Part shown: positions 1 through 36,588 of the stretch, one piece after another
Position numbering within the stretch: the stretch's first letter is position 1
Layout of the letters: every line of letters begins with the position of its first letter
Virus record (IMG/VR): IMGVR_UViG_3300023108_000074
Location: 1-36,588 of that record
DNA: 36,588 bases
Source of the DNA: a virus
Strand: one strand, 5' to 3'
Program-made: the position numbers and the translations under genes
Notes under the pieces: generated by a model
What the model saw: only the letters and a program-made list of their open reading frames with translations
Told to the model about the DNA's origin: nothing
Databases searched by the model: none

Positions 1-1415
1 TGCTATACTTTCGTGCTCTTTTTTTATAGCATAAAATCTATACTGAATTTCCCTTTCTGTTAGATTTATTGATTTACTAGTAAGAGCAATTCCATCATAA
101 AATATGCCATTTTTCCAAACATGATTGATTTTTCGTTCGTATTGATTGTGATGATTTACATAAAAATTCCAATCAAAATTATCATTTACAATAATATCGC
201 TAGGTTGTATAAAAAATAAATCTCTATCACATGATTTATATGCCTTTGTATAATCATCATAATTGTCTATTTTATACACTGGATACGGTTTTGGATCACT
301 TGCAACAATGTCCCATTCTTTTTTGTTGACATAAAATCTACTTTCAACTTCTTTTTCTGTTGCTAGTGATTTTTTACTAAACAATACTACTCCGTCTCTA
401 TGGATATCATTGTAAAAGATATGATTTATATTTCTATCGTAAGAATTGTAATGAGCAAAATATAGGTCAAACTCAAATCCGTCTCTCACATTAACATCAC
501 TAGGCACGCCCCAAAACATGTTAGACTTGCTGCTATACAATGCAGTTGTATAATCTTCATAACTATCTATTGTAAATCTGTCATACTTTTTTGGCACACT
601 TGCAACAATATCTACTTCTTTCTTGTTAACATAGAATCTATTCTCAATTTCTTTTTCTGTAACTTCTTCAAATTTGTTGAACAGCACCACGCCGTCTCTA
701 TGCTCGCCATTTAAGAAAACGTAATTTGTTCTTCTGTCTATTTCGTCTTTGTTAAGTTCTTCGTCCCATGCAAAGTCTTCGTTAACCGATACATCATCCG
801 GAATACTCCAGAACATATCTGTGGATGTATCTTTCATTGCATTAAGGTAATCTTCGTAGCTGTTAATAGTAAATCGATCAAAAGGCTTAGGGTTACTTAC
901 TTGTAAATCGTGCTCAATTCGTGATGCGATAAATTTATATTTTATTTCTTTTTCTGAAACAGGACTATTTTTACTGTATAATACCACTCCATCAAAACGT
1001 GTTCCGTTTTTGTAAACATGATTTTGATTTCTATATGATTTATCATGGTGACTAATATACGTTTCAAAAATATTTTGATTTACAATATCTATACAGTCCG
1101 GTATTCCCCAAAACATTGTAGAGTGTGAATACTTGCAGGCATGCAGATAATCATCATAATTGTTGATCTTGAATACATCATATGGTTTAGGATCACTTGC
1201 TATTATGCGTATCTCTTTTTTATTTGCATAAAATCTATGCTCTAATTCTTTTTCAGTTATTTTGTAATTTTTTGGACACAAGATAATACCGTCTAGCTGA
1301 TCTAAGTCTCCATTTCCAAATGTATGCACATAGTCTAAACTCCAATCATCTGGCACATAAGAAAATTTAAATGTATTTCTAGGTATAGTATCATTCCATA
1401 TTACCCAGAACATAT
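1..1415 (-). repeat. Coding tandem repeat, ~300 bp period, at least 5 copies
   Basis: The MFW box of each protein repeat is visible near 1405, 1112, 810, 512 and 212 on the minus strand (the last reads LFF), giving a period of about 297-300 bases. The NKKE box recurs with the same spacing near 1215, 625, 325 and 20; the copy near 915 has diverged. Copies differ clearly at DNA level, so this is an old protein-domain duplication rather than a recent DNA repeat. Confidence 0.85.
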
Positions 1416-1923
1416 CTGTAAAAGAACGTTGTTGAGCATCATAAAATGTATCAACTATTTGAACATTTTCTATATTGTCTATTGCCCATTGTTTTTGATC
1501 AACATCGTCGCTGATCAAAAATATATCAAACTTTTCTTTGCCAAAGTAGGGATCATACTGTCCGCAAATGTAATTGTGCAGTTTGTCTTTGTATTTGCCT
1601 TGTTGTGTAGGAATTAGCTTTACTTTATCTACACTAATAACCTTGTTGCTATTTTTGTATACATAAGGAAATTTGTGTATATTCATTTCAGTAGTTTCTT
1701 TAGGTTTGAAATACCAAGGAAATGTATCAAATGTTTTAATATTTGAATCTACTAACCAAACATATTCGTAATTGCTATATTGATCACTTTCCCAAATTTG
1801 TTTATAATTATTTGTATCCTCTGTATACACCACAGGAAATTTATCTAAAATATGATTTTTTAAATAGTCTTGTCCATTAAAAATATGACTGCCGTAACGT
1901 TCAAATTTGTCTATAGCTCTCAT
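1..1923 (-). CDS. Tandem-repeat protein of unknown function (C-terminus cut by window edge)
   Basis: An open frame of 641 codons runs from the ATG at 1921-1923 through the left edge without a stop, so the C-terminus is missing. The first ~170 residues are unique and rich in Tyr, Asp and Asn. After that a unit of about 99 residues recurs at least five times. Each unit has a MFWxxP start, then NHVFxNGxxRDGVVLF, TEKEIExRFY, NKKE, ASDPKPYDxF and NYDDY. The start overlaps the stop of the glycosyltransferase gene upstream in an ATGA arrangement, implying translational coupling. There is no signal peptide or membrane segment. Aromatic-rich repeats beside a glycosyltransferase suggest a glycan-related or surface role, but this is inference; I do not recognise the family with certainty. 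Confidence 0.85.
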   Translation of the reverse strand, partial: MRAIDKFERYGSHIFNGQDYLKNHILDKFPVVYTEDTNNYKQIWESDQYSNYEYVWLVDSNIKTFDTFPWYFKPKETTEMNIHKFPYVYKNSNKVISVDKVKLIPTQQGKYKDKLHNYICGQYDPYFGKEKFDIFLISDDVDQKQWAIDNIENVQIVDTFYDAQQRSFTDMFWVIWNDTIPRNTFKFSYVPDDWSLDYVHTFGNGDLDQLDGIILCPKNYKITEKELEHRFYANKKEIRIIASDPKPYDVFKINNYDDYLHACKYSHSTMFWGIPDCIDIVNQNIFETYISHHDKSYRNQNHVYKNGTRFDGVVLYSKNSPVSEKEIKYKFIASRIEHDLQVSNPKPFDRFTINSYEDYLNAMKDTSTDMFWSIPDDVSVNEDFAWDEELNKDEIDRRTNYVFLNGEHRDGVVLFNKFEEVTEKEIENRFYVNKKEVDIVASVPKKYDRFTIDSYEDYTTALYSSKSNMFWGVPSDVNVRDGFEFDLYFAHYNSYDRNINHIFYNDIHRDGVVLFSKKSLATEKEVESRFYVNKKEWDIVASDPKPYPVYKIDNYDDYTKAYKSCDRDLFFIQPSDIIVNDNFDWNFYVNHHNQYERKINHVWKNGIFYDGIALTSKSINLTEREIQYRFYAIKKEHESIA

Positions 1924-2510
1924 AATGTATTAGCCTTTATTCCTATATGTGCCATCTGCATACTTACATCTGCATCAATCCAAATTTGTATATCATTGTC
2001 GTATGCTTGGTTGCAAAAATATATATCCTCTCCACTGAAATTATCAGTGTCTTTATTATACTGATGTGCAAACCACGGTTTTGGTATTTTTGAAAATACC
2101 TCTGCTTTGGTCATCATACAACCCATACCAACTGCCCAAACTTTGTGCATACCTGATGTTGCATTTAACCTTTCCTCAATGTTATTAGGATTTGTAAATG
2201 CAACAGATTGATAAGGACTGTATCGTGTGCTGTAATTAGCTGCTACAATATCCTTATTGTGTCGTAAGAATTTATCTGCAACAGTGGGCGGAAAATGTAA
2301 ATCAGTATCTAGCCAAAGCATATGGGTAGCATTTGCATCTAATGCTTCATTTGCTAACCTAGTTCTAGATTCCGAAATCACGCTGCTGGATACAATATGC
2401 AACTCGTAATCTATATTTTTCTCAGTAAGTTTACCAGTGAGATATGCAAGACTACGTGCAAATACAGTATGAACCTGATCCCGTGCAGGAATACATATAC
2501 TTAATTTCAT
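1920..2510 (-). CDS. GT-A fold glycosyltransferase (family 2-like)
   Basis: A 196-residue protein. The N-terminus (KLSICIPARD) is the first beta strand of a GT-A nucleotide-sugar fold. A DTD triad at residues 68-70 in the context MLWLDTDLHF is the expected metal/nucleotide-sugar binding motif. A later GEDIYFC stretch fits the catalytic-acid region of GT2-like enzymes. Short glycosyltransferases of this kind are common in T4-like marine phages. The product is presumably cytoplasmic; substrate and acceptor are unknown. Its start shares one base with the stop of the 123-residue gene (TAATG) and its stop overlaps the start of the repeat protein (ATGA), so the three look like one operon. A role in modifying virion, DNA or host glycans is inference. 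Confidence 0.8.
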   Translation of the reverse strand: MKLSICIPARDQVHTVFARSLAYLTGKLTEKNIDYELHIVSSSVISESRTRLANEALDANATHMLWLDTDLHFPPTVADKFLRHNKDIVAANYSTRYSPYQSVAFTNPNNIEERLNATSGMHKVWAVGMGCMMTKAEVFSKIPKPWFAHQYNKDTDNFSGEDIYFCNQAYDNDIQIWIDADVSMQMAHIGIKANTL

Positions 2511-2881
2511 TAAAGTGTTGGTGCTGTCTCTTGATTAAGTTCTTTTTCTGCTTCTACAGTTAACGTGTTCATGCTGCGGGCTGATGTAGTTGCAACTTTC
2601 ACTGCTTTTTGAAAATCTTCTTCTCCGAGATTGGCCATGGCTAACATGTTTTCAGGCTGCACCTTTCCTAATGTTAAAAGATCAGCACCTGCGGCTCTAC
2701 CAAATTTTTGAATCCAGTGATGACTGTCATCATCTTCTGGAATATCCATAGCATCAATAGCTGCGGTTGCTTCAGTTTTTAAAGTTTCCTCTAAAGACAA
2801 AGATTCTAAAGCAAATTTCTTACGTGCTTTTGTATAGTGTTCAGCCAAGTCTACGTTTAAGACTTCGTATAGTGTTTTCAT
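2510..2881 (-). CDS. Hypothetical protein, 123 aa, helical
   Basis: A 123-residue, mostly alpha-helical, acidic protein with a good ribosome site (AGGAG, 6 bases before ATG). It has no membrane segment or Cys cluster. It is rich in Ala, Glu and Leu, and contains a short DDDSHHW segment near residue 52. It shares one base with the glycosyltransferase downstream (TAATG), which suggests co-translation. I do not recognise it. Position just after the fiber genes makes a small virion or assembly protein possible, without direct support. Confidence 0.75.
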   Translation of the reverse strand: MKTLYEVLNVDLAEHYTKARKKFALESLSLEETLKTEATAAIDAMDIPEDDDSHHWIQKFGRAAGADLLTLGKVQPENMLAMANLGEEDFQKAVKVATTSARSMNTLTVEAEKELNQETAPTL

Positions 2882-2893
2882 AGTATACTCCTA

Positions 2894-3070
2894 TTATGTT
2901 GCTGGGAAATAATAACCGCCAAAGCTAGCGCTCATAGATATGGTATTACCATTGGAAATGCCAATAAATGGGCCCAACGTGCCTCCTAAGTTGATAGGGG
3001 TGGTCGAAGATCCAAAATAATTGCGGATCTGACTCATTGTAATTGTGCTTCCGGTTGGAGGTAATGCCAT
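2894..3070 (-). CDS. Small virion-type peptide, 58 aa (MALPxxG family)
   Basis: A 58-codon frame with ATG at 3068-3070 and TAA at 2894-2896. It begins MALPPTGSTITMSQIRNYFG and ends SFGGYYFPAT. Short proteins opening MALPxSGxISLSxI are frequent among tail/fiber genes of tailed phages; the role is structural by association only. It lies directly downstream of the giant fiber's terminator and carries its own late-promoter-like box 36 bases before the ATG. The Shine-Dalgarno is weak (CGGGA). Composition is rich in Gly, Ser and Thr, as in fiber proteins. Confidence 0.7.
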   Translation of the reverse strand: MALPPTGSTITMSQIRNYFGSSTTPINLGGTLGPFIGISNGNTISMSASFGGYYFPAT

Positions 3071-3105
3071 TATATTCCCGTTTCTTATTTAATATGCTAA
3101 CACAC

Positions 3106-3113
3106 TATTTAAA
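3106..3113 (-). promoter_or_regulatory. Late-promoter-like box TTTAAATA
   Basis: The minus strand reads TTTAAATA, one mismatch from the T4 late -10 box TATAAATA, about 36 bases before the 58-residue gene and just after the fiber terminator. The spacing matches the stronger boxes elsewhere in the window. A TTGACA also lies just upstream on the same strand, so a host sigma-70-type promoter is an alternative. Confidence 0.45.
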
Positions 3114-3120
3114 ATATGTC

Positions 3121-3149
3121 AAGAAAGATAGCCGGCAAATCCGGCTATC
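3121..3149 (-). terminator. Intrinsic terminator of the 3231-aa fiber gene
   Basis: A perfect 9-bp stem (3127-3135 with 3141-3149; minus strand GATAGCCGG/CCGGCTATC) with a 5-base loop is followed by TTTCTT on the minus strand. It sits 3 bases beyond the fiber stop codon. Confidence 0.85.
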
Positions 3150-3152
3150 GTC

Positions 3153-3536
3153 TTATTTATCGAGTAGTTTTTTAACCATCTCCTTGAGTTCATCTATTTC
3201 ATTTTGTTGTTCTTTAATTGCTTCAATTAACAACGGAACCATTTTTTCATACTTAACAGTTAAATAATTTTCACCGCTTATGCTATGACGTTCCATTTCT
3301 CCTGTATCGTCATTTACTTCATAACGTGTATCAAACGGAGCGTATGCTACAGCCTGCGGTAATACTTTTTGCACTTCTTGTGCTATAACACCTGCATCTC
3401 TAGTCTTGTTATCTGGTTCAAATCCTAGCTCATCTATAACTGGCTTCCAATCAAAATATAATCCATTTAAAGATTTGACTTTGTCTAAAGCGTTTTCTAT
3501 TGGTGCAAAGTTTTCTTTAAGACGTTCATCTGATGA
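3153..3536 (-). other. S74 intramolecular chaperone auto-processing domain
   Basis: The final 127 codons of the fiber gene encode SSDERLKENF, then GLYFDW, then DAGVIAQEVQKVLP, YLTVKYEKMVPLLIEAIKE and a heptad-like tail. These are the hallmarks of the peptidase S74 domain. In characterised members a Ser-Lys pair in the SDxRLK motif drives self-cleavage after trimer folding. Cleavage here just before SSDERLK is predicted, not shown. Confidence 0.88.
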
Positions 3537-6500
3537 GTAAGCAGTTACTTCGCCTGTTGCTGTTAAATTTCCAGTAACAGCAACACTGCCTGTGGTAATA
3601 GTCATTTTTGTGTTTAAACTTACAGCCACACCATTTGAGGTGCTGTTACCAACTTCAAAAGTCATAGTTTGAGTGCTGCTATCAACACTTGACTCAATCC
3701 TAGCACTTGAACCATTTATATCAGGAACACCACTGTCGTGGTTGAAACAAAGGTTAGCATTACCATACCCATCATTGGTTGTCATTGCAACACTACCTGT
3801 GCCTCTACCTGCTTCAATTTTGGTTCCACTGGTGCTGTATCTACCACTTGCACTATCGTTATCAGCATTGCTACGCAAGAACGCTGTGCTGTCTAATCCG
3901 TCTAGTGTGTTTGCATCGTCAGCACTAATACCTGTTAGACCACTACCGTCTCCAGTGAACACATTGCCTGTGATATTACCACTGATGTTGATAGCACCAG
4001 ATCCACTAAGTGTTCCTGAGAAACTGTCATTTGTATCACTGCGCAAGAACGACCCACTGCCTAGGTTATCAAACAAATCTGCATTAAGACCGGAACCTGG
4101 TCCGTCATTACCAGCATGCCAAATTGTGTTTCCTTGCCATGTGAATGTAGTGCGATTCATGTTCAGCCACTGTGTAAATGTGCCGCCTCGGTCGGTATTA
4201 TCATAATCGCCAAATTCGATAGCTTCTGTTCCAGTATCGTCCGAGGTTGATATTCTTAACTTTCCGGCATTACTTCCGCCCATCCATTCAATGTGCGCAT
4301 CGTCACTGCCCGCCGGCCCTGGTCCAAATCTAATACTGTTTGAACTTGCAGTTGATGTGTTGTTGAACTGTAGTTGTCCGGTCATTACATCGCCACCAAC
4401 AGCTACAAACCCTGTGCTGTCAATACCATCTAATGTTTCAGCATCTACGTTTGTAAGTCCACTACCGTTACCTGTAAATGTGCTTGTGCCAATATTGATG
4501 TTGCCAAATCCGCTTGTAATGCTACCTTGGTTTAATGCGCCTGTTCCAGTTAAGTTACTGTAAATACCTGTTATTCTACCATTTGGCACAGTTCCACTAT
4601 CTAGGTTACTTGCATTTAAGTTGTCAATTCCGCTTCCGTTTGCTGTGTTCAAACTACCAGCATATAATGCACCTGCTACGCCCATACCACCGCTGACACG
4701 TATAGCACCTGTTGTAGTTGATGTGGCAGAGCTTGTATCACTGAACGTTTTTATTCCAGACATAGTTTGATTTCCGCCTAGTCTAGAACCTGAAACAGTT
4801 CCTGAAGTAAGCTGACTTGCATTAAGTGTGGTTAACCCACTTCCGCTACCTGTAAAGACACTGGTGCCAATATCTATATTGCCAAATCCGCTTGATATAC
4901 TACCAGAGTCTAGCACGCCTACAGTTGTCATTGCACTGGTTTGTAAGCTACTGTTTATAATATTCGCACCTAGTGTGGTTGCATTTAAAACGCTTGTGTT
5001 TGCAATTCTAAATTCTTTGTTGGCTGCTGCATTAACATGTTCGCTAAAGTCCCAACTATCATTTGCATTACTCCAAGTAATAGTGTGATCAGTTGCACCT
5101 TTTAGTGTTATACCGCCACCGTTTGCAGTTGCATCTGTAGGAGAAGCCACAGTGCCTAATTCAATATTTTTATCGTCTACTTGCAAAGTGGTTGAATTGA
5201 TGGTTGTGGTTGTGCCATCAATTTGTAAATCACCAGTGACTGTCAAATCGCCTGCTATCTGTGTGTTACCAGTTGCCCAATCCATTATGACTTTATTAAT
5301 GCTATCACCAAATCTAAAATCACCGTCCTGATCAATTTGTAATCTTTGCACATTTGCTGTGTAGAAATCTAAATCATCATTATCTGCTCCTGCACTAGTT
5401 TCTGCAATGATGTATGTGTCTTGATCGCCATCTCTTACACCACCTAATGGTGCCCATGCAGTTCCATCGTATCCTTCAAAACCAACGGTTTCTGTGTTGA
5501 AACGAGCATCGCCTGCTGCTGGTGGAGATGTCCTTGCTGCTGTGTTACCAGCAGGTAATTTAATAGCACCACTACTTGAGAAGTTTGTATATCCTGTTAC
5601 TTCTGTAACGCCGCCGGCATTGACCCTAATTCTAACTTGTGATGTATTTTTTGTATCTCCAGAAGAACCTATATCACCAGTAGAAATTACAACATCTCCT
5701 CCGGTTGCAGATCCTGTTCCTAAACCCCCTTGTATTGTAAGGTCGCCGCCTTCTACATTGGTTCCTAGTCCGTCTACACCTTTTATAATACCGTCATTAG
5801 GAGTTGCACTTGTTTCTGCTTGTCCAATAACAATACTTTCGTTACGCAGTATCAAATTTCCATTGATTGTAGCAGTTCCAGCTGGCACATCAAGTGGATC
5901 TGCTGTAACAAGATCATCTGTTCTAATAGTAAACGATGTTGCAGTATCTGTAGCACCGCTTACTGGCCATGTTCCGTCTAAGTTAGTTACTCCACTACTG
6001 CCAATATTGATTCTGTCTCCAGGATTTATACCTAGTGTATAAGGAGTATATGTAAATGCTAATGTTGTGCCAGACAATATTGATCCGGTGGTTGCCACGC
6101 TTAAATAAATCGCATCGTCTGTAACACCACTAACTGTTGTATTTGCAGGAATACTTGCACTGCCGGTAACAATCATTCCAGCTAATATACCTGTGGTATC
6201 TGCCATAACAATTTCTTTATCACCGTTTTGTGCTACATCTGCTGCGTTTTGATTTATTGTTTCTAAATTTACTACGACATCTCTCGATATTGTTGCTTCA
6301 TAGCTAGCAATAAACGTAAATAAATTTCTTGAACCAGATGCACTGCCGATTGAAATGTTTGTTGCATCTCCGCCAATTTCTAAACTGGTTACATTTGTAT
6401 TATACAGTCTACCAGCGCCGGTGCTTGACGATGTAAGTGATGCAGATCCAACATCTAATCCTTCAGCAAGATCAAGTGCTGTTCCCCACTCTGGTTCTGT

Positions 6501-9500
6501 GCCATTTGACCTTAAGAAAGTATTTTGTCTTCCAATTTGTAATTCATTTAGTGTAGAAGCAGATTGTGCATATAGTATAGCACCAATAGAATATGTGCCA
6601 ATGCCTGTTCCGCCTCTTGTTACTGGCACTAAGCTAGTCAAGTTTGCGGGGTTTAGGAAGTAAGCACTATCCAAGCTGTCTAATGTGCCGGCATCAACAA
6701 CTCCATCTTTAATGAATACTTCGCCGCTACCATCTGTGTTTACATCAAATTGTGTCTGTAAGAACCTACTTGTTCCTAGTGTAGAAAATGTTCCTAGTGG
6801 ATCATAATCGGCATTAGCAATACCAATGTTAACTGGATCACCGTAAAACTCTCCACTTAAACTAGATCCTGTAAGTGTGATTGGATTGTCTGTTGTCGTT
6901 GCAACTTTCAAACTTTGGACCACAGTAGCATATGCACTGTCACCTCTTAGGAAGCTGTCTGAGTTTGGCACACCACTGGAACCAAGTCTACTTGGAGATA
7001 TTGTTCCAGAAATAATATTTTCTGCGTCAATGTTTGTAACAGCAAGAGTGTTCCAGTTTGCAATCAATCTGCTTGAAGTGTTGATAACACTTTCAACTTG
7101 AACATTGTTAACAATAACCTCTGCACTACCTGTTCCTGTAGTGGTAATGTCTTGCGCATTTGTAACCAAATCGTTGATACTGCTTAATGCGTCTGAACGC
7201 AGTGCATGAAGTGTAAATGAGTTGGTTGTTACCGATCCAACAAAGAACCTTGAGCCACTATCTACTGGTCCACCAGCACCTCCGGTGCTAAACAATTCAT
7301 TTGATGTAGAACCATCTGACAATGACTCGATACGTATTGCATCGCCTGTTGTTAATCCGTGGTTTTCTACAATTACACTGTTGTCAGTAATGTTAATTGT
7401 CTGACGAGTAATATTATGATTGTTGTTAGCAGGCGTGCTTGTAAATTCAACTTGGTTAAGCAGCGCAAATCCTTCATACAATTCGATAGTGTTTGCATCA
7501 ATTACTTTTACATAATAAACTTGTTCGTTTAGCAATCCGCCAATCGGAACATTGCCTAGTGTGTCGTAAAATACAGGATCGCCGTTACCAAAACCGTGGT
7601 TTGTTATTGTTATCCTATATGTAGTATAATTTACAGCACCTCCACCGCTTGTGTCACCTGCTAAAAAGTTGTGTGTAATTACATCATCTTGATTTATATC
7701 TTTTGATGTTGCAACAGCAGTGTTGTCTTCAACAAAGTCTAATGATGATGCACTAGCGACAAATAGTTCACCGCCTAAAATGTTTACATATGCACGTTTT
7801 TCAATAGATGTTACTTCAATTTCAAAACCACTACCTGTGCCACCAACATCGCTAGCATTTACTTCTAGTAAATCACCAACCGCATAGCCGGTGCCACCTC
7901 TTGAAACATCAACATCTGTTACCTGTCCTGCTGTGACTGTGATGTTTGCTTTAGCACCTGTTCCCGATCCTGTTTTGGCTTGTAAAGGCACTGATTCGTA
8001 AACTAAATTTCCTAACACAGGAGTATATCCGCTACCGCCTACGATATTTGCGTTGTCTACGTTTACAGCAATACCGCTGCGGAATTCTGTTACAGCACCT
8101 TGAGCATTACCGTCTGCAGAGGTAACAATAGTTCTAACTGTTCCTGTTGCTGCTGCACTTGCTTTTGTAGGATCAGCACTGTCTACGTTAGTATACGTAA
8201 ATGTTGTAGAACTAGGAACACTCAACACAAGTCCATTTTCGTTGTAAGTTTCATCTGTTGTGTTCAAAATTTGAACTGTATTGCCTACTTGTAAATTGTG
8301 AGCTGCACTGGTAGTTACAGTAGCAACATCGCTGTTACGTTCAGCAAATGTCAAACTACATGTATCATCTACTGTAAACGTATAATTTTGAGTTGGGTCT
8401 AATACCAAGAACTGGCTTGAATTTGAACTACGTAGGAACCAGTTGTCAACAATCTCTGTGCTTGGTCCTTTTGAGTTAATACTTACACCGGAATCTACGC
8501 CATTGACAAATATATTTCCTGAGCTTGTCTCCCATGGGTCGCCAGTTGAATCATCTGTGTCGTCCCATGCACCTCCAATTGTTACAACAATTACATTTCC
8601 GCTTAAAGCATAATTACCTTTTGCATATCCTATGGCACCTGTTACACCAGGTTGTGTAATAGTATCACCGTCGGATGCATTGAATGTATTAGCTGATAAT
8701 GTAAGTTCGACTTGCTCATAGTTTTCTGTAGCAATATCACCAGCTTTCAAATCAATAGCAGGAATATCATCTACTTGTTCTAATCTTGATTGGTAACCAT
8801 TTGTGTTTGTGTTTGTAAACTGTCTTGTGGCAGGAATCAAATCAGGGTTGAGCTGACCGTTAACGTTCAACTGAACAATAGCACCTGGAACAGCCGCAGT
8901 AGATACAGTTTTGTCAACAAAGCCGCCTAGCCTGTTTGAAATAAAGCTTCTAACTGCTAACTGTGTTGACAATCTGCCATCACTTGGTCCACCAATTTCA
9001 TCGTCGCCCAAGTTAACACTGGTTGAAATTTCTTCAATAGCAACATCTGACAAGCTAAGTCTCAAAGCATCAAGTTCGTCCACCTGCACTTTGTTTCTAA
9101 ATGTAATGTTACCAGTTCTGTTGAACGCTGTAATAAAGTCACCAACTTTAAAGTCACCAAGTTCGTTTGTTCCTGATGAATAAACACGTCCTGGTAATTC
9201 TTCAAACTGTTCATATTCTGATCTTGTGTTACCACCGTTTTGTGGTAGAGCGTTATAGTCTGTTCCTGAACCTGCGTATTCCCAAGTATGTGCAGATGAG
9301 TTGACAACAGAAGGTCTGTGGAACCAGCACTGTGTTTCTGGCAAGTTAGGCAAGTTTGTCAAGCTAGAACTACCGTCAGTAGCAGTTACACTAAATGTTG
9401 CAGTGCCTAATCCTAACTTTGTAGCTGCTTCGTTTACGCCAATTGTTGTATTAGGCGAAGCAGCATGATCTGAATCGATTGTGCTGGTTTCGTCAAATTG

Positions 9501-12500
9501 AATACGTAACAAGCTCTGTCCAACCGCAACTTCTTCAATACTGACAATAAGTCTACGAATTCTTGGTTCCCAGCTGTAAACAATAGCACTGTTATTATTA
9601 GAACCAGTTGTGCCTGTGATAGCCCTTCCTGGAACAAATTCAAATGTTTCTGAACCTGATTCAAGTTCAAGTGTTTGATATGTTGTATGCGAGCTTAAAA
9701 TTTCTTCTACAAAAAATTCAATGACGTCTGAGAAAAACTTGTGTGTTCCTGTGCTTGCAGCAATAATGTTAACATTAAAATCCAAACTATCGTCAAACGC
9801 TAGTGTAAATTCATCTTCGCTTAACAGTTTGATGTAGTATTGCTGTTCGTCGTCAAGTCCTTGAATTACTGCATTACCATTTGGATCGTAAATAACTTTT
9901 TGACCGTTTGTAAATCCGTGTCCTGTAATTGTAAATATATTTGTTGTTGCATTTACTTCTGTAGCAGCATTGAAAGTAGTCTCAGTTGGTGTTGTTTTGA
10001 AGTTGTTTGTTACATCGCCTTCTGAACTAACTTCAGTTGGATCTGGTAAATCATCAGGATCGTTTATAATAGTTGTAACAATATCAAATCTAGATCCTAC
10101 AAAGTTTTGCACTGCTGCTGATAAACTTGAAATATATGTTATTGCTTCTGTTTTAGCATAATCTATTGCTGCAATTGTTTGTAATTCTTGCCCACTAATA
10201 CTAATACGTGAACTGTCTTGCAAGTTTTGGGTGTAGTAGGCTAAACCAGCACTACGTGAATATCTGTTACCAGTATCCCATGTATCTTTTGCAGCCGCTT
10301 CGACAATAAGTTGTGTGTCTCTGTTACACTTTGATTCATCATATGTAAATCCATACCAAATGTTAGCCTGTATCTGTTCGTTTATATACTGTGTAACATT
10401 TTGTGATATGTTTATTCTGCCTTCTTCGTCTAGTTCATAAAACGCAGTTTGTAAACTTGCAGATGTCCACGAAATATCTGGTTCTATTACTGTTACTGGC
10501 GTTGCGCCTACACTGCCAATAAAATCTCTTATTTCCTGTATTCTGTTTTCTGCATATGTAGCAGCGCCAGCACTACCTGCATCTGCACTTGTGTCTTGTG
10601 TTTCTGCATTTCCTGCACTGACACTTACTGCTGTTTCAACAATAACCTGTGATACAACTTCTTTAAGTCTGCCATATGCAGCTACAGTTTCTTCTTGTTG
10701 TCCTGTTCCATATTGTGCAGTGCCGTCAATAAAGTAAGCATCAGCTGCAATTTTTGTTTGTAAATTACCGCCATATGTCAAATCATATAACAATGCATCA
10801 ACAATTAACTTACTATCTCTTAAACACTTTGCTTCGTTGTAAACAAATCCAATAGCAAACGGTTCAATGTCACCTGCAATTTGTGTATTAATCCACGCAT
10901 TTACTTCAGCAGCAATAAAATCTTTGTTGTTGATCAATTGTGTTACAGCATTAGCAAATCCGCTGTCACTAGCATTGTCACTTCCGCCTGTTGGCGTTGG
11001 TCTTGAATATGCTGCTGCAACACTGTCACCTGGCACAGTATTAGCATCACCATTGGTAATAATATCTATTATTTCATCCCATAGAGCATTTGCTCTAGAA
11101 GTTGCTGTAGCATCAGTGATATAATTTGCGGTAAATGTTTTTGCTTGGCCAAATGCAGCAATGTGTTGATCTTTTTGATCTGCAAAGTTTGAGAAGCTAC
11201 CGCTAAAGTATCTGAGTGCAGCACTTACACTTCTATGATTACTATCAAATAAAAGGTCATATCTTATTGCGTCTAATAATAATTGGACATCTCTACGACA
11301 TTTAGCTTCATTGTATGTGAATCCGGCCCATATACTTGGTGTTGCTGCTGCAATCTGGTTGTTGATATATGTTACAGTATCGTCAGCAATAAGATCTTTA
11401 TTCAAAAGTAATAAATCATGCGCTGTTTTATTATCTGATTCTCTAAAACGTAGAACAAATTCTTCAACAGGTGCATCACGATTGATACCTACAATACTAA
11501 CTGTTTGCTTACCTTCACTGCTACCAGTTGCTGTAACAAAACTTCTGTCAAATTGGAATGCCTTAGGTGAGAAACCGCTACTTCTTAGTGCATATAAACC
11601 AAAGTTTGTAGCAGAGTTGGTAATTGAACAATATCCACCTGATTGACAGTAAACACCGTTGAGTAGGAAGATTTCAAAACAAGACACGATCTGTGCATAT
11701 GCATCGTTGGTTAGGCGCCATGCTGTTCCGCCAAATGACAAAATAGTAAAGGCGTTAGCAACCATTGACTTACCTTGTTCAGGTATAGCACCAATTACTG
11801 GATTTTCAGCTTCGATACCAAACAAAGGAACGTTGGGCGATTCAACTTTACTACCGTCAATCTTTGCACCGTTCATACCTAAGAATGAAATAATCGAACA
11901 GTTCTGTATATAGGGCGAAGTAGTAATTGTTGGTCTAGTGTCAGGTAAGTTTGTATAATCTGCACGGTCTGTAATAACTGTATCAAACGGATCATCAAAT
12001 GCCACAGCATAGTCTGCTGTAATAGTCGGAACATTGTTACTATCAATGCCGTCACGGAATGTAAATTCACCAAAATAACATGCGTTACGAACACGTAGCA
12101 TGTCCAAGTTAGCATTTGCAGGACGGATAATACAACCACGCAAACCGTCACCTTTGATAACTGTGTTATCTGGAACAATAACTGGGTTTTGTTCTGTGTA
12201 GTCACCAACCGCAACTTTGATGTTAACACGTTTAAAGTTAATTGTGCCGTCTGCATTGTAAACCAACCCGGAAGCAATTTGGCAGGCTCTCTTAACAGTT
12301 TTTACCGGAGCGCTCTGTCCATCATTGGCGTCATCACCTTGTTCTTGCGAAACATAAACTACGTTACCACCAAAAATGTCTGAGTCTTGGAAAAATAATT
12401 GTCCGTTGCCGTCAGTGGCTAAAATTTGACCTACAGAACCACGTGACGGAGGCAATGTCATTGTGTAACCTGAGTCTAGAACATCTGGTGCTTTCAGTCC

Positions 12501-12848
12501 TACACCATCATCTCCAGATGCTGTAAGTTCTTTAAATGTGACAGTTTTTGCATTTTCAATATCAAGATCGTTGAACAAGTTCATACCTGCTGCTGTAAAT
12601 TGAGCAGTGTCTTGTTCGTTTACCCTAATATTAATTTCTGCTGCTGCGCTATCTCCTTGATCGTCGATGGTAATTTCTGTATCGCCGTCAAATATACGGC
12701 GTGTTATGTCTTGCACAGTTGAATCATCACGCAGTAAGAATACTTTACCGTCTGCTGTGTTGATTGCTAATTCACCTGAATCTAATTGAGATACTAGGGG
12801 TTGTTTACCCGCGACCGCACTTCGCTTGTGTCTAATCTTTGTTGCCAT
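3153..12848 (-). CDS. Giant tail fiber with C-terminal S74 chaperone/protease domain, 3231 aa
   Basis: I place the start at the ATG at 12846-12848: AGGAGG lies 9 bases before it, whereas the TTG two codons upstream is only 3 bases from it. The N-terminus (GELAINTADGKVFLL, residues ~25-40) is a common fiber opening. A NVVYVSQ...GDDANDG stretch begins a beta-helix-like section (residues ~165-480). Three KCxRDxxxIxDA modules follow (~505-860). Then come fiber repeats, including GSGLTxL units. The last 127 residues begin SSDERLKENF and form the intramolecular chaperone of the endosialidase/S74 family, which in known members trimerises the fiber and cuts itself off before the Ser of this motif. 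The end is a coiled coil. It is probably a distal fiber for host contact. Confidence 0.9.
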   Translation of the reverse strand: MATKIRHKRSAVAGKQPLVSQLDSGELAINTADGKVFLLRDDSTVQDITRRIFDGDTEITIDDQGDSAAAEINIRVNEQDTAQFTAAGMNLFNDLDIENAKTVTFKELTASGDDGVGLKAPDVLDSGYTMTLPPSRGSVGQILATDGNGQLFFQDSDIFGGNVVYVSQEQGDDANDGQSAPVKTVKRACQIASGLVYNADGTINFKRVNIKVAVGDYTEQNPVIVPDNTVIKGDGLRGCIIRPANANLDMLRVRNACYFGEFTFRDGIDSNNVPTITADYAVAFDDPFDTVITDRADYTNLPDTRPTITTSPYIQNCSIISFLGMNGAKIDGSKVESPNVPLFGIEAENPVIGAIPEQGKSMVANAFTILSFGGTAWRLTNDAYAQIVSCFEIFLLNGVYCQSGGYCSITNSATNFGLYALRSSGFSPKAFQFDRSFVTATGSSEGKQTVSIVGINRDAPVEEFVLRFRESDNKTAHDLLLLNKDLIADDTVTYINNQIAAATPSIWAGFTYNEAKCRRDVQLLLDAIRYDLLFDSNHRSVSAALRYFSGSFSNFADQKDQHIAAFGQAKTFTANYITDATATSRANALWDEIIDIITNGDANTVPGDSVAAAYSRPTPTGGSDNASDSGFANAVTQLINNKDFIAAEVNAWINTQIAGDIEPFAIGFVYNEAKCLRDSKLIVDALLYDLTYGGNLQTKIAADAYFIDGTAQYGTGQQEETVAAYGRLKEVVSQVIVETAVSVSAGNAETQDTSADAGSAGAATYAENRIQEIRDFIGSVGATPVTVIEPDISWTSASLQTAFYELDEEGRINISQNVTQYINEQIQANIWYGFTYDESKCNRDTQLIVEAAAKDTWDTGNRYSRSAGLAYYTQNLQDSSRISISGQELQTIAAIDYAKTEAITYISSLSAAVQNFVGSRFDIVTTIINDPDDLPDPTEVSSEGDVTNNFKTTPTETTFNAATEVNATTNIFTITGHGFTNGQKVIYDPNGNAVIQGLDDEQQYYIKLLSEDEFTLAFDDSLDFNVNIIAASTGTHKFFSDVIEFFVEEILSSHTTYQTLELESGSETFEFVPGRAITGTTGSNNNSAIVYSWEPRIRRLIVSIEEVAVGQSLLRIQFDETSTIDSDHAASPNTTIGVNEAATKLGLGTATFSVTATDGSSSLTNLPNLPETQCWFHRPSVVNSSAHTWEYAGSGTDYNALPQNGGNTRSEYEQFEELPGRVYSSGTNELGDFKVGDFITAFNRTGNITFRNKVQVDELDALRLSLSDVAIEEISTSVNLGDDEIGGPSDGRLSTQLAVRSFISNRLGGFVDKTVSTAAVPGAIVQLNVNGQLNPDLIPATRQFTNTNTNGYQSRLEQVDDIPAIDLKAGDIATENYEQVELTLSANTFNASDGDTITQPGVTGAIGYAKGNYALSGNVIVVTIGGAWDDTDDSTGDPWETSSGNIFVNGVDSGVSINSKGPSTEIVDNWFLRSSNSSQFLVLDPTQNYTFTVDDTCSLTFAERNSDVATVTTSAAHNLQVGNTVQILNTTDETYNENGLVLSVPSSTTFTYTNVDSADPTKASAAATGTVRTIVTSADGNAQGAVTEFRSGIAVNVDNANIVGGSGYTPVLGNLVYESVPLQAKTGSGTGAKANITVTAGQVTDVDVSRGGTGYAVGDLLEVNASDVGGTGSGFEIEVTSIEKRAYVNILGGELFVASASSLDFVEDNTAVATSKDINQDDVITHNFLAGDTSGGGAVNYTTYRITITNHGFGNGDPVFYDTLGNVPIGGLLNEQVYYVKVIDANTIELYEGFALLNQVEFTSTPANNNHNITRQTINITDNSVIVENHGLTTGDAIRIESLSDGSTSNELFSTGGAGGPVDSGSRFFVGSVTTNSFTLHALRSDALSSINDLVTNAQDITTTGTGSAEVIVNNVQVESVINTSSRLIANWNTLAVTNIDAENIISGTISPSRLGSSGVPNSDSFLRGDSAYATVVQSLKVATTTDNPITLTGSSLSGEFYGDPVNIGIANADYDPLGTFSTLGTSRFLQTQFDVNTDGSGEVFIKDGVVDAGTLDSLDSAYFLNPANLTSLVPVTRGGTGIGTYSIGAILYAQSASTLNELQIGRQNTFLRSNGTEPEWGTALDLAEGLDVGSASLTSSSTGAGRLYNTNVTSLEIGGDATNISIGSASGSRNLFTFIASYEATISRDVVVNLETINQNAADVAQNGDKEIVMADTTGILAGMIVTGSASIPANTTVSGVTDDAIYLSVATTGSILSGTTLAFTYTPYTLGINPGDRINIGSSGVTNLDGTWPVSGATDTATSFTIRTDDLVTADPLDVPAGTATINGNLILRNESIVIGQAETSATPNDGIIKGVDGLGTNVEGGDLTIQGGLGTGSATGGDVVISTGDIGSSGDTKNTSQVRIRVNAGGVTEVTGYTNFSSSGAIKLPAGNTAARTSPPAAGDARFNTETVGFEGYDGTAWAPLGGVRDGDQDTYIIAETSAGADNDDLDFYTANVQRLQIDQDGDFRFGDSINKVIMDWATGNTQIAGDLTVTGDLQIDGTTTTINSTTLQVDDKNIELGTVASPTDATANGGGITLKGATDHTITWSNANDSWDFSEHVNAAANKEFRIANTSVLNATTLGANIINSSLQTSAMTTVGVLDSGSISSGFGNIDIGTSVFTGSGSGLTTLNASQLTSGTVSGSRLGGNQTMSGIKTFSDTSSATSTTTGAIRVSGGMGVAGALYAGSLNTANGSGIDNLNASNLDSGTVPNGRITGIYSNLTGTGALNQGSITSGFGNINIGTSTFTGNGSGLTNVDAETLDGIDSTGFVAVGGDVMTGQLQFNNTSTASSNSIRFGPGPAGSDDAHIEWMGGSNAGKLRISTSDDTGTEAIEFGDYDNTDRGGTFTQWLNMNRTTFTWQGNTIWHAGNDGPGSGLNADLFDNLGSGSFLRSDTNDSFSGTLSGSGAINISGNITGNVFTGDGSGLTGISADDANTLDGLDSTAFLRSNADNDSASGRYSTSGTKIEAGRGTGSVAMTTNDGYGNANLCFNHDSGVPDINGSSARIESSVDSSTQTMTFEVGNSTSNGVAVSLNTKMTITTGSVAVTGNLTATGEVTAYSSDERLKENFAPIENALDKVKSLNGLYFDWKPVIDELGFEPDNKTRDAGVIAQEVQKVLPQAVAYAPFDTRYEVNDDTGEMERHSISGENYLTVKYEKMVPLLIEAIKEQQNEIDELKEMVKKLLDK
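3895..4890 (-). repeat. GSGLTxL fiber repeats, about 4 copies
   Basis: Within the fiber C-terminal third, units with the pattern FTGxGSGLTNLxAxxLxSGT recur. Their cores lie near 3940, 4465, 4630 and 4835. Between them are DTSSATSTTTGAIRVSGG-like and SxFLRSDxxDS-like stretches. These are typical beta-structured shaft repeats of marine phage fibers. Confidence 0.7.
10240..11345 (-). repeat. Three KCxRD modules in the 3231-aa fiber
   Basis: Copies of the pattern FTYNEAKCxRDxxLIxDAxxYD occur near 11290, 10815 and 10325, spaced about 475-490 bases. The same module occurs ten times in the neighbouring 2223-residue protein, so the two fibers share an expanded domain family. Confidence 0.85.
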
Positions 12849-12926
12849 TTGCAACTGCCTCCTATTTAGGTCTGGGTCAGGTCTATGTAGACGCCCGTTT
12901 TTATACGATAGAAATCGTTATAATGT

Positions 12927-12934
12927 TATTTATC
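12927..12934 (-). promoter_or_regulatory. Late promoter box GATAAATA for the giant fiber
   Basis: The minus strand reads GATAAATA about 79 bases before the fiber ATG and just after the preceding gene's terminator. It matches the NATAAATA late motif reported for marine T4-like phages. The leader between contains a small GTCTA/TAGAC hairpin and the AGGAGG ribosome site. Confidence 0.7.
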
Positions 12935-12942
12935 ATAGGAGT

Positions 12943-12971
12943 AAAAGTGGCAGCTTTTTAGAAGCTACCAC
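12943..12971 (-). terminator. Intrinsic terminator overlapping the stop of the 2223-aa gene
   Basis: A 10-bp stem (12947-12956 with 12962-12971, one G-U pair on the minus strand) has a 5-base loop and is followed by TTTTA on the minus strand. The TAA stop at 12958-12960 falls within the loop and the descending arm, so termination and stop codon overlap. Confidence 0.85.
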
Positions 12972-15900
12972 CATCAATTGTATCAGTCCATATTGGAGTG
13001 CTATCGGCATCACTTGTTACAGTGAGTATTTGAAAACTGTCTGTTGCATCAGCGCTACCTGCTGCTGCTGTAACTTTTAAAGGGTTAGCAGTGTCACCGT
13101 ATAATATACCATCTTCAGTAAATGTGCTTACACCTGTTCCGCCGTATTGCACTTCTAAATCATTGTTGGTTAATATTAAATTGCCATCAACTGTAACATC
13201 TATATCAAATGTTGTAGAACCGTTTACTGTTCCACCTGTTAATTTATTTAAATATCTGTTCTCAACATACTGTGCAACAGCTAATTGTGTAGGCGCTGTA
13301 TTTGCATCTTGTGCGCCATTACTTGCTAATAGTGCAGGATTGTTGCTTATTTCTTTTAATTCTACACCAACCGGAACACCTTCTCTTATTAGTGGACCAA
13401 TGCTTGTAAGTCCACTTAGATCTAGTTGGTTCGCATTAAGTGTTATACTACCGTCTAGTGCGTTTACTCCAAAGAAGTTACCAACTCTAAAGTTACCAAT
13501 TTGGTCAACTGTTCCGCCTGCAAATATTTTACCTTGGTTTGATTCTTTGATTTCTTCTTCAGGTATTGCAGTTCCGCCAAAGAATGGAAGTGCATTGTAT
13601 GTTATCCCTGCACCAACATATTCAAACGCATGTCCTGATGTAGATACGGTTGATACGTTGTATAACGATCCTTGCTTGTCTGTTGTTACACTTATTAATC
13701 CTGGGAAAATATTGATGTTTGCAATACCACCAAATGTCAAGTTTAGATCTGCAATAGCTGTATCAACAATAGTGTCTTCTGCTGCAAGTATTGTATTTCT
13801 GTCTGCTAAAAACGCACTGCTGCCTAATGCATAATTATGATCAAGTTCAGTCCATCCTGTGACATATTCTTGTTGCACTGCAAGACCAACTCTGTCTACT
13901 AGCAGCTTCAAGGTATCACCACCTATTGTTGTTCCATCAGGAATACTAACATCTTGTGTAAGTGGGTTATTGTAACTAGGTGTGATTGGTTCGTTGTTTG
14001 CAACTTTTTGCATTACATTTGCCAAATGGTAATATGTATATGCAGTTACTAGGACTTGATCAGCATTTCCTACTTTTGCTGCACCTAATATAGCACCATT
14101 ATAGTATGCCTCGCCTGCTCTTCGTGTTTGCTTATTACCGCCATACATCATATCGTATAATGCACTATCTATAATATAACCTGTATCTCTTTGACACTTG
14201 TCTACATTATATGAAAAACCAATTAGATTATCAGTAATGTAAGTAATTACAGCGTCTTGTGTTGTTGCCTTAGAAGCTAACAATTCAGATGCAACCAATT
14301 TTGTTCCTTCAGATAGCCAACTAAAGTCTGGCAATACTTGTGAATACTCAGGACCAACAGTGCCGCCTGTATTGATAGCATTTATAACAAGATCAAACAA
14401 GTCATCTGCAATAGTTTCCTCTACTGTAGTTCCGTAATTGCCTCCTAAGAACTGAGATTCATTATTTCCTGCTGTTGGAGTAACTGCTATACCCTTAATA
14501 CATTCACCAGCAACTTGCTTCAAGTGAGTAAATGCTGCAACAGTTTGAGACACCTGACTAGGTGGAATGTATTGTGCTGCACCTAAGAAGTAAGCGTTTG
14601 TTGCAACTAATGTTGCAAAGTTACCTGTGTATAATGCATCATGCACTACTGCATCAACAATGTAACCTACATCTCTCTCACATTTGTCTTCGTCGTAACT
14701 AAATCCGTTGTATGTTGTAGAAATAAAGCCGATTGTATCTGTAATAATAGTAGATTTTTCAGCATTTAAATTATCAATTGCAGTTTTTACACCTGCATCT
14801 GTTGATGTTAAATCTGGCAGTGTCTTTGTAGGAAGGTTGTCAACACCGTTAACAATTACATCTTGGAACGTTTGCAACAATGATTGAGCTTTGGTAACTT
14901 CTGTTGCACTAGCTGCTCCGGCACTTACATCTTGCGTTTCGTCTGTTTGTTCAGGATTAGCTACTGCAACATCTAATAACACATCGCCTAATAGTGTAGC
15001 AACATACGCTAACGCATTTGCTGTTTCGGTTTGCTGTCCTGCAACTTGATTTGATGTTCCAACATAATAACTTCTTGCTGCTTCTACACTTGCACTGTTA
15101 CCACCATAAAGTATATCGTATGTCAATGCATCAACAATATATTTTGTGTCTCTATTGCATTTATCGCTGTTAAATGTAAAGCTCTGGAAAGAATCACTAA
15201 TAAATGTTGTTACATCTGTTTGTAAAGTTGATTTATTACCTTTTATTGTGTTGTAGCCTTGCTGATAAACAACATCAGCCCAAAGCACACTTGGTAATTG
15301 TTCTGCTGGCAAACTTGTTAAATCACCATCTGAAATAACTTGCCTTATTACCTGAACTAAGCCTGATACTTCATCTGCTTCTGTAGAACTTGCATTTCCT
15401 TCTACCGGATTAGATTGTAATATTGTTGTTGCAGGAGAAGGAACAACATTTGCACCAATAACAATATCTCCTACAATATCTGCTAATCGTTCATACGCTG
15501 CGGCTGTTGCTGTTTCTTCCGATGCATCGCCTAGTTGTCCTACACCATCTACAAAGTAACTATTTGCTACAGTGCGTGTTGCAAAGTTACCGCCGTATAA
15601 AACATCGTGGCATAATGCATCAACAATGTATCCTACATCTCTTTCACATTTTGTTTGATCATAAGTTAAAGCTGGAAAGTTGTTGGCAATCCATGAAACA
15701 ATTTCATCTATAATGAAATTTTTATTCTGAATAAGTTGTGCTTTAGCTGCAACTTTGTCTGAGCTTCCTCCTGTAGGAGATGGAAATACTAACGGATCTG
15801 CTGCTGTATCTGTGCTAACTACACCGTTTTCCAAAATGTCAAGTATTTCGTTAAAACCTGCAATAACTCTAGGTTCAGCAGCAGATGTAAATCCTAATAA

Positions 15901-18900
15901 AACAGTTTCGTCACGCAAATACTCAATTGCTGCTTTGGTTTGTAGCAATTGCCCATCTTGCACAACACTGCTACTTGCTCTTTGATATGCAAGACCAGCT
16001 GTAACACTGTTGTAATTTGTTCCAAGTGCAGTATCTAGAGCTACTGCATCTAACATTAAACCCACATCTCTTTCACATTTAGCACTATCGTATGTAAAGT
16101 TTACATAATTGTTGTCAATAAATGCAACTGCTTCTGCTGCTAAAAATGCTCTGTTGTTTTGTAACTGTAATGCTGCTTCTTGTGCTGCCGCTGTTGCAAC
16201 AGCATTTGCGGTTGGAAATACTAGTGGATCAGCAGCATCATCTGTGCTGGTATTACCGTTTTGTATAATATCAACAACTTCGTCAAATGCACCTTCTACT
16301 CTAGTTTGCGCTGTAGCGTCTCCTGCAGTGGCAGTGCTTGCTTCTCCTTTGGCAAAGTTAATTGCACCTACTGTTTGTGTTTGTTGATCGCTTTGAACAT
16401 AAGCACTGTTTGCACGTTGGTATGAAAGTCCAGCTGTTACTTGATTATAATTTGTGCCAAACGCTGCATCAAAATATGCTGCATCAATGATTAATCCTGT
16501 ATCTCTTTCGCATTTTGCTTGGTCGTAAACAAAGTAATTGTCATTTATATATGCAGTAGTTTCTGCTTTTAAGAAATCTCTGTTGCCAACTAATTGATCT
16601 CTTGTATAAACCAATTCGTTACTTGCTGGTCCAGGCACAGTGTATTCGGTGCCCTCGCTTGGCAACTGGTCATATTGTATGAGATTAATTACATCTTCCC
16701 ACAGCGCATCTACCCTGTTTGCAAAAGTTGCATCTCTTGCTGCTGCTAATTTGCTCAGTCTTTTCGCTTCTAATAGTGCTATTATAGTTGCTGGCTTTTG
16801 TTCTACGTCAAGATATGCAGTATTGGCTCTGTGATATGCAAGACCTGCTGTTATACTATTATGATTAGTTTCTAATTGCGCATCAATATAAACTGCGTCA
16901 ATTATATAACCAACATCTCTTTTACATTTATCTACATTATATGTTAATGTAGGATAAGTTGCAACTATATCTGCTTCTGCATTAGAAATTATAGAAGTGA
17001 CTTGTCCTAGTATTGTGTTTGCTGCATCTTGTTGTCCTTGCGGCTCTTGTTCAAATAATGGATATGTTTTTGTTGCAGGCAGTCTGCTTAGAGTTAAATT
17101 TTCAATTACATCTTGTGTATTGAAAAGAAGTGCATCTAACGTAGCTGATTCGCTTTGGGTTGCATTAAGTTGTGAAAAGTCTTGCGATTCTGCATTGCCT
17201 GTTGTCTTTGTAACAAATTGCCCTCTTACAACTCTGCCGATTACAAAACGCATTCTTGCAAATGCATCTACCATTGTTTGTAACTCGGTATCTAATAGTG
17301 CTGTGAAGTCAAAATTATTGTAGTAATATTTTGTTTCTTGCACCAATGCACTGTCACCGCCATACAAAATATCAAAAGTTAGTGCATCTACAATTCGTTC
17401 GAAGTCTAATTCAAATTGTGCTTGGTCAAATGTAAATGATGGATTATCATTTTGTATGAATGCTATAAATTCAGCTACCAAAAAGTCTTTGTTTGCAATT
17501 AATTGATCCTTAGCATCTTTTGGATTGTATGTGCCAGAAGCTGCTGCATGATTTGGAAAGTCAATTACAATAGCACTGCTGTCGCCGTCATCAGTAATAT
17601 TTACAAACGTATTCATTGCTTCAGTAACACGATCTAACGAAGTAGAATCTGCTTGAACTTGAGCTAAACTTTCTAATGCATTTTGAATATGCTTGAAACT
17701 GTTAATATATAAATCTTTAAATCTAGGACGGATTTCTATTTCTTGTCCTAATCTCACAACATGCTGATTACTACCAATAGCAACATCCATTGCTACACCT
17801 TTAATAAGAGTTTCCATATCTTCGGCATATTGTGCTTGGTTGTAACTTAATTCTGTGAATTGATCATTGATATATGCAGTGATTTCTTCAATAATAAAAT
17901 CTCTGTTGTCTAATATATTGTCTTTGGCTTGTCGTATGCCTGGATCAATTTCACTTAAATCGTTAAGGACTAAATCACTTCCAGCTTCTGGAATAACACT
18001 ACTGTCGCCTGCATTCAACGTGCTTGTTATTATATTGAATCTAGAATCAATTTCGTCTTTCATAGCCTGATTAGTAATTTCGGCTTTCATTAAATCTCTA
18101 GTTGCTTCTAGTGCATAAACAGTAGGCGCTAACTGGTTGTTAAGAACTTTTGTTGCTGTAGCACGTAAATAACTGGTTGCTGCTGCTTGTGATTGGTATG
18201 TTGTTCCTAAAACAACATCGCCTGTTACGGCATCAATGATTCTTCTTGTATCTCTTCTACACACTTCCTCATCGTAATTAAACGGTGCGCTAATAATTTC
18301 CGAACCAGTAATGTAATAATAGTTTGCATCATCTTGAAATTTTATAATACTACCTGTTGCAGGTTTGTCTCGCAAACTGTTTATTTGTATCACACTATTA
18401 GTTTGCAGATTTACAACGCCTTGTGCGTCAACAGTTGGGCCGCCACCTGTAAATGTAATAGAAGGAACTCTAGTATATCCACTACCATTGTTTACAATTG
18501 TAACGCCACTTACTTTGCCTGTTGTAGCATCTATACCTGCGGTTCCTGTTGCTGTTACGCCACCTGCGCCGTCTGGTGCTTCAATTGTTACCGTTGGAGC
18601 AGAAGTATAACCGGCACCTGCATTTTGCACTGTAACACTAGCCACACTAGAGAAGTAATCTTGAACTGGTTTTGCATTTGTATATGCTACAGGATAGAAC
18701 CCGTCTGCAACAATGCCTTCCAAACCAAAGTCACTTACTGAGTTGGAGATACTGAGGTAACCACCATTTGTTGTTTTGAATCCTGTTGAACAGAAAACTG
18801 TAAAACAACTAACAATTTGTGTATATCCAAAGTTATCAATCCAGAAGCCTATACCGCCCTGTGCAATCTGTGTAAATGCGTCAGCAACAAAACTGAATAC

Positions 18901-19629
18901 AAGAGATGCTGGATCATAAGCGTCACCGTCGACATACATACCACCGCCGCCGCCGGTGTCATTTATTTGTTTATCAAATGGTAAATCTGGATAATCTTCA
19001 ACTTGCAGCGGCCTTGCGCTAGGTTCGATTCCTTCTATCTGCACTGTTTCAAAAGGTATAAATTCTGTTCCATCATTAAGCCAAGGACCATTCATGTTTG
19101 TGCAGTTTTGAACATAAGGTGAGGTTGTGCAAAGTGTGCCTGGACGTATTTCTGCACACCAACCTGGATATCTTAAACCGCGGAATGTCAACTGGTATAG
19201 ATAACACCCGTTGCCCATGTAAAAAATTGTTTGTGTGTTATTTTTTGGGAATACTCGTGTATTACGCAATTCCCCTTGCCCGGTAACTGTAACAAAATCA
19301 GGTAGCACAATAGGATTTTCTTCGTAGTAATCCCCTGGTGCAACAATAATTGTTGTTCCTGATTGAGCTACTTCTACAGCACCTTTAATTGTCCTTTTAG
19401 ATCCATATTTGCCTTCGCTGCGTCCGTCATTTGCATCGTTACCATCTTGACTTACATACAAGACATCGGTTGTTCGTGGCCCTGTAGCATCTCCGGATAT
19501 GGTAACGTTTCCATCAACAATTACATTTCCGCTCGGAGGGGTAATTTCGATGTTGCCGTCAGCAGTAAGAATTAAACTGCCGTCTCCAACCTTTCTCTCA
19601 TGTATGGTTTGTCTCTTAAAAAACTTCAT
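12958..19629 (-). CDS. Giant virion/fiber protein with ten KCxRD modules, 2223 aa
   Basis: The ATG directly follows the stop of the 110-residue gene (TAAATG) with GGAAG upstream. Residues ~55-330 open with DVLYVSQDGNDANDG and look like a pectin-lyase-type beta-helix. Residues ~445-1860 carry ten copies of a 140-165-residue module with the core YDxxKCERDVGYIVDAxxxD. The C-terminal ~250 residues match the middle of the 3231-residue fiber (HxFEYVGAGITYNALP, GNFRVGNFF, STFTEDGILYGD). There is no S74 domain. Proteins of this architecture are annotated as virion structural proteins in T4-like marine phages. It is probably a fiber or baseplate-attached adhesin; exact location is unknown. Confidence 0.85.
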   Translation of the reverse strand: MKFFKRQTIHERKVGDGSLILTADGNIEITPPSGNVIVDGNVTISGDATGPRTTDVLYVSQDGNDANDGRSEGKYGSKRTIKGAVEVAQSGTTIIVAPGDYYEENPIVLPDFVTVTGQGELRNTRVFPKNNTQTIFYMGNGCYLYQLTFRGLRYPGWCAEIRPGTLCTTSPYVQNCTNMNGPWLNDGTEFIPFETVQIEGIEPSARPLQVEDYPDLPFDKQINDTGGGGGMYVDGDAYDPASLVFSFVADAFTQIAQGGIGFWIDNFGYTQIVSCFTVFCSTGFKTTNGGYLSISNSVSDFGLEGIVADGFYPVAYTNAKPVQDYFSSVASVTVQNAGAGYTSAPTVTIEAPDGAGGVTATGTAGIDATTGKVSGVTIVNNGSGYTRVPSITFTGGGPTVDAQGVVNLQTNSVIQINSLRDKPATGSIIKFQDDANYYYITGSEIISAPFNYDEEVCRRDTRRIIDAVTGDVVLGTTYQSQAAATSYLRATATKVLNNQLAPTVYALEATRDLMKAEITNQAMKDEIDSRFNIITSTLNAGDSSVIPEAGSDLVLNDLSEIDPGIRQAKDNILDNRDFIIEEITAYINDQFTELSYNQAQYAEDMETLIKGVAMDVAIGSNQHVVRLGQEIEIRPRFKDLYINSFKHIQNALESLAQVQADSTSLDRVTEAMNTFVNITDDGDSSAIVIDFPNHAAASGTYNPKDAKDQLIANKDFLVAEFIAFIQNDNPSFTFDQAQFELDFERIVDALTFDILYGGDSALVQETKYYYNNFDFTALLDTELQTMVDAFARMRFVIGRVVRGQFVTKTTGNAESQDFSQLNATQSESATLDALLFNTQDVIENLTLSRLPATKTYPLFEQEPQGQQDAANTILGQVTSIISNAEADIVATYPTLTYNVDKCKRDVGYIIDAVYIDAQLETNHNSITAGLAYHRANTAYLDVEQKPATIIALLEAKRLSKLAAARDATFANRVDALWEDVINLIQYDQLPSEGTEYTVPGPASNELVYTRDQLVGNRDFLKAETTAYINDNYFVYDQAKCERDTGLIIDAAYFDAAFGTNYNQVTAGLSYQRANSAYVQSDQQTQTVGAINFAKGEASTATAGDATAQTRVEGAFDEVVDIIQNGNTSTDDAADPLVFPTANAVATAAAQEAALQLQNNRAFLAAEAVAFIDNNYVNFTYDSAKCERDVGLMLDAVALDTALGTNYNSVTAGLAYQRASSSVVQDGQLLQTKAAIEYLRDETVLLGFTSAAEPRVIAGFNEILDILENGVVSTDTAADPLVFPSPTGGSSDKVAAKAQLIQNKNFIIDEIVSWIANNFPALTYDQTKCERDVGYIVDALCHDVLYGGNFATRTVANSYFVDGVGQLGDASEETATAAAYERLADIVGDIVIGANVVPSPATTILQSNPVEGNASSTEADEVSGLVQVIRQVISDGDLTSLPAEQLPSVLWADVVYQQGYNTIKGNKSTLQTDVTTFISDSFQSFTFNSDKCNRDTKYIVDALTYDILYGGNSASVEAARSYYVGTSNQVAGQQTETANALAYVATLLGDVLLDVAVANPEQTDETQDVSAGAASATEVTKAQSLLQTFQDVIVNGVDNLPTKTLPDLTSTDAGVKTAIDNLNAEKSTIITDTIGFISTTYNGFSYDEDKCERDVGYIVDAVVHDALYTGNFATLVATNAYFLGAAQYIPPSQVSQTVAAFTHLKQVAGECIKGIAVTPTAGNNESQFLGGNYGTTVEETIADDLFDLVINAINTGGTVGPEYSQVLPDFSWLSEGTKLVASELLASKATTQDAVITYITDNLIGFSYNVDKCQRDTGYIIDSALYDMMYGGNKQTRRAGEAYYNGAILGAAKVGNADQVLVTAYTYYHLANVMQKVANNEPITPSYNNPLTQDVSIPDGTTIGGDTLKLLVDRVGLAVQQEYVTGWTELDHNYALGSSAFLADRNTILAAEDTIVDTAIADLNLTFGGIANINIFPGLISVTTDKQGSLYNVSTVSTSGHAFEYVGAGITYNALPFFGGTAIPEEEIKESNQGKIFAGGTVDQIGNFRVGNFFGVNALDGSITLNANQLDLSGLTSIGPLIREGVPVGVELKEISNNPALLASNGAQDANTAPTQLAVAQYVENRYLNKLTGGTVNGSTTFDIDVTVDGNLILTNNDLEVQYGGTGVSTFTEDGILYGDTANPLKVTAAAGSADATDSFQILTVTSDADSTPIWTDTIDGGSF
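14100..18310 (-). repeat. Ten KCxRD modules in the 2223-aa protein
   Basis: Module cores lie near 14190, 14672, 15150, 15640, 16068, 16500, 16918, 17410, 17825 and 18255, spaced 415-490 bases. The three central copies (16068, 16500, 16918) share a NxxxxTAGLxYxRA tail and are most alike. The copies near 17410 and 17825 have lost the Cys and Arg (AQFELDFE and AQYAEDME). Each unit ends with a LxxNKxFLxxEx helix before the next core. Confidence 0.9.
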
Positions 19630-19962
19630 TTACACTTCCAAATAACTTATTGTTGCACTTAAATTCGTTGGTGATTTTCCTACAAACACTATTTGATCAC
19701 CTTGATCTAAAACTAATCTTTCTACATTGAAAGTAAACGTATCTTCTGCTGCTACTTCTACATTGTTGATTACTAAATTTGTATCAGTTTTTGTTTGCCC
19801 GCTTGGTATAACGTGCATATCAAAATTTGTATCAGCAGTTCCAGTTCCGTCGTCTACTGCAACGTTGCAAATTAAGATCGTAGTAATAGCATATGATTTA
19901 TCAGCAGGAACAGTTAATACTATAGTATCGGTTGTGTTTATTGTTGCGTTTGCTATTGACAT
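19630..19962 (-). CDS. Small virion-associated protein, 110 aa
   Basis: A 110-residue, beta-rich protein with a strong ribosome site (GAGGAAA, 7 bases before ATG). It contains TVPADKSYAITTILICN and ends SATISYLEV. Thr/Asp-rich short beta proteins like this accompany fiber genes in marine T4-like phages, and it sits between two virion genes in one operon (11 bases after the previous stop; its own stop abuts the 2223-residue start). It has no signal or membrane segment. A structural or fiber-accessory role is inferred from context and composition. Confidence 0.75.
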   Translation of the reverse strand: MSIANATINTTDTIVLTVPADKSYAITTILICNVAVDDGTGTADTNFDMHVIPSGQTKTDTNLVINNVEVAAEDTFTFNVERLVLDQGDQIVFVGKSPTNLSATISYLEV

Positions 19963-19973
19963 TTTTTATTTCC

Positions 19974-21185
19974 TCAAAATATTATACTGAAAAGTAATGC
20001 TTTATTCCTACTTACTAATTCATCTCTTGTTCCGTCTTGGTGTGCAAAATACAGTCCTGTTCCTCCATCTGCTAAAGTATTAGCATAAACTCGTGTTCCT
20101 GTTGTTGGTATGTCAACTGTTAAAGGATCTTGCACTGTAAATTCTGCAAAATCATCTATTTCAACACCTAGTCCATTTCCTTGCAAGGTTAAACTTGTTG
20201 CTGCACCAATTGATGAAATTGTATTTGTTTGTATTTCTACATCACTAATTTCTGCTCTATTAGAATAGAACTTTGCCGCTGGCTGACTGTTTACATCAAT
20301 TTGAACAGAAAATGAACCCGATCCATCAACGTCATCATCAAAAATTTCAACTTTAGTTTCTGTTCCACTTACATAATCTTTTGCAATTTTGCCTTGGAAA
20401 TTAAACTCGTGATAATCTCTAACATAATCAGTTAGTGTTTTTGCTGTAATAAGTGCATCAGAATCTGGAGGACTAGCTAATCTATCCTGATTGCCGTCTT
20501 CGTTGATAATTTTTCTTAATGTATCCCTAGTTTCATATGGAAATACTCTTTCTTCATATGGAACAAGTGTGCTACCTCCATCAAGTTCCCATGCAGCACC
20601 TCTAACTGTTACTATGCCTAAAGCAGATTCAACTGATCCACCTTGTGCTGCTCCAGATGTTGCTTGGTTGTTGAGTAGATAAAGATTGTTATCATCTGAT
20701 ACACTGATGCTTTGTGTCCATAATCCCAAAGGTGTTCTTAACTGAGGATTTGGATCAGCACCAGAGTTTTCTGTTTGTAATGTAAATGCACCGGCTAATC
20801 CTGGTTCAATTGATGGATTTCCAAAATTTGATCCATCAATTGTTCGCAACGCTTCATCAAAGACTAGTTGTGGATTGTTACCACTGGCTGCAAACCTTTC
20901 AACAGTAATACCACTTTGACCAAACAATGGATCAACATCAGGTATTCCTGCAGGTGTGCCTCCACCGACATTAATAAAAATTATATTGTCGCTAACTTCT
21001 AAATCTGTGCTAGATATACTAGTAATTTCTCCGGCGACATTTAATCCTCCGGTTACTGATAAACTACCGTATTGTCCTACGTCAAAAGTTACAGTGGCAT
21101 TTTCTGTTCCACCTGATACGTCACCGGTGGTATCTAAAACAACTTTGTATTCTTTTACACCTAATCTTTGAATCTTAGTTGCCAT
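19974..21185 (-). CDS. Virion structural / fiber-like protein, 403 aa
   Basis: A 403-residue protein starting MATKIQRLGVKEYKVVLDTT. The ITSISSTDLEVSDNIIFINVG stretch (residues ~50-75) is a recurring element in phage fibers where synthetic-looking beta repeats meet. The middle holds an acidic loop region. The end (GTRVYANTLADGGTGLYFAHQDGTRDELVSR) resembles a small terminal fold. AAGGA lies 9 bases before the ATG. It is second in the operon led by the 142-residue gene. It shares N-terminal style (MATKI) with the giant fiber. Likely a tail-fiber or neck component; no enzymatic motif is visible. Confidence 0.75.
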   Translation of the reverse strand: MATKIQRLGVKEYKVVLDTTGDVSGGTENATVTFDVGQYGSLSVTGGLNVAGEITSISSTDLEVSDNIIFINVGGGTPAGIPDVDPLFGQSGITVERFAASGNNPQLVFDEALRTIDGSNFGNPSIEPGLAGAFTLQTENSGADPNPQLRTPLGLWTQSISVSDDNNLYLLNNQATSGAAQGGSVESALGIVTVRGAAWELDGGSTLVPYEERVFPYETRDTLRKIINEDGNQDRLASPPDSDALITAKTLTDYVRDYHEFNFQGKIAKDYVSGTETKVEIFDDDVDGSGSFSVQIDVNSQPAAKFYSNRAEISDVEIQTNTISSIGAATSLTLQGNGLGVEIDDFAEFTVQDPLTVDIPTTGTRVYANTLADGGTGLYFAHQDGTRDELVSRNKALLFSIIF

Positions 21186-21197
21186 TGGCTATTATCC

Positions 21198-21626
21198 TTA
21201 TTGTGCAGGTAATGCTACGGCTAATGTAGTTGCTGGATTAGTTCCTGTTTCTCTTGCTTCTGGAACGTTACCTACGCCGTATACAGCATTGAATTCTGTT
21301 CCGCCTGCTTCTAGTTGCACAGTTCTATTGCGTAACTTGGTTACTTGATAAGTTGTAGAATCTGTTCCGTAAGCATCGATTGTAAATTCACCTGCTACAA
21401 GAGCTTCGCCGCCACCTGTGCCTGCTTTGTTAGCTAGTGTTAGAATTTCGTCAGCACTTGGATCGCCTGCATTTGAATCTAGGCGGACAACATATTTGCC
21501 GTTGCCTGCTTGTCTTACAATATGTGCTGCTGTTGTTGCTTCTGCGCCGCCTGTAAAAAAGTGGCGTGTTACTGCGATACGACCTGTGCCGTATCCTATT
21601 TTATCTGCATTGATTGGACGTCCCAT
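21198..21626 (-). CDS. Virion structural protein, 142 aa
   Basis: A 142-residue protein beginning MGRPINADKIGYGTGRIAVTRHFF, with AGGAG 6 bases upstream. It contains a Gly-rich stretch (NKAGTGGGEALVAGEF) followed by beta strands. The MGRPxNxxKxxG opening is common in small structural proteins of T4-like marine phages. It is the first gene of the operon 142-403-110-2223 and is preceded by a clear late promoter box. There is no catalytic motif. Function beyond virion association is unknown. Confidence 0.75.
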   Translation of the reverse strand: MGRPINADKIGYGTGRIAVTRHFFTGGAEATTAAHIVRQAGNGKYVVRLDSNAGDPSADEILTLANKAGTGGGEALVAGEFTIDAYGTDSTTYQVTKLRNRTVQLEAGGTEFNAVYGVGNVPEARETGTNPATTLAVALPAQ

Positions 21627-21706
21627 TTGTTTCTCCTTTATTGACGTTCTAGGTCTACGCGGTGGGTCCGCATAAGTTTGCCTTAAGGCATTCTATTAGA
21701 CACAAG

Positions 21707-21714
21707 TATTTATC
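21707..21714 (-). promoter_or_regulatory. Late promoter box GATAAATA for the fiber operon
   Basis: The minus strand reads GATAAATA about 80 bases before the 142-residue gene and about 30 bases after the terminator of the candidate RNA. It is identical to the box before the 3231-residue fiber. Both leaders are about 75 bases and contain GTAGACCT-like elements. Confidence 0.7.
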
Positions 21715-21743
21715 CAAAAAGAAAAAATGGGTTATAATCGCCA

Positions 21744-21776
21744 CAAAAAAAGGCCTGCAATTATGTTGCAGACCTT
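21744..21776 (-). terminator. Strong intrinsic terminator closing the candidate RNA
   Basis: An 11-bp stem (21750-21760 with 21766-21776) with a 5-base loop is followed on the minus strand by a run of T. One pair is G-U on the minus strand but A-C on the plus strand, so the hairpin is best formed in minus-strand RNA. No gene ends within 250 bases upstream of it, which argues for a non-coding transcript. Confidence 0.88.
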
Positions 21777-21993
21777 TCTATATAATTTTGATAGGTTGGA
21801 TTAAGGATTACCAACAATCGCCTTTGTAGATCCTGTCTAATAAAGCGAAGCCTAGCATCGGATAGTTACTTCCAAAATACGCATCTTCATGTCTCCACAA
21901 TCATGCGCTGCCACTACAGCTACTAGCCAAGTTACTGCCTCTACTCAACAGCGTTTCCTTGCACTATCTAACTCGGACCGTCGTCTTTGTTAT
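21744..21993 (-). ncRNA. Candidate free-standing non-coding RNA, ~250 nt
   Basis: The stretch between the cold-shock-like gene and the terminator has no credible reading frame, but it has a sigma-70-like promoter at its 5' side and a strong terminator at its 3' side. Inside are several helices on the minus strand: GCUG/CAGC around 21906-21919, CGCAU/AUGCG around 21880-21907, UAGA/UCUA near 21830, and a long-range GAUAGU/ACUAUC pair. I cannot assign it to tmRNA, 6S, SRP or RNase P RNA: the conserved boxes of these are absent. Boundaries are approximate. Confidence 0.6.
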
Positions 21994-21999
21994 GTTCTT

Positions 22000-22027
22000 A
22001 ATATAACATATACAAAACAAAAGTCAA
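22000..22027 (-). promoter_or_regulatory. Sigma-70-like promoter for the candidate RNA
   Basis: On the minus strand TTGACT (22022-22027) and TATATT (22000-22005) are separated by 16 bases. This is a host-type promoter, unlike the NATAAATA boxes used before structural genes, so the RNA would be made early or constitutively. It starts just after the stop of the cold-shock-like gene. Confidence 0.55.
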
Positions 22028-22035
22028 CCATTTTT

Positions 22036-22230
22036 TTATATTTTTTTGATATTTTGTGCATATTTTTTGCCATTAACTTCTTTTTCATCATACTCAACAC
22101 TATCGCCAAGTTTGCATTCAAAGTCTTTGGTCTCAAACAGAACATCTATTAAATTGGTTTTCCATTCTTTTGGTCTGATTACACTGAATTTTCTTTTTGA
22201 ATTATATTTGTAAATTGTTCCAATTGGCAT
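22036..22230 (-). CDS. Cold-shock-domain-like small protein, 64 aa
   Basis: I choose the ATG at 22228-22230: GGAG lies 8 bases before it, while the ATG ten codons upstream abuts the gp23 terminator. The 64-residue product has the spacing of a cold-shock OB fold: GTIYKYNSKRKFSVI (like GxVKWFNxxKGFGFI), then DVLFE, LGDSVEYDEK and YAQNI near the end. The second aromatic RNA-binding motif is degenerate. It probably binds single-stranded nucleic acid and may act as an RNA chaperone; this is inference from the fold. It lies between the gp23 terminator and a candidate non-coding RNA. Confidence 0.65.
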   Translation of the reverse strand: MPIGTIYKYNSKRKFSVIRPKEWKTNLIDVLFETKDFECKLGDSVEYDEKEVNGKKYAQNIKKI

Positions 22231-22260
22231 TGTTATATCTCCACTAGAACTACTTACCAT

Positions 22261-22287
22261 AAAAATAGGCCCCGTAGGGCCTATTTT
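22261..22287 (-). terminator. Strong intrinsic terminator after gp23
   Basis: A perfect 11-bp stem (22262-22272 with 22277-22287; minus strand AAAATAGGCCC/GGGCCTATTTT) closes a TACG tetraloop and runs into T residues. It is 20 bases past the gp23 stop and should isolate the head operon from the cassette downstream. Confidence 0.9.
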
Positions 22288-22307
22288 GTTTTCTATGCTA
22301 CATAGAC

Positions 22308-23489
22308 TTAGCTGAATGAAACGTTTCCGTTTGTGATATCAACTTTGCCTAGGTAGTCAGCTGCGTTACCAAGTGATGACGCAGTGTTTGTTAGTTCAAC
22401 ATAACCGTAACGTGTCATGAACGATACAGTTGGTTCGAATGTTGAAGGATCTAGAACAACACCTGAGCTCATTAGCGGGATGTATGGGCAGTAGAATGCC
22501 GCTGCATCTGATTCGCTTGAACCTTTGTATCCGATTAGAACTGCTTCACCGTCGCCTGAGTATGTGTTTACATAAACTTTCATAGCGTTGTTTAGTGTTC
22601 CAACCATCTTGGTGTTAGTTGGTGCTTCAAATGTGCCCTCTGTTGTGCGAGCAAATGCTGAAGTTGTAGCTGACTGAAGAATTGTTAGCGCGAATGGGCT
22701 AACAACTGCCCAGTTACCAGCACCACGGCGTGTGCGCTGTGCGATCTGGTTTGACACTCTGTTGATTTGAACTGCAAGTGCTGCGTGTTCGTCACCAACG
22801 AATGTTGCTGTTCCTGAAACTGCTGCCTGATCGTAAGTTTCACTTGCAGTTCCTGCTAGTGAGCTTAGTGAACCAAGAACTTCTTGGTCGATTTCAGCAG
22901 TAATTTCTTGTGCTAGAGCAGCCATGATCTCTGCTTCAACGTCGATGCCGTGCTGTGACTGTGCGTCTTGAGCAGCTTCAAATGTCCAGCGAGCTGATAG
23001 CTTTCTGGTTTTTGCTTCGACAGTTTGCTTCAAGATCTGGATGCTTAACTTACGTCCAGCTTGGCCTTCAAGAGCTGCTGTTGCTGCTGCTTTACCGGCT
23101 GTTCCGTCACCTGAATATGCTTCAGCAATTTTGAATGGGCTTAGTGCTTCATCACCTGCTGTTACATCGTTGTCTGTTCCAGTAGCGTTGTTTGTTTCAC
23201 CGTAACGCACACGTAGAGTGTGAATTTGGCCAACTGGACCAGTCATTGGTTGCACACCAACTAGTTCGTTTGCAATAACTGTTGGCATTACACGTCTGAT
23301 CACTGGTAGGATCACACGGTTTAAAGTTGCAATGTTACCTGCTGAAGTAGCACCTGCTGTTGCAGTCTCAGCCAAATACTTGCGAGTATTCTCAAGTGTA
23401 GTAGCCATAACTGCTTTCTTGGTGCCACCTAGGCCTTCAAGAAGTGCTGACTTGGTATCATTCCAACGGCTTTCTAATAGTTCTGACAT
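22308..23489 (-). CDS. gp23: Major capsid protein gp23
   Basis: A 393-residue protein with the T4 capsid signature: NRVILPVIRRVMPTVIANEL followed by VGVQPMTGPVGQIHTLRVRY (residues ~57-96). The region is the one targeted by gp23 diversity primers. The C-terminus carries the conserved FMTRYGYVEL stretch. It is clearly shorter than T4 gp23 (521 residues). LxE sites at Glu18 and Glu41 are candidate gp21 cleavage points in the N-terminal propeptide. AAGGAG precedes the ATG by 7 bases, and the gene follows gp22 with a 10-base gap, as in T4. It forms the hexameric shell of the head. Confidence 0.96.
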   Translation of the reverse strand: MSELLESRWNDTKSALLEGLGGTKKAVMATTLENTRKYLAETATAGATSAGNIATLNRVILPVIRRVMPTVIANELVGVQPMTGPVGQIHTLRVRYGETNNATGTDNDVTAGDEALSPFKIAEAYSGDGTAGKAAATAALEGQAGRKLSIQILKQTVEAKTRKLSARWTFEAAQDAQSQHGIDVEAEIMAALAQEITAEIDQEVLGSLSSLAGTASETYDQAAVSGTATFVGDEHAALAVQINRVSNQIAQRTRRGAGNWAVVSPFALTILQSATTSAFARTTEGTFEAPTNTKMVGTLNNAMKVYVNTYSGDGEAVLIGYKGSSESDAAAFYCPYIPLMSSGVVLDPSTFEPTVSFMTRYGYVELTNTASSLGNAADYLGKVDITNGNVSFS

Positions 23490-23499
23490 TGGTATCTCC

Positions 23500-24594
23500 T
23501 TAACTCAATCCAGCAAGGCGTTTTATATCTACCACATTGTGGTCTGCGCCTGCTTTAACGTCATTTGTTTGTTTTCTATTGCCTGTTACTTCTTTGCCTT
23601 CTGCTAAAACTGCCTTCTTCTTTGCTGGACTTTTACTGCCAATTACTGACGGTAGGTATTTGTCAAACGCACTTTGTAGTCTGTCGGTTTGAACTGTTTC
23701 CAGTAAGTCTGTCATAACATCGCGTTGGTCTTTGCTTAATGGCATAACCAATTCGTCGAGTTTTTCTTTGCGTTGCACACTTTCAGTAATCATTTTGTTT
23801 TGATTAGCTTGTGCTTCAGCAAGTTTGATTGCTTTACCCGCAGCCTGCTTTGCTTCTGCTAATTGCTTTTCTTTTGCAGCAATTACCTTAAGCATTTTTG
23901 CAGTCTCACCCTTTTCATTTAGATAAGAATGTTGATATTCGTTTGCAAACGCTTCGAATAGCTTGCGACCAAAGTCGTTTCTACGTGCATCTTCAATGTC
24001 TTCCTTAAGAGCTGTAATCTCTTTTGTAAGCCCTTTAGATACAGTTTCTGATACAAGTTTAGCACTTTTCTTAACAAAGTCTGACTTGACTTTGTCAATG
24101 TGTGCTTTACCTTCACGGACAAGGCGAACCTTTGTCTCTGTGAGATCTTTTTTGTCTTCGTAAAACTCTGCAAGTTCTTTTGCAAGTGATTCAACTACAA
24201 ACTCTTCTAATGCAACAAACTTGTCTGCTGTTGCTTTTTGATCGGCATGTAGTTCTTTGATTTCTTTTGCTAGGTTTTCACTAACAAATGATTTCATAAG
24301 ATTAGCATTTTCACGCTGTGCAATTGCAAATTTAGCTTTTGCTTCTGCCAATTGCTTGCGATCTTCTTGGAATTCTGCAATTTCTTCGCTAAGTTTTTCT
24401 GTCATCATAGCATCAATGGCTTCAACCATTGTTGACTTATCATGCTCATATTTCTTTGCGAATTCTTCACGTAGTTCCGCAGTGACCTGTAGGCGATTTT
24501 CTTTCACCTTTGCGTTCCATGCTTCTTCTAGTTCTGTGCGCACTTCTTCTGATAGTGCTGAGTTTTCGAAGAGTGATTTTAAAGCATCTAACAT
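23500..24594 (-). CDS. gp22: Prohead core scaffold gp22
   Basis: A 364-residue, highly charged, almost wholly helical protein with long coiled-coil stretches, lying exactly between gp21 and gp23 as in T4. Segments of the form FVxExLAKExxEFxEDKKxLxE repeat around residues 70-160, which suggests internal duplication of the core helix. The C-terminus is basic and less ordered (KSPAKKKAV), then ends DIKRLAGLS. In T4 the protein forms the assembly core and is degraded by gp21 during maturation; several LxE sites are present. The ribosome site is GAGGAGAGG. The identity rests mainly on position and composition, with good fit to the family. Confidence 0.9.
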   Translation of the reverse strand: MLDALKSLFENSALSEEVRTELEEAWNAKVKENRLQVTAELREEFAKKYEHDKSTMVEAIDAMMTEKLSEEIAEFQEDRKQLAEAKAKFAIAQRENANLMKSFVSENLAKEIKELHADQKATADKFVALEEFVVESLAKELAEFYEDKKDLTETKVRLVREGKAHIDKVKSDFVKKSAKLVSETVSKGLTKEITALKEDIEDARRNDFGRKLFEAFANEYQHSYLNEKGETAKMLKVIAAKEKQLAEAKQAAGKAIKLAEAQANQNKMITESVQRKEKLDELVMPLSKDQRDVMTDLLETVQTDRLQSAFDKYLPSVIGSKSPAKKKAVLAEGKEVTGNRKQTNDVKAGADHNVVDIKRLAGLS

Positions 24595-24611
24595 TTTATA
24601 TCCTCTCCTCG

Positions 24612-25235
24612 TTATTGGAGTTTGCTTATTATACCTAATAAGCTCTCTTTTAAATACTTCTGTGCCTGTTTATCGCCTTGAACTTCCCTAGATGTTTGAA
24701 ACGCCCTATAACCACCGCGAGTATTCATAAGGTGTTCGTAAATCGGTGTTGGGTATGCGCCTGGGGCGCTTGGTTGCGCCACAACGTCTACAGTGATGAT
24801 TTCAAAATCAGAAACTTCACCGCTACCATCTTCTGTAACATTACCACTACCTCTCGATGAGACGCCTAGTTTAACGCTGCTTTCAAGCATTGTCTTTACT
24901 AGATTTCCCATCGGAGTAGGTAGTATTTTAAGTTTACCGTAACCATTTGGCCCGTCCATCCACATTTCTGAAATCATGTGTGACACACGGTCAAGGTTAA
25001 TATTAAGACCGTCTGGATGATCTACTTCACCTAACACTGAGTAGCCACCGCTAATTTGCTCGCTGAGCGTGGTGACAGCCCTGCCAATTTCATTAACGGG
25101 ATAAACTCGCTGGTTTGCGTTTCTAACGCCGCCTTGAATGCAAATACCTTTCATATAAAGATCTTTACCTTCATTAGCAGACTCAACTACTATTTTAGCT
25201 TGGTCGAAACTCAAATGTTCGTTTAGTAATCTCAT
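24612..25235 (-). CDS. gp21: Prohead maturation protease gp21
   Basis: A 207-residue serine protease of the T4 gp21 family. I start at the ATG 25233-25235, 7 bases after AAGGA, rather than at the TTG one codon earlier. The catalytic His lies in GEVDHPD (His73) and the Ser in GVSSRGSG (Ser126 or Ser127). An NxNxRVYP box near residue 41 is also typical. The protein resembles herpesvirus-type assemblins. It digests the core (gp22 and 67/68-like proteins) and trims gp23 at LxE or IxE sites. It lies between the acidic core gene (10-base gap) and gp22 (17-base gap), as in T4. Confidence 0.95.
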   Translation of the reverse strand: MRLLNEHLSFDQAKIVVESANEGKDLYMKGICIQGGVRNANQRVYPVNEIGRAVTTLSEQISGGYSVLGEVDHPDGLNINLDRVSHMISEMWMDGPNGYGKLKILPTPMGNLVKTMLESSVKLGVSSRGSGNVTEDGSGEVSDFEIITVDVVAQPSAPGAYPTPIYEHLMNTRGGYRAFQTSREVQGDKQAQKYLKESLLGIISKLQ

Positions 25236-25245
25236 CAATCAGTCC

Positions 25246-26241
25246 TTATTTGCCTTTAATTGTGCTTCCTGCACCTTTATCAGCAGTCTCTGGCTTGCCC
25301 TTTTTCTCAGCGCCGTGGCCAGGTGTTGCAGCCATTTTAGTTGCTGCTTTTGCGCCTGGAACATTTACGTTACCATGCGAATCTTCTTTTGCAGATGTAT
25401 CACTTAGTGCTGAACCAGCAACTTTTTTGCCTGCTCCTGCTTCTGGATCATTTGCAACATCATTACGTGCTATGCTTGCTGCTGAACCGCCCATGTCGTT
25501 TTTGCCAGCTACAGTTGACTTTTTACCGTCTGCTGCGCCATCGTCGCCCATTTTTGCAGTTACTTTTTCAACATACTCACGCATTGTTTCAGTTTCTGAT
25601 TTTTCAACTGCTTCTTCAGTTGATTCTTCTTCAGCTTCTTCTTCGTCGTCGCCTTCTTCTGAATCCATGTCCATTGGCATTTCGTCGTCGCCTTCGTCAT
25701 CCATGTCCATGTCCATTGGCATTTCGTCGTCGCCTTCGTCGTCGCCAGCTTCATCACCCATCATTGCTTCGAATTCTGCTTGTAGCTGTGCTAGTTCGTC
25801 TTCTAGGTCCATGACACGATCTTCTAGGTCATCGTCTTCGCTGCCCATTCCCATTTCTGGATCTTCAGCGCCCATTTCGTCTGCGCCTGGCATTTCAACG
25901 TCACCCATCATATCGTCTGCTGGATCGCCACCCATTTCGTCAAAAAATGACTCGTCTAGGTCGTCTTCGTCTGATTCTTCGACTTCTTCGTCAGCTGCTT
26001 CATCAAGCTCGTCTTCTGACTCATCTACTTCTTCGTCAGCAGCTTCGTCTAAATCGTCTTCAGACTCATCTACTTCTTCGTCGTTTGCTTCATCAACTTC
26101 TTCTTCGTCTTCAGCTAGTAGGTTTTCATAAATTTCACGTGATCTTTCTACCACGATTTCGTGGAATAGCTCTTCCGCACCTGCTTTGTCTTCATTGACT
26201 AGGCGCTCAAGCATTTCTTCAAATTTGTTTGCTTTTGCCAT
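25246..26241 (-). CDS. Acidic prohead core protein, gp68-like
   Basis: A 331-residue protein in the place of T4 gp68, just before gp21. The first ~44 residues (KFEEMLERLVNEDKAGAEEL, then FHEIVVERSREIYENLLAE) are helical and resemble the gp68 N-terminus. Residues ~45-205 are extremely acidic, with three DEEVDESED-type repeats and two GDDEMPMDMD repeats. The C-terminal third is Ala/Gly/Lys-rich and basic. T4 gp68 is far shorter, so the acidic part is an expansion. It is expected to lie in the prohead core and be cleaved by gp21. AAGGAG is 7 bases before the ATG. Confidence 0.75.
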   Translation of the reverse strand: MAKANKFEEMLERLVNEDKAGAEELFHEIVVERSREIYENLLAEDEEEVDEANDEEVDESEDDLDEAADEEVDESEDELDEAADEEVEESDEDDLDESFFDEMGGDPADDMMGDVEMPGADEMGAEDPEMGMGSEDDDLEDRVMDLEDELAQLQAEFEAMMGDEAGDDEGDDEMPMDMDMDDEGDDEMPMDMDSEEGDDEEEAEEESTEEAVEKSETETMREYVEKVTAKMGDDGAADGKKSTVAGKNDMGGSAASIARNDVANDPEAGAGKKVAGSALSDTSAKEDSHGNVNVPGAKAATKMAATPGHGAEKKGKPETADKGAGSTIKGK

Positions 26242-26281
26242 TGTTTATCTCCTTTATATATGTTTACAAGGCTGTCTATTA

Positions 26282-26289
26282 TATTTACA
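26282..26289 (-). promoter_or_regulatory. Late-promoter-like box TGTAAATA before the core-protease-capsid genes
   Basis: The minus strand reads TGTAAATA about 41 bases before the acidic core gene, after a terminator-like hairpin. It differs from TATAAATA at one base. It would drive the run acidic core-gp21-gp22-gp23 at high level. Confidence 0.5.
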
Positions 26290-26310
26290 CTTTTTGGAAA
26301 AAATACGCAG

Positions 26311-26336
26311 AAAATGGGGTCAAAACAGCCCATTTT
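26311..26336. terminator. Terminator-like hairpin upstream of the acidic core gene
   Basis: AAAATGGG (26311-26318) pairs with CCCATTTT (26329-26336) around a 10-base loop. It lies between the stop of the 197-residue gene and the promoter box of the next operon. The minus-strand tail is not a clean T run (CTGCG, then TATTTTTT), so termination may be partial. The 104-base gap holds only this hairpin, the promoter box and the ribosome site. Confidence 0.5.
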
Positions 26337-26345
26337 ATAATTTTA

Positions 26346-26939
26346 TTACAAAATATTAAATTTATTGTTAAATTTTTCTAGTGTAATATGCGTTAAATTA
26401 GCTAATCCTTCTAGCTTATCAGGGACAAAACTTTCTTTGTGTTCTATCACTCTAACGTATTTAGTTTTAGGAAACTCTTTTATACATGCCATAGTTTGAC
26501 GCTCCCAATTACCAAAATATGTAGCTCTATCGTTGACATTTTTATAGTTTTTAGTGCCAGCAAATACATTGTTTACTTTGCTATTATCGACGCCTAAACC
26601 GGCGTAATCGAAGCCTAAAATGTATATTGTTTTAGCAGCATGTTTGCTTGCTAGCATGAGTGCAGTAGGACCGCTGCTCCAACCTCTATTGGGTTCAAAC
26701 AGGTGTAAATTAGGATTTGTTTTGGTTAATTTGTTGGGATTTGTCCATACTTCGTTATTCAAATGATAACCTGTATCTGTAATTTCAATTATCATTTTTG
26801 TGTCAACTGCCACTAGATAATCAGGTGAAAACTCTCTGTAAACAGCATTACAAGCATATATTTTACCATGTGCTTTTAGCTTGTCTAATTTAACTGATTG
26901 TCTACTAACACCATTGCCTAAAACAAAGGATACTGTCAT
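26346..26939 (-). CDS. Rossmann-like protein, MptE/DUF115- or sialyltransferase-like, 197 aa
   Basis: A 197-residue protein beginning with a nucleotide-binding-type turn (MTVSFVLGNGVSRQ), followed by IYACNAVYREFSPDYLVAVD. A second conserved patch reads GWSSGPTALMLASKHAAKTI, then YILGFDY. This pattern resembles the 6-hydroxymethylpterin diphosphokinase MptE-like/DUF115 group and some sialyltransferase-like enzymes; the substrate is unknown. Its ATG directly follows the stop of the 82-residue gene (TAAATG). It lies inside the T4 head cluster, where T4 has no such gene. It may be a cargo metabolic or glycan gene using the head operon's expression. Family assignment is tentative. Confidence 0.6.
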   Translation of the reverse strand: MTVSFVLGNGVSRQSVKLDKLKAHGKIYACNAVYREFSPDYLVAVDTKMIIEITDTGYHLNNEVWTNPNKLTKTNPNLHLFEPNRGWSSGPTALMLASKHAAKTIYILGFDYAGLGVDNSKVNNVFAGTKNYKNVNDRATYFGNWERQTMACIKEFPKTKYVRVIEHKESFVPDKLEGLANLTHITLEKFNNKFNIL

Positions 26940-27188
26940 TTATAGTCCGCCTGCTGCTCCTTCAGGTGGCTGACCATACATTTGTTTTATGAACTCTTGT
27001 TCTTTTGCTACTTCTTCTCTGTGCGAATCACTTGCCTTACGAGCACGATTAATATCTTTTAAGGTTAAACGAGTTTTACGGTTGTCATCAACTGTAATCA
27101 CACTGATATCATCCTCGGCTTCGTAGGTATTATCTTCAACTGGTTCCATTGTTTTTGGATCAAAGTAATATAATTCACGTAGTAGCAT
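26940..27188 (-). CDS. Small prohead-cluster protein in the gp67 position, 82 aa
   Basis: An 82-residue protein starting MLLRELYYFDPKTMEPVEDN. An acidic middle (EAEDDISVITVDDNRKT) is followed by a basic helix (LTLKDINRARKASDSHREEV) and a Gly-rich tail. Genes of this type follow gp20 in marine T4-like phages, in the place of T4 gp67 (80 residues, acidic core protein), but the sequence similarity I can see to T4 gp67 is weak. The ATG is 8 bases after the gp20 stop and has no Shine-Dalgarno; a late promoter box overlaps the gp20 stop, so the message could begin at or near the start codon. Confidence 0.7.
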   Translation of the reverse strand: MLLRELYYFDPKTMEPVEDNTYEAEDDISVITVDDNRKTRLTLKDINRARKASDSHREEVAKEQEFIKQMYGQPPEGAAGGL

Positions 27189-27193
27189 AGTAT

Positions 27194-27201
27194 TATTTAT
27201 A
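27194..27201 (-). promoter_or_regulatory. Late promoter box TATAAATA overlapping the gp20 stop
   Basis: The minus strand reads a perfect TATAAATA that includes the gp20 TAA. It ends only 5 bases before the 82-residue gene's ATG, so if it is used the transcript would be leaderless or would serve the genes further down. Confidence 0.5.
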
Positions 27202-28948
27202 TCGTTTGAGTCGTTTCTGCTCCAGGTGCAGGAGCAGCACCTAGGTCGGCACCTGTATTAGTATCTGGTGGAGTAGCATCACCGCCTTCAATGCCTCCTA
27301 AATCGCCCTCTAAGCCTGTTTCCAAGCCTCCAACGTCTCCGGCCATTCCGGCAGAGCTTATTCCTGCGCCTCTCATCTCTCCTGCTGGATCGACGTCTAC
27401 TTGTATAATATCTTCGTTTTCCTCTTTCCATAAGCGTTCGTTTTCTTTGATTTCTTCATCACTAAGACCTAAGAATCTTTTCAGTGCAAATCTGTTCGAA
27501 ACAAATGGTATAGCAGTCATCTGTCCAAATGTATTGATTCTATTATTATCTAGTTCTGCTTGTCTGTATGCTGCAAAGTTTTGCGGAGGTGTTAGTTTTA
27601 AATCAAACATTGCAAAGTCAATGTTTGCACCTTTTGAATGCAAATATAGTTTGAATTCTCTGTTAAACACTTCTTCAAGCATAGATTGTAGGCGTTCACA
27701 GTAATTGTTGAATCTTAATTCTTGAATGTATGCTGTGCCTACTCGTCCATCATTATATTGCGATGCGCCGTCATCAGCGCCTGTGGGTAGATAAGAACTA
27801 GGTATGCGTAAACCACGCACCAACTTGTTAGTAAAATACCTAAGATCATCAATCTCTCCTAAGTTAGTGCCACCTGGTAGCGTTTCAACTTTTGATCCAC
27901 GCCCTTCAGCAGTTTGTGGAAAGAAGTAGTCTTCGTTGATTGACAGTGGGTTATAACTTGAGTCTATGACATTTGTGCCGCCACCTGTCTTGGATGGGAT
28001 GCGTCTTTGATGTATTTCCGTTTTTACACGCTCCACAAACTGCATAGCAAGGTGTGAAGGCATGTTGCCCACATCAACGTAGAATACTCTGCGCTCTGGC
28101 GCACGTTGGACACGATAGATAATAATCGCATCCTCAAGCAGTTCTTTCTGCTTGTAAACTTTGAAAATGCTTTCAAGTAAACTATTACCAAATGGGTAGT
28201 TTTGATCAAGTCCTTCGCTCATTGAAAGGTGAACAACATGCTCTGCATCAACAAACACTTCATTCTCGCCTTGCTCAAATCTTGTAGTGCCAGCAGTAGG
28301 AGTGCTGTTGCCTCCAGTGCCAAATTGGTTAGGCACTGATTGATAACCTGCTGTTCCGCCAGGACCGTAACTGTTGGTAACATTCAACGGTGTTGCTTCT
28401 AAGTTACCAAAACTAAAATTTAAATTTTTAATTGCATATTGTTCCGGACGCTTGCCTTCGCTTTCGTTGACAATAATTTTTGTAACTTGACTCGGATCAA
28501 CATGAAACCATTTTTGTGTTTCTGGATCACGGATAAAAAACTGATCGCCATACTTGAAAGAATTTCGCAATATGCGAAACATGCGTGTTTCAAATTGATT
28601 TAACTTGCACCATTGACGTAGATACTCGCCAATAATTTTTGTTTCAGATCCGGTTGCATCTTTCTTGAAATCCAATCTAAAATGTGTATCATTGCTTTTG
28701 TTTTTTTGTGTTGTAAATTCTGCAAGAATATCCAGTGCAGCATTTACTTCTGAATCACTGTCCATGGTGTTGTATTGATTATAACGTTCAATACGGTTTG
28801 GCGATCCAACATAAACATCAGGAAGGTGACTGCTGTAATTAGCCGAGGCTGGTCCGGGATTACCTACTCCGCGCTGACTGAACGGAGAATAGCCACCATT
28901 TGGATTATTTCCTGTTTTTACAGGTGTAAAATACTTTTTCCAGCTCAT
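27197..28948 (-). CDS. gp20: Portal vertex protein gp20
   Basis: A 583-residue protein (T4: 524) with the gp20 signatures: SPNRIERYNQYNTMDSDSEV near residue 52, then ALDILAEFTTQ, and RAPERRVFYVDVGNMP in the middle, followed by a FFPQTAEGRGSKVETLPGG block and DLRYFTNKLVRGLRIPSSYL. These are the regions used in cyanophage gp20 surveys. A Gly/Ala-rich, disordered tail of about 70 residues is extra. It forms the 12-fold portal ring through which DNA is packaged and ejected. Its ATG shares one base with the stop of the 719-residue gene (TAATG), with AGGAG 7 bases before. Confidence 0.96.
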   Translation of the reverse strand: MSWKKYFTPVKTGNNPNGGYSPFSQRGVGNPGPASANYSSHLPDVYVGSPNRIERYNQYNTMDSDSEVNAALDILAEFTTQKNKSNDTHFRLDFKKDATGSETKIIGEYLRQWCKLNQFETRMFRILRNSFKYGDQFFIRDPETQKWFHVDPSQVTKIIVNESEGKRPEQYAIKNLNFSFGNLEATPLNVTNSYGPGGTAGYQSVPNQFGTGGNSTPTAGTTRFEQGENEVFVDAEHVVHLSMSEGLDQNYPFGNSLLESIFKVYKQKELLEDAIIIYRVQRAPERRVFYVDVGNMPSHLAMQFVERVKTEIHQRRIPSKTGGGTNVIDSSYNPLSINEDYFFPQTAEGRGSKVETLPGGTNLGEIDDLRYFTNKLVRGLRIPSSYLPTGADDGASQYNDGRVGTAYIQELRFNNYCERLQSMLEEVFNREFKLYLHSKGANIDFAMFDLKLTPPQNFAAYRQAELDNNRINTFGQMTAIPFVSNRFALKRFLGLSDEEIKENERLWKEENEDIIQVDVDPAGEMRGAGISSAGMAGDVGGLETGLEGDLGGIEGGDATPPDTNTGADLGAAPAPGAETTQTI

Positions 28949-31107
28949 TATCCTACTCCTCTGTAAAGATTACCTTGCTGTGACCTAAGAGCAGCAAGTT
29001 GTCTCTTGTTTAAATTTTGGTCTGCCATTAGCAACGACACTATATCTGATAAAATTTGGTTTTGTTCAAGTGTAGGTCGCATTAAATCACTTATTTGTTG
29101 GTTTTGAGTTTCTATATTACTACTTATCTCGTCTCTATTAGATTCTTCTGTTTCTGGTGTTTCGCTTGTAGTAGACATAGTTTCAGCAGCATCTTTCAAA
29201 GCACTTGATATTTCGCCAGGTTCTGTATATAGGGGCTCTAGACCATGAAATTCTGGGTTTGTAAAGTAAGGACCATCTTTTATAGCACTTGTTATCTCAG
29301 CATTTGAAATTGCAGTATTCAATCGTAATTCTTCAGTTAAGCTGTCTATAATATTTTGGATTTCTTCAGGATCAATAAAGCCTTGTTCTATGCTTGCTTG
29401 ATCTCTTAGCATGTCTTCGTAACTGCCTATTCTGCCTCCTAGCCGGTTGATTTCTGCCTGGACACCAGCAAGATCTATGCCATCTGCAGCTTGTAGGTTT
29501 GATATTATATTAGCTTGTGATGCATTAATGTTATCGAGCTGTTGCACTACTTCTGCTGTTTGTTCTGCGTTCAATAGTTCAGCTTCACTTGCGTTAAGTT
29601 TTTCTAATACAGTTATCAACTCCTGTTGGCTACTATTAGCTATGCCTTCTGCACCTCCAGCAGCAATTGCAGCTATTTCAGATGGAGTTAACAATCCTCC
29701 TTCTATAGATACGTTTTTGAATATTGCATTTGCATATGCTGCGTCATTGTATATTGCAGAACTAACATCTAAAATACTGCCTACTGTATTGGCAATCGTA
29801 TTTCCTATTTCTTCGCCGCCTGGCAGGTTTGCACTGACCGTGTTTAATGCTTCTGTTAATACTTGTTCTAGCGCAGGCAATCCAGCACCTTGGGCTTCTT
29901 TGACCAATTCTCGTAGCTCTGTTTGCAAACCTATTGTTGTCTGAATAGAATTGTTTGCATCATCTGCTACCCGATCTAATTGCATATCCTCTATTTGACT
30001 TAACAAATATTCTATAGCAGGATCTGAGGTATCAACGCCAAGCTGCTCCATGGTTGCTGTTATCCTGTTACGGAAGGCAAGATTTTCCTCAAGAGCCTGC
30101 GCTGATACATCTGCTATTGGGCCTGCGACTCCTCTAAGTTGTGCTTGAAGTGCAAAATCTCGTTCTGTTGTTCTAGCTGTTAACTGACCCATTGCCCTTG
30201 ATATATCGCCTGTCGAGGCAGTGCCAGCTTTAATTTCATCTGCAAGTGCTTGCATTGTTCCAAACTCATCGCCTAATGCTGCCGCCAATGCTTTTGTTGT
30301 TTCGTCAGTTGGAGTGCCCCTTACAACTAAATCAGTTAACAAGTTGCCAAAATTCTGTCCAAGATTATCATCTAAGGCGCCAGCAGCCTCAACTAGTTGC
30401 TTTTGTGCTTCGGTTCCAGCAGTGATACCAAACGCTTGAATATCTCCTTGGCGATTTCGTGTAATTTGAGCTTCAAGCAGTGAGTCTCTACTTTCGCCAG
30501 TTAGTTGAGCAATTGTATCTATACCCACTACCATTTGTTCAAAAGCTGCAAGTTGCGTAGCATCGTTCAGTGCTTGGCGTGGATCAACTTTGTTAATCTC
30601 CGAAAATGCAAGCAAAGATTCGTTGATATCAGAAACTGACAATCCTAATCTTCTTAGATTGCGTCCTACATCACTGTCAACTGATAGAACTTTATTAGCA
30701 ACTTCTCTAAATGCTGTGATACTTTGATCAACTGTTCCGCCAAATGCTGCTAATCCGATATTGTTTTTTTGGAAAAGCTCTATCATTTCTTCAACAGTGA
30801 TACCTAGATCAGCAGCAGCACTTTTTATTTCGGTCATTTCTGCGCCAAATGTTGCACCAATGCCCGATAGAGTTTGATATTCAGCTAAATTAGCTTCTGC
30901 AAACTGTGTTAAACCTTGTATTGCACCTCCCAATTCTTTTAGTAATGGAGTATTGATGCTCAATGCTTTAGAATATGATGATAAATCTTGACTACCAGAT
31001 AACAATTCTCCTGATAACCCAACAGCAGATTTTCCAAGGTCACCAAAAGCTCCGGCAACTAATCTACTTACATCACCTAATATACCTGTTGCATTTTCTT
31101 CAGCCAA
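28948..31107 (-). CDS. Probable tail tape-measure-like protein, 719 aa
   Basis: A 719-residue, mainly helical protein rich in Ala, Gln, Leu and Glu. A Gly-rich N-terminus (GILGDVSRLVAGAFGDLGKS) is followed by long helices and a final MADQNLNKRQLAALRSQQ helix like those closing tape-measure proteins. The start is TTG at 31105-31107: GAGG lies 8 bases before it, and no ATG with a ribosome site is near. T4 gp29, the known tape measure, has 590 residues. Divergent gp26/gp51-like genes beside it also fit tail assembly. I see no enzymatic motif. Another virion protein cannot be excluded; the assignment rests on length, composition and neighbours. Confidence 0.55.
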   Translation of the reverse strand: MAEENATGILGDVSRLVAGAFGDLGKSAVGLSGELLSGSQDLSSYSKALSINTPLLKELGGAIQGLTQFAEANLAEYQTLSGIGATFGAEMTEIKSAAADLGITVEEMIELFQKNNIGLAAFGGTVDQSITAFREVANKVLSVDSDVGRNLRRLGLSVSDINESLLAFSEINKVDPRQALNDATQLAAFEQMVVGIDTIAQLTGESRDSLLEAQITRNRQGDIQAFGITAGTEAQKQLVEAAGALDDNLGQNFGNLLTDLVVRGTPTDETTKALAAALGDEFGTMQALADEIKAGTASTGDISRAMGQLTARTTERDFALQAQLRGVAGPIADVSAQALEENLAFRNRITATMEQLGVDTSDPAIEYLLSQIEDMQLDRVADDANNSIQTTIGLQTELRELVKEAQGAGLPALEQVLTEALNTVSANLPGGEEIGNTIANTVGSILDVSSAIYNDAAYANAIFKNVSIEGGLLTPSEIAAIAAGGAEGIANSSQQELITVLEKLNASEAELLNAEQTAEVVQQLDNINASQANIISNLQAADGIDLAGVQAEINRLGGRIGSYEDMLRDQASIEQGFIDPEEIQNIIDSLTEELRLNTAISNAEITSAIKDGPYFTNPEFHGLEPLYTEPGEISSALKDAAETMSTTSETPETEESNRDEISSNIETQNQQISDLMRPTLEQNQILSDIVSLLMADQNLNKRQLAALRSQQGNLYRGVG

Positions 31108-31133
31108 AACTTAATCCTCTTGCTTTTTTTGCC

Positions 31134-31141
31134 CATAAATA
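31134..31141 (+). promoter_or_regulatory. Late promoter box CATAAATA for the gp26/gp51-like genes
   Basis: The plus strand reads CATAAATA about 34 bases before the gp26-like ATG. It matches the NATAAATA late motif and is the only such box I find driving plus-strand genes. Confidence 0.65.
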
Positions 31142-31153
31142 TGGATATATAAC

Positions 31154-31161
31154 TATTTACC
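31154..31161 (-). promoter_or_regulatory. Weak late-promoter-like box GGTAAATA for the tape-measure/portal genes
   Basis: The minus strand reads GGTAAATA 46 bases before the TTG start of the 719-residue gene. It differs from TATAAATA at two bases. It faces away from the plus-strand box at 31134-31141, so the start regions of the two divergent promoters overlap. Confidence 0.4.
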
Positions 31162-31175
31162 TATAGGATGCTCTC

Positions 31176-32012
31176 ATGGAAAACGAAATTAGTCCTCTCA
31201 AAAAATATAGAAGACAACCTAAAATTTATGCAAATTTACCCAGTGGTGGTCGATACTATAACGATAACATTGTTGCCAACCAAGCATACACAGAAATGCC
31301 TGTGTTCAGTATGACAGCAAATGACGAAATACTTTTCAAAACTCCAGATGCACTGATCAACGGACAAGCGACTGCACAAAACATTAGAAGTTGTATACCT
31401 GGTATATTAGATCCTATGCAACTGGTCACACTAGACATAGACTATATCTTACTTGCAATTAGAATGGCATCCTATGGACCAAACCTAACTGTTAATGCAC
31501 CTTGTTCTCATTGCAAAGAAGAAAATCAATATGATATTGAAATACAGGGCTTGTTAGATTATTTTTCAAATTTGATCTATGAAGATCAAATTGTTATCAA
31601 CGGATTTACTTTTACATTACGTCCTTTAACTTACAAACAGTATACAGAATTCCAGCAACAGAACATTGCACTTGCTAGAGCTATTCAAATTCAAGCAGTT
31701 AAAATGGAAGAAGAAGATAGAAAAAAATTTACAAACGATACACTTTTGCAAATTGCAACTATCGGTGTTCAAGCAGTGTTACAAATGATATACAGCATTA
31801 CAGTAGATGGAGTTGAAGAAACCAATAAACAAGAAATCAAAGAATTTTTAGACGACAACGATATTTCAATGTTTAACAAAATAAAACAACATGTCGAATC
31901 TCAAGTTGCCAATTGGCGTATTCCAAATCAACAGGTTATGTGTGAGCATTGTAGTAAAGAAAATTCAGTTGCAGTAAGGGTGGACCAAACAGATTTTTTC
32001 GTCAAAGGCTAG
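31176..32012 (+). CDS. gp26: Baseplate hub assembly protein, gp26-like, with two CxxC pairs
   Basis: A 278-residue protein of the T4 baseplate (gp26-type) family, larger than T4 gp26 (208). The N-terminus (LPSGGRYY near residue 21) and the MPVFSMTANDEILFKTPDAL stretch (41-60) are the family hallmarks. Cys pairs at 110/113 (CSHC) and 256/259 (CEHC) look like a split zinc knuckle. A FxLRPLTYKQYxE motif lies near 147-158. It acts in building the baseplate hub, possibly as a tape-measure chaperone by position. AGGA is 7 bases before the ATG. Its TAG stop overlaps the GTG of the next gene. Confidence 0.85.
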   Translation: MENEISPLKKYRRQPKIYANLPSGGRYYNDNIVANQAYTEMPVFSMTANDEILFKTPDALINGQATAQNIRSCIPGILDPMQLVTLDIDYILLAIRMASYGPNLTVNAPCSHCKEENQYDIEIQGLLDYFSNLIYEDQIVINGFTFTLRPLTYKQYTEFQQQNIALARAIQIQAVKMEEEDRKKFTNDTLLQIATIGVQAVLQMIYSITVDGVEETNKQEIKEFLDDNDISMFNKIKQHVESQVANWRIPNQQVMCEHCSKENSVAVRVDQTDFFVKG

Positions 32013-32233
32013 TGTCTCTTGACGATAACGAGATTAAGACACTAGCCGATGACTTTGAAAATGAAATAAAAGGTATCAAGGATACGGCTTACAGAGTGTC
32101 TTGGCACATGCGTGGCGGCGTTAGCGTAGAACAGTTTCTATACGAAATGGATATAGAAGATCGAGAAATTATTCAAAAAATAATCAAAGAAAATATTGAA
32201 AATACCAAAACAGCCAGAATGCCGTTGGTTTAA
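32012..32233 (+). CDS. gp51: Baseplate hub assembly protein, gp51-like, 73 aa
   Basis: A 73-residue protein with a GTG start whose G is the last base of the gp26-like stop (TAGTG), so translation is coupled. The core RVSWHMRGGVSVEQFLYEM, followed by DREIIQKIIKENIENTKTARMP, fits the small gp51-type proteins that follow gp26 in marine T4-like phages. In T4 gp51 is needed for hub assembly but is not in the virion. The stop codon overlaps that of the convergent gene on the other strand. Confidence 0.7.
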   Translation: MSLDDNEIKTLADDFENEIKGIKDTAYRVSWHMRGGVSVEQFLYEMDIEDREIIQKIIKENIENTKTARMPLV

Positions 32234-33618
32234 GAAACTTCAGGATCAGCTGTAGCAGTTTGTGGCTCTATGCCATCTTTTTCGTTTGCTTCCGATCCAA
32301 GATCTATTTCGCCAGGTTGTTCATTGTCAGTGTTTTGAGTAAAGGTAATGTTGAACATTTCAGAAAATTTAGATTGCATTAATCTTCTGCGATCTCCAAC
32401 TGCTATAAACGGAACTGCCATAACTTTTTGTGGAGGATAAATTACATTTTGGAAAGCTAATTTAGCCCATTCGGTGCTGGCATATATTTGAGGATTTTTT
32501 TGATCTTTGCTTGCAGAATATTCCCAGCCGCCGTCTCTAAGCAGTTGATCAAATCCCAAATCAAACTCTCCTAACGCACCACTTAACGAATTTAAGGCAA
32601 GTCCTGTAACTCCCGCAATACCGCCTGTGATTGCACGGGCAATTATATTGTCTAGGAAGCCGGCTATCCATTCTGCAAGTATACGCTGATTTGCAGGTCT
32701 TGTAAGCCACCATTGAACTAAAAAGAATGCTGTCTCTCTTGCTGCCAGCATGGCTATTGCTCCAGGTAATCCAACACCGGTTCCTGCCATCACGCCTGCC
32801 CAAACATTAGAAATAGTCCTTGCCATGGTTAAGAACATGCGTATTCTTCTTACGCCTTTGAACATGGTCAAGCAAAGTGCGGATATCTGTGCTCCAAGTG
32901 CTGCTTGACTAGACAATATCAAATCATCTACTTCTTCTTGTGTAAGGTCGCCTTGTGCTTGTAAATCTTGCCAATAAGCACAGTTTGCAACATGAGAATG
33001 AAGCAGTGCTGTAGACCAGCCAGCAATCTCAAAAATACTCAATGCTAACTTCATCAAAGGATTGGTTAAAATAAATTTTGCAGTGCTATTTTTTTCTAAA
33101 AAATCGCCTAGTGTAGAACCAGATGCTCTATAACCTTCCATAAATCTGCTGCCAGCACCTAACTGTCTGTCTGCAACATTGTCTAATAATGTTTGTCTTA
33201 CAGGTTTTGAACCTCTGTTAAAGTCTTCTATAAATTCTGTTGCTGCTTTTTCGTCTGGAAATTTAAAAGCGTGTGAACCGATTTTAACCAAAAAGCCTTT
33301 TTCTTTGCTTCCTGACCACATTTTTGCATTTGCATCAAGGTTTACGTTGCCAGTCCTAGCATTATCGTAATCAGCAGCATTTCCTTGATTGCCAAACTTG
33401 GTTCCTAACTCGCTCCACATGGCGTTTAATTGTTTAACTTCATCCTTAAACGCCATCCTTCCAGGAGAGCCGTCAGGTTTGACCCTCTGCCACATTTGTC
33501 CTTTGAATTCAAACGTGTCATCGCCTAGAATATACTGCAAGCCTTTAGGAGGTGTATCTGCCTCAGCTTCGTTTATTATTACTTTATCATATGAAATTAC
33601 TTCTAGAAGTTTCACCAT
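32230..33618 (-). CDS. Large protein with hydrophobic helices, probable virion component, 462 aa
   Basis: I start at the ATG 33616-33618 because a perfect late box TATAAATA at 33648-33655 would begin transcription about 23 bases before it; an upstream in-frame ATG at 33705 lies before that promoter. The start has a poor Shine-Dalgarno. The N-terminal third is polar (DDTFEFKGQMWQRVKPDG). Residues ~180-345 hold four hydrophobic helices (for example MKLALSIFEIAGWSTALL and VWAGVMAGTGVGLPGAIAML). The C-terminus is acidic. I do not recognise the family. Hydrophobic helices in a late gene suggest a membrane-active or ejected virion protein; that is inference. It converges on the gp51-like gene with overlapping stops. 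Confidence 0.75.
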   Translation of the reverse strand: MVKLLEVISYDKVIINEAEADTPPKGLQYILGDDTFEFKGQMWQRVKPDGSPGRMAFKDEVKQLNAMWSELGTKFGNQGNAADYDNARTGNVNLDANAKMWSGSKEKGFLVKIGSHAFKFPDEKAATEFIEDFNRGSKPVRQTLLDNVADRQLGAGSRFMEGYRASGSTLGDFLEKNSTAKFILTNPLMKLALSIFEIAGWSTALLHSHVANCAYWQDLQAQGDLTQEEVDDLILSSQAALGAQISALCLTMFKGVRRIRMFLTMARTISNVWAGVMAGTGVGLPGAIAMLAARETAFFLVQWWLTRPANQRILAEWIAGFLDNIIARAITGGIAGVTGLALNSLSGALGEFDLGFDQLLRDGGWEYSASKDQKNPQIYASTEWAKLAFQNVIYPPQKVMAVPFIAVGDRRRLMQSKFSEMFNITFTQNTDNEQPGEIDLGSEANEKDGIEPQTATADPEVS

Positions 33619-33647
33619 GTATGTAGTTATCCAATTAATTGATAATG

Positions 33648-33655
33648 TATTTATA
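33648..33655 (-). promoter_or_regulatory. Late promoter box TATAAATA for the 462-aa gene
   Basis: The minus strand carries an exact T4 late box TATAAATA, 30 bases before the chosen ATG. It lies inside a longer open frame, which is why I treat the upstream in-frame codons as non-coding. Confidence 0.7.
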
Positions 33656-33663
33656 TACATTTG

Positions 33664-33682
33664 AGTTGAACTACGTTCAACT
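33664..33682. repeat. Perfect inverted repeat just upstream of a late promoter
   Basis: AGTTGAAC (33664-33671) and GTTCAACT (33675-33682) form 8-base arms around a 3-base centre, 9 bases upstream of the TATAAATA box. It has no T tail, so it is not an obvious terminator; a protein-binding site or RNA hairpin is possible. Confidence 0.6.
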
Positions 33683-33730
33683 GTGTTTTCGTTTGCACTC
33701 AACACAATTATAATTTCTTAATTGATAATG

Positions 33731-33763
33731 AGAAATGCAATACAACGAAGTGGTATTGCTTTT
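33731..33763. terminator. Terminator-like hairpin at the 3' side of the second candidate RNA
   Basis: GCAATAC (33737-33743) pairs with GTATTGC (33753-33759). The minus strand is preceded by AAAA and followed by ATTTCT. On the plus strand the tail is TTTTAG, so it may work in both directions. It marks a likely 3' end for the minus-strand RNA upstream. Confidence 0.5.
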
Positions 33764-34095
33764 AGTATCATTCAGATTGTGAAGTCATAATTCGCCCGTT
33801 GCCGGGCGAAGGTAGCTTTTGAGCTTCATTCGAGTCGCTTCAGCCATCTTGTTAAAAGAGATTCAACTTTCGTTGTCGGAGGCGGTTGACCTGTATCCCC
33901 CTACTCTAGCTTCGTCATATCAACGGAAGGCAGTTATTCCCTAACAAGCGAAAACACTTACCCTTGGGTTGCTTTTTCTCAGAGCCCATTCCTTTAAAGC
34001 CTATCGTATACTTCTTCACGCGAGCATTCCACGCCACCGGCCACGAGCATTACCTCGGCTGGATCTTGGAGTTTAATTAGAGCTCGTTATATAGC
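33737..34095 (-). ncRNA. Candidate structured non-coding RNA, ~360 nt
   Basis: No gene fits this stretch, which is visibly richer in G and C than its flanks. Read on the minus strand it contains a perfect 8-bp hairpin with a GCAA tetraloop (33791-33810), a CAAC/GUUG hairpin with a GAAA tetraloop (33864-33875), GUUA/UAAC (33933-33945), AAGUG/CGCUU using a G-U pair (33946-33959), and CGAG/CUCG (34044-34057). GNRA loops and the wobble pair point to the minus strand. It follows a GIY-YIG gene. I find no tmRNA, RNase P, SRP or tRNA signature. A ribozyme (for example a group I intron) or a regulatory RNA is possible. Confidence 0.6.
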
Positions 34096-34521
34096 CTATT
34101 TGTGTTCTAGTAGTGCCTGGCGTAGTTTGTTTGATCCACCAACTCTTACATTGATGATTCCGTTGTAGTATTCGTCTGTTTCCAATACTCGCCTGTCAAA
34201 CTGTTCTCGTGCTTCAATGTAACTCATTTCTGCTCTGCTTTGGCAGAAGTAAAGTATTTCACGAGTAAAGTTTTTTTCGCCTAGTGTTTTTACATCTTCG
34301 TTCAGTCTATCTGAACTTCCCCAGTATTCACGCCAATCGCTTTCTTTGTAGCCTCGACGTTTGTTCTTTTTGCCTTTTAAAGGTGGCTTGGTTGTTTTAA
34401 ACTTTGCTAATTTTTTGCCTACATACTTTTGTTGTGTTTTTAAGTTGGTAATAAGGTATACAAAGCCTTCATATTTATCGTCAATCTTGTCAACTTTTTC
34501 ACCATTATATGTCCAACTCAT
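34096..34521 (-). CDS. GIY-YIG family endonuclease, 141 aa
   Basis: A 141-residue protein with GIY-YIG order: FVYLITN (residues 20-26, for GIY), KYVGKK (32-37, for YIG), YWGSSDRLNEDVKTLGEKNF (67-86), then the candidate metal-binding Glu103 in SYIEAREQF and the YYNGI motif (118-122). It has a basic loop (KGKKNKRRGYK, 49-59) suited to DNA binding. No C-terminal homing domain is present, so it is either a free-standing nuclease or a minimal homing enzyme. It starts 3 bases after the 91-residue gene with no good Shine-Dalgarno, suggesting coupled translation from the gp46 operon. A candidate structured RNA follows. Confidence 0.8.
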   Translation of the reverse strand: MSWTYNGEKVDKIDDKYEGFVYLITNLKTQQKYVGKKLAKFKTTKPPLKGKKNKRRGYKESDWREYWGSSDRLNEDVKTLGEKNFTREILYFCQSRAEMSYIEAREQFDRRVLETDEYYNGIINVRVGGSNKLRQALLEHK

Positions 34522-34524
34522 ACT

Positions 34525-34800
34525 TTATGTATTATTTCTTTTGGCTGCCTTTACCTCTTTTGATTTCTGTGCCTTTGCTTTGTTGCTTGCCCATTTACCA
34601 GATGCTCTAACCTGTTCTAAAACTACCAGGTAATGGTCTTGTATTTCGTCTTGCCTTTGTTTTGCTAGCCTCATAAGATTACGCAATGTGCGTCTTGCGT
34701 TCCGTTTTGTTCTATCACTTGGTCCTTGTTCAAACTTTTCGTTTGCTGCAAAATATTCCAAGTATGCCTTTACCAGTTTATCATGTGTGTCATCTGTCAT
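34525..34800 (-). CDS. Small basic helical protein, 91 aa
   Basis: A 91-residue protein starting MTDDTHDKLVKAYLEYFAAN. The middle is Arg/Lys-rich (DRTKRNARRTLRNLMRLAKQ), followed by DEIQDHYLVVLEQVRASGKW and a Lys/Ala tail. Proteins like it sit beside gp46 in marine T4-like phages, but no function is known to me. Charge suggests nucleic acid binding. Its ATG overlaps the gp46 stop (ATGA), so the two are co-translated, which places it with recombination/replication functions. Confidence 0.75.
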   Translation of the reverse strand: MTDDTHDKLVKAYLEYFAANEKFEQGPSDRTKRNARRTLRNLMRLAKQRQDEIQDHYLVVLEQVRASGKWASNKAKAQKSKEVKAAKRNNT

Positions 34801-36572
34801 TCAACAATCTCTACATCATTTGCATATGAAGTAAAGCCGTTCTCCTTAATAACTTTGAGAACATGATTAACTCTACCAACTAGTTCGTCTTTGTGTGAGA
34901 TAAGGAAAACATTTTTGCTACGCTCTCTGCCCATCTTTTTCAACACACTCAATGCATTTTCTACACCAGCGGTGTCCATGCCACTATCAATAAGTTCGTC
35001 AATAAACATCAAGTTAATGCCTTGATACAGTGATTCCCAAACATCACGGAATGCAAAACTCATACCTAGTATAAGTCTGTTGCGTTCACCGCGTGACAAG
35101 TTATCAAAGTCTAAGTCTTGACCGAGTTGTGTAATCTCAACATTCAAATCATTTTGGAATCTAACCTGATGCGGCAGTCCTAGTCTATCTAAATAGTAGG
35201 TTAATCTGTTGTTCAAGTATGCCAAGTTCTGATCGATAATCTTTTTTCGAATAAAACTGTCTTTGTTTGTAAGAAGTTTAAGCAAAAACTCTTGATGATC
35301 TTTAATATTTGTTAATTCGTTAACTGGATTCCAGTCGATTTGTTGTATAGCTGTTTCATTTAGATCATCTATTTGTGTTTGATAAGGATCATCTTCTGTT
35401 TTTTTATTTTCCAGTGCAATTTTCAAGTTTTCTACATTGTTTCTATGCTCGTATGCTTCTTTTGCACTTTCATAAAATGTATTTGGGCGTCCGTTGATAT
35501 CGCCTATGTCGTTTAGTGCTTGCATAGTTGATTCAAGTTTGCCTGCAACTTCGGTTTGGTATGCAAGTGCATCACTTAATTCTTTTTGTTTGCGAGTTTC
35601 AATTTCTGCTTTCTTGTCTGCATGTAATTCTTGCCCACAGGTGTAACAAACAGCATCATCAAGTTCTTTAATATCTTTTTCTGCCTTGTCAACAGTCTTT
35701 GTTGCCCGCATCAATGCGCTTTCTAGTGTGGCTTTTTCTTTATTCAAGCTGGTTATACGATTATTAAGCTCAGTCCAGTTTACAAGTTTGTCATGTGCGT
35801 CTAATTCGGCATCGATGTCGAGTTTTTCTAATTCTTCAATGCCTTTTTCTAGTTTTTCAACGTCGGTTTTTTGTTTTGCCATCCATGCACGTTGTCTTCC
35901 AGCAAGTGTTTCGATACTTTGTTCAATTTTTTTGTTACTAGCCTCGATAGCATTGATTTTTAGTGTTTCTTCTGTGATAGAATCTTTGGTTTTGCGTGTT
36001 TGTTCCTTTAACACATCTGCTTTTTCGGTCAGTATTGTGATACCAAGTAGCTGTTCGATGATTGCACGTTGATCATTGGCCCGCATACTCAAGAACGGCT
36101 CGGTATAAGTGTTCAATGCAAGTATGTGCTTGAACATGTCATGGCTCATACCAAGTAATTCTTGCACATCTTCTTGTGTTTTACGGCTATCCCCTTGTGA
36201 TTCGTCAATGTCTTGTTTTTGTTCTTGATCATTTACATAAAACTTGAATATATTAGGAGAGCGGCCACGTTCAATGCGGTATCTGTTGCGTCCTTTCTCA
36301 AAGTTTAGTGTTACCAACATGCCTTTGCTGTTGGTTTTGTTGATTAGATTGTTTCGTTTGATATTTGTTAGGGCAGTTCCGTATAATGCGTAGCTTAGTG
36401 CATTAATAATTGTAGTTTTACCAGTTCCGTTACGTGATCCAGTGTCATCACCGCCTTGGTCCAGGTTCTCACCAAGCACAAGTGTCAGCTGTTCTTCATT
36501 GAAGTCAACTGCTTGGGTAACATTACCCACACTCATAAAGTTTTTTACTGTTAAATCTTTTATTCTAATCAT
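34797..36572 (-). CDS. gp46: Recombination endonuclease subunit gp46 (Rad50/SbcC-like)
   Basis: A 591-residue SMC-type ATPase. The Walker A motif GSRNGTGKTT is at residues 45-54, preceded by a short acidic insert (ENLDQGGDD). Coiled coil runs ~170-430 with a zinc hook CYTC at 309-312. The ABC signature LSRGE is at 492-496, Walker B LMFIDE at 521-526, and the switch His in ISHKDE at 558-563. With gp47 it resects DNA ends for recombination-dependent replication. All motifs are intact, so the protein looks complete. gp47 would be expected just beyond the right edge. The stop overlaps the 91-residue gene (ATGA). Confidence 0.96.
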   Translation of the reverse strand: MIRIKDLTVKNFMSVGNVTQAVDFNEEQLTLVLGENLDQGGDDTGSRNGTGKTTIINALSYALYGTALTNIKRNNLINKTNSKGMLVTLNFEKGRNRYRIERGRSPNIFKFYVNDQEQKQDIDESQGDSRKTQEDVQELLGMSHDMFKHILALNTYTEPFLSMRANDQRAIIEQLLGITILTEKADVLKEQTRKTKDSITEETLKINAIEASNKKIEQSIETLAGRQRAWMAKQKTDVEKLEKGIEELEKLDIDAELDAHDKLVNWTELNNRITSLNKEKATLESALMRATKTVDKAEKDIKELDDAVCYTCGQELHADKKAEIETRKQKELSDALAYQTEVAGKLESTMQALNDIGDINGRPNTFYESAKEAYEHRNNVENLKIALENKKTEDDPYQTQIDDLNETAIQQIDWNPVNELTNIKDHQEFLLKLLTNKDSFIRKKIIDQNLAYLNNRLTYYLDRLGLPHQVRFQNDLNVEITQLGQDLDFDNLSRGERNRLILGMSFAFRDVWESLYQGINLMFIDELIDSGMDTAGVENALSVLKKMGRERSKNVFLISHKDELVGRVNHVLKVIKENGFTSYANDVEIVE

Positions 36573-36588
36573 GTAACCCGCTGTAAAT

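Follow-up and report, generated by a model that had tools for sequence, protein, structure and literature searches.

A stretch of about 250 nucleotides behind the major capsid protein gene of a T4-like marine phage is, as judged from its sequence, a real RNA gene and a divergent relative of the Rfam family manA. We consider it probable that this stretch and the gene before it form a cassette made up of a free-standing manA-type non-coding RNA gene and the gene of an accessory RNA-binding protein. The parts of this reading differ in strength. That the RNA is a self-contained transcript is very likely on the sequence evidence; action of the RNA in trans is the more probable mode; and a joint action of the 64-residue protein with the RNA has a little under an even chance. 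The RNA family is known, and its arrangement and candidate partner are new.

Organisation of the locus

The window, by which we mean the whole 36,588-nucleotide (36.6-kb) virus record analysed, derives from a T4-like phage whose portal, prohead protease and gp23 genes lie on the minus strand. Its gp23 is closest to those of jumbo phages such as 2.275.O, GAP32 and 121Q (66-70% identity). Read along the minus strand, gp23 is followed in order by a hairpin terminator, the 64-residue open reading frame (ORF), a promoter, the RNA, a second terminator, a late box, a structured leader and a 142-residue gene, with the following coordinates and supporting evidence.

22308-23489, minus strand: gp23 major capsid protein gene, upstream neighbour of the cassette (Pfam Gp23, E 1.2e-99)
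22261-22287, minus strand: hairpin terminator 3' of gp23 (sequence; matched stem changes in relatives)
22036-22230, minus strand: gene of the 64-residue cold-shock-fold protein, in a 74-residue ORF reaching 22260 (alignments, profile matches, structure prediction)
22000-22027, minus strand: sigma-70-type promoter of the RNA, TTGACT-16-TATATT (scan and conservation)
21744-21995, minus strand: predicted RNA transcript of about 250 nt (promoter, conserved block, terminator)
21785-21987, minus strand: manA-like structured RNA core (RF01745 over its full length, 35.8 bits; covariation)
21744-21776, minus strand: intrinsic terminator of the RNA (folding, relatives)
21706-21713, minus strand: T4-type late box ATAAATAC ahead of the next gene (conserved in relatives)
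21624-21692, minus strand: freshwater-2-like leader of the next gene (RF02980, 46.4 bits)
21198-21626, minus strand: 142-residue gene downstream of the RNA, function unassigned (ORF)

The 142-residue gene has no match in Pfam or PHROG, and distant blastn and tblastn searches of annotated phages with the cassette and its protein returned no match. The window contains no tRNA or tmRNA. Downstream of the cassette are two very long minus-strand ORFs, at 3153-12854 (3233 residues) and 12958-19629 (2223 residues).

Identity and boundaries of the RNA

A default-threshold Rfam scan of the window reported nothing, and the two structured RNAs appeared only in E-value mode. In this mode, 21785-21987 matches manA (RF01745) over its whole length with 35.8 bits (E 1.5e-7), below the curated cut-off of 55.2 bits. 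Relatives that share the 18 nt at its 5' end exactly score 59.0, 58, 58 and 55.4 bits and, because its subgroup straddles the cut-off in this way, we refer to the window RNA as manA-like. The match of the next gene's leader to freshwater-2 (RF02980) is likewise below its cut-off (46.4 versus 49.9 bits). Since both scores fall short of the curated thresholds, homology was tested independently.

The window RNA keeps 45 of the 54 base pairs of Rfam manA, about 20 of which have both partners exchanged; GGGAG/CUCCC, the closing helix of Rfam manA, reads GAUAG/CUAUC here, for instance. The 5' GACG-loop hairpin and the 3' hairpin of manA are also present. A covariance model built from cyanophage-type manA copies only, R1, recovers the window-group RNAs at full length with E-values of 4e-6 to 1e-4 in 448 kb. 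Covariance-model alignments were used because MAFFT misplaced the middle of the RNA across groups. In a joint alignment of 50 sequences, standard pairs fill 92.3% of pair cells and double changes occur at 32 of 42 pairs. The covariation score of this alignment is 0.392, against 0.118 for shuffled and 0.03-0.08 for slid controls, and the window group alone gives double changes at 30 of 42 pairs and a score of 0.274 against 0.100 shuffled; alignments fitted to a model favour its structure, but these margins are nonetheless large. The secondary structure of manA is therefore conserved in the window RNA with covariation support. No minus-strand ORF of 50 or more residues lies within 21744-21989, and an earlier note on this DNA, made from the letters alone, was right to treat the stretch as non-coding. 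That reading missed the kinship of the RNA with manA and of the following leader with freshwater-2. Thr_leader, STnc30, SraG and similar weak Rfam matches were rejected as terminator or chance matches.

The 5' boundary is marked by the sigma-70-type promoter. The pattern TTGACN-(15-17)-TATAWT occurs once in the window, at 22027-22000, where 0.33 occurrences are expected. A scan with the RNA 5'-end motif (ACATAACAAAGACGACGG), which is unbiased by any protein, yielded 42 non-redundant loci with enough upstream sequence, and the promoter is present at 41 of them with a spacer of 16 or 17. Among relatives the boxes are invariant, the spacer sequence varies, and the -10 box always stands 4 nt from the conserved 5' end of the RNA. 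The RNA start near 21993 that the earlier note predicted would fit this promoter.

At the 3' boundary, the distal terminator (AAAGGTCTGCAACATAATTGCAGGCCTTTTTTT, minus strand) has a predicted stability of about -17 kcal/mol. For 12 of 14 non-redundant relatives, folding with our own script places a terminator within 130 nt 3' of the RNA, where 1.2 are expected from 10 shuffles each; a looser pattern finds one after the RNA in 25 of 33 loci. The two arms of the stem change in step among relatives (GGTCTGC/GCAGGCC, GGTCTATCAC/GTGGTAGGCC). The proximal hairpin, GGCCCTACGGGGCC followed by TATTTTT, recurs 3' of gp23 in relatives and shows a matched stem change in L037 (GGCGCTACGGCGCC). A terminator scan of this region alone is not above chance (9 versus 6.3 expected), so the terminator calls are based on this comparative evidence; the compensating stems bear out the earlier claim that terminators bound the cassette at both ends.

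In 29 of 33 loci, a late box precedes the next gene. The proposal that the neighbouring genes use such boxes is only partly borne out: this copy, ATAAATAC, is conserved in relatives, but in the window as a whole late boxes are no more frequent than chance. The leader that follows is a full-length freshwater-2 match just before the start codon, with AAAGGAG; its setting differs from that of freshwater-2, at the start of a predicted late transcript that directly follows a free-standing RNA gene. The freshwater-2 match in the record of L089 reaches 69.9 bits, and leaders of this kind occur in 19 of 22 related viral records. Thus, in the window and in most relatives, the RNA is separated by a terminator and a late box from the gene whose 5' untranslated region the cis-regulatory classification of manA would have it occupy. 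Because the RNA has its own promoter and terminator, and the next gene its own late box and leader, manA looks here like a self-contained transcript. At L180 (1736-1870, on the same contig as L209), a window-type RNA that lacks its 3' half and terminator is joined to the late box, through either a deletion or an assembly error.

The 64-residue protein and its linkage to the RNA

The protein start was assigned to the ATG at 22230, which follows GGAG; the 74-residue ORF opens at 22260 without a Shine-Dalgarno sequence, and the same methionine is usable as a start in most relatives. The protein scores 13.8 bits against the cold-shock domain profile (PF00313), for which the Pfam cut-off is 27 bits, and matches are weak in all six aligned family members (best E 0.0027). 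The best PDB profile match is the cold-shock-like protein 2lss (E 0.0027). An AlphaFold model (pLDDT 79, pTM 0.61) was submitted to Foldseek, and the best matches are all cold-shock domains, with probability 1.00 and TM scores of 0.67-0.72. We conclude from the predicted structure that the protein is a divergent five-stranded cold-shock fold, in keeping with the OB-fold-like protein noted earlier. It shares the five strands with CspA and CspB, from which it differs in its sub-threshold Pfam score, in the replacement of aromatic RNA-contact positions and in being tied to one RNA gene. In alignments of the RNP1 and RNP2 contacts, the first RNP1 phenylalanine is kept in close members and several aromatic contacts are replaced; divergent members have lost more of these positions than close ones.

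A search with the protein only gave 40 loci, and blastn finds the window-type RNA directly after the protein gene in 38 of them, although the proteins differ down to about 37% identity. A 39th, L193, has in this position a sequence that resembles the RNA but diverges from it, in which promoter, closing helix and terminator can be made out by eye; model R1 gives it no score. Approached from the RNA, the protein gene is present 34-55 nt upstream at 22 of the 42 non-redundant loci and absent at the other 20. The contigs behind these counts are fragments. Seven of 14 long contigs (56-236 kb) encode the protein, always 34-55 nt from the single RNA and nowhere else. The sequence between gp23 and the protein gene varies and other ORFs enter there, but not between protein and RNA. 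On the gp23 tree, presence of the protein is clustered and needs at least four changes, from which it follows that the RNA persisted through gains or losses of the protein.

The RNA does not need the protein, since 20 of its 42 loci lack it, and an obligate pair is rejected on this count. Its presence at only some RNA loci had at first made the protein look like mere cargo, a view revised in the light of the one-way linkage in the protein-first search: the protein seems, from these gene neighbourhoods, to be tied to the RNA, and the RNA not to the protein. The paired unit proposed earlier is accordingly upheld in one direction only, whereas other parts of that reading, a structured RNA transcribed on its own, a plausible RNA-binding neighbour and a host-type promoter amid late genes, are supported by the sequence comparison. 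Protein genes without the RNA, beside an unconserved RNA region, had been named as evidence against it; what we find is the opposite, 38 of 40 with the RNA and strong covariation. It is possible that the linkage stems from shared descent inside one phage group.

manA in other settings and the function of the cassette

In the literature manA is counted among the cis-regulatory elements, as a candidate riboswitch (PMC2864571); it is also treated as cis-regulatory elsewhere (PMC9964418), and a 2025 review still enters it as cis (PMC12197685). We found no expression data for manA in the literature searched. As in the window group, manA belongs to T4-like marine phages and is found once per contig or genome, exactly once in each of seven isolate records searched whole. 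In its catalogued form it leads directly into a gene, where the window RNA leads into a terminator and a separate late box, and the window-type RNA is often preceded by the cold-shock-fold gene. Of 55 cyanophage-type copies, 44 also have the promoter at the 5' end, often with the -35 box inside the hairpin of the terminator before it. Such a fused terminator-promoter (GAGGGTGCTTGACACCCTCTTTTTTTATGCTATAAT) lies just upstream of manA in L032, L033, L046 and isolates P-SSM2, P-RSM4 and S-SSM5, where the -35 box TTGACA falls in the loop and the 3' arm of the hairpin that ends the preceding gene. What follows the cyanophage-type copies differs: a tRNA at a distance of 10-12 nt, a late box, a terminator or a gene. 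In many, a gene begins directly behind the RNA, as expected of a leader; these genes are often gp32-like or metabolic. The copies of an intermediate group have tRNAs as neighbours, which they either precede or closely follow. In isolates manA is just 3' of gp23 in five cases, and elsewhere it precedes other genes, gp32, talC and purL among them. A single set of cis-regulated genes does not easily account for such varied settings; a leader function is still conceivable for those copies that directly precede genes.

P-HM2 carries manA at 4771-4969. Annotated hypothetical ORFs that overlap manA in P-HM2 (4849-5023, L143), S-SSM5 (SSSM5_127, L152) and P-SSM4 (PSSM4_169.1, L149) are probably not genes. 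The jumbo phages nearest by gp23 (121Q, GAP32, 2.275.O, Phosso) contain no manA. A chromosomal contig of the bacterium Ruegeria lacuscaerulensis (L154, 1498-1693) holds a copy above the Rfam cut-off, at 60.5 bits, near a helicase-like ORF. Clear manA was present in one of 298 bacterial genomes of that family, so it is not a general host RNA there; the copy perhaps lies on a mobile or prophage segment. Directly 3' of manA in L038 and L102, a tmRNA-like, possibly permuted, sequence seems recognisable by eye, and ARAGORN detected no tmRNA in the clipped context. A Y RNA-like (YrlA) match below cut-off (L140, 849-958) lies within a large tRNA array of a Bacilli metagenome-assembled genome.

We favour a mechanism in which host sigma-70 polymerase would transcribe the RNA early in infection, the timing being suggested by the promoter type. 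The sequence comparison shows the layout for such a transcript: a host-type promoter of its own, the conserved manA fold closed by the helix between its 5' and 3' ends, and a terminator of its own. The resulting stable RNA of about 250 nt may then act in trans, with an RNA of the host or the phage or else an RNA-handling machine as its target, and not as a switch for the gene behind it. The protein would probably be produced by read-through from the gp23 transcript and may bind or remodel the RNA in those phages that carry its gene. A phage RNA gene of similar length is known in the CfrI RNA of the T4-like marine cyanophage S-PM2, which is expressed, about 225 nt long and antisense to psbA (PMC12197685, PMC5931967). 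The window RNA, known here from its sequence, is antisense to no gene and has a complex conserved fold.

It is unlikely that manA acts here as a cis-acting riboswitch or attenuator, with the terminator as expression platform and a ligand allowing read-through into the freshwater-2 leader and the 142-residue gene. Aptamer, terminator and gene do stand in the classic order, the published classification points the same way, and many cyanophage copies directly precede genes. Nevertheless, the terminator and the closing helix are predicted by thermodynamic folding to form simultaneously, and the same folding gave no support for an attenuator, that is, for an alternative fold coupling the aptamer to the terminator or to a ribosome site. 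The terminator arms differ between relatives while the 3' part of the RNA stays constant, which leaves no matched antiterminator; moreover, a separate late box stands before the next gene, and manA in other phages adjoins tRNAs or terminators. A role as passive insulator or 3'-end element between the strong gp23 unit and the next late unit is very improbable: the RNA does lie between terminators and a late box and is often 3' of gp23, in five cyanophage isolates as elsewhere, but an insulator needs neither a promoter nor a 200-nt covarying fold, and copies also occur far from gp23 and among tRNAs.

The protein is harder to place. That its gene is unrelated cargo, kept beside the RNA only through a shared locus in one phage lineage, is a serious contender, if rather less than an even bet. 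All carriers fall in one gp23 group, presence of the gene is clustered on the gp23 tree (four changes), and nearly half of the RNA loci do without the gene. Against this, adjacency has persisted through the divergence of the protein, insertions spare the interval between protein and RNA, the protein is found nowhere else on long contigs, and its fold is of the nucleic-acid-binding kind. In its broadest form, the free-standing reading would remove manA from the riboswitches altogether: T4-like phages would carry it as a trans-acting RNA gene, with one copy per genome and early transcription from a host-type promoter, and in one marine group the RNA would be joined in a ribonucleoprotein by a cold-shock-fold protein dedicated to it and existing only beside it; we put this forward tentatively, as about a one-in-three proposition.

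manA has been on record since 2010 as a probable cis-acting riboswitch whose ligand is unknown. The copies with their own start and stop, and those among tRNAs, argue that the search for a ligand, and for a gene under its control, may be misdirected, and a protein gene seen only beside the RNA provides a first concrete candidate partner for manA. Overall, our analysis suggests that manA, catalogued as a leader that controls a gene, functions in these phages as an RNA standing on its own.

Follow-up and report, generated by a model that had tools for sequence, protein, structure and literature searches.

Comparative evidence for a structured RNA with a twin word downstream of segE in marine T4-like phages

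Introduction

The td intron of bacteriophage T4, with I-TevI, is a group I intron with a GIY-YIG homing endonuclease. GOLLD and ROOL are large structured phage RNAs, and their function is unknown according to the available text of PMC12286853. Marine phages, Melnitz included, carry a two-piece tmRNA with a glutamine riboswitch, as stated in the available part of PMC9004378.

Herein, we describe an RNA found in a stretch of 36,588 nucleotides (the window), positions 1 to 36,588 of the IMG/VR virus record IMGVR_UViG_3300023108_000074. A preliminary description of the window had noted an unassigned structured RNA next to a GIY-YIG gene and had suggested a ribozyme, an intron relic or a new phage RNA. 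The RNA resembles GOLLD and ROOL, as the available text presents them, in being a large structured phage RNA (here about 350-550 nt). It differs from them in having no Rfam match to either, in not lying near tRNA genes (none in eight long marine contigs) and in carrying one short word twice, a twin word that the available text of PMC12286853 does not mention for them. Like the two-piece tmRNA, as far as that is described in the source, it is a structured RNA gene of marine T4-like phages, but ARAGORN and Rfam find no tmRNA at the RNA loci. In Melnitz, SegE is 68% identical, but only 148 nt lie between segE and the next gene. As in td/I-TevI, a GIY-YIG gene adjoins a structured, pseudoknotted RNA; here, however, no intron model matches, the RNA is not within a gene and the endonuclease gene lies upstream of it.

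No description of a twin-word RNA was found in a literature search of mainly open-access papers, the transcriptome work on PA5oct aside, and a term search of PMC7824862 gave no matches. We regard the RNA as a large structured phage RNA of the GOLLD/ROOL sort, as that sort appears in the available text, with a twin-word hallmark that is not described in the literature searched. Such large phage RNAs are a standing puzzle, and the present one has what are plausibly counterparts in cultured giant phages.

Results and discussion

The RNA locus and its neighbouring genes

The features of the locus are collected in Table 1. The gene order is gp46, orf91, segE, RNA, a variable gene and a convergent baseplate hub; the window RNA thus lies between gp46 and the baseplate-hub gene, in agreement with the synteny counts given below. 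The segE stop codon (34098-34096, minus strand) is followed by no plausible gene until the ATG at 33618. The preliminary description had reported a gene-free stretch of about 360 nt; the stretch is indeed gene-free, but the true gap is larger and extends to this ATG. A 491-aa ORF has been called from the GTG at 33705, within the conserved RNA hairpins. Its true start, as read from the sequence, is most likely the ATG at 33618, since upstream of it lie the TATAAATA box (33655-33648) and two conserved hairpins.

Table 1. Features of the RNA locus in the window.
Feature	Position	Strand	Basis or remark
gp46, SbcC-like recombination nuclease subunit	34797..36572	-	phrog_77, 2.1e-103
orf91	34525..34800	-	conserved gene order
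segE-like GIY-YIG gene	34096..34521	-	PF19835, 2.1e-32
Type A structured noncoding RNA (probable extent)	33664..34095	-	33737-34095 plus two 3' hairpins; covariation; no Rfam match
P1 domain	34021..34086	-	closing stem 34086-34082 / 34025-34021
P2 hairpin	33999..34011	-	34011/33999 G-C 26, A-U 14 of 40, E<0.025
P3 hairpin UGGG/CCCA, loop CUCUGAGAAAAAGCAA	33965..33988	-	by eye
P4	33929..33962	-	stem 33962-33956 / 33934-33929, bulged A
P5 long-range helix	33848..33948	-	33948-33942 (CUUGUUA) / 33854-33848 (UAACAAG); pseudoknot with P4
P6 hairpin GGGGG/CCUCC, GGUCA in loop	33878..33901	-	only a G-U/A-U change (22 and 7 of 29)
P7 variable hairpin, GAAA loop in window	33864..33875	-	E 0.05
R1, first copy of twin word, AAUGAAGC in window	33823..33830	-	word comparison
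P8, 8 bp, GCAA tetraloop, between R1 and R2	33791..33810	-	near-invariant in type A
R2, second copy of twin word, AAUGAUAC in window	33765..33772	-	word comparison
P9 hairpin	33737..33759	-	aligned in type A; each pair broken in at most 2 of 29
P10 hairpin, GA/GA around 2-bp stem	33683..33705	-	33697/33692 U-A 28, C-G 12 of 40, E 0.05
P11 terminal hairpin	33664..33682	-	33680/33666 A-U 20, U-A 19, G-C 1 of 40, E<0.025
Late-promoter box TATAAATA of next gene	33648..33655	-	TAAATA conserved after RNA
Downstream gene	32230..33618	-	likely start ATG 33618
T4-type baseplate-hub gene, convergent	31176..32012	+	PF12322, 1.3e-17

The RNAs found after segE are of two types, A (that of the window) and B. 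A TAAATA box lies 3' of the RNA in 20/20 type A and 83/109 listed type B sequences with at least 60 nt available; the T4 late promoter consensus was taken as quoted in the available text of PMC5259590. The segE gene lies upstream on the same strand at 87/87 testable type A and 195/196 testable listed type B places, overlapping loci of one contig being counted separately and L146, L155 and L156 being excluded. L197 is the sole listed type B RNA with enough upstream sequence yet without segE.

This arrangement could be that of a cis element, which would serve the gp46-segE operon as a 3'-untranslated structure, a terminator or a means of stabilisation, or would form the leader of the gene that follows. 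Such an element would suit the position of the RNA, which adjoins the segE stop codon at one end and stops ahead of the late-promoter box at the other, and its place 3' of segE at 282 of 283 testable marine places among the matches listed. However, the downstream gene is not conserved, being near the RNA at 39/63 type A places vs 5/120 listed type B places, and ORFs can separate segE from the RNA (L052, L077). Moreover, five copies in phage GAP32 stand beside different genes with promoters of their own. We therefore consider a cis element unlikely.

Two observations concern the neighbouring genes. PHROG 447 and many GenBank records give the SegE/GIY-YIG family the label 'NAD synthetase'. According to PF19835 it is a GIY-YIG endonuclease, and the label is probably a propagated misannotation. 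In addition, the window contains two giant minus-strand ORFs (3153-12854 and 12958-19629; 3233 and 2223 codons), perhaps tail or fibre proteins.

Evidence for a structured RNA in the window

On comparative sequence evidence, the stretch after segE is a real structured RNA of the minus strand; it begins at 34095, next to the segE stop codon, and reaches 33737 or beyond, probably 33664. The folding energy of 33737-34095 gave z scores of 0.11 (minus) and -0.70 (plus), no better than chance, so the hairpins alone prove little. The RNA is accepted as real because of its conservation, phylogeny-aware covariation and a pseudoknot with compensatory changes. The G+C content per 200-nt window was 0.41-0.47 in the RNA stretch, 0.31-0.33 just downstream and 0.33-0.40 upstream (34100-34700), with one coding window at 0.495. 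The enrichment in G+C that had been reported is thus present on both sides, but the contrast is modest and a coding window surpasses it.

Rfam 15 at gathering scores, with GOLLD, ROOL, tmRNA, RNase P and introns included, gave no match in the window, in 12 related loci, in the PA5oct and Phosso loci or in those of GAP32, 121Q, XaC1 and RaK2. With permissive filters, all matches stayed well under the gathering scores (best E 1.0-1.3), and ARAGORN found no tRNA or tmRNA gene in the window and 19 loci. These scans, of which the preliminary description had proposed that against Rfam, bear out its statement that no tmRNA, tRNA or RNase P is visible. It had also named an intact protein gene in homologues as grounds for rejecting the RNA. 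The protein-gene reading of the type A region was discarded; the longest stop-free runs were 44-81 codons and, with one exception, antisense. By eye, some short similarities to rRNA and RNase P were noticed among the RNA sequences.

Conservation and fold of type A

A SegE protein search of IMG/VR returned at least 600 loci, and the best 80 were used. The whole region was matched in 22 of these 80 (76-89% identity over 493-558 aligned positions). Pattern scans for type A gave 95 matches, of which 83 were full and 43 distinct; removal of three chance matches (L146, L155, L156) left 40 distinct full-length sequences, the window included. Sequences truncated by contig ends were left out of the type A and type B counts, and blocks that served as search patterns are invariant by construction. 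The alignment consists of long near-invariant blocks, one variable hairpin and a P1 stem that changes yet stays paired.

Covariation was assessed against 40 null sets in which substitutions were re-placed on a FastTree tree. Five Watson-Crick pairs were supported at E <= 0.05 in the 40 sequences (34086/34021, 34011/33999, 33875/33864, 33697/33692 and 33680/33666). A sixth pair at this threshold, 34087/34021, is not Watson-Crick and neighbours 34086/34021. The P1 pair 34086/34021 is C-G in 23, U-A in 14 and G-C in 3 of the 40 sequences, without exception (E<0.025). In P7, 33875/33864 is C-G in 28, U-A in 10 and U-G and A-U in one each, and other members have longer hairpins at this position. 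The alignment and covariation test recommended at the outset thus bear out the suggestion of a new phage RNA, which is conserved, covarying and without an Rfam match.

Several helices were also followed by eye. P3 appears as UGUGG/CCACA vs UUGGG/CCCAA among members, and P4 is re-paired in the diverged L113 and L137. These two also carry compensatory changes in the pseudoknotted helix P5, where 33944/33852, a U-A pair in 27 of 29 sequences, has become A-U in L113 and G-C in L137; one of the 29 has the pair 33947/33849 broken. The invariance of P6 is partly by construction since it overlaps a search pattern. The place of P8 also holds a stable hairpin in type B, PA5oct and GAP32-type RNAs, and the P10 motif occurs in 40/40 type A and, among the matches listed, 109/132 type B sequences. 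The two GNRA hairpins reported earlier are present (GCAA on an 8-bp stem, 33810-33791; GAAA on a 4-bp stem, 33875-33864), as is the short direct repeat CGAGCATT at 34021 and 34044. The repeat looks incidental in the alignment because the copy at 34021 belongs to the variable strand of P1 and is different in homologues.

The GIY-YIG neighbour, the GNRA loops and the pseudoknot would fit a mobile-intron relic, or a ribozyme, linked to the endonuclease. The GIY-YIG gene, however, is part of the conserved order gp46-orf91-segE-RNA. No intron or ribozyme model appeared among matches up to E 10, 5 and 3, and the RNA is intergenic, with segE on one side and a separate gene on the other. The 3-nt gap between segE and the preceding gene leaves no room for a 5' intron half, and tblastn (E 0.01) found no SegE relative in 19 jumbo-phage stretches. 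The intron relic of the preliminary description is accordingly not supported, and we regard a mobile-intron relic or ribozyme linked to the endonuclease as very improbable. Ribozyme activity as such is possible.

Type B and its relation to type A

Among the best 80 of at least 600 SegE loci, all 53 with at least 600 nt after segE carry an RNA (type A in 22, type B in 31). The type B searches gave at least 209 matches, at least 164 full and at least 132 distinct. Types A and B have the 3' hairpins in common and sometimes also the P1 domain; the middle of type B is not recognisably homologous. At E<=1e-3, the type A 3'-hairpin profile found 99/132 listed type B sequences (best 7.7e-18, with a bias of 12 bits), the P1 profile 10/132 (best L225 at 1.6e-16; L257 at 5.9e-13) and the middle profile 0/132. 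Values of nhmmer for the 5' end take in the end of segE and were not used. In the other direction, the HMM and CM of the type B core do not find type A, the window and 12 type A loci giving no CM match at E 1. One profile does not cover the two cores. Long contigs, which are not necessarily complete, carry one recognisable copy each (B 7/7, A 8/8).

The type B RNA is sometimes found behind an inserted small ORF. Small ORFs between segE and the type B RNA are seen in L052 (about 4423-4680) and L077 (about 4423-4725).

Long pairings proposed by RNAalifold for the type B core were rejected, being broken in the diverged L323; the core CM was built on these pairings. By eye, L323 re-pairs GUAGGU/ACCUAC as GUAAGU/ACUUAC. 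Covariation over the full type B alignment is unreliable because compact and long forms are mixed. A scan of genome contigs for the RNA gave two matches, both due to chance. In blastn searches of INPHARED, type A gave no match, the long form of type B one 25-nt chance match and the compact form none.

Counterparts in cultured jumbo phages

For the major capsid protein of a 236-kb contig, the nearest relatives are in Sinorhizobium phage Phosso (71%), in Vibrio phage 2.275.O (70%) and in the GAP32 group (65%); for gp46, the nearest is in PA5oct (50%). In PA5oct, 663 nt between gp46 and the baseplate-hub gene are without annotation. In GAP32 the gap is 804 nt and lies past gp46 and endonuclease VII. 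In Phosso it is 1,014 nt and lies past gp46 and a Holliday-junction resolvase; the stretch examined there contains no annotated hub. The plus-strand folding energies surpass those of shuffled sequences, with z -6.44 for 403 nt of PA5oct (100 shuffles), -5.00 for 811 nt of Phosso (20 shuffles) and -3.84 for the 804 nt of GAP32 (20 shuffles), where the minus strand was nearly as strong (-3.56). Atu_ph07 and Vibrio phage 2.275.O showed no comparable blank gap in the stretches examined. The Phosso gap (L363, 9410-10425) contains a GGGG...GUCAGA...CCCC hairpin and a CCCCGCAACCGGGG hairpin. Possible further copies lie at PA5oct positions 12940 and 246191, with about 90 nt in common with the 5' part of the PA5oct region.

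The GAP32 gap was matched in 41 INPHARED records at 155 places, including the E. coli phages 121Q, PBECO4 and Sharanji, and Klebsiella phage RaK2, where the match covers 9% of the query. The neighbours of the matching copy in XaC1 and RaK2 are other genes, mostly hypothetical. In ten further phages the gap is by endonuclease VII or a hub-side gene; it is blank in six (GAP32, CBB, SNUABM_12, BF, Munch and 121Q) and filled with short ORF calls in four (Kaldavass, 7t3, Kae01 and Hallingskeid). In the records L374, L378, L381 and L383, short 'hypothetical protein' ORF calls fill the conserved RNA region. The 12 phages and four GAP32 paralogues gave 15 distinct GAP32-type sequences, in which four pairs covaried at E <= 0.03 and 11 at E<1, all 93-100% Watson-Crick.

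Profiles of type A, type B and the B core do not find the 12 GAP32-type sequences (best E 4.6), and those of types A and B do not find PA5oct or Phosso. The type B CM gave no match in five cultured phages (best E 0.25, Melnitz). That the marine and cultured RNAs form one family is plausible though unproved, and is suggested by locus and architecture, not by a sequence score.

GAP32 contains five copies, at about 35.1, 98.7, 177.4, 261.4 and 340.6 kb, which lie between annotated genes; within the 340-kb copy an ORF of 114 nt has been called. The promoter TG[AG]AAC-N17-TATAAT stands upstream of all five. With spacers of 15-19 allowed, the genome has 34 such sites, all on one strand. The available text of PMC5259590 reports a second promoter class in CBB, also present in GAP32, with -35 TGAAACG and -10 TATA, which the promoters of the copies resemble. 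At the 35-kb copy, a rho-independent terminator is annotated just after the promoter, so this copy may be cut short or silent. The presence of five copies, each with its own promoter, points to a stand-alone RNA.

A twin word around a stable hairpin

The hallmark of these RNAs is one short word that occurs twice around a stable hairpin. The word is lineage-specific, and both copies change alike and in the same sense. The hairpin of type B stands between ACUCA[CAUGAA]G and AUCUA[CAUGAA]A, which are 51-63 nt apart where measured; other double words are CAUAAU, CGUGAA, CAUGAU, CAGAAA, CAUAAA and CAUGAG. Of the 132 listed type B sequences, eight were unparsed. The first six letters of R1 and R2 agree in 120/124 parsed type B among the matches listed (98 with CATGAA, a word favoured by one scan pattern that contained the R1 word CATGAAG, and 22 with another) and disagree in four, one perhaps by a parsing error. 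In type A the double words are AAUAAU, AAUGAU and GAUGAU, and the first six letters agree in 37/40. The window is one of the three exceptions, its words being AAUGAA and AAUGAU, alike in five of six letters.

In 48 diverse listed type B cores, the two best covarying column pairs were equal positions of R1 and R2. The best was A/A in 39, T/T in 5, G/G in 2 and otherwise in 2 (E 0.25), and the second G/G in 43 and A/A in 5 (E 0.91). At this borderline level, R1 and R2 are coupled by identity and not by pairing, a signal that tests of base pairs only would miss.

The agreement of the words extends to the cultured phages. CGTCAG occurs twice in five, CGTCAAG twice in five and CTTCAAG twice in RaK2, so that 11/12 agree; in XaC1 the words CGTCAAA and CGTCAAG differ in the last letter. 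In GAP32, CGTCAG stands in both places in all five copies, and in the 98-kb copy each word has two U-to-C changes relative to the sister copies. In PA5oct, UAUGUCGUA and CAUGUCAUA were seen by eye around CUACCCC-GAAAA-GGGGUAG, and in the Phosso gap a twin word was not recognised.

These data bear on whether types A and B and the cultured RNAs are unrelated occupants of one permissive intergenic locus, the shared ends of A and B having arisen by recombination. Their cores have no profile or CM match to each other, as would be expected of unrelated RNAs. Against this, the order word-hairpin-word is common to A, B, GAP32-type and, by eye, PA5oct RNAs, and the same side of gp46 is occupied in most cultured phages examined. 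Unrelated origins are in our view doubtful.

Possible function

The words might be guides that base-pair with a nucleic-acid target in trans, the target changing along with them. They are variable at several positions yet agree with each other, as a common complement would demand. However, genome-wide enrichment of the word complement was not clear in GAP32 or PA5oct, flank matches lay in conserved stretches thousands of bases off and not at one site, and one GAP32 copy is unlike its four sisters. Guide words are thus improbable. Within the RNA itself no complement of the word was found, and no convincing covarying complement was found in the flanks, where one scan was swamped by the word sites themselves. 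CGTCAG is slightly over-represented in GAP32 (z 2.5, 95th percentile), and its longer forms are not.

On balance, we lean towards a structured noncoding RNA of jumbo T4-like phages that stands alone, probably acts in trans and has two docking words for one partner. In the marine lineage the RNA would presumably be transcribed with the gp46-segE operon and then trimmed, and in GAP32 every copy would be under its own promoter. In the predicted fold the 5' part is pseudoknotted, and within the 3' domain the stable hairpin separates the two word copies. Since the words have the same sense and change together, both should face the same thing. They may be identical docking sites through which a single RNA holds a partner in two copies. 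The partner would most simply be a protein, of phage or host, or possibly another RNA. Acting in trans, the RNA could serve as a decoy, a scaffold or the core of an RNP.

A broader proposal, possible though well short of likely when all its parts are taken together, is a new class of phage RNA that carries a lineage-specific identity word twice and holds two molecules of one partner. The class would be multi-copy in some genomes and would extend over jumbo T4-like phages of the sea, of enterobacteria and of Pseudomonas; its role might be that of a self/non-self tag or of a phage RNP core.

The similarly built RNAs of cultured phages make the function testable in the laboratory, and several copies, own promoters and a sharp hallmark allow deletion, pull-down and word-swap tests. 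The record of Sharanji names E. coli K-12 MG1655 as the host, and that of Pseudomonas phage Paride, which has the counterpart of the PA5oct gap, names PAO1.
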